Part shown: piece by piece, positions 1 to 60,283 of the stretch
Position numbering within the stretch: position 1 is the stretch's first letter
How the letters are laid out: each line of letters opens with the position of its first letter
Position numbers and translations under genes: made by a program
The notes under the pieces: generated by a model
The model's input: only the letters and a program-made list of their open reading frames with translations
Databases searched by the model: none
What the model was told of the DNA's origin: nothing
Virus record (IMG/VR): IMGVR_UViG_3300017788_000995
Coordinates: 1 to 60,283 of that record
From: a virus
Length of the DNA stretch: 60,283 bases
Strand: one strand, 5' to 3'

Positions 1-343
1 TCTTGTAGCCCAAGCGATTCAAAGCACGCTCAAGAATATCAGCAGTCTCAGTAACCGCTTCCTCGCTCAGTTCTGGGCGAACAACATGAAGCACTTCATG
101 CAACAGCGTGTTCACCAAGTTGCGCTTGGTCTGACACCGATACACAAATATAGTGGGGTTCTCTGTGTCAATCAGATCATTCTTTTTCGATGCAGGCGAA
201 GATATTTCATCATTCCCAACAAACCGAACCTTGCAAATCTTTTGACCGATCTTCAGGTCAAAGTTTTTACGGTGTTTTTCTTTTTTTGGATTGTGTCTTG
301 GGCCTGGGGACACTCCGCGCTTGTTCGAGTTTCTTGAAGCCAT
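1..343 (-). CDS. Putative zinc metallopeptidase, C-terminus cut off by the window edge
   Basis: The minus frame is open from an ATG at 343 through the left edge, so only the first 114 codons are visible. A strong Shine-Dalgarno (AAGGAG) sits just upstream of the ATG. The N-terminus is basic (MASRNSNKRG...). Near residue 85 there is an HExxH zinc-binding motif (LLHEVLHVV), followed about 10 residues later by a SEEAVTE segment that could supply the third ligand, as in gluzincin or SprT-like peptidases. It overlaps the 3' end of the upstream membrane-protein gene by 77 bases, an unusually long overlap. It is last in the visible part of the putative packaged-protein operon. The family is not firmly recognised; the peptidase call rests on the motif alone. 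Confidence 0.6.
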   Translation of the reverse strand, partial: MASRNSNKRGVSPGPRHNPKKEKHRKNFDLKIGQKICKVRFVGNDEISSPASKKNDLIDTENPTIFVYRCQTKRNLVNTLLHEVLHVVRPELSEEAVTETADILERALNRLGYK

Positions 344-1205
344 TTTTCTCCTTGATCTTTGCGATGAGTTCTTTGGTGAACTCACTCTGCACATTGGCTG
401 CAATTCCTTTCTCTCCAAAGATACGCTCACGCTCGTCTTCCGTTATGGTTTCCTTCAGAATCTCAATCATCTCTATGATCTCACGCATGGCAGTTGCATT
501 TCGGTTGGACTGATACATTCCCCACAACAGAATACCCACGCCGGTTAGTACCATACCTCCAAGCAGAACTCCACCAACCAATGCAACCTCTTTCAAGTAA
601 TACTGACTGGCACTAGCGAATGCAAGCATGAGTCCACCAGTAAACATTGCAAGCAGTCCAATGCGTTTGTTTGCAAAGAATGCAAACGCTATTCCTCCCG
701 CAATCAGTATGAATCCAATCACCCAAAACAGAGTGATGTATCCATACAGTTTCTGCATGGCTGCTGCGCGACCTTCTTTCTCAATGTTTTCTAGTTCAAT
801 GACTCGCGCTTCAAGGTCTTGAATGCGCGTAGAGACAATCTCCATTTTGGTTGTCTCTGCTTCGATTCGTCCGCTTGCTTCAATCACCTGATCGCTGTGA
901 TTCTTGATCTCAGCAATGGAGTTGGTGGCAACATCAAGGTCTTCCTTGGCCTTGGGACTTGTTGCAGGATCGGAGTAGGCTTTGTCGATATGCTTGTCTG
1001 CTTGCGCTGCTTCTTTCTTGATGATTTGCGCGTCTTCAATGATGCCAGTGACATCTCTTTTAATGTCTTTCGCCGCATCTGCAAGTTTGGTGACTGCTCC
1101 GCTATCAGTCATAGGTATTTTTTTCTGTGGTGCAGAGCAACCACCAGGCTGAGTTGCTGCAAGACTCATTAGCACTACACCCACAATAGACCATAGTTTA
1201 CTCAT
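267..1205 (-). CDS. Membrane protein with lipoprotein-like N-terminus, coiled coil and three TM segments
   Basis: The protein has 312 aa. The N-terminus is a hydrophobic signal ending in QPGGCSAP, which resembles a lipobox cysteine but lacks the usual hydrophobic residue at -3. A long acidic/Lys-rich coiled coil follows (about residues 30-145). Three hydrophobic segments come next (about 155-235), around the LFWVIGFILIAGG, LLAMFTGGLMLAFA and VGGVLLGGMVLTGVG stretches. The tail is basic (SKKRKTP). The ATG follows AAAGGAAAC and a TACATA promoter-like motif. Function is unknown. A spanin-like or envelope-interacting role is possible, but three TM segments do not fit a classic spanin. Confidence 0.6.
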   Translation of the reverse strand: MSKLWSIVGVVLMSLAATQPGGCSAPQKKIPMTDSGAVTKLADAAKDIKRDVTGIIEDAQIIKKEAAQADKHIDKAYSDPATSPKAKEDLDVATNSIAEIKNHSDQVIEASGRIEAETTKMEIVSTRIQDLEARVIELENIEKEGRAAAMQKLYGYITLFWVIGFILIAGGIAFAFFANKRIGLLAMFTGGLMLAFASASQYYLKEVALVGGVLLGGMVLTGVGILLWGMYQSNRNATAMREIIEMIEILKETITEDERERIFGEKGIAANVQSEFTKELIAKIKEKNGFKKLEQARSVPRPKTQSKKRKTP

Positions 1206-1230
1206 ACTGTTTCCTTTCTACGAACCAATC

Positions 1231-1236
1231 TATGTA
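1231..1236 (-). promoter_or_regulatory. TACATA motif, candidate late promoter element
   Basis: On the minus strand the short gap reads GCATACATAGATT, 26 bases upstream of the membrane-protein ATG. The same (C/G)(A/T)TACATA core recurs before other late-type genes in this window. It may be this phage's version of the T4 late box TATAAATA. This is inferred from recurrence only. Confidence 0.35.
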
Positions 1237-1252
1237 TGCGTTGCCAGTCAAC

Positions 1253-1660
1253 CTAGCGTTTTTGAGCAGCAGCGCGTGTCGTATCTAGTGCAGCAAAGTC
1301 TTTGCTTTTGGCTTTGGCTCCTCCTGCATACGGCCATGCGTATCCTTCTGTGAGCATGAGGCCATTCACAGATGAAGCAGACGAGTCTGAGTATATCTCC
1401 ACAAGCATACGACCGTACTTGTCATCCTTTGTGGTGCGACCCCACAGTTTTGGCTGACGCTTTAGCCAGTCTTCCAAGAACTGTTTGGCAGCAATACCAT
1501 ACTGCTTCTCTTTCAGATTGGTAGTTCTGCTCTCAGGTGCATCAATGCCGCTGAGTCTGCATCGTGTCCATGTCTGTATGTTGAATCCGATATCAAACAT
1601 GACATCAAGTGTGTCGCCGTCTATGACCTTTGGTATGCCAACAATTTTGTACTCGTACAT
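1253..1660 (-). CDS. Thermonuclease-like (SNase) nuclease
   Basis: The protein has 135 aa and spans the whole staphylococcal-nuclease domain. KVIDGDTLDV (residues 11-20) holds the Ca-binding Asp residues. RLSGIDAPE (35-43) gives R35, D40 and E43, matching the SNase catalytic positions. DKYGRMLVE supplies the second Arg at 84. The usual G-x-A-x conserved segment near the C-terminus (EGYAWPYAG) is also present. No signal peptide is seen, so it acts in the infected cell or is packaged. Members cleave DNA and RNA using Ca2+. A GAGGTAA ribosome site precedes the ATG. Its place in the packaged-protein operon suggests host nucleic-acid degradation early after injection; that is inference. Confidence 0.85.
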   Translation of the reverse strand: MYEYKIVGIPKVIDGDTLDVMFDIGFNIQTWTRCRLSGIDAPESRTTNLKEKQYGIAAKQFLEDWLKRQPKLWGRTTKDDKYGRMLVEIYSDSSASSVNGLMLTEGYAWPYAGGAKAKSKDFAALDTTRAAAQKR

Positions 1661-1670
1661 GGTGATTACC

Positions 1671-2522
1671 TCATTGTGTTCCTGAAAGTCTGTCTATCGC
1701 TCTTTGCGTTTGTCTTTTTCTAGCCTCGCTCCACTCAAAGTGCTTTCCGTTTTTCCAGTATCCTAGTTTCCAATCGTCTGAAGCATACGCATTGGTAGGT
1801 AACTTGTCGGTTGCAAACACCGTGGCAAGACTAAAATCAACATACGCTAGAATGTACTCATCTTTGTACTTCTTGCTTGCAGCGACGGCCAACCGATCCA
1901 ACTCTGCAAATGACTTCACAGGAGTTTGATCGTGTATCTTCCGCTTGTTGGCTGCTTCCGACAACCAAGACCCGAAGCGTAGCGTGTCACGGCCTTCTTT
2001 CATTTTCTCAGCATAGTGTCCCACATAGCGCAGCACAAACTTCACATCAGGGAACTCGCTCTTCAGAGATTCCATGGCAGCCAAGTTCTCTTTGCTGTCC
2101 TCGAACACTTCGATATAGTCCCATCCACCGCGCTTGATGACATCGGCGATCCACTTGCGCTTCGCCTTTGCTATGCCTGCGGAGGTGTTGCCAGCGAAAC
2201 CAATGGCGTGTACTTCCACATTCACACCAATGGAAGCAAGCCACTCTTTCACAGGTCCTCCCTTGCTTCTGCCTGTGAGAACCACGGCAGGACTTGGTTT
2301 GCCCAACACCTTGCGAATGGCCATCATGGTAGGTTTGATGACTTTGGGATGGATCACCTTGTCGAATGCGCTCGTATCGAAACGCTCGCCGTCTTTCAGT
2401 TTGTAGAACTTGAACTCGTGCGAATTCAAATTGCGTACCACCTCATCGCCGCGCATGACACGCACAGGGCTATCGGTGAGCGCAAGCGTATCGTCAAAGT
2501 CGAAGATGCGAAGTTTCTTCAT
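1671..2522 (-). CDS. HAD-superfamily phosphatase-like protein
   Basis: The protein has 283 aa. It begins MKKLRIFDFDDTLALT, the HAD motif I (DxDxT, D8 and D10), in which D8 is the phospho-accepting nucleophile. Motif II is VVLTGRS (about residue 80), and the acidic motif IV is EVFEDSKEN (about 140). The N-terminal ~180 residues form the HAD domain and resemble the polynucleotide 3'-phosphatase/LNS2-like branch. The C-terminal ~100 residues (from KRKIHDQTP) look like a separate small domain with no recognised family. A GGGAG ribosome site precedes the ATG. The substrate is unknown; nucleic-acid 3'-phosphate repair is one option. Confidence 0.75.
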   Translation of the reverse strand: MKKLRIFDFDDTLALTDSPVRVMRGDEVVRNLNSHEFKFYKLKDGERFDTSAFDKVIHPKVIKPTMMAIRKVLGKPSPAVVLTGRSKGGPVKEWLASIGVNVEVHAIGFAGNTSAGIAKAKRKWIADVIKRGGWDYIEVFEDSKENLAAMESLKSEFPDVKFVLRYVGHYAEKMKEGRDTLRFGSWLSEAANKRKIHDQTPVKSFAELDRLAVAASKKYKDEYILAYVDFSLATVFATDKLPTNAYASDDWKLGYWKNGKHFEWSEARKRQTQRAIDRLSGTQ

Positions 2523-2538
2523 ATCTCCCTACATCCAT

Positions 2539-4593
2539 TCATCGTCCGACTGTTACCTGTAGGTTTTTCTTGATCTTGAACTTGTCCGTCAGGAAGTCTT
2601 TGATGATAACATCGGGATCTACTCTCCTACGCTCCATCCACAGATCAGCGTATGAAGTTGGTTTGCCTGAGGCATCTGCTGCAAAGATCATTGTTTCGTT
2701 TGCGAGAGAAGAGTACGACACGATGTAGTACTTGCCCTTGTAGCGATACAGAGTTTGGTGTCCTGCTTCACGGACTCGGACGACTGATTCCCCGGCGACT
2801 GATTCCTCTTCTTTGGGGAAGTTCTCTCTCTTGCTCACGGTACTCTTGCCACCAGGACCCACATCTCTGATCTCGTATCCAATCTTTGTTTTGGGATTCA
2901 GCGTGACCTTGGCCATGGCTTCGTCAATCTGCAATACATGATCCGATTCTAGTTCGACATGATCCATGATGCCTGGTGAACGCATTCCTTGTTGCATTCG
3001 CTTGAACTTTTTATCATCATACTGTTTCTGCAACAACTCACGAACACGCTGTTTCTCTTCAGAAGAGAGTCCCCTGCCAGCCTTTGCCTTCTTGATGAGG
3101 TGACCTACCCACTCTGCGCTGTTGAGTGCAATGCCTTTCAGCAACTGAGACATCGCAGTGCCGGGCGCAACTGCTATACCAGCAACAAATGCCAGCAGCA
3201 GTATCTCTTCCAAACCAAACGCTTCATCAATCTGCTCCGCTTCTTCCTTGACCTTGACAGACTTCTTGGGCTTGGAAACTCGGTACAGAGTATCGCCCTC
3301 GCCGTGTTGAACGCTTACCTTTTTGCCACTTGCACGAATAGCATTCAAATCGGCTTTAGTCTTTTTCAGAGACTTCCAATCTTCTCCCATGCTCTCTGCT
3401 TCGCTGTACATACTTCGGAAGAACGCATCGCCTTTTCCCCCGACAAGGCCAGATACGATGTCGAAGATCCCGTTGATCGCTTTGTTCCTGTAGTCGTACT
3501 TCTTGGCATCACTAGACTTCAGCATCTTGATGAAGCCAACGATGTCGTTCCCGACCGAAGCCATGGCGGTGTCCGACTGAAGGCTCTTGGCTGACTTTTC
3601 GATGACCTTCATCGCGCCGGCGCCGCGGTGGTCGCCCCACTCCGTGCGGAGGATCTCTATGTAGTTGTAGATCGTGTCAAGAGCCTTCTTCGACGACGGC
3701 TTCAACTCCTCGTTGACCTCTTCCTTCACTCCCAAATTTCGCTTTGGCGGCGACATTTGGACCAAATTTCGCTTTGCTTCTGCCTTCTCTTTTGCCGTTC
3801 CGTACTTTAACAACAACTCCCATGCTTGCCGCTTGTTCATGCCACCCATCACATTTATCATCACATCGTTCATTTTGACGGTTTTCCTTGCGATGTTTAG
3901 AGAGTGTAGAAGTCCAACATCTTCTGCGCCTTCCTCTACACTCATTGCTTCGCTGTACATACTTTCGACCTCTTCCTTCACTCCCGCGTTTCGCTTTGGC
4001 GGCGACATTTGGACCAAATTTCGCTTTGCTTGTGCCTTCTCTTTTGCCGTTCCGTACTTTAACAACAAATCCCATGCTTGCCACTTGTTCATGCCACCCG
4101 CCCGAATCAATTCGTTCGTTTTGACGGTTTTCCTTGCGATGTTTAGAGAGTGTAGAAGTCCAACATCTTCTGCGCCTTCCTCTTGATATGATTGCTCGTC
4201 CAGTTGCTTGCGGAAGTCGGCGAATCGCTTACCTTCGCGCATTCCCTTCGGAGGAATCTTTCCATCCTTACGCAGCGCATCTAGCAGTTGCTCAGCCACA
4301 TCGTAGGCAACATCCATGATGTCTGAATCTGTGAACAAGAATGCAGTACCATCGCCTTCAATCTCCGCAGTTACATCTTCCACCCAAGGCACAATTTCCA
4401 TTGCTGCGGGGTCAAGCGGTAGTTTGCCTGGTGCATTTGCTCCTTGCTTTACCGCTACGAAAATCTTTGAGTAGTCGGCATTGCTCTGTGCTTTCACTTT
4501 GGCATAGATGTTCTTGAACACCTTGGCTGCTGCACTACGCATTGCGGAAGAGTTTGCTCCATACTTTACTTCGTTGATATCTTTCATGGTCAT
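2539..4593 (-). CDS. Large head-associated protein with internal duplication and prohead-protease-like sites
   Basis: The protein has 684 aa. Residues 138-209 and 220-293 are near-identical tandem copies (EDVGLLHSLNIARKTVK ... KRNLVQMSPPKRN). The protein is rich in Lys/Glu. Two segments, EQIDEA at 454-458 and QIDEA at 555-559, match the T4 gp21 prohead protease rule (I/L-x-E before A/G). This suggests cleavage into about 457, 101 and 126 residue parts. Residues 462-500 are hydrophobic. The start overlaps the upstream ADP-ribosyltransferase stop as ATGA. It sits in the operon with capsid-targeted proteins, so a head core or internal protein is likely. No enzyme motif was recognised. Confidence 0.6.
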   Translation of the reverse strand: MTMKDINEVKYGANSSAMRSAAAKVFKNIYAKVKAQSNADYSKIFVAVKQGANAPGKLPLDPAAMEIVPWVEDVTAEIEGDGTAFLFTDSDIMDVAYDVAEQLLDALRKDGKIPPKGMREGKRFADFRKQLDEQSYQEEGAEDVGLLHSLNIARKTVKTNELIRAGGMNKWQAWDLLLKYGTAKEKAQAKRNLVQMSPPKRNAGVKEEVESMYSEAMSVEEGAEDVGLLHSLNIARKTVKMNDVMINVMGGMNKRQAWELLLKYGTAKEKAEAKRNLVQMSPPKRNLGVKEEVNEELKPSSKKALDTIYNYIEILRTEWGDHRGAGAMKVIEKSAKSLQSDTAMASVGNDIVGFIKMLKSSDAKKYDYRNKAINGIFDIVSGLVGGKGDAFFRSMYSEAESMGEDWKSLKKTKADLNAIRASGKKVSVQHGEGDTLYRVSKPKKSVKVKEEAEQIDEAFGLEEILLLAFVAGIAVAPGTAMSQLLKGIALNSAEWVGHLIKKAKAGRGLSSEEKQRVRELLQKQYDDKKFKRMQQGMRSPGIMDHVELESDHVLQIDEAMAKVTLNPKTKIGYEIRDVGPGGKSTVSKRENFPKEEESVAGESVVRVREAGHQTLYRYKGKYYIVSYSSLANETMIFAADASGKPTSYADLWMERRRVDPDVIIKDFLTDKFKIKKNLQVTVGR
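3721..4182. repeat. Tandem ~215-bp direct repeat inside the 684-aa gene
   Basis: Bases 3721-3936 and 3973-4182 are near-identical direct copies. The offset is 252 at the start and about 246 at the end, so there is a 6-base in-frame indel. They encode the duplicated ~72-residue block with its SPPKRN motif. The high DNA identity suggests a recent duplication or gene conversion. Confidence 0.9.
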
Positions 4594-5852
4594 TTTCCTT
4601 TCTTGAGTTTAACGGGTACTGCAACTTTGATTTGGGGGGTCTTGATGCCTGCTTGCTTGATGAGTTCTTGTATCTCTGCAACCAGTTTGGCGCCTTCAAT
4701 TACTTCTTTGGGGATCCATACGGTTGCAGCAATTGGATTGGATTCGATACGAGTCACTTCAAACTCAGAACTAAGTGCAACAACACTGGCAATCTTGTTT
4801 GAGAACAGCGGATTCATCACGCAGTGCTGGTCAGGTGTAATCTGAAACACCACGGGTACTGGAGAATTTGATGACAAGTACGAGTTGATGTTGTCTTCAA
4901 TGCTATACTTGATGCCATGGTTTGCGTATTGCATCTCGTATTTGTAATCTTCTCCGCGCTTGTCTTTGGGAAGGCTCTGTAGTTTCTGCTTATGAACAAT
5001 GTATCGCTTCAGTTCAGCAAGGTCACGCTTTAGAGCAGACAGACTAAACACATAGAATCCTCCCTTCCCTGAGTTCCCTGAGTTCTCACCTGTAGCAAAT
5101 TTTAGTGCAACGCTTGGATTAGAACTCCAACTCTCCACAGGATACAGCGGTTTGTATTTGGTGGCGTGACCGATCATCTGCTTGGTATGAATCTTGACAG
5201 TCTGATCCAGTTTCTTGATATTAACCAGGCTCACTGCATCCTTCAGAGAGATATTTATGCCTCGATACACGGTCTTTACGCCGGGATCAAGTTGTTGTTT
5301 GTAGGCTGCCTTGCAGCGTATCAGTTCTGCGTATGCTGTTTTGACCCTTCCATAGTTACCAGGCGAACTCACATAGTTGGATACCTGATCCCAAATCTGC
5401 GCTTCCTTTGGAGTGTCTATTTCTCGTCCACCAGAACTCTGCACCGCCTGAAACAGTTTGGCTTGGAACATCCTTTTGCACGGGTCTTTTTCGTTTGCCC
5501 ATCCTGCTGCGTATGCTTTGGATTTCGCCTCCAACTCAGCGAAGAGTGGTCCCGCGTTTTCTGTCCATGTTTTGTCCGCATACACCAGTTTCTTGAGGGT
5601 GCTTGACCGTACTTTACCATTTCTGATATCCATATGCAGTCCATACACCATAGCATCGACCCATGTTTTGTTCCAAAGTTTTTCTAGTATCGAGTACTGG
5701 CCAGGAGTTTGCGCATATCGAGCAGCATTGTGTGCTTTTTCAGCCTTCGCATACTTTGCTTTCCATTGCTTGATGGTAAACTCTCCCACTTGCGTGGAGT
5801 CTAGTAGTTGCTTGTCTTTGGCTTCAGAGATGAACGATAGGAACGATTTCAT
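4590..5852 (-). CDS. Capsid-targeted mono-ADP-ribosyltransferase, T4 Alt analogue
   Basis: The protein has 420 aa. The N-terminus MKSFLSFISEA matches the T4 internal-protein capsid-targeting sequence (MKTYQEFIAEA type), with cleavage expected after ISE. The C-terminal half carries the R-S-E signature of arginine-type ADP-ribosyltransferases: YRG (R197), SWSSNPSVALKFA (241-253) for the S-T-S strand, and SEFEV (E363, E365) for the ExE loop. T4 Alt is a packaged ADP-ribosyltransferase injected with the DNA that modifies host RNA polymerase. The same role is inferred here. The stop overlaps the next gene (ATGA). This is clearly distant from Alt in sequence outside the motifs. Confidence 0.75.
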   Translation of the reverse strand: MKSFLSFISEAKDKQLLDSTQVGEFTIKQWKAKYAKAEKAHNAARYAQTPGQYSILEKLWNKTWVDAMVYGLHMDIRNGKVRSSTLKKLVYADKTWTENAGPLFAELEAKSKAYAAGWANEKDPCKRMFQAKLFQAVQSSGGREIDTPKEAQIWDQVSNYVSSPGNYGRVKTAYAELIRCKAAYKQQLDPGVKTVYRGINISLKDAVSLVNIKKLDQTVKIHTKQMIGHATKYKPLYPVESWSSNPSVALKFATGENSGNSGKGGFYVFSLSALKRDLAELKRYIVHKQKLQSLPKDKRGEDYKYEMQYANHGIKYSIEDNINSYLSSNSPVPVVFQITPDQHCVMNPLFSNKIASVVALSSEFEVTRIESNPIAATVWIPKEVIEGAKLVAEIQELIKQAGIKTPQIKVAVPVKLKKGK

Positions 5853-5859
5853 TGGTGTC

Positions 5860-6912
5860 TCAGAATTCTATCTTGTTAGTGAACACAACATCCACATCAA
5901 TGTCAAGAAACTCCATCAGGTTTTCCCATTTGGCTTGCAACCAACCTTTGATGCTGTTCCAAATCTCAGAGATGAAAGCGGTGATCTTGCCCCATATACC
6001 GCTCAGAATACCTTCGGTCAGCACAGGTCCAGCAGAAGCAAACTCTTCTTCCACCTTGCCCATGATGAGAGAAACCACGCTCCAATAGCGATAGTATCCA
6101 GTACTCTTTCCACCCTTTTTCTGGGAGGTGGACTTGAATCGCACCTGTACTCTTGCTTTCTTGGCAACAGAAGCGCAGTATGCTGTGTCGTCAATGTCAT
6201 ACAGTTTCACTTGCTTACCGTCTGCACTCGTAGACAGAATGAACTTGGCGCGAGCAGGTGAGTTGCTTCCGAACTTCACCTCTCCACTCATGGCCTCATG
6301 TACGAAAGCAGCAGAGAATCCTGCATCGTTTGCAAACGCATCGCGCAGAGTATCCATCAATTCCTTGTGCGCTGCTTCGGCGCGATTGATTAGTTTGTCC
6401 TTACCTGCTTTAATCTGAGGACCAATCTGTCCCTTTTTGGAAGCAAGTGTGGAGTCAGCAAGTGCTTTGATTTGCTTCTCTATCCGACTTGCAAGATCGG
6501 CTTTACCGCCCTTTACCTTGTTCGCAGCAGCATAGAAAGTGGCGGCGCTTTCTTCTTTGGCACCAGACATGAGTTGTCCAATACCCATCTTTACGCTGCA
6601 ACGATTCTTGCCGATCACCACATCGGTCTTGGCCGTTTTGGTTGAGGGTGGAACCTTTCCTCCCTCAAAGTGCTGACTCCATGCAGAAGTCACTTCGATG
6701 GCACTATTTCCTAGCCTGGAAGCAACCCCGCTCTTGAATCCATACGACTGAAGTGCTTTCACAATCTCATGCCCGACTGCGATTGGCACAGCAGAAGTTC
6801 CTTTGCAAGTTTTCTTGCCTTCTTGCTTGCAGTTCCAAGCATTCACGATGACCACTTCGTAGTCTTCGCCTTTGTTTTCTGCTTCGGATAGATAAGATTT
6901 AAAACTCTTCAT
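5860..6912 (-). CDS. Capsid-targeted internal protein with possible PD-(D/E)XK-like core
   Basis: The start is set at 6912 (MKSFKSYLSEA). The stop of the upstream gene and this ATG form TAATG, and an in-frame ATG four codons earlier would contain the GGAGGG ribosome site. The N-terminus matches a capsid-targeting sequence with cleavage after LSE. Around residues 94-110, KTDVVIGKNRCSVKMG looks like the D...(E/S)xK hairpin of restriction-type nucleases, but one acidic residue is replaced by Ser, so this is weak. Near the C-terminus PVLTEG is a second protease-type site, followed by a Trp-rich amphipathic stretch (IWGKITAFISEIWNSIKGWL). It is likely injected with the DNA; the enzymatic role is uncertain. 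Confidence 0.6.
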   Translation of the reverse strand: MKSFKSYLSEAENKGEDYEVVIVNAWNCKQEGKKTCKGTSAVPIAVGHEIVKALQSYGFKSGVASRLGNSAIEVTSAWSQHFEGGKVPPSTKTAKTDVVIGKNRCSVKMGIGQLMSGAKEESAATFYAAANKVKGGKADLASRIEKQIKALADSTLASKKGQIGPQIKAGKDKLINRAEAAHKELMDTLRDAFANDAGFSAAFVHEAMSGEVKFGSNSPARAKFILSTSADGKQVKLYDIDDTAYCASVAKKARVQVRFKSTSQKKGGKSTGYYRYWSVVSLIMGKVEEEFASAGPVLTEGILSGIWGKITAFISEIWNSIKGWLQAKWENLMEFLDIDVDVVFTNKIEF

Positions 6913-7202
6913 TAGTCCCTCCACTTGTTGTTGTCTCGACCACGGTTCTTTCCGCGATCCATAACTCTGAGATTGCTTGGACGATTGTCAAGCGCGTCGC
7001 CGTTCTTGTGGTCCACATCTTTACCATCTCCCTTGCTCACCTTACCATCCCCTTCCAGTTTGCGTCTTGCCAGAACTCGTTTCACTTTCTTCTGTCGTGC
7101 TGCAAGTTGCTTGGGTGTAGGATTCTTGCCACCGTACAGTTTCAAGCGTTCTGCACGGTAGTCACGATCTGCTTCTGAGATGAACTGAAAGAATGTTTTC
7201 AT
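6912..7202 (-). CDS. Small capsid-targeted HNH protein
   Basis: The protein has 96 aa. MKTFFQFISEA is almost the T4 internal-protein targeting peptide; cleavage after ISE would leave 86 residues. A basic region (residues 28-50) is followed by VDHKNGDALDNRPSNLR (about 64-80), the D-H...N...N spacing of HNH nucleases that use a single His-Asn-His loop without CxxC pairs. It is first in the minus-strand operon. The ATG follows TACATAAATAG with no Shine-Dalgarno, so its mRNA may be almost leaderless. A packaged nuclease delivered into the new host is the natural reading; this is inferred. Confidence 0.65.
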   Translation of the reverse strand: MKTFFQFISEADRDYRAERLKLYGGKNPTPKQLAARQKKVKRVLARRKLEGDGKVSKGDGKDVDHKNGDALDNRPSNLRVMDRGKNRGRDNNKWRD

Positions 7203-7203
7203 C

Positions 7204-7213
7204 TATTTATGTA
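7204..7213 (-). promoter_or_regulatory. Candidate late promoter for the packaged-protein operon
   Basis: The minus strand reads ACTACATAAATAGATGAAA. TACATA and the T4-like CATAAATA overlap here, one base from the HNH-protein ATG at 7202. If this is a -10-type box, the transcript would start at or inside the codon region, so either the mRNA is leaderless or the box acts differently. Confidence 0.35.
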
Positions 7214-7234
7214 GTCTCCGTCATAGATACAACA

Positions 7235-7720
7235 ATGGCAAACTGGACTCAACCAAGACCCTCAGACATCGAACAAGAGTACAGGGTAGAGTACAAGCAC
7301 CACCTTGAACCTGAGTACGGTGACTTCTGGCCCACATTCGAGCATTTCAAGAAAGCACTCAGCAAAGCCAAAGTGGTCACGGTTACGCCCAGCATGGACG
7401 GCAAGATACAGAACCGATCAGGAACCAAATCGTTCAAAGAACTGCTGTCGCTCATCAAAGGGTACGCATCCTATCCCAAGTATCGCAATGAGAAAACTCT
7501 GAAGGCCTTGGAAGATCGCATCAAGAGCGGAGAACCAGTATCCATGCCAATTGTACTGAGATTCCCTTCTGGCGTCATGCGAATCATGGGTGGCAATACT
7601 CGCATGGATATTGGATTCTGGCACGCCAGTTCTGTGAAGGTGCTAGTGGTAGATGTGCCAGAAATTGACGAAGAAATGACATATCTTGGGTTCAAAGAAT
7701 GGGCATCCAAAAATATCTAA
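7235..7720 (+). CDS. ParB/sulfiredoxin-like fold protein
   Basis: From the ATG at 7235 (MANWTQPRPSD) the protein has 161 aa. An upstream in-frame ATG at 7193 lies within the opposite-strand gene start and is less likely; neither has a clear ribosome site. The C-terminal part, VSMPIVLRFPSGVMRIMGG followed by NTRMDIGFW and VKVLVVDVP, resembles the ParB N-terminal fold (a strand, then G-N-x-R, then a helix) often seen in phage proteins. Function is unknown. It is transcribed divergently from the packaged-protein operon. Confidence 0.55.
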   Translation: MANWTQPRPSDIEQEYRVEYKHHLEPEYGDFWPTFEHFKKALSKAKVVTVTPSMDGKIQNRSGTKSFKELLSLIKGYASYPKYRNEKTLKALEDRIKSGEPVSMPIVLRFPSGVMRIMGGNTRMDIGFWHASSVKVLVVDVPEIDEEMTYLGFKEWASKNI

Positions 7721-7755
7721 CTAAAACTTGTAATGCCAGATAATCTGGCTTGATT

Positions 7756-7798
7756 CCTGTGGTACATAGGGTATACTTACCTAGCAAACCACAGGAGG
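7756..7798 (+). promoter_or_regulatory. Hairpin that can hide the metallopeptidase ribosome site
   Basis: CCTGTGGT (7756-7763) is perfectly complementary to ACCACAGG (7788-7795). The second arm runs into the Shine-Dalgarno AGGAGG (7793-7798) before the ATG at 7804. Folding would cover half of the ribosome site. A GTATACTT segment in the loop could also be a -10 box. Just upstream, GCCAGATAATCTGGC is a short palindrome. Confidence 0.5.
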
Positions 7799-7803
7799 AT
7801 TCT

Positions 7804-8379
7804 ATGACTACCACCGACCGTAAGGTACAAGAGTTTCTTCAAGTTGTGAAGCGGTGTTGCGACCTCACTAATGTGAAGTTGGTATGGGGGAAGGGCGCGA
7901 GCCTGACCACACTTGGTGAACCAAGAGGAGAACTATCAGGATATTTCACTGCTCCCGCAGGCAGGTCGCCTGGTGTGCTTGCTGTTGCCCGCGGGCGGCC
8001 TCGCAGCAAGTGGCTTGCTGTACTAGCACACGAGTTTGGACACATGAGCCAATGGTTCTTCAGCGATCCTGCATGGAACATCACCACCATGTCAAATGGG
8101 CAAGATGCTCAAGAGATCATGGACAATTGGGTGGACGGCAAACTGGAACTGGATGCAGATGAGATTGCAGACATCTTTAATCGCGTTCGGTTGTGCGAAC
8201 TGGATGCTGATGCCCGTGCCCTGCAATACATCAAGGACTACAAGTTGCCTGTGAACATTGCGGTGTACAAGCGCGAGGTTGCTGATATGGACTATTCGTA
8301 TCGTCTTATGCAACGCACTCGCATATGGAAGCGTACCAAAGTAAAACGGGGTAGACTACCATCACCAATAAAGGCATAG
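7804..8379 (+). CDS. Zinc metallopeptidase with HExxH motif
   Basis: The start is set at 7804 because AGGAGG lies seven bases upstream; the protein is then 191 aa. The motif LAVLAHEFGHMSQWF carries HExxH, and CELDADARALQY about 50 residues later supplies a downstream Glu-x-Asp-Ala segment typical of gluzincin-like phage and bacterial peptidases. No signal peptide is seen. It follows the ParB-like gene on the plus strand and may be translationally controlled by the hairpin over its ribosome site. The substrate is unknown. Confidence 0.75.
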   Translation: MTTTDRKVQEFLQVVKRCCDLTNVKLVWGKGASLTTLGEPRGELSGYFTAPAGRSPGVLAVARGRPRSKWLAVLAHEFGHMSQWFFSDPAWNITTMSNGQDAQEIMDNWVDGKLELDADEIADIFNRVRLCELDADARALQYIKDYKLPVNIAVYKREVADMDYSYRLMQRTRIWKRTKVKRGRLPSPIKA

Positions 8380-8380
8380 C

Positions 8381-8452
8381 ATGAGCAACATATATGACTG
8401 GATCGTTCAAAATTTGAACCGCGATGGAGTGGTTGCAGAGCGCCCCATGTAA
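8381..8452 (+). CDS. Possible 23-aa micro-ORF overlapping a terminator
   Basis: An ATG one base after the metallopeptidase stop opens MSNIYDWIVQNLNRDGVVAERPM. AAGG six bases upstream can serve as a ribosome site. Its stop codon lies in the loop of the following terminator hairpin, so translation to the end would disrupt the hairpin. Coding potential cannot be judged from composition at this length. Confidence 0.3.
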   Translation: MSNIYDWIVQNLNRDGVVAERPM

Positions 8453-8468
8453 GGGGCGTTTCTGTTTT
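8441..8468 (+). terminator. Rho-independent terminator at the convergent gene ends
   Basis: CGCCCC (8441-8446), a six-base loop, GGGGCG (8453-8458), then TTTCTGTTTT. It ends the plus-strand transcript right at the stop codon of the convergent tape-measure gene. Confidence 0.85.
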
Positions 8469-11400
8469 AGATTAACGCTGAGGTGTAGAAGCGTTCTTGC
8501 ACACGGCGGAAAGTGTTCTCATCGTTGCGAAGTTTATTATCGCCCCTGACTTCACCATTGATTACTGCTGGCTGGAACGCGGTGTTGATGAGATTCACGA
8601 TGGTTTCTGCTGCGCCGTTTCCACCACCGCCACCCTGTTGAATGATGTTGAATTCAGGGAAACTGAAAGGCCAGTTGTCAATGTCCATCTGGGCTACATT
8701 GTAGATGTTGGTTGATTCTGCTGGCTCAGGTGAAGGTAGAGGTGCTTGCGCTCCACCTGCAAGTGCCTTGAAGAAGGTCATTATCGCAAGAGCAAACAGC
8801 AACAGCGCGCCTCCTACAAGCAGCATGGGCAGCACAAGCGGCATTAGCAGCAGCACCATTGCACCGATTCCCAATGCAATCAAAGGCATCAGAGCAACAA
8901 TACCAAGCAATCCCAACAATCCTTCTGACATCTGAGCGATTGCGATTGAGAACAGCAATAGACCTGTTCCGAGCAACACCATGGCTACTCCAAACAAGAT
9001 GAAGCCAGGTGCAGCAAATCCTAGAGCAATCCCTGCAACAAACAAGAACGGAGCAAGCATTGCAAGTGCAGCAAGTGCAGCAATGGCAGGCAATACACCG
9101 GCAGCATTCGCTGCAAACGCACCCAATGCAGATCCAAGTGTAAGCAAGGCAAGACTAAACAGCATGAGTCCAGGCGTTGCTGCTGCGAGGAATAGACTAG
9201 AGATAAACAGAGCAGGTCCCATGAGCCCAAGTGCAAGCAACAGCGCAATGGCTGGAATGATTGCACCTGCGGTTCCAACAAAGGCAGCAAGTCCTGCTCC
9301 AAGCGACATCAAGGCAAATCCGAACAGCAAGAATCCAACAGATGCAACAGCAAGTAGAATGCTAGAAGCATAGAGCAATGGTGCAAGCAATCCAAGTGCG
9401 AACAGTATGGCTATCGCAGGCAGAATCGCTCCTGCGGTTCCAATGAACATTTGCATACCAATGCCAAGCGAGATCAACGCAAGACCGAACAGCAAGAATC
9501 CAACAGATGCAACTGCAAGTAGAATGCTTGCAACTGCAAGTAGCGGAGACAACAATGCAAGCGTACTAAGCAAAGCGATGGCAGCCGCAATCTCACCAAA
9601 TCCAATGCTCGCAAACATCTGCAATCCAAATCCTAGTGCAGCGAGTGCTGCACCAAACAGGAAGTAGCCTGGAGCGGCTAGAATCAACAGCAATCCTCCG
9701 AGAGCAAGCCATGGTGCAAGCATTGCAAGTCCTGCAAGCAATCCAAGCACCACGGGCAGAGAAGCAAGGCCTACACTTGCAAACATCTTCATTCCCAAAC
9801 CAAGCGAAACCAACGCTGCACCGAAGAGGAAGAATCCTGGCGCTGCGAGTAACAGTCCTATTCCTGCTATAGCCAGCATGGGGGCAAGCATTGCAAGTCC
9901 CGCAAGCAATATCAGCAGTACACCAACTCCTGCAAGTCCAACGCTTGCAAACAGTTGCATGGCTAGACCAAGCACATACATGGATGCTGCAAACACAAGC
10001 AATGCAATACTCATCACAAGCAGAACATTAGCGAGCATGAACATGAGCGGCAACACAGGTGCTATGAGCGGTGCTATGAGTGCAAGAGCAACTGCAAACG
10101 CTACAAACACACCGATACCAAGCAAAGCGCCCATCCAGTTGGTCTGTCCGAACAGATACATGGCGCCTGCAAATGCAAGCAACCCAACTGCAATGATTCC
10201 TAGTGCTGCCGCGCCTTGGATAACTTGAGCGTTTGCTAGTTTCTTCAGACCTTCAGCAAGCGCCTCGAAGATGGACTTTAGGCCTTCACCGAGGCCTTTC
10301 AGCGCAGAAGCCAGTCCACCTTTGAATGCTGCCAGACCATTCTTGATGCTGTCGAACAGTTTACCACCAAACAGTTTCTGCAAGAATCCTGTTTTGGCAT
10401 CAGGTTTTTCTGTTTCTTTTGCTGCATCTTCGGTGACCTTTTGCTCAGTTTGCGCTGCTTCTTCTCGGGGACCCAAGACTCGATTTCCCAAATCAGTTGC
10501 GAACTCTGTTGCTTTCTCTTTGGCTGCGGAAGTAAACTGAGTGATGTTTCCTTTGATCTGATTGCCGAACTTGAGTGCGCGATCTTTGAGATCACCAAAC
10601 ATCTTTCCGAGAGTGCTACCCGTCATGTTCACTGTGACCGCAACTCCTCCCGCTCCAGCCACGGCGCCAGCAGCAGCAGGGCCTGCCGCAGTTGCCTCAG
10701 GTGCCGCAGTTTGCAAGGCTTCGCCGAGGGGTGGAGTTGGTACTGCGATGGTTGTCGCCGCAGTTGCCGCTGCTTGTGGTTGCTGTAGAGAAGCAGTATT
10801 GAGTGCAATCTCAGCCAGGTTGTTGCTTGACAATTCCAAATGGCGTGTCATTGTCTGTGCTTGCGATAGCAAGTTTGATAGAACACTCGTGGTTTCGGGA
10901 CTTGCAAGCGTTGTAGGTGTGGTGTCAAAAACGCTGTCAACTATAGGGTTTTCGAGAGGCTGAGCAACCATTGGTGCTTCGGTTGAAGAACCTCGTACCA
11001 AGTTTCCCTGAGCATCATACGACAGATTGCCCTTAGCAACCTCGCTCACTAGACCGGCATTGATTCCCATACCACTATTCACTTGCAGATTGCGAAATAC
11101 CTGTTCTTGATTTAGTACAGGATTTGCTTGCAAGGCCGCTTGAATGTCTTCGTAGAGTTTCTTGACCTTCTCGTTTCCTTGCGCGCTTTCATCAAGTAAC
11201 GAATCAATGGATCGCTTTCTTGCTTCTATGAATGCGTTGTTTATTTGTTCTTCAGTTACACCAGCCTGAGTAGCACCTGTTCTAACCTTTTGCTGAAACT
11301 CGTTTTCGGATTGTTGTCTAGCAGCCAACTCAGTTTGCATTTTGGCTTCTGCTTCAGCAATTCGCTGTTGATCTCCGCTGATTTTAGCATTGACCAGTTC

Positions 11401-12282
11401 TTCTTTGGCATCAGTAACTCGTTTCTCTTGCTCTCGCTTGACATCCGCCGCCGCAGTAATCTTTTTCTGCTCTGCTTCTATCATTGCAACCTTGGCAGTA
11501 TCTCCTTGCACTTTGGCAAGTTCCAGTTCTGTTTGCATTCGCTCTTGAACCAGTTTAGCAGCCTCTGCATCCTGTCCAATGCGGATGTTTTGTGCAGCAT
11601 TGGATGCTTCTACTTCAGTCTCATAGGCATCTCGATTTCTTCTTGCTTCTGCTTCTGCTTCTTTTGCTCTGATGTCTGCGGCTGCTCTGATATCGTTCAA
11701 TCTACCTGCTGCAAATCGCTTCAGCATTCTACCAAAGAAGTTGCTGTCGAGTTTGTCAACAAATGGCGACAAATAGTTCGAGCGGATATCTTCCATTGTC
11801 TCGCCAAAGAATCCAACAGAGTTCTTTGACTGCTCTTTCAGCAATCTGCGAGATGATTTGATGTTGTCTAGGATGATTCGCTTCTGCGTTTCATCTTGCA
11901 GTCTTCTTGCATACTCTTCTCTGATCTCAAGGGTCTTGAATGCTCTAACAAAAGCACCGTCTGTACCATCGCGCATTGCTTCCGCAGCAACATCAAAGGT
12001 ATCTCTGATTTGATTCTTGGTTGCTTCGTCCAGTTTGCCTTTGCCTGCTGCTCGGAACTGAGCAGCGGCATCTCTTACTGCTTGTCTTTTCAACACATCA
12101 GTAACAGTATCTGCAATCTGTCTCAGCGGTTCAGCGCGTTCCAAACCTATACGGAAAGTCTTGACGCTGCTTCCTGCATCGCTTACCGCTTTGTTCATAG
12201 CGTCAGTTGACTCCATGGCGCGCAGGAAACTGTCTGCTAACGGTATGACATCTAGTGGTTGGTTTGGATTTGGTGGTGGCAT
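8467..12282 (-). CDS. Tail tape measure protein with hydrophobic repeats
   Basis: The protein has 1271 aa. Residues ~1-400 are charged and helical, with a long coiled coil rich in Ala/Glu/Gln/Lys. Then come an Ala-rich linker and amphipathic helices. About 480 residues (~690-1170) hold roughly seven imperfect ~48-residue hydrophobic repeats built on PGFxLFGxALxxLGxGMxMFA and LAxLAPxL. The C-terminus is a soluble domain with a GGGGG turn. Length, coiled coil, membrane-like repeats and position directly after the two small tail-assembly genes all fit a tape measure. It is longer than T4 gp29 (590 aa), so it predicts a longer tail or extra membrane function. SD: AAGGTAAG. Confidence 0.75.
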   Translation of the reverse strand: MPPPNPNQPLDVIPLADSFLRAMESTDAMNKAVSDAGSSVKTFRIGLERAEPLRQIADTVTDVLKRQAVRDAAAQFRAAGKGKLDEATKNQIRDTFDVAAEAMRDGTDGAFVRAFKTLEIREEYARRLQDETQKRIILDNIKSSRRLLKEQSKNSVGFFGETMEDIRSNYLSPFVDKLDSNFFGRMLKRFAAGRLNDIRAAADIRAKEAEAEARRNRDAYETEVEASNAAQNIRIGQDAEAAKLVQERMQTELELAKVQGDTAKVAMIEAEQKKITAAADVKREQEKRVTDAKEELVNAKISGDQQRIAEAEAKMQTELAARQQSENEFQQKVRTGATQAGVTEEQINNAFIEARKRSIDSLLDESAQGNEKVKKLYEDIQAALQANPVLNQEQVFRNLQVNSGMGINAGLVSEVAKGNLSYDAQGNLVRGSSTEAPMVAQPLENPIVDSVFDTTPTTLASPETTSVLSNLLSQAQTMTRHLELSSNNLAEIALNTASLQQPQAAATAATTIAVPTPPLGEALQTAAPEATAAGPAAAGAVAGAGGVAVTVNMTGSTLGKMFGDLKDRALKFGNQIKGNITQFTSAAKEKATEFATDLGNRVLGPREEAAQTEQKVTEDAAKETEKPDAKTGFLQKLFGGKLFDSIKNGLAAFKGGLASALKGLGEGLKSIFEALAEGLKKLANAQVIQGAAALGIIAVGLLAFAGAMYLFGQTNWMGALLGIGVFVAFAVALALIAPLIAPVLPLMFMLANVLLVMSIALLVFAASMYVLGLAMQLFASVGLAGVGVLLILLAGLAMLAPMLAIAGIGLLLAAPGFFLFGAALVSLGLGMKMFASVGLASLPVVLGLLAGLAMLAPWLALGGLLLILAAPGYFLFGAALAALGFGLQMFASIGFGEIAAAIALLSTLALLSPLLAVASILLAVASVGFLLFGLALISLGIGMQMFIGTAGAILPAIAILFALGLLAPLLYASSILLAVASVGFLLFGFALMSLGAGLAAFVGTAGAIIPAIALLLALGLMGPALFISSLFLAAATPGLMLFSLALLTLGSALGAFAANAAGVLPAIAALAALAMLAPFLFVAGIALGFAAPGFILFGVAMVLLGTGLLLFSIAIAQMSEGLLGLLGIVALMPLIALGIGAMVLLLMPLVLPMLLVGGALLLFALAIMTFFKALAGGAQAPLPSPEPAESTNIYNVAQMDIDNWPFSFPEFNIIQQGGGGGNGAAETIVNLINTAFQPAVINGEVRGDNKLRNDENTFRRVQERFYTSALI

Positions 12283-12286
12283 CTAC

Positions 12287-12508
12287 TTACCTTGTTCGTC
12301 TTGCGGGTCTAGAAACTCTGCCTGCGGACTTAGCCTTGGCAGCCTGAGCCTTCATCTGCTCATTCTCCTTCTTGATGCGCTCATTCTCTTTCTTCACCCA
12401 CTCAACCAACAGGTGTACATAGATCGCCCTCTCCCACGGCATCATTTCTTCCAACTCAGTCAGCGAGTACTTGTGATGCTGAATGAGTTGAAAGTTCGTG
12501 TGCATCAT
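12287..12508 (-). CDS. Small tail assembly chaperone-like protein (gp51-like position)
   Basis: The protein has 73 aa. MMHTNFQLIQHHKYSLTELE and MMPWERAIYVHLL resemble the short companion of the T4-type gp26 baseplate protein, followed by a Lys/Glu helix and a basic tail. It lies two bases after the gp26-like gene and four bases before the tape measure. That is the usual location of tail assembly chaperone pairs. It probably relies on translational coupling, as no ribosome site is evident. Confidence 0.55.
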   Translation of the reverse strand: MMHTNFQLIQHHKYSLTELEEMMPWERAIYVHLLVEWVKKENERIKKENEQMKAQAAKAKSAGRVSRPARRTR

Positions 12509-12510
12509 GT

Positions 12511-13272
12511 TTACGATGCTGTCGTGGCAGAGGAGGATCGGAAAAAATCTTGGAGTCCCTTCAGAACAACCAACTGCTTTTGTTCTGTGCAGGGATTGAA
12601 GATTTCTGCTTCATGCTCTAGTTTCGGCATAGTCTCGAAGAACGATGTGATCTTTACGAACTGCTCTTGGGTCAGAGACTCCAAGAACGAGTCGATCTCT
12701 TTCGCTCCAACATCTTCGGCAGCGTGCATCTCTTCATTCTCAAAGATGTACTCTACGCATTCCTTGACCACCTCGAAAGCAAGCATGGGGTCTTTGCTGA
12801 GATCACCGCTCTTTGCGCCTTTGCCTGACATACGAGTAGCAAGATCGAGTTTCGGATAGCGCATGATGACTCCCACCTTGCGTTTCTTGTCTTCAAACAC
12901 GGTGATCGTGTTGGTGTGATTTTCGGTGATCTTGGGGTGAACATCATCTAGATTCAGCGGCACCTTGACTTCTGCACCGCAGTCCAGTTTCACGACAGGC
13001 TCCACGGTGTTTCCAACCGACTTGGATCGTAGTTGCAAGAACAGCCATTCAATATCGAACAGAGGCAGTTCATCCACATCAAATCCTGGCGTTTGAACGC
13101 AATTGCTGATGATGGTTCTGAGGGCACTGATGGTTTCTTTGTCCTTTTTGGATTCCAATGCCATCAGTAGAATCTTCTCTTCCTTCACCAAGAATGGTCT
13201 GAACTTAACAGATTTGCCAGTCGAGATGAGTTTTGTTTCATATGTTGGTGTGCCAATGATTGGTAATGCCAT
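12511..13272 (-). CDS. 26: T4 gp26-like baseplate/tail assembly protein
   Basis: The protein has 253 aa. The N-terminus (TKLISTGKSVKFRPFLVKEE) is characteristic of the T4 baseplate family (gp26 type): STGK, then FRPFLVKEEKILL, then a long helix. The central VPLNLDDVHP and the C-terminal FDVDELPLFDIEWLFLQLR segments also fit. In T4 this protein assists assembly of the baseplate hub. AGGAGA lies before the ATG. The leader contains a hairpin and a TACATA motif. The next genes are the small chaperone-like protein and the tape measure. Confidence 0.75.
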   Translation of the reverse strand: MALPIIGTPTYETKLISTGKSVKFRPFLVKEEKILLMALESKKDKETISALRTIISNCVQTPGFDVDELPLFDIEWLFLQLRSKSVGNTVEPVVKLDCGAEVKVPLNLDDVHPKITENHTNTITVFEDKKRKVGVIMRYPKLDLATRMSGKGAKSGDLSKDPMLAFEVVKECVEYIFENEEMHAAEDVGAKEIDSFLESLTQEQFVKITSFFETMPKLEHEAEIFNPCTEQKQLVVLKGLQDFFRSSSATTAS

Positions 13273-13341
13273 GCTGTTCTCCTATAGGTGTATCGTCGAA
13301 TCACGCATTGTAATAATGCGACTCATGTTATGTATGCTGCC
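13273..13341 (-). promoter_or_regulatory. Leader of the gp26-tape-measure operon: TACATA motif plus hairpin
   Basis: On the minus strand GCATACATAAC (core 13329-13334) precedes GTCGCATTATTACAATGCG. That stretch folds as CGCATT/AATGCG with a five-base loop and an outer GTCG/CGAC extension. CTATAGGAGAAC then supplies the ribosome site. A structured 5' leader is likely if transcription starts after TACATA. Confidence 0.4.
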
Positions 13342-13956
13342 TTATAGAAGTGATCCCAAGTCTGGAAGAGAGATGCCACCTCCACCTCCAAGACCCGACT
13401 GTATACGCATCTGTTCAATTCTATCTTGGACTTCTTCCAATGGAACAACTCCAGATGCCAGAAAGTTCTTGTAAGCGAACTTGACTTTCACCGTTACGAA
13501 TGCAGCATCTCCAGCCTCGTTTGCAAAGTCTATGGCTTCAATCTCGGTGGGGTATATCTCGTAGAATTTCCAGGCATATCGCATTACTCCTTTCTTGTCA
13601 TACTGCTGTAGCCCAAGATCGCACACATAGTTCACATAGTAGTTTGGATTTCCACTTTTGGGATCAACCACCTGATCCATCCATCTATTGAACAGATCAC
13701 GCTCGTATCCGTCTTGTCCCAACAAGAACTCCATGGCAAGATCATCTGTGAACTCTTCTCTTGCTGCAATGGTTCGCTTTGGACCGTATGTTTGCAGATC
13801 GTTCCCTGCTACTTTTCTACCAGGCACAGATACATTCCGAACAGTTAGATTCAAGCGTTCGTTATCTGTGCCAGGTCTACCGATGAAAAGTCCCCATCGG
13901 GTAGGATCCAATGGTTTGACTCTTGATATGGCTGCAATGAACTTGTCTATACGCAT
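13342..13956 (-). CDS. Tail tube family protein (gp19/gp54 type)
   Basis: The protein has 204 aa. NLTVRNVSVPGRKVAGND, GPKRTI, MEFLLGQDGYERDLFNRW and YAWKFYEIYPTEIEAIDF follow the order of the T4 tail tube (gp19) fold, ending in VTVKVKFAYKNF. It then has a Gly-rich C-terminal tail. Position between the hub genes and the gp2/gp4-like genes suggests the tube initiator gp54 rather than the main tube gp19, but sequence alone cannot separate them. AAGGAG precedes the ATG. Confidence 0.7.
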   Translation of the reverse strand: MRIDKFIAAISRVKPLDPTRWGLFIGRPGTDNERLNLTVRNVSVPGRKVAGNDLQTYGPKRTIAAREEFTDDLAMEFLLGQDGYERDLFNRWMDQVVDPKSGNPNYYVNYVCDLGLQQYDKKGVMRYAWKFYEIYPTEIEAIDFANEAGDAAFVTVKVKFAYKNFLASGVVPLEEVQDRIEQMRIQSGLGGGGGISLPDLGSLL

Positions 13957-13965
13957 GGTGTCTCC

Positions 13966-14589
13966 TTACAGATCCCTGATTTGCTTCAACATTTCTGTAT
14001 TCACTGCATTCTGTGTTCTGATTGTCCCACGATACTGTGCAACAGGAAGCAAAGATGCGGTGATCCATCCGTTCGTTGGAATCTCACCAACCACAGATCG
14101 AAAGCGCCTGAGTTTGTATGTTCGTACAGCAACTCGCATAAAGTTTAGTGTGGTTCCATTGATGTAATCGTAGTCCAGTTTAGATATGTGATTCTTATTC
14201 GGTGGAAATCGTGGATCAGTTTTATACAGCATCTCTGCGATGGCAAGCAGGCGATATCTCATCGGCAGATAGTGAAGATTGAATCCCACGATATGATTGC
14301 TCTTGATCGTGAATGGCAGCACCACAGGAAACCGATCATAGTAGTCTTCCACTTTACTTGCTCTGTATTCAAACATATACAGTCTTCCAAACCCTATGTC
14401 TTCAGGACTGATTTTGGTAGTACCTTCTATGGCTGTACGAAATGGAACAAACGACTTGGTTGTTGTTCCGTACAATGCTCGGATCTCTCGGTAGAACCAA
14501 ATCATGGCCGCTTCGATGCTCTTGTCTTGCTTGAGCGCATCGGTGTATTCTTTGTATAGTTGCTCGTATATGTCTTGCTTCTTTGCCAT
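13966..14589 (-). CDS. Virion structural protein, tentatively gp2-like (DNA end protector)
   Basis: The start is set at 14589 (MAKKQDIYEQL) because its ATG overlaps the gp4 stop as TAATG. The protein is 207 aa. GFGRLYMFEYRASK, YYDRFPVVLPF and GFNLHYLPMRYR are blocks I associate with a conserved structural protein of marine T4-like phages. Adjacency to gp4 matches the 2-4 gene order of T4, which hints at gp2, but no catalytic motif supports this. AP-type function is not claimed. Confidence 0.45.
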   Translation of the reverse strand: MAKKQDIYEQLYKEYTDALKQDKSIEAAMIWFYREIRALYGTTTKSFVPFRTAIEGTTKISPEDIGFGRLYMFEYRASKVEDYYDRFPVVLPFTIKSNHIVGFNLHYLPMRYRLLAIAEMLYKTDPRFPPNKNHISKLDYDYINGTTLNFMRVAVRTYKLRRFRSVVGEIPTNGWITASLLPVAQYRGTIRTQNAVNTEMLKQIRDL

Positions 14590-15050
14590 TATGGTTTCAG
14601 ATCCTTGTCGGTGATGATCTTGAACACCCAACCTCGTTCTTTACAGTACTGACTTGCTGCTGCCCACTTGGCAGAGTTGATACCCCAATCCTTTACGCTT
14701 CGCACATAGTCTCGGTAGTCTCTTCTGCGGCGATCCACTTTGCCCTCAAATATCCGTATTTTCGGTGCAATGCATTGCCTGTATGGTTTAATCTCAACCA
14801 TAATAGTCTGCTCCATCCCCCCTGAGTCATCAATAGCGATCACGAAATCAACAAAGTATCTATGCCATTTGCCATCTATTGGGGATACATAAGGAATGTA
14901 CAGTTCCTCAGACGCCCACCATCTAACTGTTGCGTTGGTGTCACAGTAAACCATGAATCTGCGTTCCAATAAACTGCGATAGATGATGTTCGTGGAGTCT
15001 CCACGGTACTTGGAAGTATTGGTTGGTTTGTACTTTCCCCTGTATGCCAT
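14589..15050 (-). CDS. 4: Head completion protein gp4
   Basis: The protein has 153 aa. MAYRGKYKPTNTSKYRGD and NIIYRSLLERRFMVYCD are hallmark segments of T4 gp4 (gene 4/50), followed by WASEELYIPYVSPIDGKWHRYFVDF and IMVEIKPY. The last two resemble the D...ExK core of a TnsA/PD-(D/E)XK-type fold. gp4 acts on packaged heads before tail joining. It is divergent from gp48, with a shared 27-base gap holding TACATA motifs on both strands. Confidence 0.85.
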   Translation of the reverse strand: MAYRGKYKPTNTSKYRGDSTNIIYRSLLERRFMVYCDTNATVRWWASEELYIPYVSPIDGKWHRYFVDFVIAIDDSGGMEQTIMVEIKPYRQCIAPKIRIFEGKVDRRRRDYRDYVRSVKDWGINSAKWAAASQYCKERGWVFKIITDKDLKP

Positions 15051-15063
15051 ACATACCTATGTA
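15050..15063. promoter_or_regulatory. Back-to-back TACATA motifs between gp4 and gp48
   Basis: The plus strand has TACATA at 15050-15055 (23 bases before the gp48 ATG), and the minus strand has TACATA at 15058-15063 (eight bases before the gp4 ATG). The gap is only 27 bases, so this is a compact candidate bidirectional late promoter. Confidence 0.4.
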
Positions 15064-15077
15064 GGGTAGGAGATCAA

Positions 15078-16043
15078 ATGCCAGACAACAACAATCGCGG
15101 AAGACTGTTGAATGACGGTCTAAACAGCGGCATATTTGCCAAACTTGAACGGGTCGAAACACCCGCAGGAACCATTGCAACCATGCAGTATCCTATGGAA
15201 GTTGGCACAGAAGTCATGCAGAACTTCATCCTGCTTACAGCATACTCAGATCAACCAATGAAGTTTGATACTTCGGTGAAAGCATCAAGCAAGCGTGGAA
15301 ATCTCTTTGGAGTTATCTCGGCCGGACTAGGTGGAACTCCAGGCTCTATCGTGAATGTTGCGGGTGCGCTGTTTGATCTTGCAGGATTCAATGCACGAAA
15401 GTCACAAAGCAATGAGTCGTTTGTAGCAACTACTCGTCTTGCGGGAAATGTTGCCAGACAACCACAAGAAAGCATTGCTTTGTACATTCCAGGCGGAATC
15501 GAGATCAGCATGAGTGCTGAATACGAGATGGTCGAATCAGAGAGAAGAGGATGGGGAGGAATGTTTACTGGTATGCTCAAGGGAGCCATGAATGCAGTTG
15601 GAGACTTCTTTACGCCTGGAGGAGAACAAAGTCGTCTGTTGAAGACCGGCAAAGCCAAGAACCCGAACAAAGAAGTGTCATTCAAAGAGGTGAAGGAACG
15701 CTCTTTCACATTCGAGTACACCTTTGCTCCCAAGAGTGCAGATGAAACCGATATGGTTTATCAGATCATCAAAACTTGCCGTTGGCATTCGCATCCTTCA
15801 TTAGATGGTGCTACTAGTTTCAAAGTTCCATCTGAATGGGAGTTGCAGTTCTTCATCAATGGCAGAGAGAACAGATACATTCCTAGACTACGCAGACTTG
15901 TTTGCACCAAGTTCGATGTGACATACGGAGATGAAAGTGGATTTGTTTCGTTTGAAGATGGCGCACCAACCTATCTCACCGTTTCAATGGGATTCCAAGA
16001 AGTCGAACCGTTGCACAGAGAGCATATCGAGAAAGGCTTCTGA
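15078..16043 (+). CDS. 48: Baseplate tail tube cap gp48
   Basis: The protein has 321 aa. TMQYPMEVGTE near residue 35, IALYIPGGIEISMSAEYEM, RSFTFEYTFAPKSADET and CRWHSHPSL, ending in LTVSMGFQEVEPL, are the conserved order of T4 gp48-type tube caps. It sits between baseplate and tube. AGGAG precedes the ATG. Its stop overlaps the gp53 start as TGATG, so gp48 and gp53 are coupled. Confidence 0.85.
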   Translation: MPDNNNRGRLLNDGLNSGIFAKLERVETPAGTIATMQYPMEVGTEVMQNFILLTAYSDQPMKFDTSVKASSKRGNLFGVISAGLGGTPGSIVNVAGALFDLAGFNARKSQSNESFVATTRLAGNVARQPQESIALYIPGGIEISMSAEYEMVESERRGWGGMFTGMLKGAMNAVGDFFTPGGEQSRLLKTGKAKNPNKEVSFKEVKERSFTFEYTFAPKSADETDMVYQIIKTCRWHSHPSLDGATSFKVPSEWELQFFINGRENRYIPRLRRLVCTKFDVTYGDESGFVSFEDGAPTYLTVSMGFQEVEPLHREHIEKGF

Positions 16044-16954
16044 TGGGTTACTTCAACAAGTTTCCAAACCTGTACTACGATGTAAAAGGCAACAAGAACT
16101 ATCAAGTTGCTGTCGATATACTTCGCAGAGTTCGTATCAATTCCAAAGCAGTTGAAGGGTCTTTGTATGGTGAATATACGGTTAAAGACACAGACCGTCC
16201 TGATACCATTGCTCACAAACTGTATGGTGATTCGGAACTACATTGGGTGATCTTGCTGTTCAATGAGATACACAATCCATACTATGAATGGCCCATGGCA
16301 TACCATGAGTTCTTGCGCTACTGCAAGAACAAATATCCAGGCAATGCGTTTCTGATGGAGATGCATCCAGTAAAGCAGAGTCCACTTCCATCTGTACGCA
16401 AGCGCAGAGATCACAAGATCATCGAAGGATACTATGCATTCGGTATAACAGGATCAACGCTAAACACAAGCAAGCGTGCCTATGTTGTGTGTTGGGACAG
16501 AACCATGAACAAGGCCATTGTAGTAGATGAAGTTGGTTCTTTCCAAGACAACGATCTAGTTGGGTTTGCTGTGACAGGTAATGAAGAAGCAACTGCAAGT
16601 GGCATCATTCGTCGTATCCAACTAAACATCGAAGCAGTACACCACTTCGAGGATGACTCTGGAAACCAACTTGCTCCTCTTGCCTCTTATGACAATCTGA
16701 TACAGCAAGGTACAGAAGTGCAAGCGACCTCCACATTCGATGACTATGGAAGATTCTCTACGCTTCCGTTCTCTGAAACATTGCTAGGTGCTTATCTTGC
16801 CAATCAAACAGAAGCACAGACCATCAAAGCAGTAACCAATCTGCAATACGAAACCGAGATCAATGAGAAGCGCAGACAAATCAGACTGCCTGCTCCAGAG
16901 ATCGTGGGAGAAATAGCAAACAGGTTTGAGCAGATACTGAATGAAGAATTTTAA
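16043..16954 (+). CDS. 53: Baseplate wedge protein gp53
   Basis: The protein has 303 aa. YFNKFPNLYYDVKGNKNY at the N-terminus, then YTVKDTDRPDTIAHKLYG and HWVILLFNEIHNPYYEWP, match gp53 wedge proteins. These join sectors of the baseplate, and the middle block is LysM-like. It is translated by TGATG overlap with gp48. Downstream lies the putative hub gene after two bases. Confidence 0.85.
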   Translation: MGYFNKFPNLYYDVKGNKNYQVAVDILRRVRINSKAVEGSLYGEYTVKDTDRPDTIAHKLYGDSELHWVILLFNEIHNPYYEWPMAYHEFLRYCKNKYPGNAFLMEMHPVKQSPLPSVRKRRDHKIIEGYYAFGITGSTLNTSKRAYVVCWDRTMNKAIVVDEVGSFQDNDLVGFAVTGNEEATASGIIRRIQLNIEAVHHFEDDSGNQLAPLASYDNLIQQGTEVQATSTFDDYGRFSTLPFSETLLGAYLANQTEAQTIKAVTNLQYETEINEKRRQIRLPAPEIVGEIANRFEQILNEEF

Positions 16955-16956
16955 GC

Positions 16957-18336
16957 ATGAGCAATACTACCAATCACTTTGATATTCTAAGTCTCAAACT
17001 CATTTCCTATGCGAGTGGAAGTGAGCAAGACATCACAAAGATGTGGGATGAGATTGAGATATTTGAGGATATGTACACCAACTGTCTCAGCGGACAAGTC
17101 ACTATCATTGATTCGCTGAATCTCATCTACCACTTCAGCATCTGTGGTAGAGAAAAACTTGAGATCAGTTTCAAGACTCCATTCTTCGACAACCTGTACG
17201 GTGGAACAGCGGTCACTCGAACATTCAGAGTCTACAAAATTAGCGAACGCGAACCTCAAGCCAATGACAAGTCTTTACGATACACTCTTCACTTTGTGTC
17301 AGAAGAGTTCGTGAAGAGTCAGCAAACAAAGGTCAGCAAGGCATACGAAGGCCGAGTTGATGACATCATCGAAAAGATCTACACGGATTACTTGAAGATA
17401 GACTACACAGGAAACAACAAGAAGGGTCTTGATGTAAGCAAGACCATGTTTCGCCACAAGTTCATCATCCCATACTGGAGTCCATTGTCTGCGATAAATT
17501 GGCTAACTGCAAGAGCAGTCGATGCCGATAACAAAGAGAATTGCAACTTCATCTTTTACGAAGACCTTGAAGGATTCAAGATGAAGTCATTTGCCGAACT
17601 GGCTAAACAGCAACCCATCGGCGAGTACGAGTACTTTCCCCAAGTGAGAGAAGATAAAGATGGAGTTCCTGCTTCTCGGGATCTAATGAAAGAGTATAGA
17701 ACTGTGCGAGAGTTCTTGATGATGGAGTATCACAACACCATGAAGAACATCGAGAATGGCTTTTATGCTTCTCGTCTTCTGTTTCACGACATCGTGCGAA
17801 AGAAATGGGGATACATAGACTATGCATACAATGAAGAGTTCTTTGGTGCAGATCATATTGAAAAGCATCCACTTGTTGCAGCGAACAATGACAACTTGAG
17901 TCCACACCCACTCAGCAACTTCAAGTACTATCCCAAGCACAAGTGGATGTACGGCAACGAAAACCAGTATGCCGACAATGACAAGTATCAGGAGTGGGTA
18001 CTCAAGCGTAATGCCCAAATGCAGCAAATAGAAGGGGCGCGCCTACAGTTCACACTACCAGGCAACTCTAAGATCAGAGTTGGTCAGGTAATCAAACTCA
18101 CAGTACCTTCATTTGAAGAGAAACTGAATCCATTCATAGATTGGTTAGATAAGTACATGAGTGGTAAGTACATCATCAGCGCAATCAGACATAATCTGAG
18201 ATTACGGGATGGATACCGAATGAGGCTAGAACTGTCACGCGACTCTCTACCCACCGCAATACCAGACAGCAAGGTTTGGTACAAGGGCGTGTTTCCCGAG
18301 CAAGGGGATTTCTTCTCATCAAGTGTAAAGGTATAA
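16957..18336 (+). CDS. Putative baseplate hub protein (gp27-like)
   Basis: The protein has 459 aa. The first ~200 residues (DEIEIFEDMYTNCLSGQV, LEISFKTPFFDN, FRVYKIS) look like the first barrel of a gp27/VgrG-type hub ring. FIIPYWSPLSAINWLTARAVD and NFIFYEDLEGFKMKS resemble the linking segment found in such hubs, and the second half has another beta-rich domain (GARLQFTLPGNSKIRVGQV). Location after gp53 and a T4-like baseplate block supports this. No lysozyme domain is fused, unlike T4 gp5. Confidence 0.6.
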   Translation: MSNTTNHFDILSLKLISYASGSEQDITKMWDEIEIFEDMYTNCLSGQVTIIDSLNLIYHFSICGREKLEISFKTPFFDNLYGGTAVTRTFRVYKISEREPQANDKSLRYTLHFVSEEFVKSQQTKVSKAYEGRVDDIIEKIYTDYLKIDYTGNNKKGLDVSKTMFRHKFIIPYWSPLSAINWLTARAVDADNKENCNFIFYEDLEGFKMKSFAELAKQQPIGEYEYFPQVREDKDGVPASRDLMKEYRTVREFLMMEYHNTMKNIENGFYASRLLFHDIVRKKWGYIDYAYNEEFFGADHIEKHPLVAANNDNLSPHPLSNFKYYPKHKWMYGNENQYADNDKYQEWVLKRNAQMQQIEGARLQFTLPGNSKIRVGQVIKLTVPSFEEKLNPFIDWLDKYMSGKYIISAIRHNLRLRDGYRMRLELSRDSLPTAIPDSKVWYKGVFPEQGDFFSSSVKV

Positions 18337-18346
18337 GGAGATTGAC

Positions 18347-18496
18347 ATGGATAACAAAATCAAACTCATCGAATCTGATAACAATGCAAGCATGACTGAA
18401 CAAGAGTTGGTGGAGTGGAAACTATGGGCAGAGAAGTGTCTAACAGAAGACAACACTAACTCGGCTATGTCTAGTCAGGACTTGAAAACCAAGTGA
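18347..18496 (+). CDS. Small acidic protein, 49 aa
   Basis: An ATG at 18347 follows AAGGAG and opens MDNKIKLIESDNNASMTEQE to a stop at 18494-18496. The protein is acidic and contains ELVEWKLWAEK, which looks like one amphipathic helix. It is ten bases after the hub gene and overlaps the 3' end of the convergent RuvC-like gene by 22 bases. The good ribosome site supports a real gene; function unknown. Confidence 0.6.
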   Translation: MDNKIKLIESDNNASMTEQELVEWKLWAEKCLTEDNTNSAMSSQDLKTK

Positions 18497-19029
18497 TGCC
18501 CATACTTGCAGATGTAATATGCATCTGCCAAGTCTGCTACTGGACTCTTGATCTGATCTGAAGCAACCCCAAGAATCCCCTGCAAATCCAAACGGCATTC
18601 TGCTTTGAAAGCGGCGTACATATCTTCTTTGTTTGCATTGCCTCGACCTGTTGCAAACTTCTTTACCTGTGTGGGAGGAACACTCTTGTATTCGATCTTG
18701 CTTTCCCACAGACGATACTTGAAGATGCCTGTGTTTTCTCCGATATGAAACACCTTGCCTTTGGCAGCAAACGCATAGTCTTCAATGCATACGAAGTCGC
18801 AATCTTTCACTATGTCTAATGTCCACGCCGATATGGAACCATACCGTTGGCACTCATGCTTGTGTTCTTGCATGAGAGTTCCGTGTATGTTGTTAGGGAA
18901 ACTCTGCTCGTACTTCTTTGTGCCAGACATGAAGTGCATGGTGCATTCAGAGATGCAGAACTTCTTATCGCCTTCAAAGACGCACACAGCAGGGCAGCGC
19001 AAACTGTAATCCACGCCTGCAATTCTCAT
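18475..19029 (-). CDS. RuvC-like Holliday junction resolvase
   Basis: The protein has 184 aa. The RNase H fold acidic set is visible: D7 in RIAGVDYS, E83 in VCIEDYAF, and the SPVADLADAYYI block (D166/D169). KGKVFHIGENTGIFK and VPPTQVKKFATGRGNANKEDM match RuvC-type resolvases, including the K-x-x-x-T-G-x-G-x-A-x-K segment. It would cut branched phage DNA before packaging, a job done by endonuclease VII in T4. It has its own upstream element and lies after the gp32 terminator. Confidence 0.8.
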   Translation of the reverse strand: MRIAGVDYSLRCPAVCVFEGDKKFCISECTMHFMSGTKKYEQSFPNNIHGTLMQEHKHECQRYGSISAWTLDIVKDCDFVCIEDYAFAAKGKVFHIGENTGIFKYRLWESKIEYKSVPPTQVKKFATGRGNANKEDMYAAFKAECRLDLQGILGVASDQIKSPVADLADAYYICKYGHHLVFKS

Positions 19030-19033
19030 GCCT

Positions 19034-19066
19034 TATGTATGCAAAAAACGCTATGTTGACAGCGAA
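19034..19066 (-). promoter_or_regulatory. TACATA motif and shared upstream box before the resolvase gene
   Basis: The minus strand reads TTCGCTGTCAAC (19066-19055), then a T-run, then GCATACATAAGGC before the ATG. The same 12-base box occurs at the same distance before the primase gene (32072-32083), 23 to 25 bases from the start codon. TACATA (19039-19034) is four bases from the ATG. Confidence 0.4.
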
Positions 19067-19070
19067 AAAC

Positions 19071-19099
19071 GAAAGAACGCGGATTGCTCCGCGTCTTTC
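19071..19099 (-). terminator. Terminator downstream of gp32
   Basis: ACGCGGA/TCCGCGT form a seven-pair stem with a TTGC loop, extended by GAAAG/CTTTC beyond a bulge. In the minus direction it is followed by TTTCGTTTTT. It separates gp32 from the resolvase gene and can also act on the plus strand. Confidence 0.8.
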
Positions 19100-19135
19100 T
19101 GCGATGGTTCTGAGTTGTTGCGCTGACGCAATGCG

Positions 19136-20095
19136 TCAGTCTTCTGAAGCAAGACGCTCGAAATAACTCATAGCGTCATCAGAATTATCTTCGTCTTCAG
19201 ACTCCTGCACCTTTTTGGGCGCAGGCTCTGGCTTCCTGGCAGTAGCAGGTGCAGCAGGCTTTGCTGCGCCGCTCGGCTTGAAGGTAGCACGAGGAGTCTG
19301 TTCCTCTTCGTCCAAGTCTACATCTTCGGCTGAAGACTTACGCGGAATTCCCGCATCAGACAACCCCATCACCACATCGTAACGGGCCTTCAATTCCTCG
19401 AAAGACTTGTGAGTATCAGGAGAAGTGAACTCCTTAAGAGAGTGCTGCTTCTTCCAAAGTGACTCCAACTTGGCGTCATCTCCATCGAAGAGTTCAGATG
19501 GGGCATCAAACTCGCTCTTGTCGTAGTTGATGTACCCTGCAACCTTACGAATCTTCAGTTTGAAGTCTGCACCCTTCCAAAAGTCGAAAGGATTGATCGG
19601 CTTCTCGTCTTCAAACTCAGGCTGCATTGCTTGCACAATCTTGTCGTGAATCTTCTTACCGTACTTGAAGAGGAACACCTTGCCCTCGTTCTGTGGTGCG
19701 GACGGATCGCTCACCACAAGAATGTTTGAGACATAGTGCAGTCGGCGCTTACGCTGCCGAGCAATATCCTTGTCTCCCTCATCTCCGCTGTTCCAAAGGC
19801 GTGAGTTGGCTTCACACACAGGACACTTCTTACCAACCGTGGTTGGGCAGTTTTCAATGAACCATCCACCTGGTCCTTGGAACCCATGAGAGAAGCAACG
19901 CGCCCACGGAATGTCTTCTCCCTCAACTGGAGGCAAGAATCGAATAACAGCATACCCGTTGCTTGACTTGTCTAGTTCAGGACGCCAGAAGCGATCATCC
20001 TTGTAAGAGTCGCTTCCCTTCTTTGCGAGTTTGTTGAGTTCGCTGCTCAGTTTGTCGAATCCACCTGATGACTTCTTTAAATCTTTGAATCCCAT
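19136..20095 (-). CDS. 32: Single-stranded DNA-binding protein gp32
   Basis: The start at 20095 (MGFKDLKKSSGG) has AAAGGAAAC upstream; a longer in-frame start would overlap the promoter. The protein is 319 aa. GYAVIRFLPPVEGEDIPWAR and FSHGFQGPGGWFIENCPTT lead into a zinc site (H-x-C...CPVC). The core FLFKYGKKIHDKI and PFDFWKGADFKLKIRK are gp32 hallmarks. The C-terminus is acidic (SEDEDNSDD), as expected for partner binding. It coats ssDNA during replication and recombination. It sits next to gp59 and gp33, as in T4. Confidence 0.95.
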   Translation of the reverse strand: MGFKDLKKSSGGFDKLSSELNKLAKKGSDSYKDDRFWRPELDKSSNGYAVIRFLPPVEGEDIPWARCFSHGFQGPGGWFIENCPTTVGKKCPVCEANSRLWNSGDEGDKDIARQRKRRLHYVSNILVVSDPSAPQNEGKVFLFKYGKKIHDKIVQAMQPEFEDEKPINPFDFWKGADFKLKIRKVAGYINYDKSEFDAPSELFDGDDAKLESLWKKQHSLKEFTSPDTHKSFEELKARYDVVMGLSDAGIPRKSSAEDVDLDEEEQTPRATFKPSGAAKPAAPATARKPEPAPKKVQESEDEDNSDDAMSYFERLASED

Positions 20096-20133
20096 TGTTT
20101 CGTTTCCTTTCTGTTTTGTGTAACGATGTATCA

Positions 20134-20161
20134 AGTATACAGTATCTATCAGCAAAGTCAA
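20134..20161 (-). promoter_or_regulatory. Sigma70-type promoter for gp32
   Basis: On the minus strand: TTGACT (20161-20156), 16 bases, TATACT (20139-20134). The expected start leaves a ~30-base leader with a ribosome site. It overlaps the gp59 stop codon. Confidence 0.8.
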
Positions 20162-20817
20162 GCCTTGACATCATGCTTGCTGACTTTTTCTTTCAACAAT
20201 TTCTTGAACTTATTTGGGTTGGCGCACACAGATACAAATGGCTTGTACCGTATCACCTTCTTATAGAGTGTGTCCCAAGTGAAATCTCCCTTGAGTGTTT
20301 TGTCTGCTCTACGCATAAAGCCTAGAATGCAGTCTAGTAGCACAAGCGTTTCTATATGAATATCACCACTCATACACATCTGAAATGCTAGAGGATATTT
20401 GGTATGTTCTAGAGTGCCAATCTCGCGTACAACTGTAGGTGAGAACAAAGCATTGAAAGAGATGCCATTCTTTTCAAGATGATTCAGCATGAACTCACAG
20501 TCTTGCCCAAATGTATAAGTGATACTCTCTTGAGTCCGTTTCCAATCGGTATACACCTGATCGCATTGAGAGTCGAAGGCATCTCCGATCCATAACTGAT
20601 CGTTCATCAGAAAGTTGGATACGAAGAACTCTAGTAGTTCGCTTTCACTGTATCGCTTGGCTAACTTCTCAAAGAAGTAACGATCCTGCCTACGCTCAAA
20701 TGTCTGTGCGCTTGCCCGTGTCTTTCCTCCGTACTTGAAATAGTCGTAACTATCGTGGGTAAAATGACTTTTCACGGCTAGATAGACTTTATATGCGGAG
20801 AAGCCTGTTGCTTTCAT
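20158..20817 (-). CDS. 59: Helicase loader gp59
   Basis: The protein has 219 aa. YKVYLAVKSHFTHDSYDYFK and FERRQDRYFFEKLAKRY, then FFVSNFL and DQLWIGDAF, and YTDWKRTQESITYTF follow the order of gp59-type helicase assembly proteins. It loads gp41 onto gp32-coated forks. The gp33 stop and gp59 start overlap as ATGA. The gp33-gp59-gp32 order equals that in T4, which adds weight. Confidence 0.85.
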   Translation of the reverse strand: MKATGFSAYKVYLAVKSHFTHDSYDYFKYGGKTRASAQTFERRQDRYFFEKLAKRYSESELLEFFVSNFLMNDQLWIGDAFDSQCDQVYTDWKRTQESITYTFGQDCEFMLNHLEKNGISFNALFSPTVVREIGTLEHTKYPLAFQMCMSGDIHIETLVLLDCILGFMRRADKTLKGDFTWDTLYKKVIRYKPFVSVCANPNKFKKLLKEKVSKHDVKA

Positions 20818-21029
20818 ACAGGTAACTTTGGAGTTGCGGGAAGCAAGTTGATAGTTTCTCCCTCTGCTCTGATCTTTTCAATGATCGGTTTGGACAAATA
20901 CTTGGCTGCTTGCTCAGGATCAATCCTCATCTCGTCACACACGGCAAGAACACTTTCAATGTATCCATTCTTGTGCTTGGCGAGATGCTTTTCTAGGCGA
21001 TCAAGAAACTGCTTCTGTGTTACTAGCAA
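20814..21029 (-). CDS. 33: Late transcription coactivator gp33
   Basis: The protein has 71 aa. HKNGYIESVLAVCDEM, DPEQAAKYLSKPIIEKI and AEGETINLLP line up with T4 gp33 (a Gly-hydrophobic-Ile-Glu helix, then I-I-E-K-I, then N-L-L). In T4, gp33 binds the RNA polymerase flap and the gp45 clamp through a C-terminal L-D-F-L-L tail. Here the protein ends PATPKLPV, so the clamp-binding tail appears missing or changed. It is shorter than T4 gp33 (112 aa). ATGA overlap with gp59. Confidence 0.75.
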   Translation of the reverse strand: MLVTQKQFLDRLEKHLAKHKNGYIESVLAVCDEMRIDPEQAAKYLSKPIIEKIRAEGETINLLPATPKLPV

Positions 21030-22152
21030 CTTGCATCGCTCCTGTTGGTTGGGGTTGCTGAACCATGTGCTGTAGTTTGCTGATGACCTCTACAAACTTG
21101 TCAACACCTTCCTTGCTGTAGAACCTCGGAGGATCATCAAAGAATGTTGATTCGGGAATCTTTAATGCCGTTACTGCTGCCACAAGTCTCTCGTAGTCGC
21201 TTTTGGTAGTGCGAATGATTCCAACATAAGATCCTCGTAGTTTAGGATACTTGGCGATAGACATACGATAGAAGTTCGCGGCAATTTGCATTCCCTCCAA
21301 CACCATTGCATCTTTGTTTGGATCTTCTGAGTTCTGAATTTGCTCAGTCTGATACTCAAAGAAGTTGCCAGCAAATACAGCGGCTTGTGCTGCTTCAGCA
21401 GGCCATTGAGAATTGTCGTACACGCTCTTCAAGACATCCAAACAAGCAGCGTCTTTGCGATAGTACAGTTGACGCCCATAGTAGTACTTGCGCGTGGGAG
21501 CATCAGAATGCTCCACAGTATCCATACGCATCATCTCAAGAATTCTATCGTTGTCGTGATTCTTGCCCACATCATCAGGGTGATCTACGCTGTGGTCGAT
21601 GACTACCTGAATACCTTTTGTTTCAGGAAGCAAGTGTTCGTGAAAACGATACATCCACTTCGCTTTACCTGGCCGCCAAATGCAGTTGCGCGGAAACTTA
21701 TGCCCAAACTTGGTTCGATGGAAGATGCTAACAACACCGATATGCGGGGTAACTCGCTGTAGTTTCCAACGCAAGTCTCTACCCTTTTCTAGCACTTCAT
21801 CAGCATCAAACATTGCAATCCATGTTGCCTTGCCTGCATTTGCTAGTTCTACTGCCTTGTTTCGCGCATCGGAGAATGAATCAGGCCAAGGCATGGTATG
21901 CACTTCTGCGCCCAACTGCTTGGCAAGTTCAACCGTATTGTCTGTACTACCCGTGTCAACTATCACAACGCGATCAGCAAATCCTTCTAGGCTCTTCATA
22001 AGCCTGGATATATTGTTTGCTTCGTTCTTTGTGATGAACACAGAAACAATGCTGAAGTTACGCAAATCGGTCAAGTACTTGTGTACTTGCTTGCCTCGTT
22101 CTAATCTTTGCTTTTGTGCTTTGTTCTGTTTGCGACGCTCATTCTTTTTCAT
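21001..22152 (-). CDS. Family 2 glycosyltransferase
   Basis: The protein has 383 aa. FSIVSVFITKNEANNISRLM opens a GT-A fold. VVIVDTGSTDNTVELAKQLG is the nucleotide-sugar motif, and WIAMFDADEVLE the DxD-type metal site, typical of the GT2 subgroup with tetratricopeptide-like C-termini. The N-terminus (~25 residues) is very basic (KKNERRKQNKAQKQRLERGK). The stop overlaps the gp33 start by 29 bases. GGGAG lies before the ATG and a sigma70-type promoter is upstream. The acceptor is unknown; phage DNA or virion surface are options. Confidence 0.85.
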   Translation of the reverse strand: MKKNERRKQNKAQKQRLERGKQVHKYLTDLRNFSIVSVFITKNEANNISRLMKSLEGFADRVVIVDTGSTDNTVELAKQLGAEVHTMPWPDSFSDARNKAVELANAGKATWIAMFDADEVLEKGRDLRWKLQRVTPHIGVVSIFHRTKFGHKFPRNCIWRPGKAKWMYRFHEHLLPETKGIQVVIDHSVDHPDDVGKNHDNDRILEMMRMDTVEHSDAPTRKYYYGRQLYYRKDAACLDVLKSVYDNSQWPAEAAQAAVFAGNFFEYQTEQIQNSEDPNKDAMVLEGMQIAANFYRMSIAKYPKLRGSYVGIIRTTKSDYERLVAAVTALKIPESTFFDDPPRFYSKEGVDKFVEVISKLQHMVQQPQPTGAMQVASNTEAVS

Positions 22153-22170
22153 AAAGGACTCCCATCGAGT

Positions 22171-22198
22171 AAATTATCATAGACACCAATCAAGTCAA
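22171..22198 (-). promoter_or_regulatory. Sigma70-type promoter for the GT2-gp33-gp59 operon
   Basis: On the minus strand: TTGACT (22198-22193), 16 bases, TAATTT (22176-22171). The leader would be about 11 bases with GGGAG. It lies over the 3' end of the HNH gene. Confidence 0.65.
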
Positions 22199-22714
22199 CC
22201 ATCTGCTCCAAATTGTTTTGTGATACTCGTCAGATATTTCCACAAACAGTAATCCCCGCTTCGGAGCAACTGGTTGTGTTCTGAGTTTCATGTTTGCTTC
22301 GTTCGGAGTGCGATTGCTTTTTTTGGCATTACACTTCTTGCACGACACTACAACATTTGTCCATTCGTGCTTGCCTCCACGAGACTTAGGCATCACATGA
22401 TCTATGGTAGCACGCTCTCCGCTCACATGACATCCGCAATACTGGCATTCGTTGTTGTCTCTGCGAGTGATGTTGCGCTTGCTTGGGCGTGCCAATCTGT
22501 ATGGGATATACACATAGTTCACCAGTACAAGTGCAGATGGTAGATGAAATACACCAGATCCTGTCTTGATCTCGTAGCAATGCTCGTAGTTAAATGGTGA
22601 CCGCGCCTTGCCTTGTATGAGCATGGTTACTGCGCGCCACCAATCAATGACTCCGATGACCTGTTCTGATATGTTTAGAAGAAGAACTTTCCTGTTTTCA
22701 ATTAGCGTGTCCAT
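22190..22714 (-). CDS. HNH endonuclease (CxxC type)
   Basis: The start is set at 22714 (MDTLIENRKVLLLN), with GGAGATCAAGA before it; the protein is 174 aa. The core CQYCGCHVSG, then ATIDHVMPKSRGGKHEWTN, then CKKCNAKKSNRTP is a full His-Asn-His nuclease with two CxxC pairs. It resembles bacterial-type orphan HNH proteins present in many T4-like phages. It is free-standing rather than interrupting a gene. Function may be homing, DNA degradation or packaging support; undecided. Confidence 0.8.
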   Translation of the reverse strand: MDTLIENRKVLLLNISEQVIGVIDWWRAVTMLIQGKARSPFNYEHCYEIKTGSGVFHLPSALVLVNYVYIPYRLARPSKRNITRRDNNECQYCGCHVSGERATIDHVMPKSRGGKHEWTNVVVSCKKCNAKKSNRTPNEANMKLRTQPVAPKRGLLFVEISDEYHKTIWSRWLT

Positions 22715-23438
22715 TCTTGATCTCCTCAATGACCTCATCGGGATCAAACTCTGCATAGAACTCGTCAATGCGTTCTTTCAACTCGGGCACAAATCGTTTG
22801 GGCGATTCCACAAATGCTTGCTCTTCGCCTTCTGCGCTCACCATCATAATCACGATCTGTGGAACACGAGTACCAATCAACTCTTGAAACATGATGGAGT
22901 ACGCGGTTGCTTGCAAGAAATAATCATGGCATCCTCGTGAGTCCTTCATACGCTCTGCTGTCTTGAAGTCGATGACGCTGAGTTTGCCATCAAACTCGGC
23001 AACACAATCTGTTCTGCCAGCGAGTCGCATCATGTTGCTGTACAGAGGCACTTCCAATCCCGCCACATTGTTCACGAAACGATCAACCCTAGGCTTGATC
23101 TTCAAAAACATCTCTTCCAGTTGTGGTCTACCAAACAACACCTGAAATGGATCACGATTTGAAAGGTAGTACTCCATAGTTAGGTGGAAGTTCTTACCTC
23201 GCTCAAGAATCATGCGGCTCTTGTCTGCATTATCTTCGCGCCACTTCTTCCACTTGTCACGATCTCTCCACCCCGTGACGGTGGTTACAGACGGATACCA
23301 CACCAGTTCGCCTTCAGCGCCTGGAGTTTGGTAGAACCGTTTGCCGTTCACAATCTGATCTTTGAGATTGGGCAACTCAATCAAGTTCTGGCGAAAGTTG
23401 CCGATGTTATACTTTGGCTGTGCTTCTTTATTCATCAT
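22698..23438 (-). CDS. PD-(D/E)XK exonuclease, Cas4/MGME1-like
   Basis: The protein has 246 aa. SVTTVTGW and RGKNFHLTMEYYL (residues ~80-92) are the N-terminal blocks of MGME1/RecB-like exonucleases. The core is RTDCVAEFDGKLSVIDFKTA (D, then D-F-K), followed by the Q-A-type helix YFLQATAYSIMF. Such enzymes degrade DNA ends processively. The first two codons are both ATG; a strong promoter -10 ends two bases before the first, so the second ATG (23435) may be the real start on a leaderless mRNA. Confidence 0.8.
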   Translation of the reverse strand: MMNKEAQPKYNIGNFRQNLIELPNLKDQIVNGKRFYQTPGAEGELVWYPSVTTVTGWRDRDKWKKWREDNADKSRMILERGKNFHLTMEYYLSNRDPFQVLFGRPQLEEMFLKIKPRVDRFVNNVAGLEVPLYSNMMRLAGRTDCVAEFDGKLSVIDFKTAERMKDSRGCHDYFLQATAYSIMFQELIGTRVPQIVIMMVSAEGEEQAFVESPKRFVPELKERIDEFYAEFDPDEVIEEIKNGHAN

Positions 23439-23440
23439 GT

Positions 23441-23469
23441 AAGTCTACTACAATTTCGAGAAAAGTCAA
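23441..23469 (-). promoter_or_regulatory. Sigma70-type promoter for the exonuclease gene
   Basis: On the minus strand: TTGACT (23469-23464), 17 bases, TAGACT (23446-23441). It is only two bases from the first ATG, so transcription would begin at about the second ATG. Confidence 0.65.
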
Positions 23470-23756
23470 CCAAATCTATCTTTTAAACGCTGACGAGTTC
23501 CATCAAATCGTGGTGCCCGTTTGGCAATCTCTTTCATTCTGTCTCGGAATCCTGCATCCAAGTTGCCGTATCCTAGTGGATCCATGCGAGAGTCTACTGC
23601 CACATTCGGGCCTTCTCCCCATATGGTTTGTTCGATCTTGCCTTTGTGTTTGCAAGCAGGACATGGCGCCTTACAAGGCTTAGTATGATCTGCCATCTTC
23701 AGAAACTCTTCAAACTTGTGTTCGCACTTGTGACACACATACTGATAAATTGGCAT
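23466..23756 (-). CDS. FmdB-family zinc ribbon protein
   Basis: The protein has 96 aa. MPIYQYVCHKCEHKFEEF is the FmdB N-terminus, with C8/C11 and C32/C35 (PCPACK) forming one zinc ribbon. The C-terminal part is basic and helical (MKEIAKRAPRFDGTRQRLK). FmdB-type ribbons are thought to be regulators, but their role in phages is not known. AAAGGA precedes the ATG. It sits two bases after the ParB-like internal-protein candidate. Confidence 0.75.
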   Translation of the reverse strand: MPIYQYVCHKCEHKFEEFLKMADHTKPCKAPCPACKHKGKIEQTIWGEGPNVAVDSRMDPLGYGNLDAGFRDRMKEIAKRAPRFDGTRQRLKDRFG

Positions 23757-23758
23757 GA

Positions 23759-24535
23759 TTATCCTTTCGCGTATGGAGCCCTGATATCCAAGCCCCCGTG
23801 GGTCAGCAATGCGCTTGCTGTGTGGTGCTGCGCCTTATCTGCGTCTATCACTGGCATATCTTTACGCGCTGGCGCACCTGCGGGCGGCCTCTTTGCTTTC
23901 AGCGCATTGAAACGCTTCTGCAATTCTTTCTCACCGATCTTGTTTAGCCATGCTGCTGCTTTGTTTTTGTCGTAGAACTTAGGACTAATATACTTTCCTG
24001 TCTTGATGATGTCAAGTATATCTGCGAAAGAAGCGTCATAAAGGCTGATATCTCCACCTCCTGGCGCTCCGCGGCGTTCGTTTCCAAGCGCATCTCCCAA
24101 TGCTCTGAGTACAGGAACCAAGTCTCCGATACCTAGATCGGCTTTGAGTCCTCCAACCTTTGCAGTTGGATTAGCAAGCATGGTTGCTGCCCATCGGTGA
24201 TGCCCGTCCAAGATGTAGTTGTCTTTGGATATGACTGCTTTCAAGTCTCCACCAGCCACTCCACCAATTGCCATACCAATCACTTTACCCATGAAGATTT
24301 CACTTTGAGTTGGCATCAATTGACTCGCTGCGATATTAGCAGGGGATGTCTTAACCACATCGTCTTTGGAGTTTCCATCCTTATGTCCTTTGGTGAGAAA
24401 CACCTTGGCGAGAGCAGTGGTAATGGGATTTGGAAACTGTGCGGGATCAACAACCTTTGTAGGAAGGTCTTCCATGAGTTCAACCGCGTGTTCGATGAGT
24501 CTGCTAATTACGCAATAGTCTTTGAAACTCTTCAT
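23759..24535 (-). CDS. ParB-like protein with possible capsid-targeting N-terminus
   Basis: The protein has 258 aa. It starts MKSFKDYCVISRLIEHA. The first seven residues match the targeting peptides of the packaged proteins at 4.6-7.2 kb, and LIE could be the protease site, though the spacing is longer. The core AVISKDNYILDGHHRWAATM is the ParB/sulfiredoxin-type signature (D-G-H-H-R). The C-terminal part includes PPAGAPARKD, DADKAQHHTAS and a long helix. A second ParB-like gene lies at 7.2 kb. It may be a phosphoryl-transfer or nuclease-type fold; packaging is a weaker inference here. Confidence 0.6.
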   Translation of the reverse strand: MKSFKDYCVISRLIEHAVELMEDLPTKVVDPAQFPNPITTALAKVFLTKGHKDGNSKDDVVKTSPANIAASQLMPTQSEIFMGKVIGMAIGGVAGGDLKAVISKDNYILDGHHRWAATMLANPTAKVGGLKADLGIGDLVPVLRALGDALGNERRGAPGGGDISLYDASFADILDIIKTGKYISPKFYDKNKAAAWLNKIGEKELQKRFNALKAKRPPAGAPARKDMPVIDADKAQHHTASALLTHGGLDIRAPYAKG

Positions 24536-24538
24536 GTA

Positions 24539-25147
24539 TCACCCGTTTGTGTGCTTGAAGAATTCAATCTGACGCAAACGCTTCAGAGCCTTTTCTTCTG
24601 ATCCATACACACCAAAACTTTTGTCTCCGTCTTTGGACATGACTTCGTATTTACCATCATCGCGCTTCACAATCTTTTCTACCAGTTCTTCTGTTAGACG
24701 AATTGAATGAACAGCGTTGATGATAACTTTCTTGGAGGTTGCTCTTGCATATGCCCATGTGACTCCACCCAGGCTACTTGTCTCAGGAACCACTTCTTTC
24801 TTGTTGCTCTTCAGAATGAATTCTGGCTTGCCTAGCATGATGCGTTTCAAGATGATGACCACATCTATTTCTTTGCTTTGATTGGCTGGGTCGAATCCCA
24901 TGGCATCAATCTCTGCGGTCTTCTTCATGCTCATCAGTTTCTTGACTTCAGCAGCAGAATCATCTGTGTCTGCTTTGAGTTTCTTCTCCAACGCCTTGCG
25001 ATCCTTGTCGCTGATTACTGGTTTAGTGGCAATGATATTACCAAAACGATCCGACTTCCGCTTCAGGGAGTTCATTGCACCTGCAAAGAATCCTGGCATT
25101 TCATCGGGAGGAGTAACTGGTGCTTCGTTTACGGTTGGGTCTTTCAT
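24539..25147 (-). CDS. Conserved-type phage protein of unknown function
   Basis: The protein has 202 aa. It is Lys-rich, with a helical N-terminal half (KDRKALEKKLKADTDD). The central region (SKEIDVVIILKRIMLG, GGVTWAYARATSKK) is probably globular. The C-terminus YEVMSKDGDKSFGVYGSEE then KALKRLRQIEFFKH resembles a short module found at the end of many aquatic phage proteins. No capsid-targeting peptide is present. GAGAG lies before the ATG; TACATA is at 25171-25166. It is first in a three-gene minus-strand group with the ParB-like and FmdB proteins. Confidence 0.5.
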   Translation of the reverse strand: MKDPTVNEAPVTPPDEMPGFFAGAMNSLKRKSDRFGNIIATKPVISDKDRKALEKKLKADTDDSAAEVKKLMSMKKTAEIDAMGFDPANQSKEIDVVIILKRIMLGKPEFILKSNKKEVVPETSSLGGVTWAYARATSKKVIINAVHSIRLTEELVEKIVKRDDGKYEVMSKDGDKSFGVYGSEEKALKRLRQIEFFKHTNG

Positions 25148-25165
25148 AGCGTTCTCTCTTTGCTA

Positions 25166-25171
25166 TATGTA
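25166..25171 (-). promoter_or_regulatory. TACATA motif upstream of the 202-aa gene
   Basis: The minus strand reads GACTACATATAGC, 19 bases before the ATG at 25147, with a GAGAG ribosome site between. On the plus strand the same bases read TGCTATATG, a possible extended -10 for the rRNA-like element. Confidence 0.35.
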
Positions 25172-25185
25172 GTCGCCAAAGAAAA

Positions 25186-25210
25186 CCCACCCGTACCGAG
25201 TACGGGTGGG
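25186..25210 (-). terminator. Strong hairpin, terminator on the minus strand
   Basis: An 11-pair perfect stem (CCCACCCGTAC with GTACGGGTGGG) closes a three-base loop. On the minus strand it is followed by TTTTCTTT, a classic intrinsic terminator for the fucosyltransferase transcript. On the plus strand the same hairpin forms the 5' end of the rRNA-like element, in the place occupied by helix 69 in 23S rRNA, although the loop is not that of helix 69. Confidence 0.8.
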
Positions 25211-25211
25211 C

Positions 25212-25310
25212 GGTAGCGAAATCCCTATTCGGGTAAGTTTCCCGACACACGGCGAGTAGCGTAATCCGCCCTGCACCGTTCCAACGACTGACTCCGTGAA
25301 GTAGTGTTGG
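25212..25310 (+). ncRNA. 23S-rRNA-like element (helix 70-72 region)
   Basis: On the plus strand, GGTAGCGAAAT (25212-25222) and TCGGGTAAGTT (25229-25239) are exact 11-mers of bacterial 23S rRNA (E. coli about 1930-1960), with the same six-base spacing. CCGAC (25242), GCGTAAT (25259-25265) and GACTCCGTGAA (25290-25300, one mismatch) follow in order; the 24-base gap before the last block also equals 23S. TCGGG/CCCGA keeps the helix-71 stem despite base changes. Between these blocks the sequence is divergent, so this is not a copy of a normal host rRNA. Transcription direction is not certain: a TATAAATA box and T-tract favour the minus strand. Confidence 0.7.
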
Positions 25311-25319
25311 GGGACGCTT

Positions 25320-25327
25320 TATTTATA
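25320..25327 (-). promoter_or_regulatory. T4-type late promoter box TATAAATA
   Basis: The minus strand carries a perfect TATAAATA followed by AAGCG. Transcription would run through the complement of the rRNA-like element for about 130 bases to the hairpin with its T-tract at 25176-25185, a self-contained small-RNA unit. Confidence 0.6.
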
Positions 25328-25339
25328 TCGAAAGGCGCA

Positions 25340-26242
25340 TCAACCGCGAATGATTTTCCAGCCTGTCACATAAAGATCATATCCTTTGGGGCCTCTAGGC
25401 CCGAACCACGGATCAGGCATAGTTACAATCTTTCCTGGCGATTCGTTGAGCCATGCTCCCCACCAACTGAAACTGCTGTTCGAGATGATACAATGATCGG
25501 TTGCTCGTATAAAAGCAAGGTCTTGTGTCATTGATGTTCCTTCGGAATAGGTAAATGATCCAAACCTATTCATGGTTGGAAAGAATGATTTGCACCACGG
25601 GATATCATCGCTCACCACAATGAAATGACACTTGCCGCCCAAACTTTGAGTTATATGCTCCATTGCTCGCTCGTAGTACACAGCAGAGAACGGGAAATTT
25701 AGAGGCAGTCGCAAGTAGTCTCCACGCCGAACATGAATTGATACGACCTTTCCAGTATCCGAACTGGATCGGCTAGACTCTATGCTTTCTGTTGCACAAT
25801 CTCTGATGCATGAATCTGCAAACGAAAATGCAGCACGAACTTCTTGTTCAGCGTGCTTGAAGTACTTCTCGCTCTGAAAATATCCAAAGAAATCAATGGA
25901 ACCTTCGGCAGCAGTTAGTGCTGCAATGCGAGGAAGATACCTGATATCGTTGTGCGGTTCTCGAATCAAAATGTTTGGACGAAGTTGAGAGCAGTCAGCA
26001 ACTTGGATTCCAAACACCTCATCAATCGCCATGTTCGTCCATTGATTGCCTGGACTTTTGTTTGCATAAGGCAAACTAGGACGCAATCCTGTTTGCTTTG
26101 CGACTCCAAGCAGTAACGCATATTGGAACATTTGGTTTCCAAGTCTGCCCATTCTGCCTAAAGTTTTGCACATAACATACCCAGTAGAGGGGGGCCTCGA
26201 TTGCGCTCTACGCCCCGCGTAGGTTTCGTTCACATTCGCCAT
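25340..26242 (-). CDS. Family 11 fucosyltransferase (alpha-1,2 type)
   Basis: The protein has 300 aa. GRMGRLGNQMFQYALLLG at residues ~30-47 and VSIHVRRGDYLRLP (about 165), then HCIISNSSFSWWGAWLN (about 255), are the three GT11 signature blocks. The family moves fucose from GDP-fucose to a galactose 2-OH. The first 25 residues are extra (MANVNETYAGRRAQSR). AAGGGA precedes the ATG. It sits 13 bases after the Pro/Thr-rich virion protein, suggesting it may decorate that protein or a host glycan. Confidence 0.85.
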   Translation of the reverse strand: MANVNETYAGRRAQSRPPSTGYVMCKTLGRMGRLGNQMFQYALLLGVAKQTGLRPSLPYANKSPGNQWTNMAIDEVFGIQVADCSQLRPNILIREPHNDIRYLPRIAALTAAEGSIDFFGYFQSEKYFKHAEQEVRAAFSFADSCIRDCATESIESSRSSSDTGKVVSIHVRRGDYLRLPLNFPFSAVYYERAMEHITQSLGGKCHFIVVSDDIPWCKSFFPTMNRFGSFTYSEGTSMTQDLAFIRATDHCIISNSSFSWWGAWLNESPGKIVTMPDPWFGPRGPKGYDLYVTGWKIIRG

Positions 26243-26255
26243 AACTATCCCTTAC

Positions 26256-27959
26256 TCACGATGAAAATATATCGTCGTCTGATCTCTTTTTCTTGTCGAT
26301 TAGCGTTGCAAGATACTGAACAAACTGAGTGGAAGTAGAGAATCTATATCCAAACTGCTTAGAGTATCGTGTGTCGCCAGAGAATGCCGCAGAAAGAACT
26401 TGAAGTATACTGTAGTCAACCAGTAAAGAAGACTCTGTAATGTTCTTCTGCGGATATGGTTCTCCGCGAATGGGTATCTGCTCTAGCATATGATATGCAA
26501 TAATGGCAGGATACAGATGATACCAGTAGTAGTTGTGAGGAAAAGTTGGGGGCCCAGTTGGTCCCGCGAGTCTTTTTTCAGAAATCGTTGGATCAAATGG
26601 ACTAGAAACAGTAATGATGCTAGAAGGATCTAGGGGTTCCAAGAAAGAATATCGCTCAAGAGTACGAACACCTTCTTTCACAGATGAGATCAGAGGATTT
26701 GCGGAACCAGTACTGGTTCTTTGAAATACTGCACGAATGAACTGCACATCTCCCATTTCGCTTGTTGCATGAGGACCAAAATCTGCTGTAGTATACGGGC
26801 AACATCTAGAGTTAGACCAATCATCGTCTGCAATTATATTGTATCCCAAGTATGGATTTGATCTTCCTATTCCTGTCTTGAATGGATGCGATTCCACATA
26901 CATTCTGTTCTTTCCTATCTTGGATTCCAGCCACTTCCAAAACCTCCACCAACCACGCTGCATGGTTCTATTCTGTACTGTTGTGGCAACATTATCTCCA
27001 GGCACAGGACCAGGAGAGAATACCCCAGCATCAAACGCAATTCGACAGTAAGCAGAAATAAACGGAGCAACAGATTCTTTTAGTCTTCTTTCAGCCGCCT
27101 TTGGATTGGTATTGAAGTACTGCTGCCAGCGTTGGATATATGTGACATATGAACCTCCATTCGCTCCGGCTGGATCGGCCAATCCCCCGATATAAATGAT
27201 TACATCAATGGGTTGTGCTGGGTTAAACCAAGCATCAGGACCTATCGTCCAAGCATCCCATGTTGCTTGATCCAAACGACCGCGAGTTCCCGTGGTCAAT
27301 GCTCGAAACACATTAACAAAGTCATTTACTAGCCAAGGAGAAGGTGTATTTAGAGTCTGTCCATTGTATGTGAGTCCATTCTTTGCATTCACATACTGAT
27401 CCACTTCATATACCGTGGCTTGAGGACTATTTGAGGGAACCATTCCAAACGGATTGTGTAAATGAAAGCGTCTGCATCCCCACTTGTACCACTTCTTTAA
27501 ACTCCACGGATTGAGTTGGCCTGGATATGGATTGTACACTCCCTCGTTCTCCAACGATATCCACTTTTCCCAAGTGAACGCGCTGTGGTCAATATTCCAA
27601 CTTCCAACTCTTCGCTTTTCGCTGCCTGTGTTTTGGTCGGATATACCCAAACCCTCAAATCCAAACACGACTCGGAACTTTTTATCAAACAAGTCTTGAG
27701 CAATCGTGGTCGATGCAGAAACGATTCCAACCGTCTGACTTGGTGTTGGAGTGATTGTTGCAGTTGGAGTAACTGAAGGTGACGGAGCAGGTCCTGAACT
27801 CGGAGAAACGCTAGGAGTTACTGTTACTGATGGAGTTGGAGTTGGAGGTGGAGGATTAGCAGAATTTGATGTCGAACTAGAAATTGTGTTGTACGAGATC
27901 ACACGGGCAGGAGGTTGCGTAACAGTTACTGTTATTCTAATAATACTTGACTCTGACAT
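26256..27959 (-). CDS. Virion-type protein with Pro/Thr/Ser-rich stalk
   Basis: The protein has 567 aa. Residues 34-78 are a low-complexity TPTPS/SVTPS stalk like those on aquatic T4-like phage structural proteins. Residues ~85-540 form a large Trp/Tyr-rich domain with segments such as WYKWGCRRFHLHNPFGM, PIDVIIYIGGLADPAG and GWWRFWKWLESKIG. These look like a TIM-barrel or glycosidase-like fold, but no catalytic motif was confirmed. The N-terminus is strand-rich (IIRITVTVTQPP). AAGGAG precedes the ATG and TACATA lies 23 bases further up. A fibre or adhesin with glycan-directed activity is a guess. Confidence 0.5.
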   Translation of the reverse strand: MSESSIIRITVTVTQPPARVISYNTISSSTSNSANPPPPTPTPSVTVTPSVSPSSGPAPSPSVTPTATITPTPSQTVGIVSASTTIAQDLFDKKFRVVFGFEGLGISDQNTGSEKRRVGSWNIDHSAFTWEKWISLENEGVYNPYPGQLNPWSLKKWYKWGCRRFHLHNPFGMVPSNSPQATVYEVDQYVNAKNGLTYNGQTLNTPSPWLVNDFVNVFRALTTGTRGRLDQATWDAWTIGPDAWFNPAQPIDVIIYIGGLADPAGANGGSYVTYIQRWQQYFNTNPKAAERRLKESVAPFISAYCRIAFDAGVFSPGPVPGDNVATTVQNRTMQRGWWRFWKWLESKIGKNRMYVESHPFKTGIGRSNPYLGYNIIADDDWSNSRCCPYTTADFGPHATSEMGDVQFIRAVFQRTSTGSANPLISSVKEGVRTLERYSFLEPLDPSSIITVSSPFDPTISEKRLAGPTGPPTFPHNYYWYHLYPAIIAYHMLEQIPIRGEPYPQKNITESSLLVDYSILQVLSAAFSGDTRYSKQFGYRFSTSTQFVQYLATLIDKKKRSDDDIFSS

Positions 27960-27981
27960 AAGAGACTCCTTGCGTGTATTC

Positions 27982-27987
27982 TATGTA
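27982..27987 (-). promoter_or_regulatory. TACATA motif before the virion-protein gene
   Basis: The minus strand reads GAGATACATAGAATACA, 23 bases upstream of the start codon, with AAGGAG in the leader. Same motif as before other late-type genes in this window. Confidence 0.4.
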
Positions 27988-27993
27988 TCTCGT

Positions 27994-29931
27994 TTAATTG
28001 CTTGATGTGAGATCAACAAGTTCGCACTTGTCTCCGCTGCACGCCAATGTTTGGGTTCCTGCGGTGTTATCTTCTTTCTCGTATTTGGCAAGACTCGTCC
28101 AATCAACATTGGTAGGAATCTTGGCTGCAAGCGATTCGTATTCGGCGACACCGCACTCTTGATACGGTGCTTGCTTGTATGTGTGATCGCTGTGCGGCAA
28201 GAAAGAGATGCCTGAAATCTTATCAAAGTGCCGATACACCCATGCTCCAACTTCCAACCATTCATGCTCTCGCACAGTAATGGTAACGCTAGGCTTGTGT
28301 TCGCACCAATTCTCCTGATACACCAACCACATCTCTAGTTGCTGAATGGCATTTAGATCATTGCGATACACACTCTTGGGAGACTTGATCGGGAAAGAGA
28401 ATACTGTGGTATGATCTGGCTTCATGTTGTCCAGTTCCCACGGGAATCCGAGGTCTTTCATAAACTTGCACAGCGGGTCTTTGTTGTCTGCACGAACAGT
28501 ACGAACATAGTACTCGCTGTGGCGAGCATGGATACCTGATGCAGAATCGGTGAGTTGAGATACAGTTCCGCTTGGCTTTACACAAGTAATTGACGCAGAC
28601 GGATTCACTCCAATCTTCTTGGCGTAATCTGCATTGACCTTTACCGCCAATGTACGAAGATCGGCAAGAGCAGACTTTAGTTCTTGAAGTCCTGCATCTC
28701 CGCGAGTCAGCGGACAGTCCATGATTCCTGTCATGGAAACTCCGAGCAGCGCCTCTTCTTCACAGTTCTTGCGCCACTCACTAGACAGATAGCGGAAGTC
28801 CACAAGAGTAGACTGCCATGTGCCAAGAATAGTTGCAAGGCGCACCTTGCGGGTGAGTGTTTCTACTGTGTCATTTTCTCGTACAATCACTTCGCTGAGA
28901 TTGCAGAACTCACGGTCGCGCAGAATGATCTCGCTGCAAGGATTTGTTCCGAACTCGTAGTTTGGATCACGGCGATCACCCAATTTCGCAACGGTCTTGC
29001 GAGTTGCTTCACGGTTAAAGATACCGCGCTCACCGCTCTTGCTCTTGTACAGAGAAACCCATTCGTCCATGAATGTGCCAATCTCTGGCTTCTCTTTGTA
29101 AGCAACAGAGTTGTTTGCAAGTGCGCGTTGCGGATTGCTCACCCACCATTGCCCTGTTTTTGCTTCGCGCATACGCTCATCTGTGAGATTAGATAGTGAA
29201 ATGAGAGCAGAACGGCGTACTCCACCAACCACAACAATCTCGGCAATCTTGCATACCAAATCGTGCGCTTCGATGCTTGTAAGTTTGCGTCCTGCTGCTG
29301 TCTTGAATGTTTCCACGGTGAAATGAAACAGATCATCAAGAGGACGAGGACCCGATGCGCGGCCTCCGAATGTCTTGAGTCTGGCTCCTGCGGGCCGTAC
29401 CTTTGTTAGATCCCACTTTGGAATCTGTCCACCGATCAACAAGGATACCAGTTCTTTGTAGGCCTTTGCCCAACCGATCTTGCTGTCTTCCACGATAATG
29501 GTAGTGTTGCTATTGGTAAATTCTTCTGCAATAGTAGGCAACTTCTCAACATACTGACGCTCTACAGAAAATCCAACACCAGTGCCACACATCAACACAT
29601 ACATGATTTCGTCAAACGCCCTGACACGATTCACGGCGACATACGAACAATTGTAGCCAGCAACATGATCTCTACGAAGTGCTTCTCCTGCGGTCATTAA
29701 ACACCGCATGGATGGCATGATATCAAGATTCAGTACAGCATCTCTCAACTCTTTTCGTAGTTCTACTGGAACTTTGTACTTGTAGTTCTCGCGCAGATGC
29801 TCGTCAAAGAAATTGAAATAGCGATCAACCGTTTCTTCCCATGTTTCGCGTTTTCCTTTATCATCCATCCATCGTGAGTAGCGAGAAAGATGAATGAAGT
29901 TCTGATATTCGGTAGGTAAAGAGTGACTCAT
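27994..29931 (-). CDS. nrdJ: Class II (B12-dependent) ribonucleotide reductase
   Basis: The protein has 645 aa. MPSMRCLMTAGEALRRDH and YNCSYVAV at the N-terminus, CGTGVGFSVE, FGTNPCSEIILRDREFCNLSE and the CVKPSGT loop are ribonucleotide reductase hallmarks. The PCSE catalytic Cys, the paired redox Cys and the absence of a separate small subunit fit the adenosylcobalamin class (monomeric triphosphate-reductase type). The C-terminal CSGDKCE is the swinging redox pair. It makes dNTPs from host ribonucleotides and needs cobalamin from the host. GGAGACAAC precedes the ATG. It lies next to thyX. Confidence 0.9.
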   Translation of the reverse strand: MSHSLPTEYQNFIHLSRYSRWMDDKGKRETWEETVDRYFNFFDEHLRENYKYKVPVELRKELRDAVLNLDIMPSMRCLMTAGEALRRDHVAGYNCSYVAVNRVRAFDEIMYVLMCGTGVGFSVERQYVEKLPTIAEEFTNSNTTIIVEDSKIGWAKAYKELVSLLIGGQIPKWDLTKVRPAGARLKTFGGRASGPRPLDDLFHFTVETFKTAAGRKLTSIEAHDLVCKIAEIVVVGGVRRSALISLSNLTDERMREAKTGQWWVSNPQRALANNSVAYKEKPEIGTFMDEWVSLYKSKSGERGIFNREATRKTVAKLGDRRDPNYEFGTNPCSEIILRDREFCNLSEVIVRENDTVETLTRKVRLATILGTWQSTLVDFRYLSSEWRKNCEEEALLGVSMTGIMDCPLTRGDAGLQELKSALADLRTLAVKVNADYAKKIGVNPSASITCVKPSGTVSQLTDSASGIHARHSEYYVRTVRADNKDPLCKFMKDLGFPWELDNMKPDHTTVFSFPIKSPKSVYRNDLNAIQQLEMWLVYQENWCEHKPSVTITVREHEWLEVGAWVYRHFDKISGISFLPHSDHTYKQAPYQECGVAEYESLAAKIPTNVDWTSLAKYEKEDNTAGTQTLACSGDKCELVDLTSSN

Positions 29932-29993
29932 TAGGTTGTCTCCAAAATGTACTGGTGCTATAGTTATGTTGGATTACTTGTTCTTGTAAGAGA

Positions 29994-30716
29994 TTACTTT
30001 TTGCCTGTCAAGGCTTTCCATGACTCGGGAAACAACGATTGAATGATTGATCCTACTGCTTCTGCATATTGTCTAATTTCCCATTGTGCATGGGGATCTG
30101 TGCGTTGATTATAGAAACGGCCGTAAGCGGCAAGAGAACCTGTCCAGTACCACTCGGTGTAAGTTCCTTGTGGTAAAACAAATCTTGCTTGCTCAGGTGC
30201 GACTCCTTCTGATAGCAGAGTCTTATATGCGTCTAGCGCATCATCTATTAGATTCTGATACACTTGATCCAACAGCGTTCGATGTTGTAAAAAATCTTCG
30301 CTGCCTTGTTTGGCTCCATTACTCGGCGCGCCGCGCCACTTTGGAGAATAAATCTGTGGTATATCTTGCACATACCGCCTAGAGATTTCATTCTCTACAA
30401 ATCCTTGTTTGTGCTTGAAGAATTGAGTTCGGATCGAAATGGGTGCCTTGATTCGCAAAGTAATTTGCGGATGGGCGAATGGTGTCCAATGGTTATGCTT
30501 TGCGAGATACGAGATTAGTTTCTCATCTCTCTCTGCAAGAATACCATCTCCATTGGTATCAATATCTTCCCATTCGCTTTCTTTGCTGAAAGAAACTCTG
30601 GCAGAATTCACGACCGTTAGATCAGAACCCATGTAGTCCACAAGATGTACGAATCCGTGATCTAGTACAAATACTGCGTCAGTCGGTATCGTCTTCGAGT
30701 TTTTCCCATCCATCAT
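29994..30716 (-). CDS. thyX: Flavin-dependent thymidylate synthase ThyX
   Basis: The likely start is 30716 (MMDGKNSKTIPTD); the open frame begins at 30773 with an MKVMKVMKVMK run that is only the shifted reading of the upstream acidic repeat. FKHKQGFVENEISRRYV is the ThyX motif, with KHK in place of the usual RHR, followed by the E-x-S-R-R-Y part. ARFVLPQGTYTEWYWTGSL and HAQWEIRQYA are conserved ThyX blocks. It makes dTMP with FAD and methylene-folate. The 5' end overlaps the acidic-protein gene by about 38 bases. Confidence 0.9.
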   Translation of the reverse strand: MMDGKNSKTIPTDAVFVLDHGFVHLVDYMGSDLTVVNSARVSFSKESEWEDIDTNGDGILAERDEKLISYLAKHNHWTPFAHPQITLRIKAPISIRTQFFKHKQGFVENEISRRYVQDIPQIYSPKWRGAPSNGAKQGSEDFLQHRTLLDQVYQNLIDDALDAYKTLLSEGVAPEQARFVLPQGTYTEWYWTGSLAAYGRFYNQRTDPHAQWEIRQYAEAVGSIIQSLFPESWKALTGKK

Positions 30717-31032
30717 TATCACTTTCTTCATATTGTTCGTCTTCATCACCTTCATCACCTTCATCACCTTCATCTACTTCAAAGTATTCTACATTAGCAA
30801 TTACATCTTCACCTTCTGCTGTTTTCACATACTCAAAGGTTATACCATTAACCTCAGTAAAAGTCACGGCGTAATCCACCGCTTTTTTCCACAACTCAGG
30901 ATTCATTTCTTTAATGTACTCAGAGAACTTGCAGTTGAACTGCAACATTGCCCAAGCCAGCGCGCCTTGCGTTTCAGGAGGAAGATCGTTTCCATCTTGG
31001 AAGATATCATCGTTATTATTTTCTTCGGTCAT
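30679..31032 (-). CDS. Acidic protein with DEG repeats
   Basis: The start at 31032 (MTEENNNDD) overlaps the primase stop as ATGA and has GGAGGCGG upstream; the protein is 117 aa. The middle part (GALAWAMLQFNCKFSEYIKE) is helical. The C-terminus is strongly acidic, with three GATGAAGGT repeats giving DEGDEGDEGDED and an EDDTD end. DNA mimicry or protein-partner binding is possible. Function is unknown. The repeat also generates the misleading N-terminal extension of thyX. Confidence 0.65.
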   Translation of the reverse strand: MTEENNNDDIFQDGNDLPPETQGALAWAMLQFNCKFSEYIKEMNPELWKKAVDYAVTFTEVNGITFEYVKTAEGEDVIANVEYFEVDEGDEGDEGDEDEQYEESDNDGWEKLEDDTD

Positions 31033-32048
31033 ATCCGCCTCCATCTGTTAAGGTTTACTCTTGCCGAAAGACCTCTATATGTATGGTTGTCTACCATCTG
31101 ACGGATACTTTCCGCAGAGCGCGTTCCTAACATCTCATTTATGTCTTTTTCCGAGATTCCGTCAGGCCATATGCATACCTGTTTACCTGATTCGATCAGT
31201 TCTTCGTTGTATTCCACAATCTGTTTGTTACGCGGTTCGTTGTCAAGCACGAACACCAAATCGCTATGAGCAAGAAAGTCGGGCAAGTCATCGCTGGCGT
31301 TTGCTCCAACCATTGCAATGGCATTTGGAAGTATCATGCTGTCGAGCGGCCCTTCCACGACATAGACTCTCTGTGTAGCATCTACCTTCCACAATCCATA
31401 CCACAGTTTTTCTTGTCCCTTTGGCTTCAGAGTGATGTACCGCAGAGATTCCCGTTGGTTCATGGTTCTTCCTTGAACCCCAATGAAATTACCGCTGCGA
31501 TCAAAGAACGGAATCACGATGCGTGGATCTTCTCTGCGAGTGTTTGGAAAGTACTCAGGATCAATCTTCTTACCAACTTTAGTAAAGTCATGGGCATACA
31601 TGAGTTCAGCAAGACAAGACTTGGGAAGTCCTCTGCCTAAAATATACTGTACTGCTTCGTGCTGATCGCTCAACTCCACAAGACGAGGCAATCCTTCCAA
31701 CGGATTTACCTTGCGTTTCTTGGGGAGTTGTGTCTTGGAAACAACAGGAACAGATTGTTCGTTTGGTTGTCCGCTTCTCTCTTTGAAAGACTCCAATGCA
31801 TACTCTCTCGCCAGCGATGGAGCAACCTGCTTTAGAATCGTATGCACTCCGCAAGACACCCCGCAGTTATGACACTTGTATACCCATCGGTCTTTGAACG
31901 GAAAGAAGTATCCACGCGCCTTGGACTTGTTCTTGTCTGAGTCTCCGCAAAACGGACACCGACAGTTAGCCAGCGTTTCTTTCTTCCACACAAAGCGTTC
32001 AAGCGAACTTGAAATGTATCCGATGTACTTCTTGTCTACGAAACTCAT
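31029..32048 (-). CDS. 61: DNA primase gp61
   Basis: The protein has 339 aa. The N-terminal zinc finger is CPFCGDSDKNK (C31, C34) with CHNCG (C59, C62). The Toprim domain follows, with VYVVEGPLDSMILPNA (about residue 226) and DLVFVLDNEP (about 258). These are the template-recognition and catalytic parts of DnaG-type primase. It makes RNA primers with gp41. The gene lies directly after helicase gp41, as in T4. A 12-base box shared with the resolvase gene lies upstream. Confidence 0.9.
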   Translation of the reverse strand: MSFVDKKYIGYISSSLERFVWKKETLANCRCPFCGDSDKNKSKARGYFFPFKDRWVYKCHNCGVSCGVHTILKQVAPSLAREYALESFKERSGQPNEQSVPVVSKTQLPKKRKVNPLEGLPRLVELSDQHEAVQYILGRGLPKSCLAELMYAHDFTKVGKKIDPEYFPNTRREDPRIVIPFFDRSGNFIGVQGRTMNQRESLRYITLKPKGQEKLWYGLWKVDATQRVYVVEGPLDSMILPNAIAMVGANASDDLPDFLAHSDLVFVLDNEPRNKQIVEYNEELIESGKQVCIWPDGISEKDINEMLGTRSAESIRQMVDNHTYRGLSARVNLNRWRRI

Positions 32049-32071
32049 TGGAAATGCTCAAAAAGGACTGG

Positions 32072-32083
32072 GTTGACAGCGAA
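32072..32083 (-). promoter_or_regulatory. Shared 12-base box upstream of the primase
   Basis: TTCGCTGTCAAC on the minus strand, 23 bases before the primase ATG, followed by a T-run. The same box and spacing occur before the resolvase gene (19055-19066). It may bind an activator, comparable in position to a T4 MotA box; no good -10 is visible here. Confidence 0.35.
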
Positions 32084-32094
32084 TTCGCGCCGAG

Positions 32095-33516
32095 TCAAAT
32101 CTTCCATTTCTCAAACTTCTTACCTTCAAACTTGCGACTGTAAGACTTGCCATCGTAGCCAGACCCGTATCCACTAGATTCATCGTCATCTTCTTCAGAC
32201 GACTGACCCGTATCAACCAAAGAATCTTGTGCTGATTGCTCTACATCGTAGAACTTCATTTTGCCACGATCTACCCCCATAACAAACTTCTTGTTGGTGT
32301 TCTCGTCTCCGTATCTGTTCTTGAGTTGCTTCACTAGCACCTGATTCAGAGAGTCTAGTTGTTCGGTGCGAATCACGGCAAACATGAAATCGGCGGTTGC
32401 TGGCAAACCAAATGATTCTGAGGTATTTTCAAGTCCAACATCGCTGTTGTTGAATCCGCCGCGGTTTGTCTGTGTTGCTGAGAAGATGGGAACATCGTAT
32501 TCTACAGCAAGACCGCGCAACTCTTCTGCAATCGCCTTGATGTAAACATAGGTGTTCACATTAGAGTTCATCTTGACACGAGAACTGGCACAGATGTTCA
32601 GATAGTCCACAAAGATGATGTCTGGCACAAACTTCTTCTTGATCTTGAGTTCATGCAGCAGATGACGAAAGTGGGCAACCGTTGCAGTTGCAGTCGGATA
32701 CTCCTTGATAATCAAATTTCCGCGCACCGATCCAACCGCTCTGGCTAGACGCTTATCGTAGGTTTCTTTTGGCAAGTCTTTCAGTTCATCAAGCGCCGTA
32801 TCCATGAGATTAGCGTCAATGCGCTCTGCAATACGCTCTTCTGCCATCTCACAGGTGATATACAGCACATTCTTGTTTGCTGTGAGGCAGGCTGCTGCAT
32901 GGTGACACATGAACATGGACTTACCTACCCCTGTTCCTGCCATCACGATGTTCAGCGTTTTGCGTGGAACACCACCCTTAGTGATCTTGTTGAAGAACTC
33001 CAAATCAAACGGCATCTTCTCTTGGGCACGGTGATAGAACTCGTACCGCTTGTCGGCATCTGCCATGTAATCGTGGCCGACTGCGGTATCAAAAGACACC
33101 GCGAGAGCATCCGATAGCAATTGTGGAATGGCGTTCTTGGTGTAGTTCTTGTCTTTGCCATCTAGAATCTGAATTGAAGCAAGCACAGCGTTGTAAACTG
33201 CCTTGTCTTTACAGAACTTCTCTGCGGTATCAATCAGCCATTTCAGATCGGTGTCTTCGTCCAAGCCAAACACTTCATTGATGAGAGAGACACATTGCTT
33301 GTGTTCGTCGCCATTCAAGCGAGAGTCATCCAAGCAAATGACCAATGCTTCTTTGGTCGGTTGAGCATTATAGGTGTCTACGAAGTTTTTGATGCAGCGA
33401 TAAACAACTTGCTCTGGCTTGGTACTGAAGTACTCCTCTCGCGTGAAAGGCAGCACAGCACGAACAAACTCTTCTCTAGTAGCCAATGCACCTAGTATGA
33501 TCTTCTCAGTTTGCAA
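32095..33516 (-). CDS. 41: Replicative helicase gp41 (DnaB type)
   Basis: The protein has 473 aa. NIVMAGTGVGKSMFMCHHAA (Walker A at 194-201), DIIFVDYLNICASSR (Walker B) and IFSATQTNRGGF (the DnaB H4 motif) identify a hexameric 5'-3' replicative helicase. The C-terminus is acidic and Ser/Gly-rich (SSEEDDDESSGYGSGY), as expected for partner binding. It partners primase gp61 and loader gp59. The start overlaps the upstream gene end by 11 bases. Confidence 0.95.
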   Translation of the reverse strand: MQTEKIILGALATREEFVRAVLPFTREEYFSTKPEQVVYRCIKNFVDTYNAQPTKEALVICLDDSRLNGDEHKQCVSLINEVFGLDEDTDLKWLIDTAEKFCKDKAVYNAVLASIQILDGKDKNYTKNAIPQLLSDALAVSFDTAVGHDYMADADKRYEFYHRAQEKMPFDLEFFNKITKGGVPRKTLNIVMAGTGVGKSMFMCHHAAACLTANKNVLYITCEMAEERIAERIDANLMDTALDELKDLPKETYDKRLARAVGSVRGNLIIKEYPTATATVAHFRHLLHELKIKKKFVPDIIFVDYLNICASSRVKMNSNVNTYVYIKAIAEELRGLAVEYDVPIFSATQTNRGGFNNSDVGLENTSESFGLPATADFMFAVIRTEQLDSLNQVLVKQLKNRYGDENTNKKFVMGVDRGKMKFYDVEQSAQDSLVDTGQSSEEDDDESSGYGSGYDGKSYSRKFEGKKFEKWKI

Positions 33517-33922
33517 GGTATCCTAACTCATTCTGTGACATGATTGGAATAGAATCTGCACCATTGTTCAAGTTGTAATCCATGATGTCTACAAGTATAT
33601 CACCGATGTATTGCAAGAATCGCTGCGAGTCAGCGGTCTTGAATCCGCCTGGGTTTTCAACAATATAGTACTCGAAACTCACACGAACACAATCATCTTC
33701 TTCCAAAAGTCGTGTGCGTCCGTAGTGATAAATCACACCTGCCCATTCTCCGTTTTCAAGGCGGATGGGAGTGAAAGGCGCCATCCTGTTTAGAAGGATG
33801 GTATACTGCTTTCCGTTTACCTCGCGTACAATCTCAGATTGGTTCGCTCTTGGCTGGAAGTTGGTTACTGTTTCCGTCTTCTCTTGATTCGGAAAGAAGC
33901 CGAGGAGAGGTTGTGTCTCCAT
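33506..33922 (-). CDS. Unknown protein in the gp40 position
   Basis: The start at 33922 ([10 protein letters not shown]) is best supported by AAAGGG nine bases upstream; the protein is 138 aa. It overlaps the uvsX 3' end by 89 bases and the helicase start by 11. [25 protein letters not shown] looks beta-rich, and the C-terminal half ([17 protein letters not shown]) is helical. In T4 this slot holds gene 40. No sequence evidence here ties it to gp40, so the function is left open. Confidence 0.6.
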
Positions 33923-34982
33923 CGTCAGCATCCCTTTCAACCGAAGAACCATATTTGAAATGCAACGCCACCATCTTTTCCAATTCATCCATTACCTCTT
34001 TCGTAAAGTACTTCTCAGGGTTTTCATTGATGTTCTTCTCGAAAGCCTTGCTTCCATCAGGCAATTCAATGCGTGTGGAAACCTTCTTGAAGATTCCAAA
34101 CTCTAACGCCAAGTCTAGCAAACCATAATACGGATTCAGTCCGCTATCGTAAGACACAAGCACATCTACCTTAGAATTCTCTTTGGTCAAACGGGACTTG
34201 TACAGTTTGCAATGAATGATGTTGCCGATCACCGTATTATCGGCGTCCTTCACCTTCTTCTTGCTGAGATATACGATGGTGGATGCAGCATACTTGAGTC
34301 CACTTCCACCCCCCATTTCCTTTGTAGGAATATACGCACCAACCACATCATATGTGTGATTGGTCATAACTAGCGGAATACCTGCTGCGCCTAACTTCAA
34401 AGTCAGAGTTCTGAAAGTTGCCTTTACCACCTGTGCGCGTGTCATATCGCGCACATCTTTGCCTGATGCTGTGTCTTCCACTTCTTTCTTAGTAGAAAGC
34501 ATTCCAAGCGAATCAAGAACCATCATCATGGGTCGTTGATTTGCCTTAGGCAGAGAACGATAGTTGTCAACAATCTGAATGGCTTGATGCCTAAACTCTT
34601 CTACTGTACCTACAGGAAACACGGCGACACGCTTTGGATCAACCCCTCGCGTTGTGAACATATCAGTAGTTACTGCTTGCTCAGAATCAAAGTATAGAAC
34701 CACTCCATCAGGATTGTCTGCCAAGAACTTGGAAACAATTCCGAGTGTGAAGAAGGTCTTTCCTGTGGCACTCTCGCCTGCAAGTGCAATGATCTTGTTA
34801 TCGGGAATACCACCGTACAGACTTCCACTCAACAGCGCATTGAAAGCATACGAACCTGTGTCGAGAAATCCGCTGATCTCTCCGCTGAGTCCTTCTTCGA
34901 TAACTCCAGCCAGTTCATTGCCTGATAGTTTCACCATGTTTCGCAGAAAATCACCACCACCAGTTTGCTTTGGAACGCTCAT
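33834..34982 (-). CDS. uvsX: Recombinase UvsX (RecA type)
   Basis: The protein has 382 aa. [13 protein letters not shown] holds the Walker A loop (69-76). [15 protein letters not shown] holds Walker B, and [16 protein letters not shown] and [17 protein letters not shown] are RecA-fold blocks. It forms strand-exchange filaments for recombination-dependent replication with gp32 and gp46/47. AGGAGAA is before the ATG. The C-terminus is acidic and polar ([12 protein letters not shown]). Confidence 0.95.
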
Positions 34983-35239
34983 GCTGTTTCTCCTGTCTGT
35001 TTGAGTTCTTGAATACTAAGTTTAAGTCGTACACCGTCTTCAACCGCCTGATTGAAGCGATCAATGTTTGATGTTTTGGAGTTTAGAAGTTCCTTCACCA
35101 ATGCTTTATTTGCTACCGATGCACTCTCCAATGTATGTAGAATGAAATCGTGTGCGTTCTGTGTTAAACGAACACAGCGAGTTGGATTGTTGTTCCAATC
35201 CTTTGCCCATTCAAAGTTTGAGTCAAGGTTTGGCATCAT
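34979..35239 (-). CDS. Small helical protein between methyltransferase and uvsX
   Basis: The protein has 86 aa, with overlaps of ATGA type at both ends. [15 protein letters not shown] and [20 protein letters not shown], then a Lys/Glu helix. Two helices are likely, and no motif is recognised. Coupling to uvsX suggests a recombination or regulatory accessory role; that is inference from position. Confidence 0.55.
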
Positions 35240-36453
35240 TCCATTAGGTTCTCCAACGAAGCAGGCTTAGACTCAAGCACTTCGCTGAGTCTTCTATCTG
35301 CAATCTTACAGTAGTCTGCATTCAAGTCAATACCAATAAACTTGCAGTCTTCCAACAAAGCACCTTTACCCGTGCTGCCGCTGCCCATGAATGGATCAAG
35401 AACAGTTCCTCCCTTGGCGCACACTAGACGCACAAGATGGCGCATGAGTTCTGTTGGCTTTACAGTTGGGTGATCGTTTCCTTCTCCACGATCCGCCTTG
35501 GATATCTTGGCACAATAGAAGAAGCGAGCGGCGGAGCCAATTGACTCATCGCTGCCGCTAGTTTGGCATTTGGTGGGGTTGCCGTTGTTGTTGAAGGGCC
35601 GGGCACCCGCCGTGCGATTCCATGTTCCGCCCTTTACATTGTTCGGGAACATCTCCACCACCTCGTCGCTGCCGTCGTGGATCAGGTTCGCGGGCCAGCG
35701 GCCTTGTGTTGGCATCTCTCGCTTGATGGCTTTCTCTTTGTCGTGGATACCTGCTGCGAACGGACTGCCCCCAACGTAATTCGTTCCCTGATACCCTCGT
35801 TTGTTTGCATCATTCACCCAATCAGCCTCCACCCTGCACCCGTCCACATTGATCGCACCCGTGCCGTACTTCTGCACATTCTCTGCTACAGTTCCTTCTA
35901 ATGGCTTTCGCGCCATGCAAATGGGTTCGCACGATGGCTTCAACGCCGTTCCCCATCCTTCCCATTGCTTTGCTGCATCAGTTGTTGCCTTGGTAACAGG
36001 AATCTCAGCGCCTTTCTGAACAATTCCCACACCACCACGCGCAAATCCACCGTGTCCCTGATTGTCTTCCACGGTGACGCCACGGGAGTATCCGACAACT
36101 TCTCGCTCGGCTCCTGCTGCCTTGTCGATTGCTTTGCTGACATCAAGTGACTTGGGAAAGGTCTTGCTGCTGACCCATGTAACGATATCGCGTACTTCCC
36201 ATCCCGCATCTTCAATCGCGGCAGCAAGTCGATGGTATGTACGAGTTCCGCTGAATGCAAGCAGATACGCTCCTGGCTTGGCAACTCTAAGTGCTTCAAC
36301 CCAAAAGTCTTTACCAGGCACACCGCGATCCCATTCATTGCCCATGAACTCTATGCCATACGGAGGATCACATACAATAGCATCCACGCTGTTCGCGGGA
36401 AGTTTATGCATTTCATCCAAGCAGTTGCCGTTAATTATAGTAAAGTCGCTCAT
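35236..36453 (-). CDS. Site-specific DNA methyltransferase, copy 1
   Basis: The protein has 405 aa. The DPPYGIEFMGNEWD block near residue 30 is motif IV (DPPY) of amino-methyltransferases (N6-adenine or N4-cytosine). DPFMGSGSTGKGALL near the C-terminus is motif I, giving a beta-class order. A ~180-residue central part holds the target-recognition region. The ends are almost identical to copy 2 (36450-37769) but the middle differs. The C-terminus ends [11 protein letters not shown]. Start overlaps copy 2's stop as ATGA. No cognate nuclease is adjacent. Confidence 0.85.
   Translation of the reverse strand: MSDFTIINGNCLDEMHKLPANSVDAIVCDPPYGIEFMGNEWDRGVPGKDFWVEALRVAKPGAYLLAFSGTRTYHRLAAAIEDAGWEVRDIVTWVSSKTFPKSLDVSKAIDKAAGAEREVVGYSRGVTVEDNQGHGGFARGGVGIVQKGAEIPVTKATTDAAKQWEGWGTALKPSCEPICMARKPLEGTVAENVQKYGTGAINVDGCRVEADWVNDANKRGYQGTNYVGGSPFAAGIHDKEKAIKREMPTQGRWPANLIHDGSDEVVEMFPNNVKGGTWNRTAGARPFNNNGNPTKCQTSGSDESIGSAARFFYCAKISKADRGEGNDHPTVKPTELMRHLVRLVCAKGGTVLDPFMGSGSTGKGALLEDCKFIGIDLNADYCKIADRRLSEVLESKPASLENLME
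35297..35390. repeat. 94-bp direct repeat, matches 36511-36604
   Basis: Offset is 1214 bases, with about one mismatch. Both copies encode the C-terminal SAM-binding block of the two methyltransferases (DPFMGSGSTGKGALLEDC region). With the 136-bp repeat it frames a divergent central cassette. Confidence 0.9.
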
Positions 36454-36472
36454 CCGAATAAACCCTCCAATG
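36337..36472. repeat. 136-bp direct repeat, matches 37653-37788
   Basis: Offset is 1316 bases, with only about four mismatches. Each copy covers the end of the upstream gene (encoding LEGLFG and the stop) plus the first ~115 bases of a methyltransferase. The right copy starts in copy 2 and ends in polymerase; this one starts in copy 1 and ends in copy 2. Confidence 0.9.
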
Positions 36473-37769
36473 AAACAGGCTTAGACTTCACAACATATGT
36501 GAGTCGTTTGTCTGCAATCTTACAGTAGTCTGCATTCAAGTCAATACCAATGAACTTGCAGTCTTCCAACAAAGCACCTTTACCCGTGCTGCCGCTGCCC
36601 ATGAACGGGTCGAGGACCACGCCGCCGGGCGGGCAGACGAGGCGGCAGAGGTAGCGCATCAGATCGGTGGGCTTGACGGTGGGATGATGGTTGCGGCGGT
36701 AAATGCGCGCCTTCTCTCCCGTGTAGACAATCTTGCACCCGCAAGCGTATGTATTCTCTCCGCTCTTATTGCTTTCGCCGTGTTCAGGGCATCTACCCGC
36801 CTTGCCTTGCGAAAACTCGATTGAGCCACGCTCCTCCAGCCCCTCGCACCCCTCATCGCGGTCGCGCTTGTTCGCCTTCGCGCAGTAGAAGAAGCGAGCG
36901 GCGGAACCTGCGCCTCCGTAGCCAAGATGCGGAAAGGTTCTTTTCACGCCTTGTTGAAAACATCCAACTTTGTCGGTGCCGCCCGCCCACCCATCCTTTG
37001 ACTGCGGAAACAGGCCCTCCACCTCATCGCTGCCGTCGTGGATCAGGTTCGCCGGCCAGCGGCCAGCGGGAGATCCCGGCTGCCAGCCATCGCCCGACTC
37101 ATAGCCGCTAGCGAACCCGCTTGCCCCGCGTGCGCCGCCGCCAAACCTATCCTCCGTCCCCACCCTGCACCCGTCCACATTGATCGCACCCGTGCCGTAC
37201 TTCTGCACATTCTCCGCGACCGTGCCGATCAGCGGCTTGCGAGCGACAGTGATCGGCTCCATCGCAGGCTTGAGCGCGGTTCCCCATCCCGCCCATTGCT
37301 TTGCTGCATCGGTGGCGGGGACGGTCAGATTACTGCCTCCAACGCCACCCTGTAATCCGTAATCCGCCATTCCATTGTTCCTGCACTCTCGGTCGTTCGG
37401 ATTCTTTCCCACCACCTCGCGTTCCGCTCCCGCCGCCTTGTCAAACGCCTTGCTTACATCCAACGACTTCGGGAAGCCGCTGCCGTACACCCACGCGATC
37501 ATGTCGCGGATGTCGAAGCCTGCATCTTCGATGTTGACCGCCATGCGGTGTTGCGTGCGCGTACCCGCGAACGCGAGCAGATGTCCGCCTGGCTTCAGTA
37601 CGCGCAGGCATTCGCGCCACACATCAACGCTCGGCACCTCGTAATCCCATTTATTGCCCATGAACTCTATGCCATACGGAGGATCACATACAATAGCATC
37701 CACGCTGTTCGCGGGAAGTTTACGCATTTCATCCAAACAGTTACCGTTAATTATAGTAAAGTCGCTCAT
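36450..37769 (-). CDS. Site-specific DNA methyltransferase, copy 2
   Basis: The start at 37769 overlaps the polymerase stop as ATGA; the protein is 439 aa. The DPPYGIEFMGNKWD motif IV and DPFMGSGSTGKGALL motif I match copy 1. The middle has many Gly-rich and Cys-containing segments (GGGARGASGFASG, YACGCKIVYTGE) and is clearly more GC-rich than the flanks. The C-terminus is VSLEGLFG, nearly the same as the DNA polymerase tail (ATLEGLFG). This suggests clamp binding or recombination at that site. Target site is unknown. Confidence 0.85.
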   Translation of the reverse strand: MSDFTIINGNCLDEMRKLPANSVDAIVCDPPYGIEFMGNKWDYEVPSVDVWRECLRVLKPGGHLLAFAGTRTQHRMAVNIEDAGFDIRDMIAWVYGSGFPKSLDVSKAFDKAAGAEREVVGKNPNDRECRNNGMADYGLQGGVGGSNLTVPATDAAKQWAGWGTALKPAMEPITVARKPLIGTVAENVQKYGTGAINVDGCRVGTEDRFGGGARGASGFASGYESGDGWQPGSPAGRWPANLIHDGSDEVEGLFPQSKDGWAGGTDKVGCFQQGVKRTFPHLGYGGAGSAARFFYCAKANKRDRDEGCEGLEERGSIEFSQGKAGRCPEHGESNKSGENTYACGCKIVYTGEKARIYRRNHHPTVKPTDLMRYLCRLVCPPGGVVLDPFMGSGSTGKGALLEDCKFIGIDLNADYCKIADKRLTYVVKSKPVSLEGLFG

Positions 37770-40306
37770 CCGAATAAACCCTCCAATGTTGCTTTGCGTT
37801 CGTGACTCCATCCAACAGTTTCCAAGATGGTCTTTAGTGGTTCCAAGAACGCCTTGTCGAACTGCATATCATAGTCGATAAATCGTTCAAGGTCAAGTTC
37901 CTTCGGAAGATAATCGGGGAATGCAATCACATTCTCTCCAAGTGGATTTGGCACACGCAGATGAATATACTTGATCTTGTCATGGTTGGAAATCTGCTTG
38001 TATTTACGGGTGAGTTTGCGATTCTTCAGCGCCTGATTCCAGACCAACGATGCTCGCACTTGCAGAGGAGTACACTTTTTGTACACCGATGCTGAGTCTG
38101 CGTACTTGTCCATTCCCTTCACTCCGCGAGGAAAGGCGATTGATTGCGGAGGCATACCATTGAACTCTGCGCGGAACGATTCAATGTGCTGAATCACTGT
38201 TTCCTGATCTGTGGTGAGAATCAGATTGATGGCTTTGGTCAAGGCATCACGCACCACCTGTGGTGTAGAAGAACGAGTGGTTTCGATGCCCATGATCTTG
38301 AGAGCAGGCTTGGCGTATCGCACACCCTCAGAGTCATGCACATTCAGAATGTACCGCTTCTTGGCAGTCCAAATGCCTGAGTCAGCGATCACCTCGCGCT
38401 TCATCACCATCTTGTTGGCGTAAGCATTCATGTACTTCGCCAACTCATCGTACTGCGCTTCAATGTACGGTTCGATCTTGTCTTCCACGCACTTGTGCAA
38501 GAAGTTCACGATCTTGGTGGTGTCGGTGCCATTTGGGAACACACGCTTCACAAGCGCACCCATGCGAAGGTATATGGAGTCTGTGTCTGAGGCAACCACA
38601 TAGTCTACACCTGTGGTCTTCAGCAATTCATTCATGTACTTGTTCAGCGCATTCTCAATCCATCTGATGCTAAGTTGTCCCGAAAGAGTGATTGCTTCTG
38701 CTTGCCTGATATCGAAGAATCGGAAGTATTCGTTACCTAGAGCGCCGTAAGCGGAGTTCAGCGCAATCTTCAAAGCCATCTGTTTGGTAGAGTGGTATGC
38801 AATCTGATTGTCGCACTCGCGTTTCTGCTTGGGATCGGTTAGCGTTTCCTTGTGCTTCTTGGCGTGGATCATGGCGGTCTTTGCTGCCTTGCGATCCTCA
38901 TACATTCGATCCATGAGTGCAGGCAAGAATCCCTGCCGATCCTTGCGGAAGCATTGACCGTTCGCAGCCATTGCAACTCCAAGTCCAGGCAGATGCGTTG
39001 TGTCCACCTTGTGGTGCAGCAGATCATCCACCGTGTTTCCTTTGCCCATTCCAATGCGATCCACGATGGTGTCAGGAGAGATGTTGTACTGCATAATGAG
39101 GTGTGGGTATAGCGAGTTCAAGTCAAGCGATACCACCCAATCATGGCGACCAAACAACGGTTCCTTCACATAAGCGCCAGCGTACTGGAAGTCCTTGCGC
39201 GAGTCCTTCTTCATGGGAATCACGGTATTGTGATCCATGAGGTACGAATGAATCAGACAGTCCCATGTACGAACCTGCGAGAACACATCTTCGTAGTTGC
39301 ACTTGGCAAGATACGCAATCGACAGTTGCAGTTCGATGAGTTTCAGTTTGTCGTCCAGGCGCCGAACAAGCGCAACATCCTTGATGTTGTACTCCACGAA
39401 TCGCTTGAAGTTCTGCTTGTAGAAGTCAGTCATGTTGCCGTACTCCTCGTAGGACAACTTGCGCTCGTCCAGTTCCACAAACGCGATATGGTCAAGTTTG
39501 TAACTCTCTTGATTGGTGAAGGTGTACTGCTTGTACAACTCAAAGTAGTCTAGTGACGAGATGCCCACCAGTTCATAGCACACAGTCTCACGCTGCTTGA
39601 TGACCACGCGTTTCTCTTTGATCTTGCGCCAAGGAGACAATCTAACCACCTCTCGGTCGCCCAACACACGCACAATGCGATTGTGTAGATAAGGCAGGTC
39701 AAAGAAGCGAGTGTTCCATCCCGTGATTACATCAGGAGGATTCTGTTCCCAATGCTCCAAGAACGATTCAAGCAAGTCTTCCTCTCGCTTGAATGTGTGC
39801 AGTTCTACGGGAGCATCCGCGTCCAAGTCTCCCGCGATATCACCCAATGCCCAACAATGGTAGCGATCCTTGCGCCAGAGCGTGATGACATTGATCTGCT
39901 CGTTTGGGTCTTCGGGAATTGGAAAGCCTGACTCGCAAGTGGTTTCAATGTCAATCACGGTCACATCAATATGATCGATAGACCACGCGATATCTTTCTT
40001 CCAATGCTGGCGAGTATAGTCATAGGCAAACTGATACTGGTACTGAGTGTTACCGTAAATCTCGAATCCTTGCACGCCTTGGTACTGATCCAAGAACTCT
40101 TTGCAATCACGCATGGTTCCAGGCATCACAGGTTCCACTCGCTTACTATTCACCGTGCTATGCTTGGTGTTTGGTTTGTTGGAAGGCACCCACAGCGTGG
40201 GTTGGTATTCTATTGCCTCGTTAAAGCGCAATCCTGTTGCGGAGTCTACCCCGCGCAACAGGATGCGATTGCCAAGCAGCGAAATGTTGGTGTAGTATTT
40301 GCTCAT
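37766..40306 (-). CDS. 43: Family B DNA polymerase gp43
   Basis: The protein has 846 aa. The 3'-5' exonuclease Exo I is DIETTCESGFP (about residue 98), and Exo II is GWNTRFFDLPYL. The polymerase motif A is SLDLNSLYPHLIMQYNISP, motif B KIALNSAYGALGN, and motif C DTDSIYLRMG. The C-terminus KATLEGLFG is the clamp-binding peptide position of T4-type polymerases. It copies phage DNA with clamp gp45 and loader gp44/62. The promoter -10 ends eight bases before the ATG, so the mRNA is likely leaderless. Confidence 0.95.
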   Translation of the reverse strand: MSKYYTNISLLGNRILLRGVDSATGLRFNEAIEYQPTLWVPSNKPNTKHSTVNSKRVEPVMPGTMRDCKEFLDQYQGVQGFEIYGNTQYQYQFAYDYTRQHWKKDIAWSIDHIDVTVIDIETTCESGFPIPEDPNEQINVITLWRKDRYHCWALGDIAGDLDADAPVELHTFKREEDLLESFLEHWEQNPPDVITGWNTRFFDLPYLHNRIVRVLGDREVVRLSPWRKIKEKRVVIKQRETVCYELVGISSLDYFELYKQYTFTNQESYKLDHIAFVELDERKLSYEEYGNMTDFYKQNFKRFVEYNIKDVALVRRLDDKLKLIELQLSIAYLAKCNYEDVFSQVRTWDCLIHSYLMDHNTVIPMKKDSRKDFQYAGAYVKEPLFGRHDWVVSLDLNSLYPHLIMQYNISPDTIVDRIGMGKGNTVDDLLHHKVDTTHLPGLGVAMAANGQCFRKDRQGFLPALMDRMYEDRKAAKTAMIHAKKHKETLTDPKQKRECDNQIAYHSTKQMALKIALNSAYGALGNEYFRFFDIRQAEAITLSGQLSIRWIENALNKYMNELLKTTGVDYVVASDTDSIYLRMGALVKRVFPNGTDTTKIVNFLHKCVEDKIEPYIEAQYDELAKYMNAYANKMVMKREVIADSGIWTAKKRYILNVHDSEGVRYAKPALKIMGIETTRSSTPQVVRDALTKAINLILTTDQETVIQHIESFRAEFNGMPPQSIAFPRGVKGMDKYADSASVYKKCTPLQVRASLVWNQALKNRKLTRKYKQISNHDKIKYIHLRVPNPLGENVIAFPDYLPKELDLERFIDYDMQFDKAFLEPLKTILETVGWSHERKATLEGLFG

Positions 40307-40314
40307 GGTTCATA

Positions 40315-40342
40315 AGCATAGCACATATTCAGCACTATGCAA
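40315..40342 (-). promoter_or_regulatory. Sigma70-type promoter for DNA polymerase
   Basis: On the minus strand: TTGCAT (40342-40337), 16 bases, TATGCT (40320-40315). Only eight bases separate the -10 from the ATG, giving a leader of about 0-2 bases. It falls in the 37-base gap before the lysozyme gene. Confidence 0.65.
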
Positions 40343-40343
40343 G

Positions 40344-41075
40344 TCACTTCATATTTTGTTTTACCCGTTTCCAATACTCAAGGGTTTCAGACTTGCGGTG
40401 TCCTTGTGGCCCTCCATTATGGATACGGGCAAGAGTTTCATCTGACGCCCCGCTTGGAGCGTATCGTGCCATATACAGCAACACAATCTTTTTGGCGTAA
40501 ACTGGATTCCAACAATCTTCATATCGTCCTCCGATGAAACTTGGGATACCTTTGCATCTATCACATTGTTCAACAAACCGTTTGTTCATGTCTCGAATGC
40601 AACCACATCCCCGCCGCTGCGTTTCTCTGTAATCGTAATCTACAGCATCCTTCCAGTATGCCCAATGAATCTGAAATATACCAATTGCTTTGCCGTCATC
40701 TCCAACTGCATTGGGATCGTTGTCAGATTCAACCTTGGCAATGGCACGAAGCAACTCCTCCGATGGCACAGATATTTGTTTTGGATATTTGCGCCAGGTA
40801 TTGTGCATTACCCCCGCGCTCAAATGGTTTGGATCCTTCTTGCAACCATTGAATGGCGGCACAGGACAGCGGGGCGGAAGTGACCGCCACTCCCAAAGTG
40901 TCGGATGCTCGCTACTACTTTCGCTATTACTAGCGGAGTTACACAGGGTACAGCAATTGCATCCGCTGCCAATAGCCTCAAAGAGTGGGCATACGAGAGC
41001 AACAGAGGGTGCAGACCAAGAAACGAAAACAACGGCAAACAGGGAAACTGATGCAAAGAAAAGTTGGCGAATCAT
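40344..41075 (-). CDS. Secreted lysozyme / lytic transglycosylase with signal peptide
   Basis: The protein has 243 aa. Residues 1-26 are a signal peptide (MIRQLFFASVSLFAVVFVSW then SAPSVA). ELLRAIAKVESDNDPNAVG gives the catalytic Glu at 116, followed by AIGIFQIHWAYWKD. The end, LARIHNGGPQGHRKSETL and YWKRV, is the i-type lysozyme/destabilase ending. Many cysteines suggest disulfides, so it acts in the periplasm on peptidoglycan. A signal peptide means export by the host Sec system, without holin release. A perfect sigma70 promoter ends six bases before the ATG. Confidence 0.75.
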   Translation of the reverse strand: MIRQLFFASVSLFAVVFVSWSAPSVALVCPLFEAIGSGCNCCTLCNSASNSESSSEHPTLWEWRSLPPRCPVPPFNGCKKDPNHLSAGVMHNTWRKYPKQISVPSEELLRAIAKVESDNDPNAVGDDGKAIGIFQIHWAYWKDAVDYDYRETQRRGCGCIRDMNKRFVEQCDRCKGIPSFIGGRYEDCWNPVYAKKIVLLYMARYAPSGASDETLARIHNGGPQGHRKSETLEYWKRVKQNMK

Positions 41076-41081
41076 GCGCTT

Positions 41082-41109
41082 ATTATATCATCGATCCAAG
41101 ATCAGTCAA
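41082..41109 (-). promoter_or_regulatory. Consensus sigma70 promoter for the lysozyme gene
   Basis: On the minus strand: TTGACT (41109-41104), 16 bases, TATAAT (41087-41082). Six bases separate the -10 from the ATG, so the transcript would start at the ATG itself (leaderless). Confidence 0.85.
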
Positions 41110-41143
41110 GCCAGTTAGTAGATTCTTTATAAACCAGGCATAC

Positions 41144-42184
41144 TCAGTCCTTCGATTCTACCATTCTCTGTAGAAAATCTGCAACTCTACGCATACTCAA
41201 CTGTTCGGGAAGACGGTTATCAACAAATATAGGCTCTTCTATCATCTTACGGCGGATAGATTCATCTGTGTCTATTGATGCGATTCTACTGCGAACTGCA
41301 CCCCAATCTATTGTCATCCAGTTTCCTACTTCGGATTCGTAATCATGGAGATTGATAAACGCCTTTGGATTCCATCCAAACTCAAGTATCTTTGGATTTC
41401 CCCAAAAGATAGGAATAGTTCCAGCGCAAAATGCGTGAGCAATCTTTTCTACTATCAAATGTGGAACGCAAACAAACTGAATTGCCAAAGAAAACTTGTA
41501 ATTGGACTCGAATAGTATTTTTTGGCGTATTGATATGCCGTCTGGTCTATTTCGATAAATTTGCTTGAAAGCATCCCTATTCACTCCACTTTCACTTTCG
41601 TTGATGTTATTTGCAAATCCACCGGCTCCGTCTATTTGTTTGTACTTGCACAATTCTTCATATGCAGCAATTCTATGCGGAGGTTTAGACGCCTGAACTA
41701 CAGAACAAAATCTAACATTTCTTTTGGATATCAACTCGTAGTCTCTACTCAAAAGCCATTGCGTTGGTTCGTCCGTTATCATTGCTTCATCGTATATTGC
41801 CCAAATATCCTGAGCAACTGATGCTTGTTGTAAATAGCGAGAATGCTCAACTGGAGCATTACAAATTCCCCACATATTTGGTAGTCTTACAGATCCAATA
41901 CAATCAGCCCATTCTCCACTATAGAATAGGAACTTCTTTGATGGATGAGTCGCGGGATCATATGATATTTGTGGAGTAGGAATTCCCAGTTCCATAGTCA
42001 ACCAAGAATCTGGCTCAGATCCATGATAGAGCGAAGAATGTATCACTATATCAGGATCATACGGGTCTACAATAACATTATAATGCATCCCTAAGCATCG
42101 TTTGAAGTATGACAATACATAGTTCATACAACTTGAAGCGAACCCCTGTCTAGTGATTTTGATTGTATTGGTTATTGGTTTCAT
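41144..42184 (-). CDS. Family 10 fucosyltransferase (alpha-1,3 type)
   Basis: The protein has 346 aa. KFSLAIQFVCVPHLIVEKIA (about residue 230), then AFCAGTIPIFWGNPKILEFGWNPKAFINL, is the GT10 C-terminal donor-binding block (E-K-I, G-T-I-P-I-x-W-G, N-P-K-x-F-I). FYSGEW and the ICNAPVEHSRY segment fit the N-terminal acceptor domain. AGGAGAA precedes the ATG. It is last in a run of sugar-transfer genes and is AT-richer than the replication genes. With the GT11 gene, two fucose transferases are present. Confidence 0.85.
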   Translation of the reverse strand: MKPITNTIKITRQGFASSCMNYVLSYFKRCLGMHYNVIVDPYDPDIVIHSSLYHGSEPDSWLTMELGIPTPQISYDPATHPSKKFLFYSGEWADCIGSVRLPNMWGICNAPVEHSRYLQQASVAQDIWAIYDEAMITDEPTQWLLSRDYELISKRNVRFCSVVQASKPPHRIAAYEELCKYKQIDGAGGFANNINESESGVNRDAFKQIYRNRPDGISIRQKILFESNYKFSLAIQFVCVPHLIVEKIAHAFCAGTIPIFWGNPKILEFGWNPKAFINLHDYESEVGNWMTIDWGAVRSRIASIDTDESIRRKMIEEPIFVDNRLPEQLSMRRVADFLQRMVESKD

Positions 42185-42207
42185 AAATTGTTCTCCTATT
42201 ACTGAAT

Positions 42208-42939
42208 TTACAGATCAAGTGGGAGCGAGTTGCAAGCATCAGTTAGTTTGATGGTTTCGTTTCCCCAAGGTCCATTGTCGTGAACAATAAACGCTGACGA
42301 TTGTATTCCTATTGGAATATCTTTCTCAACAAGAGTTTTATGCTTGGACAGATGTGTGCTGAAAAACAATCTCTGTTCTGCATCTAATACGATGTCTGCT
42401 TTTTTCAAAAGATACAAATTCGTCCATATTGCTTGATCGTCATATGGTGTCATCAGAAATTCATTATTTACTGCCTCTTCAAGAGCAGAAATAATAGATT
42501 TGGTTTTTCCTATCATGCAACCTGAGTTTAAATAACGATACTCGCTATCTGTAGGAGAAGAATTGTACAGGTGACTATATGGTGTTGGTGGCCACATTCC
42601 TTTTTCGGCACACATCACTATGTCACAGTTGAAAGAAAGATACTCTCTCAATAATCCATCCGCTCTTCTCAGAAAATTAGTATCCAATGCGTCTAGAAAA
42701 AGAGTATATTCGTACTTATGTAATACCGATTTCAAATACTCTAAGTGTTTATTAATTTTGAACCACGCCAGTTTAGAGTATAAACTAACTTCTCCATTGG
42801 GAGGAGGAGATGCAGCAGTATCGTATCTCTGAACATGAATGTCTTCGGGTAAGATACCACCCGCAGCACATCTTTCATAGAAAGTAGGCTGATAATACGA
42901 TGGATAATCGAAAAGAACAGTTGTTACAAGTAGACTCAT
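42208..42939 (-). CDS. PLOD-like glycosyltransferase
   Basis: The protein has 243 aa. YTLFLDALDTNFLRRA is the D-x-x-D metal site, and CDIVMCAEKGMWPP and YRYLNSGCMIGKTKSI are the blocks of the glycosyltransferase domain in procollagen lysyl hydroxylase (PLOD) and related enzymes. DDQAIWTNLYL is the D-Q helix. It uses UDP-sugar donors in known relatives. No signal peptide, so it acts in the cytoplasm. Acceptor is unknown. Confidence 0.75.
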   Translation of the reverse strand: MSLLVTTVLFDYPSYYQPTFYERCAAGGILPEDIHVQRYDTAASPPPNGEVSLYSKLAWFKINKHLEYLKSVLHKYEYTLFLDALDTNFLRRADGLLREYLSFNCDIVMCAEKGMWPPTPYSHLYNSSPTDSEYRYLNSGCMIGKTKSIISALEEAVNNEFLMTPYDDQAIWTNLYLLKKADIVLDAEQRLFFSTHLSKHKTLVEKDIPIGIQSSAFIVHDNGPWGNETIKLTDACNSLPLDL

Positions 42940-42941
42940 GG

Positions 42942-43712
42942 TTAAAACTTCAATAGTGATGTTTCTCTATACTTTGGAAGGAACTCATAGTAGTTATTCA
43001 TAATTCCTAAAGGGATTAGAGCAGTCTTCATCTTTGCTACTACTGTAGACATACCAATCTCTACTCCCTCTGCAAATGTCCATATGTTTTCTTGCTGAGA
43101 TTTTGTGTATAGCATATTCCAGTATTCGCAGAAAGCACCAAGTTTTTGATTGTTCGCAAATACCATATACTGTTCGTTGCATACATGGGCATTATCAAAC
43201 TCAGAAGTATTCATCAATCCATAGGCATCAATTTTATGCTTCCAAAAACATCCCGAAGGGTTATGTTTTCCTGATCCTATTTCATGTGGGCGCTCAAACA
43301 GAAAATCAACTTCCATTTCTGACATCTGCTGTAGAACTCTCAAAACACCATCTTCCGAATACTCGGATCTAACTTTCCAATCTGCGTCGCAAAAGATGAT
43401 ATAGTCTGCATCTATGATGTTGTGTGTTTTTGCTATAGGTCTGTGCTTTATATTGTAGTTGAATCCAAATTCATTGAATGCACCTCTAGAGTCGAATCCA
43501 GGCGGAGCATTGAATGCATCATCGTCTGACTCCAATAGATCAAATGTGATTTTTGGAGATGTGTTAGTTATACTAGAAAATGCAGATGGATTTGTAGTAA
43601 TCACAGAACCATGACAGTTTGGATACGAAACAACTTTCGTATGAAACTCTATTGCTTGTTTCAAATACGATTCACCTACTGCAACAGTACAATATGCATA
43701 AGATGGAATCAA
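42942..43712 (-). CDS. GT-A-like glycosyltransferase with a TTG start
   Basis: The protein has 256 aa. The frame starts with TTG at 43712, which has AGGAGAA eight bases upstream and overlaps the previous stop as TTGA. ADYIIFCDADWKVRSEY holds a DxD motif, and the C-terminal part (WTFAEGVEIGMSTVVAKM) is helical. The overall order resembles a nucleotide-diphospho-sugar transferase fold. The acceptor and family are not identified. Confidence 0.6.
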   Translation of the reverse strand: MIPSYAYCTVAVGESYLKQAIEFHTKVVSYPNCHGSVITTNPSAFSSITNTSPKITFDLLESDDDAFNAPPGFDSRGAFNEFGFNYNIKHRPIAKTHNIIDADYIIFCDADWKVRSEYSEDGVLRVLQQMSEMEVDFLFERPHEIGSGKHNPSGCFWKHKIDAYGLMNTSEFDNAHVCNEQYMVFANNQKLGAFCEYWNMLYTKSQQENIWTFAEGVEIGMSTVVAKMKTALIPLGIMNNYYEFLPKYRETSLLKF

Positions 43713-44362
43713 GATATCTTTCTCCTACACACCCAAACAGCCTTGCTAAACTGTTCGTCCATAAAAGGAACCAATCCATTATTAGAGCAAGTATCGTATA
43801 TATTATCATCAGTTATCTCACACCAGTTCCACAAAACCCCACGAATGGTTTGCTCAAATACATCTTTGCTTGAAGCATAATCATGTGCCATGATAATGTC
43901 TCCTACCTTTAGATGTGGTGCAATTTCTTTGAACTCTTCTACCTTTGCTCCACCATCACAAAGAACAATAGAAACACCATCCTGTCTAACAAATGAAATA
44001 GCATCTTCTATGATACCATCTCTAACATTATGGTCGTTTTTCCAAATACTCTGAGTTCTAAAATCTGCAATTCCCTGCTTTTGTAGATCATCAAACCACT
44101 CTCTTCTGTAAATGTCATAGGTAAGAATCTCTATTGGGATGAAATTGTCATCTGCTACAGTTTTGAGGAACCATGTAAATCCTCCTAGTGCAGTTCCAAT
44201 TTCGAGAATTCTTTTAGGTCTAACTACAGATAGCAATTCTGCAAAAGCATACGGTGCATAATGATTTTGCTGCGCCGCGTGCCCGTTTATAGTTATCAAT
44301 CCCTGATTGTTTTTGAGATCAGGAGGAATAATAGTATACTTGTCTAGGTTTGATTGTGTCAT
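43709..44362 (-). CDS. SAM-dependent methyltransferase-like (CmcI type)
   Basis: The protein has 217 aa. KRILEIGTALGGFTWFLKTV (about residue 50) is the SAM-binding motif I. ILTYDIYRR, VSIVLCDGGAKVEEFK and DIIMAHDYASSKDVFEQTIRG resemble the cephalosporin-hydroxylase/CmcI-like class with a conserved metal-binding Asp. It may methylate a sugar. ATGA overlaps at both ends place it inside the glycan operon. Confidence 0.7.
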   Translation of the reverse strand: MTQSNLDKYTIIPPDLKNNQGLITINGHAAQQNHYAPYAFAELLSVVRPKRILEIGTALGGFTWFLKTVADDNFIPIEILTYDIYRREWFDDLQKQGIADFRTQSIWKNDHNVRDGIIEDAISFVRQDGVSIVLCDGGAKVEEFKEIAPHLKVGDIIMAHDYASSKDVFEQTIRGVLWNWCEITDDNIYDTCSNNGLVPFMDEQFSKAVWVCRRKIS

Positions 44363-45990
44363 CCTGCATTTTCCTTTCGATGCGATCCATCATAATGAAA
44401 TGCTCGGTTGTGGTTGATAGGACTGGCTAGCAGACATCCTGCTTTGATCTTTCCTTCTGATATCTGCTGATGCACATGACTCATCCATGTTTGCTCATAT
44501 GGATGCGCCCATTTGGTGTCTAGGAATACTTTGCGACTACCTGCTTTATTGAACATCACAGGCCAGTTGCAGTAGTGAAATTCTCCTACTGCATACGAAA
44601 GTCCATCAACAGACCCCGTATGAGTTATCTTGGTTCTGTTGCACACACCCTTGATCTGTGATCCTGGAAAGTACTGCTCTTTCTTATCAGATGGAAGATT
44701 GTGCCAAGACCAATTCAAATGGTTATCGCCAAAGAATTCCGTAAAGGATAGTTTCAGGTAGTCAAGAGATTCCTTTTCCATGATACTCATGCATTTCTGA
44801 AACAGTCTTGGATCGTATCGTATCAATCCATTCTTACAAGGTTCTTCGTCTTTGCCACAAAGCATCATATCGTCTTCAAAGAACACCATGTATTCGTGGT
44901 CAGATTCATCAAACATCTCAGCGCACAGTTGTCTAGCACCACATATTCCTAGATTCTCTGGCTTTCTTATCTCTTGAAATGAATGCTTTTTGCAAAGAGC
45001 AGCGAACTCACCGTCAGTTGATAGGTCTGTTGAATTGTTGATTACATACTTGGAAGAGTATTTGAAAACTGAGTCGTGGTTGCGAGTAGAATCTAACCAA
45101 AGCCTGTATTGTGCAGGGATATTAAAGCACACAGAGTATACACCAAGTTTGCTATTGTTTGTTCTTTCTCTTGGCTTGCTAAGAATCTTCTCTATCCACG
45201 GAGCAATCAATCCGTTTGCTCCAATCATCTGATAGTTGCACAGATCAGGGTAGTTGTAAGTGAGCAATGTAAAAATGCTCTCTTCAGTACCCATCAGTCT
45301 TTTACTCAAACTGTCTGCAAGATATGCGTAGTAGTGATTGTTGAGTTTGTTTATCGTATCTTTAGTTCCGCCGAACAGTCCTCCTCGTGCAACTCTATTT
45401 ACATTCACTCCGCGAGCAAACTCATTCATCTTAGAGGCAACAAATCCGTGGATTTCTCCTTCTGCATCGTATGGAAAACACAAAAACAAGGCAGCATCTT
45501 CCATGTACTTGACTACTTCGGATTCAAACCTCGCACCAAGCAGTCCATCCCATACGGTGTTGCTTATACCTCCGTCTAACCACAAGAAATACTTGGTGTT
45601 GTGCGGATTAATTAGTGTCGTATCATTCAACCAAAAGAACTTCGACATTACAAGCGGATTGTATAACTCCAATCTCGCTTGCGTACTTTCTTCTAGCCAA
45701 GACTTTTGCGTGAACCACGCAGGATCAGTTCTGATAGACTGAATCTGATCGTAGAATGGCATCTTTCTCAGGTCATCTGCACTAACATGGCGTATGGTAG
45801 TATTCGATCTATCGCGGTATTGCCAGACAAAATCCTCCAAATCAGGACTTATGAAAAGCACCATTGGGCATTTCACCGCAGTCAGCAGTTTGGAAAAGCA
45901 TTCCTTGTAGTGATCGAACGAGCGAGAAAAAGAAGTTCCTATTTCTCCTCTACCAATGTTGACAAGGCCACTAACAATAGTCAATGACAT
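44359..45990 (-). CDS. Two-domain glycosyltransferase (HtrL/YibB-like N-term plus GT2-like C-term)
   Basis: The protein has 543 aa. The N-terminal half (TIVSGLVNIGRGE, then VLFISPDLEDFVWQYR and YNPLVMSKFFWL, YFLWLDGGI) follows the HtrL/YibB family. The C-terminal half (YVINNSTDLSTDGEFAAL, ENLGICGARQLCAEM, YMVFFEDDMMLCG) is a GT2-like domain with an E-D-D metal site. Two transferases in one chain could add two sugars in sequence. TGGAGA precedes the ATG. Confidence 0.7.
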   Translation of the reverse strand: MSLTIVSGLVNIGRGEIGTSFSRSFDHYKECFSKLLTAVKCPMVLFISPDLEDFVWQYRDRSNTTIRHVSADDLRKMPFYDQIQSIRTDPAWFTQKSWLEESTQARLELYNPLVMSKFFWLNDTTLINPHNTKYFLWLDGGISNTVWDGLLGARFESEVVKYMEDAALFLCFPYDAEGEIHGFVASKMNEFARGVNVNRVARGGLFGGTKDTINKLNNHYYAYLADSLSKRLMGTEESIFTLLTYNYPDLCNYQMIGANGLIAPWIEKILSKPRERTNNSKLGVYSVCFNIPAQYRLWLDSTRNHDSVFKYSSKYVINNSTDLSTDGEFAALCKKHSFQEIRKPENLGICGARQLCAEMFDESDHEYMVFFEDDMMLCGKDEEPCKNGLIRYDPRLFQKCMSIMEKESLDYLKLSFTEFFGDNHLNWSWHNLPSDKKEQYFPGSQIKGVCNRTKITHTGSVDGLSYAVGEFHYCNWPVMFNKAGSRKVFLDTKWAHPYEQTWMSHVHQQISEGKIKAGCLLASPINHNRAFHYDGSHRKENAG

Positions 45991-46005
45991 GGTATCTCCA
46001 ATGCA

Positions 46006-47334
46006 TCAATACCCGATGCTTACTGGCTGTTCGATTCTGTTTAACCAACCCTTGCTCTTGCTGTGAGGCCATATCACAAACTTGCTTGGAGCAGAATCCA
46101 TCTTTGCAGTAAACACAACTGCAAGTCTTGAATATCCTTCTCTCAACTCGTCGTTCGGTTTGATTGATCTGTTCCACATCAGAGGTCTAGTATCTGGCTT
46201 AAAGTCTTCTCTCCACAGAGTATCATTTGCGTCATTGTGAATCGCGCATACCACAAAATCAAGATCATCTGCCTGATGGAAGTTCTTGGGTTCCCATGTC
46301 AGCAAAGTAGCAAACCTACCCTCACCGTCAGGCAGTGTTTCTGCTCTTCGCTTAAAGTCTAATTTGGAATATGCTTCGTACTCTGCCAAGGTTCTGACAG
46401 TTCCGATTCCGTACTTTCCAAACACAATGTTCGGATCTGTCTCCATCTCAAACAGCACTCGATTTCGATGGTGACAGATGTTGTTGCGCTCTACCCAGTT
46501 CATACCATCTACAAGTTTATTCTTGTTTTGATCGGTATGATCTACCCAATGCTTATGAGTTCTATACTCGCGGGTATACTCGTGCCAAACAACATTTCGG
46601 TGCGGGGAAAACAGATCATAACCGTGCGTGAAAGAACGCATTGCAAGAGAAATCTCTTCTCCGTGGAAGTAATAGTTTGGATCGTGGGGAACTTCTCGTA
46701 CCATGTCTCCGATGGTGAAGGCAAAGTGAGCAGAGAAAAATCTACACGGTACGGGAGAAGTCAACTCCGCAAAGCCTTTTCCATTTCCTGCCCAGAAGTT
46801 AGTACCGTCAATGTAGTGTGGTTTGAAGAATACGCATCCTTCGGGGGTAAAACGGTCAAACTCCAAGTACAAAGCATGATTCGTTTCTAGCAGATCGTCA
46901 TGCTGCCTACCGCGATGCTTTTCGGGATTGAATGGTGTTGCATAAGCGGTGAGAATGGGTTTCTTGTGTCCCTTGGCTTGCAAGTCTTTGATCCAACCGA
47001 TCAAAGTCTCGTCCCAATCTTGTGCAAATCTGTGGTGAGAATCCAGTTGTATAGTGTACTCTTCTCCTCCATACAACTGCTCTTGGATAGAGTTACGCGC
47101 CCAACACGCTCCTCTGCTTTGATGCCACGGCACATCAATGATCTTGAAGCGAGGATCGTTCTTGAACTCTTGCAGTTCAGCGTCCCACGGGTCATTTGGT
47201 TCATGCTGCCAGCAGATTCCAAAGCGCAACCGCTCAGGATGTTTGGCCTTGTCTAAGCAATCCTTAATGGTGGGAACCAGTTCAGGATCACGGTATGCTG
47301 CAATCTGAAGGAAAATGCGTTCATCGCTTGCCAT
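46006..47334 (-). CDS. GlcNAc-transferase family protein (Skp1-GnT-like)
   Basis: The protein has 442 aa. IFLQIAAYRDPELVPTIKDC, then LRFGICWQHE, SRGACWARNSIQEQLYGGEE and YTIQLDSHHRFAQDWD are the order of the GlcNAc-transferase family known from Dictyostelium Skp1 modification. The metal site is D-S-H. NFWAGNGKGFAEL and the middle YYFHGEEISLAMRSFTHGYD are further blocks of that family. It would add GlcNAc to an unknown hydroxyl, probably on a virion protein or DNA. The 3' end lies 15 bases before the next glycosyltransferase. Confidence 0.75.
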   Translation of the reverse strand: MASDERIFLQIAAYRDPELVPTIKDCLDKAKHPERLRFGICWQHEPNDPWDAELQEFKNDPRFKIIDVPWHQSRGACWARNSIQEQLYGGEEYTIQLDSHHRFAQDWDETLIGWIKDLQAKGHKKPILTAYATPFNPEKHRGRQHDDLLETNHALYLEFDRFTPEGCVFFKPHYIDGTNFWAGNGKGFAELTSPVPCRFFSAHFAFTIGDMVREVPHDPNYYFHGEEISLAMRSFTHGYDLFSPHRNVVWHEYTREYRTHKHWVDHTDQNKNKLVDGMNWVERNNICHHRNRVLFEMETDPNIVFGKYGIGTVRTLAEYEAYSKLDFKRRAETLPDGEGRFATLLTWEPKNFHQADDLDFVVCAIHNDANDTLWREDFKPDTRPLMWNRSIKPNDELREGYSRLAVVFTAKMDSAPSKFVIWPHSKSKGWLNRIEQPVSIGY

Positions 47335-47656
47335 TCTGTACTCTCTCTTTCTCTTTCAAGTAAGCACTCAACAGAACCATGTAGTTGATTACATCAACAC
47401 AAGTATCCATAAAACTCTCATTGGAAACATGAAGTTTGCCAGACTCAACAAACGAACTGAGTCTACTCATCTTGTCTGTAAGACGAACCAAGAACCCCTG
47501 CTCGGTGGAGCAGATGCCCATTGATTCTACTCTTGTAAAGTTTGCGAACGGTTCTAGACCGTCATTGCCTGCGTAGTCTCGGTTCTTCGCATCCATAAGG
47601 GTGCGGCCGCTATCACAGATTTCTTTGTGCCATGCCAATAGTTCATCACGGGTCAT
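47321..47656 (-). CDS. Nmad1/DUF1599 family protein
   Basis: The protein has 111 aa. WHKEICDSGRTLMDAKNRDY then EPFANFTRVESMGI, VRLTDKMSRLSSFV and DTCVDVINYMVLLS are the blocks of the nucleotide-modification-associated domain 1 family. Its MazG-like all-helical fold often travels with DNA base-modification genes in phages. AGGAG lies 13 bases before the ATG. It overlaps the GlcNAc-transferase start by 14 bases and is next to dUTPase. Confidence 0.75.
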   Translation of the reverse strand: MTRDELLAWHKEICDSGRTLMDAKNRDYAGNDGLEPFANFTRVESMGICSTEQGFLVRLTDKMSRLSSFVESGKLHVSNESFMDTCVDVINYMVLLSAYLKEKERVQNGKR

Positions 47657-47662
47657 AATGTA

Positions 47663-48187
47663 TTACACTCCTGTTGATCCGAACCCACCTTTACGATCCG
47701 TGGTTTGTTCGGGTCTAGTATGTATCTCTTCAATCGGAAATCGCAGAACTGGAACCCATTCGCCCTGACATATTTTTTCTCCGTGTTTGATGGATACCAC
47801 CGAAGTGGAGGCATTCTTGACCATCAAAAACAACTCATCGAAATAGTCAGAGTCGATGATTCCTTCTCCATTTGGAAGGTACAATCCTCGCTTCATAGCG
47901 ATCCCTGATCGAATATGGGTACGAAGCGAGTATCCGTGTGGTATCTTGGCAATAAGTCCAGTAGGAATCAATGCAAGATAGCCAGGCCTCAAATTGAAAC
48001 TGAAACTCTTCTCGTATGGATCGGGGTATTCAGGATGTACGGTCAGAATATCAGTAACAACCTTGATACTTCTGGCGATTCCTTGTTCGTCCATGAGATG
48101 AGTAGCAATGTCAAAGCAAGCAGATTCATCTGTTCCGTATGATGGAACGATTGCGTTTTGAAACAACTTGTAAAATCCAAATGTCAT
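47663..48187 (-). CDS. dut: dUTPase-like nucleotide hydrolase
   Basis: The protein has 174 aa, longer than usual for dUTPase because of an insert around residues 45-65. Motif 1 is ESACFDIA, motif 2 RTHIRSGIA, motif 3 GIIDSDYFDELFLMV, motif 4 EKICQGEWVPV and motif 5 DRKGGFGSTGV. Together these are a complete trimeric dUTPase set. It removes dUTP and feeds dUMP to ThyX. A dCTP-deaminase-like role cannot be fully excluded. It neighbours Nmad1. Confidence 0.85.
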   Translation of the reverse strand: MTFGFYKLFQNAIVPSYGTDESACFDIATHLMDEQGIARSIKVVTDILTVHPEYPDPYEKSFSFNLRPGYLALIPTGLIAKIPHGYSLRTHIRSGIAMKRGLYLPNGEGIIDSDYFDELFLMVKNASTSVVSIKHGEKICQGEWVPVLRFPIEEIHTRPEQTTDRKGGFGSTGV

Positions 48188-48197
48188 TATGTAACTC

Positions 48198-48872
48198 TTA
48201 CTGTACTGTAATTGGAATCAACTCATTGAAAACTTGTATGTGGGTAGGAGCAAGCGGCGTGTCTGTTAGACTCTGCCACTTGTTTTGGCTTTGTCTGTCT
48301 GCTGATTGAATGAACATCGGAGTTGGTGCAGCGATTACCTTGAACTTCTGCTGTGCTGCGGCAAATCCATTATCCATAGGAATTCTCTTGGAGTACAGAC
48401 ACATATGAGCAATCTCTGCTGCATACTGTCTATACTGTTCACTCACATAAAGAACGGCGTGTGCTGCAAGCATACCAAAGATTCTATACCAACCATTGTT
48501 CAAGTCAACAATTGCTTGCTTTTTATTTCCATGAGAGATTCCCAAATATACTGCATCTGTATCATCGGGTATAGAGATCATGGGGCGAAACGCCGAGGTT
48601 GACAGCGCATCGTCCTCCAGTATCAGAACTGGTGAATTGTTCACAGAGTATAATGCATCTATGTGCGCCTGTCCGCATCCCATATAGTGTTTGCCAAACG
48701 CTCTGAGTCTGACTGAAGACAGGTCTTTTGGTGGTGGAATGATTCTGCCTGGGATTCGCTGATGAGAAACAAATCCCAAACGATCAAATTGCTCGGTCAT
48801 TTGCTTGGCATTTGTAGTGGCACGATCTAGATTGATCCATCTAGTTTGTACATTACGAAGGTCGATTTCCAT
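48198..48872 (-). CDS. GT25-like glycosyltransferase
   Basis: The protein has 224 aa. TRWINLDRATTNAKQM, FDRLGFVSHQRIPGR, then GCGQAHIDALY and SPVLILEDDALS match the LPS-type GT25 family (E-D-D metal site). The C-terminal part (GMLAAHAVLYVSEQYRQYA) is helical. It could add galactose or a similar sugar. It is the first gene of the sugar cluster after regA. Confidence 0.75.
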   Translation of the reverse strand: MEIDLRNVQTRWINLDRATTNAKQMTEQFDRLGFVSHQRIPGRIIPPPKDLSSVRLRAFGKHYMGCGQAHIDALYSVNNSPVLILEDDALSTSAFRPMISIPDDTDAVYLGISHGNKKQAIVDLNNGWYRIFGMLAAHAVLYVSEQYRQYAAEIAHMCLYSKRIPMDNGFAAAQQKFKVIAAPTPMFIQSADRQSQNKWQSLTDTPLAPTHIQVFNELIPITVQ

Positions 48873-48901
48873 AATGAATCTCTGATTGTAAGAAAAACTG
48901 A

Positions 48902-49312
48902 TTAGAATTTCTTACCGATATGATACTTGGGAACCAGTTCCCAATCTCCTTTTTCCTTGTGCGGAATAATCTTGATTTGAGCAAGGCCTGCGGTGATATT
49001 TGCTGTCTTTGTGGGATCAACTACTTTGACGAGTCCCCATTCGTCTAACAAAGTCACAATGGTATTTCGTCGAGCGATATCTGCTTCTGTCAGCGTGGAC
49101 GGAAGACCATCAAGCGCAAACATTTCCTTGAAATGTACGATATAGTATTTGCCCCGCTTGTGTAGAATATGACAAGACTGATACAGTTTCTTCTCGGCCT
49201 TCGCGGAAATCCCAATACGGGTCAGGGTTTCCTTTACCTTTAGGAAATCATCTGGCATTGCCAGCGTGATCTCTACTAAGTCGTCACTGGTGATTTTCGG
49301 TTTGTGTTCCAT
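48902..49312 (-). CDS. regA: Translational repressor RegA
   Basis: The start at 49312 (MEHKPKITSDD) has GGAG nine bases upstream; the frame opens five codons earlier. The protein is 136 aa. DDFLKVKETLTRIGISAKA then KKLYQSCHILHKRGKYYIVHFKEMFALDG are the RegA hallmarks. It binds ribosome sites of early mRNAs and shuts off their translation. Position after gp62 is the T4 order (45-44-62-regA). Confidence 0.95.
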   Translation of the reverse strand: MEHKPKITSDDLVEITLAMPDDFLKVKETLTRIGISAKAEKKLYQSCHILHKRGKYYIVHFKEMFALDGLPSTLTEADIARRNTIVTLLDEWGLVKVVDPTKTANITAGLAQIKIIPHKEKGDWELVPKYHIGKKF

Positions 49313-49374
49313 GCATATGCACTCCATGCCAATGAGTATGCCTCATCTTTACAAATATGTAGGAACGGGCTAAC

Positions 49375-49755
49375 TTAGACACCACCCTTGTTTGTTGAAC
49401 GCACAAGGTCTGCAATTTGCTCAGGGGTCAGTACTCGCATGATGTCTTTAGCCTTGGCATCCGAGCAACCATACCGCTCTTTGATAGATGCCAGATTTTG
49501 TGCTTCTTCTGCTTTGAACCACTTGCTGAAACGCTTTCTTGCGCGGACGCTGTGCCGTAGAAAATCAAACTGCATTCGCTTACGCAATCCACCATAGCGG
49601 TTCATCTCATTTGCTTGCAAGATGGTATCGGGGAAGTAAGACAGTCCTCGGTTCACTAAGAACGGAACATATCCCTTCTCGTCATGCTCTTCATCGCATA
49701 GGGGATTCTTGTTCACATTGATGGCATTCAGATAGTCTGTGAGTTTAAGCGTCAT
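49375..49755 (-). CDS. 62: Clamp loader small subunit gp62
   Basis: The start at 49755 (MTLKLTDYLNAIN) is preferred; the frame is open six codons further up. The protein is 126 aa. KLTDYLNAINVNKN, VPFLVNRGLSYFPDT, LQANEMNRYGGLRKRMQFDFL and the HSVRARKRFSKWFK stretch are gp62 segments. It joins gp44 to load gp45. Its start overlaps the GroES-like gene by 11 bases. Confidence 0.85.
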   Translation of the reverse strand: MTLKLTDYLNAINVNKNPLCDEEHDEKGYVPFLVNRGLSYFPDTILQANEMNRYGGLRKRMQFDFLRHSVRARKRFSKWFKAEEAQNLASIKERYGCSDAKAKDIMRVLTPEQIADLVRSTNKGGV

Positions 49756-50017
49756 CTCGTACCACCAAAGCAATATGATCCTGATGAACCAAGTCTAAAT
49801 CACCGTAGTGATTGCCACGATTAGTCGCTAGTTCCCAATACACCGTATCTCCAACGCGAACATCTTCAGTCACATCATTTCCAACAGCAACAACCTCGGC
49901 AAGCACATAATACCCCTTTGTTTTGTTGTCATTATAGATGATTCCGCTCTCGGTCTTTTTCTCTTTACCAAGATCGGTGCGTACAGCAATCCACTTACCA
50001 ACAGGTCTAAATGTCAT
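49745..50017 (-). CDS. 31: GroES-like co-chaperonin (gp31-type)
   Basis: The ATG at 50017 overlaps the gp44 stop as TGATG; a GTG one codon earlier is also possible. The protein is 90 aa. TFRPVGKWIAVRTDLGKEKK at the start, the mobile-loop segment ESGIIYNDN (hydrophobic tripeptide IIY in place of GroES IVL), then AEVVAVGNDVTEDVRVGDTVYWE and the IALVV end make a full Cpn10 fold. In T4, gp31 replaces GroES to fold the capsid protein gp23. The location between gp44 and gp62 is not the T4 order. Confidence 0.8.
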   Translation of the reverse strand: MTFRPVGKWIAVRTDLGKEKKTESGIIYNDNKTKGYYVLAEVVAVGNDVTEDVRVGDTVYWELATNRGNHYGDLDLVHQDHIALVVRDDA

Positions 50018-50964
50018 CACTTGAACTCACACTCCATCATAATCTCAGTCAGGCAAGCAGTCATGTTGATCTCTGTATCGGCAACAAATGCTGCCTTGTA
50101 CTGATACTCAGCAAGAATCAGAACCAGTTTCGGAATGCTAGACGAAGCAAAGCAATCGTACATGGACTCGTAAATCTTACGAAACAGAGATGCTGAATCG
50201 GCATCTGAATTCTCAACCACCCACTTGCGAACAGAAGTGAAGTCTTTCCCCTTCAAGGCAGAAATGAGTTCCTTGATCTTGATTTCACCAAGTTGTGTAA
50301 GGATGCCCACATCAATCTTGCCTGAAACCGAGTACCTCTGCAACTCATTTAAGATGCGGCGAAAGTCGGGAAAGTGTTTCATTATGAGTTCGACAAGCAC
50401 CTTGTCATCATATGCAACACCTTCGATGTCCAAGATGCCCTTGACTCGCTGTAGCATTTGCTTGGCAAGAGCGGGGCGTTCTTTGGTTGGAATTTGGAAG
50501 TTGATGCAAGTACACCGTGAGTGCAACGGTTCGATGATTCTGTTCTTGAAGTTACAAGTCAGGATGAACCGACAGTTTGCGCTGAACTCTTCCATGAATC
50601 CGCGCAAAGCAGGCTGTGTGCTTTGGGCGTTCGAGTAATCAAACTCGTCAAGAATCACTACCTTTTTGTTGCCTGACATGGATACTGTACTCGCAAAGTT
50701 TCGGATGCGAGTACGGAGGGTATCAATGTTGCCGTCTTCTGAACAGTTAACGATAATGCAGTCGCTATCCAGTTCATTGCACAGAGCGCGGGCAACCGTA
50801 GTCTTTCCGCAGCCTGCTCCACCCGATAGCAGTAGATTCTGTACCTCGCCCGACTCTACCATGTCGGTGAAAGTCGTCTTCATTGCGGACGGAAAAATAC
50901 AATCCGCGATCACCTTTGGGCGGTACTTCTCCACCCAAAGGTATTCGGTTGTAGTAGCAGTCAT
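50017..50964 (-). CDS. 44: Clamp loader large subunit gp44
   Basis: The protein has 315 aa. LLLSGGAGCGKTTVARALCN is Walker A (48-56), KVVILDEFDYSNAQ Walker B, and FILTCNFKNRIIEPLHSRC the SRC/Arg-finger region of AAA+ clamp loaders. With gp62 it opens gp45 rings on DNA. It lies two bases after gp45. The 3' end overlaps the GroES-like gene start. Confidence 0.95.
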   Translation of the reverse strand: MTATTTEYLWVEKYRPKVIADCIFPSAMKTTFTDMVESGEVQNLLLSGGAGCGKTTVARALCNELDSDCIIVNCSEDGNIDTLRTRIRNFASTVSMSGNKKVVILDEFDYSNAQSTQPALRGFMEEFSANCRFILTCNFKNRIIEPLHSRCTCINFQIPTKERPALAKQMLQRVKGILDIEGVAYDDKVLVELIMKHFPDFRRILNELQRYSVSGKIDVGILTQLGEIKIKELISALKGKDFTSVRKWVVENSDADSASLFRKIYESMYDCFASSSIPKLVLILAEYQYKAAFVADTEINMTACLTEIMMECEFK

Positions 50965-50966
50965 GT

Positions 50967-51680
50967 TTACTCCTTAGAGGCAGTACTTGAAGTTGCCTCA
51001 AGCGCAACGAAGTAAGTCAAATCCTTGCTGCAATGCGAGAACTTGGCGACAATGCTCTTGCTGATATGCACATCGTAATCACCAGACATGAGTTTCAGAT
51101 TCTCCACCTTCATGTGGATATCGAACTTGGTCTTCGCCTTGTTCTCTCCAACCGCAATAGAGTAGGTGTTTGAACCCTTGTCGGCCTTGTCAAACACCAC
51201 AACCTCAATCTTGTCTTTCGTTCCACGCACAGAGATATCACTAACCTGTAGCACAGAACTGGCGCGCATGATTTCAGCAACATTGTCTGCGGTCAACTTG
51301 AACGACACAAGAATGTCGGGCATAGTGATGCTCTTCTTGGGAGCAGTCAGCAGACTTGGTTCGCAGTAGTAGTAGTTGACACTCGGTGCGTTCTTACGAG
51401 TCGCATCGGAGATCACTACAGACTTCTCTCCGAAAGTCAGTAATGGTTCCTTGAACAGCGAGATCACGCCAAGGAACTTGTTCAAGTCCCAAATACCAAA
51501 CTCAATATCAAAGGTTTCATCCACAGTTGCCTCAGCCATGACATTCTTCACAGGAGTCACAGTGGCAATAGTATTGCCTGGACGGATGAGAATGTTTGAG
51601 TTTAGAGAGGCGAAGTTCTTGAGAAGTGCGAGAGTTTCTTGAGAGAGTTTCATACCAGTTTCAGTTTCAGTAGCAGTCAT
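50967..51680 (-). CDS. 45: Sliding clamp gp45
   Basis: The protein has 237 aa. MKLSQETLALLKNFASLN then ILIRPGNTIATV and FDIEFGIWDLNKFLGV are gp45 blocks; LTFGEKSVVISDA and YFVALEA complete the ring-forming fold. It tethers gp43 to DNA and activates late transcription through gp33/gp55 in T4. A sigma70-type promoter and a GGAGACACA ribosome site precede it. Confidence 0.95.
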   Translation of the reverse strand: MTATETETGMKLSQETLALLKNFASLNSNILIRPGNTIATVTPVKNVMAEATVDETFDIEFGIWDLNKFLGVISLFKEPLLTFGEKSVVISDATRKNAPSVNYYYCEPSLLTAPKKSITMPDILVSFKLTADNVAEIMRASSVLQVSDISVRGTKDKIEVVVFDKADKGSNTYSIAVGENKAKTKFDIHMKVENLKLMSGDYDVHISKSIVAKFSHCSKDLTYFVALEATSSTASKE

Positions 51681-51708
51681 TGTGTCTCCATTCTATAGGG
51701 GTCTGTAA

Positions 51709-51736
51709 ATTATACTTTCACTTTGGTTTATTGCAA
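51709..51736 (-). promoter_or_regulatory. Sigma70-type promoter for the clamp operon
   Basis: On the minus strand: TTGCAA (51736-51731), 16 bases, TATAAT (51714-51709). The leader is about 22 bases with a good ribosome site. The -35 lies inside the small upstream gene. Confidence 0.8.
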
Positions 51737-51885
51737 CCACAACCACGCTGTTTTGTAACATTTGATGGTGGTGCTGGCTGAGATTGCCTTGCGGCAATAT
51801 CATTCGGTTGTACTGGCTGTTGTCGCTGTACATTTTTATTTGTGGTTGCTCTTCCAATTCGAGAAGGTCTGTTAATTCGCCTCAT
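51718..51885 (-). CDS. Small basic protein ending GCGCNK, 55 aa
   Basis: An ATG at 51885 (overlapping the stop region of the upstream gene) opens MRRINRPSRIGRATTNKNVQ to a TGA at 51720-51718. The protein is very basic, rich in Gln/Pro/Asn, and ends KQRGCGCNKPK, which could be a small metal or nucleic-acid-binding tail. No ribosome site is clear; coupling with the upstream gene is likely. It overlaps the gp45 promoter. Confidence 0.5.
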   Translation of the reverse strand: MRRINRPSRIGRATTNKNVQRQQPVQPNDIAARQSQPAPPSNVTKQRGCGCNKPK

Positions 51886-52417
51886 CTGTTGTCTTGATCG
51901 TCAGGTCTACTTTCCTTTCGATCTGCTCCTTTCGAGTGAAATCGTACTTCATTCTACGCTCAACCGTTTCATCAGCAGACTTGGTATAGTTGCTGAATCC
52001 AGGCATCTGTAGCGGACAAACAACTTTTGGGAAATCTAGTTTAGAGTAGTCTTCAGGAGACTTTGCATTTAGCCATGTGGCTTGTCTATCCCCGCATCCA
52101 CATTCACCACAGTAGAACCTTCCCTCTTCAGCATTGCTGTTTCGTCTAAATGGACATGGAGCAATGTCTAGAGTTTCGTCGCCATGGCAAGATATAGAGC
52201 GAATCCGTTTGGTTTCTGCATCACATCGTTTGTCTTGGGTGATCCCACGAGAAGCATATGCTTCTACAACACTCTTCATTTTGTTCAGCATTGAAGGTGG
52301 ATGCTGAGGTCCTGCAGGTGTAGGTGCTGGACCTGGAGGCGGGGAAGTTCGGCGAGCGCCGCCCTTGCTCCATCCACCAGTAGCAACGATCTTCTTACCG
52401 TTGTTTGGTGCGCTCAT
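51872..52417 (-). CDS. Cys-rich (zinc-ribbon-like) protein of unknown function
   Basis: The start is set at 52417 (MSAPNNGKKIVATGG); the frame opens 19 codons further up with an unlikely basic run. The protein is 181 aa. A Pro-rich linker (SPPPGPAPTPAGPQHPPS) precedes a Cys-rich core: CPFRRN, YCGECGCGDRQATWL and VVCPLQMPGF. These could form one or two metal sites. A late helix (ETVERRMKYDFTRKEQ) follows. Known family not recognised. It overlaps the next gene's end. Confidence 0.5.
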   Translation of the reverse strand: MSAPNNGKKIVATGGWSKGGARRTSPPPGPAPTPAGPQHPPSMLNKMKSVVEAYASRGITQDKRCDAETKRIRSISCHGDETLDIAPCPFRRNSNAEEGRFYCGECGCGDRQATWLNAKSPEDYSKLDFPKVVCPLQMPGFSNYTKSADETVERRMKYDFTRKEQIERKVDLTIKTTDEAN

Positions 52418-52592
52418 TTTGATAATCCTCAAACGAATCGTCTTCGTAACGCTGAATGTCAGAAGATGCTTCACGCATTTTTTGCTTCTGAGAATGACGG
52501 TCGCCGCGCTTTTGCTTTTTCTTTATGCCGCGATCTCTGTGAAAGCGTTCAAAAGAACCAGTATCATCCCAATTATTCCACTCTCTGCTCAT
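52395..52592 (-). CDS. Small charged protein between RNase H and the Cys-rich gene
   Basis: The start at 52592 (MSREWNNWDDTG) follows a GGAG site; the stop of the RNase H gene lies just before it. The protein is 65 aa, highly charged with KKKQKRGDRHSQKQKMREA in the middle and an acidic-polar end (DDSFEDYQNERTKQR). It looks disordered or helical. Overlaps the Cys-rich gene start by 23 bases. Function unknown. Confidence 0.5.
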   Translation of the reverse strand: MSREWNNWDDTGSFERFHRDRGIKKKQKRGDRHSQKQKMREASSDIQRYEDDSFEDYQNERTKQR

Positions 52593-52593
52593 A

Positions 52594-53463
52594 TCAGAAC
52601 TCCGAGACAACCTCGACTAGATTTCTCATCTTATGTTCCATCAAGTACGAAAGGATATTACCTTTACGGGCCGGAGTGGAGTCTGCATACCTTTGCAGAA
52701 TGGATTGCTCCAACTCCACAGGTATATATCTGAAATCAACCATGCATCGGTTACGATCCCAGTTTCTTTTCACTTTGTCTGGCATAGTTGCTATAACATC
52801 AAACCGATTACCCACGACAAGAATCTGTTCTTGAATAGCAGCAGACTTCTTGCCAGTGAGAGGAGTCTGTCGCTTACCGTCAGTAACGAAACAATCGTCA
52901 TCGGACAGGATGTTAGGGATGCCGTCACCTGAGTCACCACTCAAGATATGATTCACCAAGAACTCGGTTGGATTCTTACATACCACAAATCCTTTCGTCA
53001 CAGGACTCCATTGCCGAACATTCGGGTAAATCTGCAACTGCTGAAAGTCTTTGTCGCTAGACACAATGATAACCTGTTCGTTAGCAGAGGTGTGCTTGGT
53101 CAGAGTGGCGATCACATCGTCTGCCTCTGCTCCCTGCACTCGCATATGACGATACGGAAACACATCACGAATCTCTTCGCGGATTCCGTCAATCATTCCA
53201 TAAATCGCCTTCCAATCGACATCAGATGACGCCTTTGCCTTGGCTCTGTTCTGCTTGTACTGCGGAAACACAGAGTTACGCCAACACCTACCACCTTCGT
53301 GGCAGAGAACAATCTCGCCAGCGTCACGAAACTTCTGTCGATATGTGCGATAAATGTTCAGTACCGTATGGCGTAACAGGTCTTCTGAAAACTGGGCAGC
53401 ATCGCCTTTGGTAAGGGCGAATAGACTTCCCAACAGTACTTGGTTGTTGTCAATCAGAATCAT
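52594..53463 (-). CDS. rnh: RNase H (5'-nuclease, FEN family)
   Basis: The protein has 289 aa. VQGAEADDVIATLTKH, VIIVSSDKDFQQLQ and GDSGDGIPNILSDDD are the acidic blocks of the T4 RNase H/flap-nuclease family. It removes RNA primers and flaps during lagging-strand work. Start overlaps the upstream stop as TAATG. In T4 rnh is elsewhere; here it is grouped with clamp genes. Confidence 0.9.
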   Translation of the reverse strand: MILIDNNQVLLGSLFALTKGDAAQFSEDLLRHTVLNIYRTYRQKFRDAGEIVLCHEGGRCWRNSVFPQYKQNRAKAKASSDVDWKAIYGMIDGIREEIRDVFPYRHMRVQGAEADDVIATLTKHTSANEQVIIVSSDKDFQQLQIYPNVRQWSPVTKGFVVCKNPTEFLVNHILSGDSGDGIPNILSDDDCFVTDGKRQTPLTGKKSAAIQEQILVVGNRFDVIATMPDKVKRNWDRNRCMVDFRYIPVELEQSILQRYADSTPARKGNILSYLMEHKMRNLVEVVSEF

Positions 53464-54569
53464 TAGTAGGCTCCAATGAGAATACAGTTCTCATTGATTC
53501 TCCCGCTTATCTTTGTGGGTTTAGTCTTGATGGAGTTCATCGTGTTCTGCACAGCACGGACACCAGTAAGTTTACTCAGCATATCTTTTGGCTTGCGGAG
53601 TTTCTTGGATACAGACTTGTTTTCATCGTAGTTAATAATGGTGGTTCCCTTTACACTTAAGCCACGAGGATCTTTTGCAAACAGTACAGTTAGTGTACGG
53701 TACTTTTCGTTAAACACAACCACCATTTCACTACCAATGATCTTTTCTGGCGAGATACTTTTAATGTTGTATTCCTTAGACTCAACCAAGTACTTTACCT
53801 TTTTGGTGATTTGATTTGGACTCTTCTGCTTCTTCTTGCGAGGCTTACGATCTGATCGCTTCTCGTCAGCAAATGTGCGGAAAGCATTAGCCGTTTCTGA
53901 AAGTATTTGTATGAGTTTTTTGAGTCGAGGCCTGGTCAAGAAAGAATATCCCTCAACCAGTTGTTCATCTTTGCCGGCATATGCTGTTGTCATCTCTTGC
54001 AGATAGGCATTTTCAATGTATGCAGCAATTTTACCGCAATGTAATGCCTTGACTCCATGACTGGTTGCCCACCCCACAGGATCAAAATTCACCTCGCTCT
54101 TGCTCGTACAAGCGTCTACAACCGAATCCACAACCATATCAATATCACCCAAGTACTCACGGTACTTGTGTTCGATGCGCTCCTGAATGGACGGCAGAGC
54201 GGTATCCTGACGCTTGGCGAGGACGACAGAACCAGTTTGCTTCAGATCATCAATCTCCCGTGCAATCTTCTGTTTAGTTTCGTCTGGCAGCGGAGCGCCA
54301 CGAGTTAGCATTCGACACAAATAACCAATGCCAGCATAACTCTTGATGCCATTTTGTGCAATGCACTTGATTGTTTCAGCATCCATCTTGGAATGCTTGC
54401 AGTAGTCTAACACCCACCGCTTTTTGTCTCGGTTGGTGCCTTTATTCCAATACCAACCAATAGCCCGTTGGAGCGCAGAGTCTTGCTCATCTTTAGTAGC
54501 AAAAGACTCTGCGCTCCAAACTGGCTCAGAACCATAGGCTCGTTCTAGTGTTTTGTTGTAGTCTTTCAT
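53463..54569 (-). CDS. Unknown basic protein, probable DNA/RNA-binding
   Basis: The protein has 368 aa. The N-terminal half is helical (TLERAYGSEPVWSAE, KKRWVLDYCKHSK). The middle has a Lys/Arg stretch (KRSDRKPRKKKQKS) and the C-terminal ~120 residues are beta-rich (EMVVVFNEKYRTLTVLF, GLSVKGTTIINYDENKS, KLRKPKDMLSKLTG). I recall this type from T4-like aquatic phages, with no function. The promoter -10 is nine bases before the ATG, so the mRNA would be nearly leaderless. It is upstream of RNase H. Confidence 0.6.
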   Translation of the reverse strand: MKDYNKTLERAYGSEPVWSAESFATKDEQDSALQRAIGWYWNKGTNRDKKRWVLDYCKHSKMDAETIKCIAQNGIKSYAGIGYLCRMLTRGAPLPDETKQKIAREIDDLKQTGSVVLAKRQDTALPSIQERIEHKYREYLGDIDMVVDSVVDACTSKSEVNFDPVGWATSHGVKALHCGKIAAYIENAYLQEMTTAYAGKDEQLVEGYSFLTRPRLKKLIQILSETANAFRTFADEKRSDRKPRKKKQKSPNQITKKVKYLVESKEYNIKSISPEKIIGSEMVVVFNEKYRTLTVLFAKDPRGLSVKGTTIINYDENKSVSKKLRKPKDMLSKLTGVRAVQNTMNSIKTKPTKISGRINENCILIGAY

Positions 54570-54578
54570 CGCATCGTA

Positions 54579-54606
54579 AGTATACGACGAATCGCATACG
54601 AGTCAA
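54579..54606 (-). promoter_or_regulatory. Sigma70-type promoter for the rnh operon
   Basis: On the minus strand: TTGACT (54606-54601), 16 bases, TATACT (54584-54579). Nine bases separate -10 from the ATG, so the leader is about 2-3 bases. Confidence 0.85.
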
Positions 54607-54607
54607 G

Positions 54608-55765
54608 TCACCCTACGAGTTTAGGTTCAAATACCTCATTCTTTGTAGATGGCGCCAAGTTTATAGTCTTGACAAGGCTACGAGAAAGGGCAATAACACC
54701 CGCGTATGGGTCTACATTGGCGCCTGGACGGCGATCTTCAATATACAGCAGATGTGCCGCATCCGTGTTCAGAGGAACAGCAGGCACACACAAAGATGTA
54801 GTACGATCACCAAATCCCCAAGTGAACTTGTTGAAGTCACTGATTCCGCCTGTCTTTCCAACTAGGCGTTGCTCGTTGCCCGCACCATATGCTGCCATAT
54901 GTTCGCGGTGATCTTCTCCAATGGTTTCGCAAATTGCCTTGGCGAGGCCTGCATTTCCGCTAGACTTGGTGTAATTGTCCATATACAGGCGGACGATGCA
55001 TCCGTTACCATTCCATTCTGTGCCAGGAAAACTCTTTGGCTGATAACTGATTACACACCGAGGGTTGTCTCGGTCTTCTGCCGTATCTTCCAATAGATAC
55101 CGCGAGATAATCAGATTATCGCAAGCAGTCAGCACATCTGTTTCTTCAGTAACAAATGACCACTGTGATAGGCAGATTCCTGCATTGTATGAATGCATTG
55201 CAATTCCTCTCCATACACATCGGTCGTAGAAAGAAGAAATCAGTTCTTTGCCTCGTTGAAAGTCGCCAGAACCACCATAGTACCTGCCTTGAGGACCAGG
55301 GAATACGACTTGGGTTTCTCCCTTTTCGTTCTTTCCAGTTGGCCAGCGATACGGTTGACGAGTATCAGGATCAATCAGTAGAACATCCTGCTCGAATCCA
55401 ATCTTTACGGAGGTCAGATCGTTTGTGCTGAGAAACTTGCGAAGGTCGGCACGGGCATTAGATGCATGAGGAGTTCCATCTGCGGTTTGCACTTCGCATA
55501 GTACAACACCACTATCGCGGGTAATACCCTCAAATCCAGTTGAATCCTTAACGGTACGAACTGGAACCAAGAACAGATCAGCGTTATCAGTTGATGCCTG
55601 CTTGCAAGCAGAACCATCGAATCGCTGTGTCTTGGGGGTTTCTCCAACTGAGGTGTAGTTAGCACTACGAATAGTACCATCACCAGCCAACCAAATGTAA
55701 GTCCAATCCATTACAACTGGCTTCGTCTCATCCTTTTTCACTTTCACATACTCACTCTTTGTCAT
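54608..55765 (-). CDS. Glutamine-synthetase-like protein with altered active site
   Basis: The protein has 385 aa and follows eukaryote-type (GSII) glutamine synthetase from end to end. TYIWLAGDGTIRSAN, GFEQDVLLIDP (E125), PGPQGRYYGG, YQPKSFPGTEWNGNG and IEDRRPGANVDPY (E343) all align. However, NAG at 194-196 and QWS at 201-203 replace the metal-binding Glu of NAE and QWE. Ile257 replaces the ammonia-site His, and the flap HET is KTG. So normal glutamine synthesis is unlikely; a new ligase or a pseudoenzyme fits better. It is last in the cassette after gp46. AAAGGAG precedes the ATG. Confidence 0.85.
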   Translation of the reverse strand: MTKSEYVKVKKDETKPVVMDWTYIWLAGDGTIRSANYTSVGETPKTQRFDGSACKQASTDNADLFLVPVRTVKDSTGFEGITRDSGVVLCEVQTADGTPHASNARADLRKFLSTNDLTSVKIGFEQDVLLIDPDTRQPYRWPTGKNEKGETQVVFPGPQGRYYGGSGDFQRGKELISSFYDRCVWRGIAMHSYNAGICLSQWSFVTEETDVLTACDNLIISRYLLEDTAEDRDNPRCVISYQPKSFPGTEWNGNGCIVRLYMDNYTKSSGNAGLAKAICETIGEDHREHMAAYGAGNEQRLVGKTGGISDFNKFTWGFGDRTTSLCVPAVPLNTDAAHLLYIEDRRPGANVDPYAGVIALSRSLVKTINLAPSTKNEVFEPKLVG

Positions 55766-57399
55766 TATGATTTCTCCTTTGGTTTGTAAAACACATAAAC
55801 GGGTTCATACTTCATGTAGTCACCATCAATCTTGCAATAGTTTTTGCACATGGGCAATCCTGTTTTTTCGTCAAGACGATTCTGCCCAGGCATAGATTCC
55901 ATCGCCATCTTCACCTTGTATTTATACACGAGTCCAAACTCTTCAAGGAATCTTTGTGAATCTTTTTCAAGCGGAAGATAATCCCCACCAATCTGAATGT
56001 CTGCAATGTTCCATAGCAAGTAACGATCAGGCTTCAAGAACTCTGCACAAGTCTTCAGCGTTGGACGCAAAAATCCATCACGCCAACTCTCATATGATGA
56101 GCCGTACTTCTTATAGGATTGGTTCTCATCCTTTGAATAGGCTTCACGGTTGAAGTAAGGAGGACTTGTGAAGATCATGTCGATCTTACCTTTGTACTTC
56201 TTGAAACGAGGATCGTTGCCAATCTCTTCTGAACCTAGTCTATAAATTTCGTAGGTATTGGTTTCGCTGAAGAATGGATTGCCTCTGTATGTCTTGGTAT
56301 TGTAGAAATCTGCAACATCGGCATATCGAGAACGCTCCTCGCCCGTGTCTTCGTCAATGTAATACAGTTCGGGGTTTGGATCAGTTCCAATGTAATGAAT
56401 CTTGCGATCATCGCGCACACTCATGGCGCCAAGAATACGACCTCCCCATCCCGATGAAGGATCGTAGATCACAAGCGGAGTCTTCTGAGACTTGGCGTGT
56501 TCCGTAAACCGCTCATACAGATACTTGGCAGTCATGGGTGGGAAGTTGTGCGCCACTTGAATGTATCCGATACGGAATGCAGCAAATCCCTTCGGGAATA
56601 CGCGCTCACCTTTCTTGTAAATACGAATGGTGTACACGCGATCATCTGGCATGGCACTCACATCGAAAGTAGAGAAGTGTCGATACTGCAATACTCCCTC
56701 GTCCTTGAGTTGCTGCACCTGTTCTCGCGTGAGATTCAGAATGTCAGACTGATTCAGTTGGAAGTATCCTGTATTGTTGCCTTCACGAATCTTCACCTGT
56801 TCAAGCATGAAGTCGTAACCCTTGAAGATTTCCTTGTTGGTTTGGAATGCTTTGATCCAAGACGAGGCATCAGGCACAGACACAAGAGCAGGTTTAGGAT
56901 TGTTACGCAAGCACGACAGGGCGTGCATATACAGCGAGTCTCTGCGGAAGTGACGCATTGATCCCTTGACCATACGATCAAGAAACCGATCTTCTGCAAA
57001 CAGTTCGTAGATGGAATAGCCATCGTCCCGTTCGCTGTAGTTGATGCGAGTCTTCATCATGGTTGGAAACCATTGATCCACTTCAGAACCAAGCCTTGCC
57101 TTGTTCAGAATCACATCGTTGCCGATGTCTTCCAGTTCATCGTCAAACTCAAACGACTTCACAGGATACTCAGCCATCTTGTTCCACTCTTCAATGATGC
57201 CTTCTTCGATCTTTCCGATGCGCGGAGGACATCCCTTGTTGTCCCAAATATCGACAACTGCCTTACGCATATTGACAACCCACTCGCAGAACTTGTCTGC
57301 GTTCATCTCTAGCAATTCTTCAAAGGTGACATTTACTGGGTGAGTGAGGAGATGGGTGTTCTTCTCAAAAAAGGTTTTGTGTGCTTGTAGAGTTTCCAT
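55765..57399 (-). CDS. DNA methyltransferase-like protein (TSPPY)
   Basis: The protein has 544 aa. The N-terminal 300 residues form an all-alpha/beta domain with no recognised family (LFAEDRFLDRMVKGSMRHF region). Motif I is IYDPSSGWGGRILGAM (from 311), motif IV MIFTSPPYFNREAY (411-415) and YLLWNIADI supports a methyltransferase. N4-cytosine or N6-adenine modification is possible. It overlaps neighbours at both ends as TAATG. The large N-terminal domain may recognise DNA or a modified base. Confidence 0.75.
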   Translation of the reverse strand: METLQAHKTFFEKNTHLLTHPVNVTFEELLEMNADKFCEWVVNMRKAVVDIWDNKGCPPRIGKIEEGIIEEWNKMAEYPVKSFEFDDELEDIGNDVILNKARLGSEVDQWFPTMMKTRINYSERDDGYSIYELFAEDRFLDRMVKGSMRHFRRDSLYMHALSCLRNNPKPALVSVPDASSWIKAFQTNKEIFKGYDFMLEQVKIREGNNTGYFQLNQSDILNLTREQVQQLKDEGVLQYRHFSTFDVSAMPDDRVYTIRIYKKGERVFPKGFAAFRIGYIQVAHNFPPMTAKYLYERFTEHAKSQKTPLVIYDPSSGWGGRILGAMSVRDDRKIHYIGTDPNPELYYIDEDTGEERSRYADVADFYNTKTYRGNPFFSETNTYEIYRLGSEEIGNDPRFKKYKGKIDMIFTSPPYFNREAYSKDENQSYKKYGSSYESWRDGFLRPTLKTCAEFLKPDRYLLWNIADIQIGGDYLPLEKDSQRFLEEFGLVYKYKVKMAMESMPGQNRLDEKTGLPMCKNYCKIDGDYMKYEPVYVFYKPKEKS

Positions 57400-58322
57400 T
57401 ATGATTTCATTCTTTGCTGTACTTCAGTTTCACTAAGTCTGCGTCCAACCACCCAAAAGCAAGTACTCTTGTTTATGTCAAGGTTCTCGCGCATCCACTT
57501 GTGTGCCTTTGCTTCGTACAGATCGTCAAGGATTGTACCATCTGCTATCTTTTCCACAAGAGGTTTTCCGTACACAGTATTTAGACAATGTAGATCATAT
57601 TCTGGCAGCGGATATCCTGCCATTGGATTTACCCACTTGTTGATGTTCTCCGTTCGCTTTGGGCCAACACACAATCCGATCACTTTGCCCACGCTGATCT
57701 TATACCGATGTATACCTCGGAGAATGGCAGCAAAGTGAACTCCGCTTCCCACAGGAACAACCAATTGATCCAACTGGTTCGGTAGGTTGCCCACTTGACG
57801 CTCAATGCCATCAATGATTGCGTCTTCTCTGTTTTCAATGTTATGGGTAAAGACTGCATCGTACAGTTTTTCAGTCTTAGCGATCTCTCGCATTCTAGCA
57901 AGCACAGGACCGTGCATTCCTGTTCCACACACATTGCGAACATCTGCACCCAGCCACTTTGCGTATCGCATCATGTGGTGGTTGTCGATGGTTTCTGGCG
58001 AACTACCACCAATGCAAATCACGCAAGGAATATTCAAATCCTTACACACTCTGGCGATAATCGCTCCCGTTGTAGAATGAACCTGTGTGTGAGTCACTAC
58101 CCCATTGCTGTGTTCTTTGAGAACATTTCTTAGAGGATACAGCAAGCGAATGGCTTGTCTTACTTTGCCTCCGCTCACATCTTCAACCCCGTAGGGAGTG
58201 TACATATCATCACGCTTGTACCATATCCCCTTGATAAACTGCACGGGAGTGCGCGTCAGAACATGGGCAGGAAATGCTTTAGAAAAGTCATATTCCTGTT
58301 GCATATCAACCTGTTCTTTCAT
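57399..58322 (-). CDS. PLP-dependent enzyme, fold type II (ACC deaminase-like)
   Basis: The protein has 307 aa. YKRDDMYTPYGVEDVSGGKVRQA (written here in parts: KRDDM, then SGGKVRQA) places the PLP lysine at K53. VTHTQVHSTTGAIIARVC and the phosphate loop VPVGSGVHFAAILRG (about 201) complete the fold. Relatives include ACC deaminase and D-cysteine desulfhydrase. It lies in a coupled cassette with methyltransferases and a glutamine-synthetase-like protein, so an amino-acid or amine donor for DNA modification is the favoured inference. Confidence 0.8.
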   Translation of the reverse strand: MKEQVDMQQEYDFSKAFPAHVLTRTPVQFIKGIWYKRDDMYTPYGVEDVSGGKVRQAIRLLYPLRNVLKEHSNGVVTHTQVHSTTGAIIARVCKDLNIPCVICIGGSSPETIDNHHMMRYAKWLGADVRNVCGTGMHGPVLARMREIAKTEKLYDAVFTHNIENREDAIIDGIERQVGNLPNQLDQLVVPVGSGVHFAAILRGIHRYKISVGKVIGLCVGPKRTENINKWVNPMAGYPLPEYDLHCLNTVYGKPLVEKIADGTILDDLYEAKAHKWMRENLDINKSTCFWVVGRRLSETEVQQRMKS

Positions 58323-58984
58323 AGTGGTAGTGTAGTCTTAGAGTGATTGAATTTTGGATCATAGAACTTCTCTTCCAGTTCGCATCCCCACCATCTGCGT
58401 CCAGTAGTGTTGGCAGCAAGCAGAACTGGGGCAACTCCTGCAAACGGATCGACAACCAAATCACCTGGCTCAGTAAGATTCTCAATCACATACTTGCAGA
58501 AGTTCTGCGACCACACAGACTGATTTAGTACCTTTTCCTGCTGATCCACATAGATGTCGCGCAGCCACTCTCCCTTGCGATGGATGACACCTTGACTTGT
58601 ATACACAAGCATATGTTGGAATGTGAAGTAGTACATATCACGCTTGCCTACTTCGTTTCTTACCACAATCTTGTAGTCTTTCAGGCGCAGTCCTTCGTTC
58701 TCTAGGCATTGCGCGTACCACATATGGTTGGACAGAATGAAACCGTTCACCCTACGATCAGTCTGACACACCACAACAAAGCCAGTAGGTTTCACAATAC
58801 GAGCAAACTCTCGCATTGCCTTCTGTTGAAATTGCCGATACGAGTCAGTTTCATCTTTACCAAACGGGGTCTGAGACAGGTCTGGGCAAGAAGTGAATAC
58901 TAGGTCTACGGATTCTGATGGAATGTTAGGCATATAATCAAATGCATCTCCCAACACATACGAGTTCTCTTGAAACTTTGTCAT
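58319..58984 (-). CDS. Variant DNA methyltransferase (motif IV TSCPD)
   Basis: The protein has 221 aa. The layout is that of beta-class DNA amino-methyltransferases: VDLVFTSCPDLSQTPFG (motif IV position, residues 31-35) and a C-terminal GDLVVDPFAGVAPVLLAA with GCELEEKF (motif I). The usual SPPY/DPPY is replaced by SCPD, so both the second Pro-pair residue and the aromatic are lost, and normal amino-methylation is doubtful. RDMYYFTFQHMLVY lies between. Starts as ATGA overlap with gp46. Confidence 0.7.
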   Translation of the reverse strand: MTKFQENSYVLGDAFDYMPNIPSESVDLVFTSCPDLSQTPFGKDETDSYRQFQQKAMREFARIVKPTGFVVVCQTDRRVNGFILSNHMWYAQCLENEGLRLKDYKIVVRNEVGKRDMYYFTFQHMLVYTSQGVIHRKGEWLRDIYVDQQEKVLNQSVWSQNFCKYVIENLTEPGDLVVDPFAGVAPVLLAANTTGRRWWGCELEEKFYDPKFNHSKTTLPL

Positions 58985-60283
58985 GGTGTAATCCTACTGA
59001 AGTTGTTCTTCTTCTCAAACGACATGGTGTGTTCAAACTTGTCTACCAACTGATCTGCCTTGTGAGAGATCACAAACACATTTGCGGTGATACCAAAAGA
59101 GTGGAGAATTTTCATAAACTCTTCGGTTCCTGCGGTGTCGAGCGATGAATCAAACACCTCGTCCAAAATGAGCAGATTAGTATTTGCGCTGTTCTTGATT
59201 CGTGCAATCTCACGCCACGCGAGAAGCAAAGCCAAATCAATACGCATCTTTTCACCCTCGCTGAAACTCATGTACGAGAAAGTGTCACGGTGTCTGCTCT
59301 TGATGGTTTCGTTGAACTCTTCATCAAGCGTAAAGTTGGCAAAGAAATCCATCGTGTTCAGATACTTATTGATGGTCTTGTTGATGATGGGTAGATAGTA
59401 GCGAATGATCTTTGCCTTGATACCGCTATCCTTCAATAGAGTTGCCGCTACGCTATAGTAGTGCATCTCTTCCACCAGGCTATTCTTGGAAGACTCGTTC
59501 TTGTTCAAGTCTCCCTCGAAATCCACCAATCTCTTCTGATGATCTGTGTCTTCAGTTTCCTTGCCCTGAATAGTCGTATTCTCTCTGCTGAGTTTACCGA
59601 TATACGAATTGCACGCCGTAATGGTGCTGTTCGCCTCCATCGTCTGTGTATTCAGAGATTCTAGTTCAGCAGATACCTCTTCATACTCTTCAATCTGAGT
59701 TCGCTTGGTTTCAATTTCGGTAACAATGGCACCGACTGCTTCGTTCAGTTCACCCTGCTTGCTTTTCTTCTTGCATAGTAACCCGTGAATAGGCTGACTA
59801 GCCTTGTCAATAGGTTGATAGCAGGTGGGACATACCTCATTGTCGTCAAAGAATGACAACTCTTCACCTACCTTTTTGCGATTGGACTCTAGTTGCTTAT
59901 GAAAGGTTTCTAGTTTAGTGATCTGCTTTAGCAAAGCAACCTTTCCTTGTAACTTGACCTTTACTTTCTGAATCTGCTCATTCAGGACAATCAGTTCTTC
60001 CTGCTTATCTTCAATCAACGATTCAGAGCGGGCGATCTCTTTCAGGTTTCCCTGTACCTGTTCATCACTTTTGCTCTTTAGTCCTACAATCAAGTCTTTC
60101 TGAGCGCGGATAGATTCTCGCAGAATAGCGATCTTGCGTTCGTTGTCTGCAATCTCTTCCTTGAGAGTAGACATCTTTGCCTTGAGAATGGTGTTCATGG
60201 TAGAGAACACATTGATATCAAGGATATCTTCGATCACAGCACGGCGATCTGAGGCAGGCAACTGCATGAATGGAACAAACGAA
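58981..60283 (-). CDS. 46: Recombination endonuclease subunit gp46 (SbcC/Rad50-like), 5' end beyond the window
   Basis: The frame is open to the right edge, so the N-terminal Walker A part is missing; the last ~434 residues are seen. SFVPFMQLPASDRR and LDINVFSTMN are gp46 landmarks. A long coiled coil follows, interrupted by a zinc hook CPTCYQPID, then the signature SEGEKMRIDLALLLAWREIA and Walker B LLILDEVFDSSLD. With gp47 it resects DNA ends for recombination-dependent replication. Its stop overlaps the next gene as ATGA. Confidence 0.95.
   Translation of the reverse strand, partial: SFVPFMQLPASDRRAVIEDILDINVFSTMNTILKAKMSTLKEEIADNERKIAILRESIRAQKDLIVGLKSKSDEQVQGNLKEIARSESLIEDKQEELIVLNEQIQKVKVKLQGKVALLKQITKLETFHKQLESNRKKVGEELSFFDDNEVCPTCYQPIDKASQPIHGLLCKKKSKQGELNEAVGAIVTEIETKRTQIEEYEEVSAELESLNTQTMEANSTITACNSYIGKLSRENTTIQGKETEDTDHQKRLVDFEGDLNKNESSKNSLVEEMHYYSVAATLLKDSGIKAKIIRYYLPIINKTINKYLNTMDFFANFTLDEEFNETIKSRHRDTFSYMSFSEGEKMRIDLALLLAWREIARIKNSANTNLLILDEVFDSSLDTAGTEEFMKILHSFGITANVFVISHKADQLVDKFEHTMSFEKKNNFSRITP

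Follow-up and report, generated by a model that had tools for sequence, protein, structure and literature searches.

Short intergenic RNAs of phage origin are known from Grad-seq of phiKZ, where they were examined for cosedimentation with ribosomes (PMC8545117); the phage and the sequences differ from those considered here, and in the accessible part of that account complementarity to ribosomal RNA does not figure. That base-pairing to 23S rRNA can inhibit translation is known from antisense PNAs and oligonucleotides (reviewed in PMC1995221), which, in contrast to a phage-encoded RNA, are synthetic, short, and aimed at the alpha-sarcin loop, the peptidyl transferase centre or domain II. The toxins MazF-mt3 and MazF-mt6 act on helix 70 of 23S rRNA and have the site UUCCU in common with the present RNA, but MazF is a protein nuclease (PMC5408214). 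T4-like late transcription units share with our locus both the promoter box and the T4-like genome; the phage RNA differs from them in its noncoding product and in having its own terminator. The literature that we covered, with subscription journals mostly outside it, describes no phage RNA antisense to rRNA. We are unaware of any natural RNA from a phage that is antisense to rRNA. Here we analyze a locus whose sequence suggests that a group of T4-like phages encodes a 23S-complementary RNA that may target the host ribosome through base-pairing.

The window, by which we mean the whole stretch of DNA analyzed, is a virus record of 60,283 bases from a phage that is T4-like by gene content, with a gp43-type DNA polymerase, UvsX, a clamp loader, and tail tube and baseplate proteins. 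Its DNA polymerase is less than 60% identical to every match among named phages. The RNA element lies between two minus-strand genes, encoding a glycosyltransferase and a 202-aa protein (Table 1). The 202-aa protein and a 258-aa protein (23759-24535, minus) match separate parts of phrog_2859, a 740-aa phage family of unknown function, and the pair looks like a larger protein that has been split; within the 258-aa protein is a DADKAQHHRWAATM-type motif, which we take to be like the motifs of ParB-type proteins. Elsewhere in the window, a second intergenic late-type promoter box, CATAAATA (7204-7211, minus), stands directly 5′ of a 96-aa open reading frame (6912-7202, minus), and a ribonucleotide reductase akin to the B12-dependent class by weak Pfam matches adjoins a ThyX thymidylate synthase (27994-29931 and 29994-30773, minus). 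Two related DNA methyltransferase genes lie side by side directly before the DNA polymerase gene (35236-36453 and 36450-37811, minus), and a 1271-aa protein (8467-12282, minus) has no match in PHROGs.

Table 1. Features of the RNA locus, with positions in the window.
Feature	Position	Strand	Basis or remark
Putative T4-type late promoter box TATAAATA	25320-25327	minus	motif sequence
Proposed small RNA, ~135 nt	25178-25315	minus	fold and covariation
Helix P2 (CCAAC...GUUGG), loop around CUUCACGGAG	25281-25310	minus	folding and covariation
Helix P3, apical GAUUACGC complementary to planctomycete-type 23S GCGUAAUC	25249-25279	minus	alignment, covariation, pairing
Helix P4 (UCGGG-AAACUUA-CCCGA)	25229-25245	minus	near clade: complement of helix 71; far members: loop variable
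P1 3′ strand and linker GGGAUUUCGCUACC	25212-25225	minus	complementary to 23S 1929-1942 (E. coli); most constrained segment
Intrinsic terminator hairpin, 12 pairs, then TTTCTTT	25185-25211	minus	"helix 69" of the preliminary description
23S block GGTAGCGAAAT	25212-25222	plus	
23S block TCGGGTAAGTT	25229-25239	plus	
23S block GCGTAAT	25259-25265	plus	
23S block GACTCCGTGAA	25290-25300	plus	
Glycosyltransferase gene	25340-26242	minus	neighbor of the RNA
202-aa protein gene	24539-25147	minus	neighbor of the RNA
AGCGUAAUC			sequence naming a planctomycete 23S type

The preliminary description of this DNA reported ordered blocks of 23S domain IV on the plus strand, and this relationship is real. 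The blocks are present, and local alignment to the 23S rRNA of Listeria or Salmonella scores 42-44 against a mean of 20 (sd ∼2) for dinucleotide shuffles, which corresponds to p ∼1e-7 per 23S sequence; the near relatives tested all gave values of 1e-5 to 1e-9. On the numbering of E. coli rrlB, 1929-1942 is the helix-70 segment and the remainder runs to ∼2015. The proposed covariance-model alignment did not bear out an rRNA identity, since LSU_rRNA_bacteria (RF02541) scores 13 bits (E 0.036) against a gathering score of 50, and by that test the element is not an rRNA gene. Its likeness to that family is a sequence relationship over ∼90-110 nt, covering helices 70-72 and clearest with 23S from Planctomycetota. 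What sets it apart is its location on the opposite strand, its length of only ∼110 nt, its own box and terminator, and a new four-helix fold; rather than a sense-strand transcript with the rRNA fold, it is the minus strand that folds and covaries. The putative RNA thus corresponds to the complementary strand of domain IV of 23S rRNA, at E. coli positions ∼1929-2015, and a covariance model derived solely from phage sequences aligns full length in antisense with Salmonella 23S at 17.8 bits. No GTDB genome yielded a 23S in which GACTCCGTGAA was correctly spaced, which argues that this block in the window is no copy of a host variant. Contaminating host rRNA, already doubted in the preliminary description, and misassembled rRNA are ruled out by the ∼110-nt length, the divergence, and the conservation of the element in 20 contigs and several contexts.

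Relatives were traced through the gene downstream of the RNA, then with DNA patterns, and then with a covariance model; a model from six sequences detected distant members and led to our alignment A4. The element is indeed present in related phages, where the preliminary description had suggested looking for it: the family comprises at least 15 distinct sequences, found in several genomic settings on at least 20 viral contigs, and the RNA is intergenic in every member. In a near clade, box, RNA and terminator are all retained although the upstream sequence changes, and in far members the RNA occupies other locations, for example behind a phage single-strand-binding protein gene. One contig (L008) lacks the RNA although its downstream gene is the same and its terminator similar, which identifies the RNA as a separable module; there (3001-3597 and upstream) another gene and another hairpin precede the terminator. 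Pattern matches in L020 and in most of L094-L211 and L214-L261 were discarded as chance. Among the named phages of a 50,697-record collection there was no recognizable copy of the RNA, the matches being ordinary 23S or chance. Bacterial 23S rRNA does occur inside several deposited phage records (e.g., KT319643.1, OR845016.1 and KM209255.1), probably as host contamination. No Rfam 15 family scored above its gathering threshold anywhere in the window, and the locus of one far member (L251) gave no match even at E 0.1; sub-threshold matches to IR_84, HepC_CRE, JUMPstart and anti-hemB are regarded as chance.

From its sequence, the element looks like a minus-strand small-RNA gene consisting of a late-type promoter box, a four-helix RNA of ∼135 nt and an intrinsic terminator. 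The box, NATAAATA or TATAAATA, is the late promoter consensus of T4-like phages (PMC2984593), and the predicted 5′ end of the RNA was set from the usual box-to-start distance, ∼5-6 nt after it, as in a T4-type late transcription unit. All near-clade members have an nATAAATA box despite differences in upstream sequence and upstream gene, and in far members CTAAATA or TATACATA takes its place at the same distance from the RNA; across the window as a whole the late-promoter motif is not significantly enriched. A conserved structured RNA flanked by its own predicted promoter and an intrinsic terminator is the arrangement of an autonomous small-RNA gene. The minus strand folds at -64.4 kcal/mol (z -4.5) and the plus strand at -54.2 (z -2.2), and no plus-strand promoter in the region rises above chance. 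When the stems of A4 are read on the minus strand there are 72 G-U against 17 A-C cells, which identifies that strand as the RNA. Promoter box, terminator, direction of the flanking genes, folding energy and G-U-tolerant covariation all point to the minus strand, and it follows that the RNA complements 23S rRNA and does not copy it. The hairpin that had been assigned to the place of helix 69 is the minus-strand intrinsic terminator; in distant relatives it is swapped for unrelated terminator hairpins, and hence it is not helix 69.

In the 15 sequences of A4, standard pairs occupy 92.7% of cells and both sides have changed in 20 of 45 pairs, counts that lean towards the covariance model to which the alignment was fitted. 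None of 500 shuffles matched A4 on any of five measures, and when the structure was slid along the alignment just 35-45% of cells were paired. The terminator itself has been altered on both sides at 11 of its 12 pairs somewhere in the family. The earlier suggestion that selection maintains a structure here is well supported by this covariation. For the near clade, RNAalifold and single-sequence folding gave essentially the same structure; for several far members the single-sequence fold is no better than that of shuffles (z near 0), so that their structure rests on covariation. Ensemble calculations leave the P3 loop open in nearly all members, with an unpaired probability of ∼1, and give a linker that is between half and fully open.

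The RNA carries the signature of a particular 23S lineage. Across members, identity to the reverse complement of a planctomycete 23S sequence is 75-81%, against 56-67% for that of Salmonella or Listeria, and the phage-only covariance model matches Planctomycetota 23S full length in antisense with E values of 1e-6 to 1e-3. Most far members share the 16-mer GUGAUUACGCUAUUCA exactly with the planctomycete 23S genes. When GTDB was scanned for GATTACGCT followed by TTCGCTACC, the 23S sequences among the matches listed came almost only from Planctomycetota-named records, the exceptions being a handful of metagenome bins with odd labels. A covariance-model search with strict filters returned few matches in 119 Planctomycetota genomes, and blast of a far member was used in its place: the core of this sequence (L104) matched 18 of 79 sampled genomes of Planctomycetota, the phylum of an Isosphaera bin, at E<1e-3, the best match having 82% identity over 93 of 96 bases (E 6.5e-17). 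The same core matched none of 59 genomes in the phylum of a Verrucomicrobia bin and none of 80 in that of Pantoea. A comparison of positions 26300-46200, one third of the window, with 392 Planctomycetota genomes revealed no clear CRISPR spacer, the matches (67-97% identity) resembling related genes or short repeats; evidence on the host therefore stays indirect, the 23S signature being its sole link. On the strength of that signature, the host is most likely a member of the Planctomycetota.

Complementarity to 23S rRNA is extended and conserved. Predicted duplexes with planctomycete 23S have energies of -128 to -150 kcal/mol, compared with -66 to -87 (sd ∼5) for shuffles, and in every member they are stronger than those with Salmonella 23S. 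In all 15 members, every cell of the P1 3′ strand and linker is pairable with planctomycete 23S, as are 97% of cells in the P3 apical segment and 69% in the P4 loop, the 5′ strands being looser. Within P1-P3, 3′ strands are 87% and 5′ strands 53% identical to the anti-23S sequence. The sequences compared are related, by pair the asymmetry is modest (16 versus 4, p 0.036), and in the near clade alone it is not clear (7 versus 5). This pattern suggests that an antisense sequence was made able to fold through remodelling of the strands opposite it. The longest unbroken pairable run is 15 nt in the window and 27-28 nt in the best members, and complementarity is partly lost in the near clade, including the window. 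Substitutions away from the anti-23S sequence comprise 25 transitions that keep pairing, 16 that lose it and 42 transversions; these counts lean towards pairing but are not decisive, because intramolecular stems give the same bias. Identity to the anti-23S sequence differs little between paired (70.7%) and unpaired (76.9%) positions.

These observations bear on whether the RNA still pairs with its counterpart. It could be a fossil, a reverse-oriented piece of planctomycete 23S that now serves as a structured RNA, such as a protein scaffold or a regulator of phage mRNA, with no rRNA pairing. Such an origin would suit the strong covariation, which is independent of 23S, and the disappearance of the helix-71 complement from most far members and, in part, from the near clade. 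We nevertheless regard it as unlikely: anti-23S sequence is kept in the unpaired and 3′-strand segments while the opposite strands have diverged, and loops under no such constraint would be expected to change most rapidly, which is what the P4 loop does.

Our preferred reading is that pairing with 23S is the function of the RNA, which we consider rather probable. Helix/loop 70 is needed for association of the 50S and 30S subunits, and MazF-mt6 cuts 23S in helix 70 in free 50S subunits but not in 70S ribosomes (reviewed in PMC5408214), so that the site is reachable in free 50S; this exposure is the basis for proposing a late antisense RNA that would act on free or immature 50S subunits. We infer that the RNA is transcribed from the minus strand, probably late in infection, and ended by its own terminator, and that its target would be domain IV of the host 23S at ∼1929-2015 (E. 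coli), comprising helices 70-72 and the strand after them. The predicted four-helix junction carries 23S-complementary stretches in the linker, the apical loop and the 3′ stem strands. Pairing with the exposed helix 70-72 strand would be initiated by the linker UUCGCUACC or the P3 loop, after which the hairpins of the RNA would open and the duplex with 23S would spread. The duplex could then block 50S maturation or 30S joining, with the result that host ribosomes would be held back or earmarked for degradation. Against this explanation stands the state of domain IV in the mature ribosome, where it is structured and in part buried, and a ribosome block is of no obvious use, because the phage still needs ribosomes late. 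Interference with 50S maturation or joining as the particular effect we consider somewhat less likely than not, and for the explanation as a whole, a late antisense RNA directed against host helix 70-72 that hinders one of these steps, we judge the chances to be even.

It is also conceivable that the antisense RNA acts as a shield, covering helix 70 with its UUCCU and protecting 23S from rRNA-cutting toxins or modification enzymes triggered by infection. The segment under the strongest constraint is complementary to positions 1929-1942, among them the UUCCU cut by MazF-mt6 and MazF-mt3 (PMC5408214), and to this extent the connection with MazF drawn in the preliminary description survives, since the RNA could cover the helix-70 site; as a complement of 23S and not a copy, it could not mimic that site. 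Complementarity reaches far past UUCCU, however, and an RNA bound over helix 70 should in its own right disturb 50S function; we find a protective role improbable. A decoy read from the plus strand that would imitate domain IV and titrate toxins or modification enzymes, as originally envisaged, would agree with the strand on which the 23S blocks stand, but with every indicator of transcription and folding on the minus strand it is very improbable. Chance resemblance to 23S, for which only the low Rfam LSU score could be cited, is refuted by the significance of the alignment in every near member, by the match of a far member to planctomycete 23S and by the antisense matches of the phage-only model in many Planctomycetota.

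Taken in its broadest form, our proposal is that phages of Planctomycetota express an antisense RNA, acting in trans and originating in the opposite strand of a host 23S gene, which would bind domain IV late in infection and control ribosome assembly or joining, and which would represent a new class of viral RNA; we hold the likelihood of this to be slightly short of even. If true, it would define a route of host takeover that operates through base-pairing with the ribosome and not through proteins. Because the RNA bears a planctomycete 23S lineage signature, it would also mark uncultured T4-like phages of Planctomycetota, and the reprogramming of host ribosomes by phages becomes testable through a single RNA of ∼135 nt.

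Follow-up and report, generated by a model that had tools for sequence, protein, structure and literature searches.

Phage-encoded glutamine synthetase (GS) is a known nitrogen auxiliary gene and has been counted from annotation alone (PMC9083009, PMC13037316). The active-site residues of GS have been tabulated (PMC8394153). The roles of the metal, glutamate and ATP residues are described for type I GS (GSI), in which the n2 metal-ligand His is H269 (PMC6529630), and those of R299, E305 and S66 for human GS, in which E305A by itself worsens both kcat and the ammonia Km about tenfold (PMC12236511). The intact type II GSs (GSIIs) of T4-like and huge phages (IMG/VR L014-L040; LR756501-LR756503 and LR745206) are homologous to the GS-like protein described here, and the T4-like ones lie at the same genomic place. 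Unlike the clade of this protein, they keep every catalytic residue, and many of them have an N-terminal glutaredoxin-like extension that the clade lacks. In L014, L016, L018, L030 and L040 (ORFs of 467-486 aa), this extension comprises about 110 aa with an NPxCGWCKK CxxC motif and resembles glutaredoxin/thioredoxin at 13.6-15 bits to Pfam thioredoxin, which is under the cutoff; a fusion of a redox domain with GS is possible. The huge phages L008, L009 and L010 (LR756501, LR756502 and LR745206), of 635-735 kb, also have a GSII with the catalytic residues kept.

The window, which is the whole 60,283-base virus record analysed here, carries T4-type replication genes around a GS-like gene, and its DNA polymerase shares about 48% identity with the enzymes of Synechococcus phages and of single-cell marine viruses. 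The GS-like gene occupies 54608-55765 and encodes 385 aa on the minus strand; the coordinates agree with the first-pass annotation, and the plus strand is interrupted by stops. RNase H was named by Pfam, whereas clamp, clamp loader and gp46 were named from sequence and gene order. The locus comprises the following features.

58319..58984, minus strand: N6/N4 DNA methyltransferase, 221 aa
57399..58322, minus strand: PLP-dependent fold-type II enzyme (D-cysteine desulfhydrase/ACC deaminase-related)
55765..57399, minus strand: p544, with a C-terminal N6/N4-type DNA methyltransferase domain; adjoins GS in most relatives
55774..55777, minus strand: ribosome-binding site GGAG before the GS-like ATG, conserved in relatives
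55763..55767, minus strand: TAATG, in which the p544 stop overlaps the GS-like start (translational coupling); same in L002-L005, L011 and L013
54608..55765, minus strand: GSII-fold protein, catalytically degenerate, 385 aa (phmmer, AlphaFold model, alignment)
53463..54569, minus strand: p368 (phrog_11903), function unknown, downstream neighbour
52594..53463, minus strand: T4 RNase H homologue, locus landmark (Pfam)

The fold of the protein is that of GSII over its full length. A phmmer search against the PDB matches GSII structures (best E 6.9e-47, residues 22-357), far above chance, which bears out the earlier claim of a clear GSII alignment along the chain. The AlphaFold model, a single-chain prediction (pLDDT 86.6, pTM 0.87), superimposes on maize GS with a Z of 39.5 (331 residues, 2.5 A). 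Whole fold and length are common to the protein and to type II GS from maize (2d3a), human (2qc8) and S. meliloti (GlnII), at 30-32% identity. The profile scores are 168.7 bits (E 1.8e-49) to NCBIfam GlnII, well under its 500-bit cutoff, and only 21.6 bits to Pfam Gln-synt_C, under its cutoff. No full-length match was found in BFVD, where the matches are partial or to amidoligases with TM of at most 0.33 by query length.

The clade includes 13 viral loci with the window, representing 10 distinct proteins that are 63-90% identical to the window protein (L003 equals L007; L012, L096 and L097 are identical). It is monophyletic (UFBoot 100, SH-aLRT 100) on a long stem branch, and a scan with the clade alignment found no members beyond these 13 loci. 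A scan of 84,980 species genomes found no cellular relatives of the clade, and tblastn to isolated phages gave matches limited to four uncultured huge-phage records. The lone cellular look-alike in the genome scan is a separate degenerate GSII-like protein of Marinibactrum halimedae (L099:4890-6056), in which EQE has become QQR, QWE has become EWA and the flap is missing; its losses are apparently independent of those in the clade.

Active-site residues were compared between the 13 clade loci and a set of 77 other viral GSIIs plus Sinorhizobium (S. meliloti) GlnII. Equivalences were assigned by alignment to the intact phage GSs and S. meliloti GlnII and are given in human GS numbering. The sites in the window protein, all placed by alignment, are as follows.

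55607..55609, minus strand: Ala53, replacing the ammonia-site Ser (S66 in human GS), 13/13
55385..55393, minus strand: E125-Q126-D127, replacing EQE (n2/n1 ligands)
55178..55180, minus strand: Gly196, replacing n1 ligand E196 (human)
55157..55159, minus strand: Ser203, replacing n1 ligand E203 (human)
54983..55012, minus strand: N252-G253 (glutamate contacts, kept), I257 (n2 His lost), R259 and Y261
54848..54868, minus strand: R300 (glutamate carboxylate, kept 13/13) and flap GKTGG, with G306 replacing E305 (roles from PMC12236511)
54788..54790, minus strand: Cys326, replacing the ATP-phosphate Arg (R324 human, R344 GSI; role from PMC6529630)
54731..54739, minus strand: E343-D344-R345, n2 Glu and glutamate-binding Arg, kept

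From human GS to the window protein, the metal and flap positions read E134 to E125, E136 to D127, E196 to G196, E203 to S203, H253 to I257, E305 to G306 and E338 to E343, and the further changes are S66 to A53, N255 to R259, S257 to Y261 and R324 to C326. At the n1 site, E196 is absent in all 13 clade rows (Gly, Ala or Ser), as is E203 (Ser or Thr), and the E136 equivalent is mixed, with Asp in 11 and Glu in two. At the n2 site, H253 is replaced throughout by Ile, Val, Cys, Thr or Asn, the E134 equivalent is Glu in 10 members and Asp in three, and only E338 is kept in every member. The flap residue E305 is Gly, Gln or Asn, and the ammonia-site residue S66 is Ala, in 13/13; the window flap GKTGG has a one-residue insertion relative to GKHET. 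N255 and S257, which we take to be ATP contacts in human GS, are Arg and Tyr in every row, so that R259 and Y261 are new clade invariants in the ATP strand, and R324 is Cys or Ser throughout. In contrast, the glutamate contacts N248, G249, R299 and R340 (window N252, G253, R300 and R345) are kept in 13/13, together with D76 and the equivalent of window Y163, while D63 is kept in 12/13 and the R319 equivalent is Arg in nine, Lys in three and His in one. Every residue lost clade-wide is kept without exception in the 77 viral GSs and S. meliloti GlnII. Intact GSs have 72 positions with a conservation of 95% or higher. At 46 of these, the residue is retained by at least 90% of the clade, and at 16 it is lost clade-wide; the losses are enriched at catalytic positions (8/18 versus 8/54; Fisher p 0.013). 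The residues required for the chemistry are thus lost across the whole orthologous group.

Several of these changes had been read in the first-pass annotation. The changes NAE to NAG and QWE to QWS stand, as G196 and S203. The replacement of a His by Ile257 is likewise real, but that His is an n2 metal ligand, and the ammonia site is lost through S66 to A53 and E305 to G306 instead. The loss of the HET flap holds, with GKTGG and its insertion rather than KTG as the exact form, and the retention of E125 and E343 is true of the window and, clade-wide, of E343 only. The list of losses was also incomplete, lacking the third n1 change (E136 to D127) and the ATP-contact changes at R259, Y261 and C326.

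Judging from these residues, GS chemistry by the known mechanism is not credible in the clade, because the n1 ligands, half of the n2 site and the ATP-phosphate, flap and ammonia residues are gone. A working GS in which other residues substitute for the lost ligands could draw on the remaining E125, E343, D127 and glutamate residues, and on the clade-specific acids D310 (beside the flap), D285 and E150, which could in principle do chemistry. However, no clade-specific acid lies at or adjoining positions 196 and 203, the ATP contacts are replaced by Arg, Tyr and Cys, and the human E305A change is already costly by itself (PMC12236511). Such an enzyme is highly improbable.

The first-pass annotation proposed a ligase that has a new acceptor and uses metal differently. 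In a fuller form, this would be a GS-fold enzyme for a new amine or nucleotide acceptor with a remodelled metal/ATP site, perhaps one that works on DNA bases or nucleotides jointly with the neighbouring methyltransferases and PLP enzyme. The fixed lineage-specific substitutions R259, Y261, the GKTGG flap and D310 are in line with a new activity, as are the two DNA methyltransferases and the PLP enzyme in the adjoining genes and the coupling of a PLP enzyme to an intact GS in L023. However, the known GS-like ligases (GlnA4, PuuA-like and GlnA-2) differ in the ammonia pocket but retain the complete set of six metal ligands (PMC6529630, PMC8394153). In the clade, n1 is lost, n2 is lost in part, and the residues for the beta/alpha phosphates are missing too; moreover, p544 and GS are not obligatorily linked. 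The proposal is therefore unsupported and the ligase unlikely, since metal and ATP residues retained by the known alternative-amine ligases are also lost.

The genomic place of the gene bears on its origin. The same gene order surrounds an intact GS in eighteen further viral loci; it runs gp46, usually p544, GS, sometimes p368, RNase H, clamp and clamp loader. Additional p544 loci with or without GS at this place are L111, L116-L121 and L127. A grouping of the clade with the syntenic intact GSs is not rejected by the topology test (p-AU 0.478), whereas placing it with cellular GlnII costs 25 log units and is a borderline case (p-AU 0.052). The shared locus and the first of these values therefore point to an intact GS here as the ancestor of the clade, whose chemistry would have been lost in a single lineage. 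The earlier statement that the gene is not an auxiliary nitrogen gene thus holds for the clade, but the clade is descended from or closely related to intact phage GS, which may well be such a gene. No second GS was found in the clade contigs, which are fragments, and the rest of these genomes could carry an intact one.

The PLP enzyme and the 221-aa methyltransferase are present between gp46 and p544 in this clade only. Their link to the lost catalysis is just suggestive, because there is one event per lineage. In L023:5125-5880, a fold-type II PLP enzyme, a different protein from that of the window, lies directly upstream of an intact GS. In the related 126-kb phage contig G016 (L131, L132), the intact GS follows a primase-type gene, and the window PLP enzyme has an orthologue (43%) at a separate place. 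A DNA hypermodification pathway is kept as a minor idea: methyltransferases adjoin the PLP enzyme, which weakly resembles Ackermannviridae PLP proteins (22-24%), but this likeness is only at the superfamily level. A strict dependency between p544 and GS was rejected, since L020 and L021 have GS without an adjoining p544 and L117 and L119 have p544 without an adjoining GS. The p544 model is of low confidence (pLDDT 62.8), and in L003/L124 p544 is split into two overlapping frames, perhaps by an assembly frameshift, while the near-identical L107 has it whole. The window also encodes, on its one contig, glycosyltransferases of families 11, 10 and GlcNAc type (PF11397) at 25340-26242, 41144-42184 and 46006-47334.

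The GS-like gene is under purifying selection, with pairwise dN/dS against the window copy of 0.09-0.22. These values are close to those of the adjacent p368 and PLP genes, and lower values of 0.02-0.06 are seen in clamp and clamp loader. No internal stop codons are present in the 13 loci, and the ribosome-binding site and TAATG arrangement is conserved in most clade members. Neither the window nor any of seven intact-GS loci gave an Rfam match at or above the gathering score, and no glutamine riboswitch was detected. Decay of an auxiliary gene without remaining function could account for the lost catalytic residues, the long stem branch and a dN/dS above that of the clamp genes. In contrast, the dN/dS range across divergent members, the conserved start signals and the absence of stops argue that the gene is not decaying, and many clade residues are newly fixed rather than random, which makes decay very unlikely.

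With moderate confidence, we predict that the clade is a conserved phage pseudoenzyme derived from a phage-encoded GSII and most likely working by binding. A pseudoenzyme had been among the first suggestions, and it is supported by the clade-wide loss of the metal, ATP and ammonia classes, which the same-locus intact GSs keep, and by purifying selection. One T4-like lineage would have retained a phage-encoded GSII within its replication-gene cluster, and the metal (n1 and half of n2), ATP and ammonia residues would have been replaced in one episode. The fold, the residues for the glutamate backbone and side chain, and the beta-grasp loop, which in GSII reaches the active site of the neighbouring subunit, would have been retained. 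The resulting protein, non-catalytic and probably ring-forming, would most likely bind glutamate or a similar amino acid, dock on a partner (host GS, for example, or a protein encoded in the same operon), or do both. Beta-grasp residues are largely kept in the alignment, and together with the retained glutamate contacts they suggest that an amino acid still binds in the pocket at the subunit interface and that binding is how the protein acts. The retention of four out of four glutamate residues could also be chance, because 46 of the 72 conserved positions are kept anyway, and the pocket is not perfectly fixed, with His or Lys replacing R319 in four members. What we infer for this GS-like protein is the lack of activity, the binding of a ligand, the oligomer and the partner. 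Catalytically dead GS mutants of Fusarium that keep a regulatory function provide a precedent (PMC3829961).

One specific form of this binding pseudoenzyme is a subunit that co-assembles with the GSII ring of the host or of a co-infecting phage and inactivates it or shields it from regulation. Type II GS forms a decamer made of two pentameric rings. GS active sites lie between subunits, the beta-grasp residues are largely kept, and a dead subunit would presumably damage the shared sites. However, a GSII in the host is itself hypothetical, and with cellular GSII only about 30% identical, it is uncertain that mixed rings would form; we regard this form as improbable. More speculatively, the auxiliary GS of the phage might have become a glutamate-responsive regulatory ring controlling host GS or its operon partners (the methyltransferase and the PLP enzyme). 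We give this rather little weight, and if true, the ring would be the first viral GS-derived sensor or inhibitor.

In the papers searched, degenerate GSII clades of phages are not described, and nothing on phages appears under GS pseudoenzymes. By annotation, every member of the clade would count as GS, although the clade cannot plausibly make glutamine. Here an auxiliary metabolic gene appears to have been converted to another role without leaving its locus, and its intact relatives can serve as a reference, which makes the clade a testable example of a metabolic pseudoenzyme in viruses. When compared to type II GS, the clade shares the glutamate-binding residues and, in most members, the n2 Glu pair, but the n1 ligands, n2 His, flap Glu, ATP Arg/Asn/Ser and ammonia Ser are replaced. 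The GS-like amine ligases (GlnA3/GlnA4, PuuA-type and Haloferax GlnA-2) resemble the clade in an altered ammonia pocket or flap, and differ from it in being GSI-type with all six metal ligands kept. Lengsin, reportedly described by Wyatt in 2006, is said to have arisen when a class I GS was re-engineered for use in the lens of vertebrates. Similar to the clade, it presumably reuses the GS fold without GS activity; unlike the clade, we take it to be a class I vertebrate protein whose change had a separate origin.
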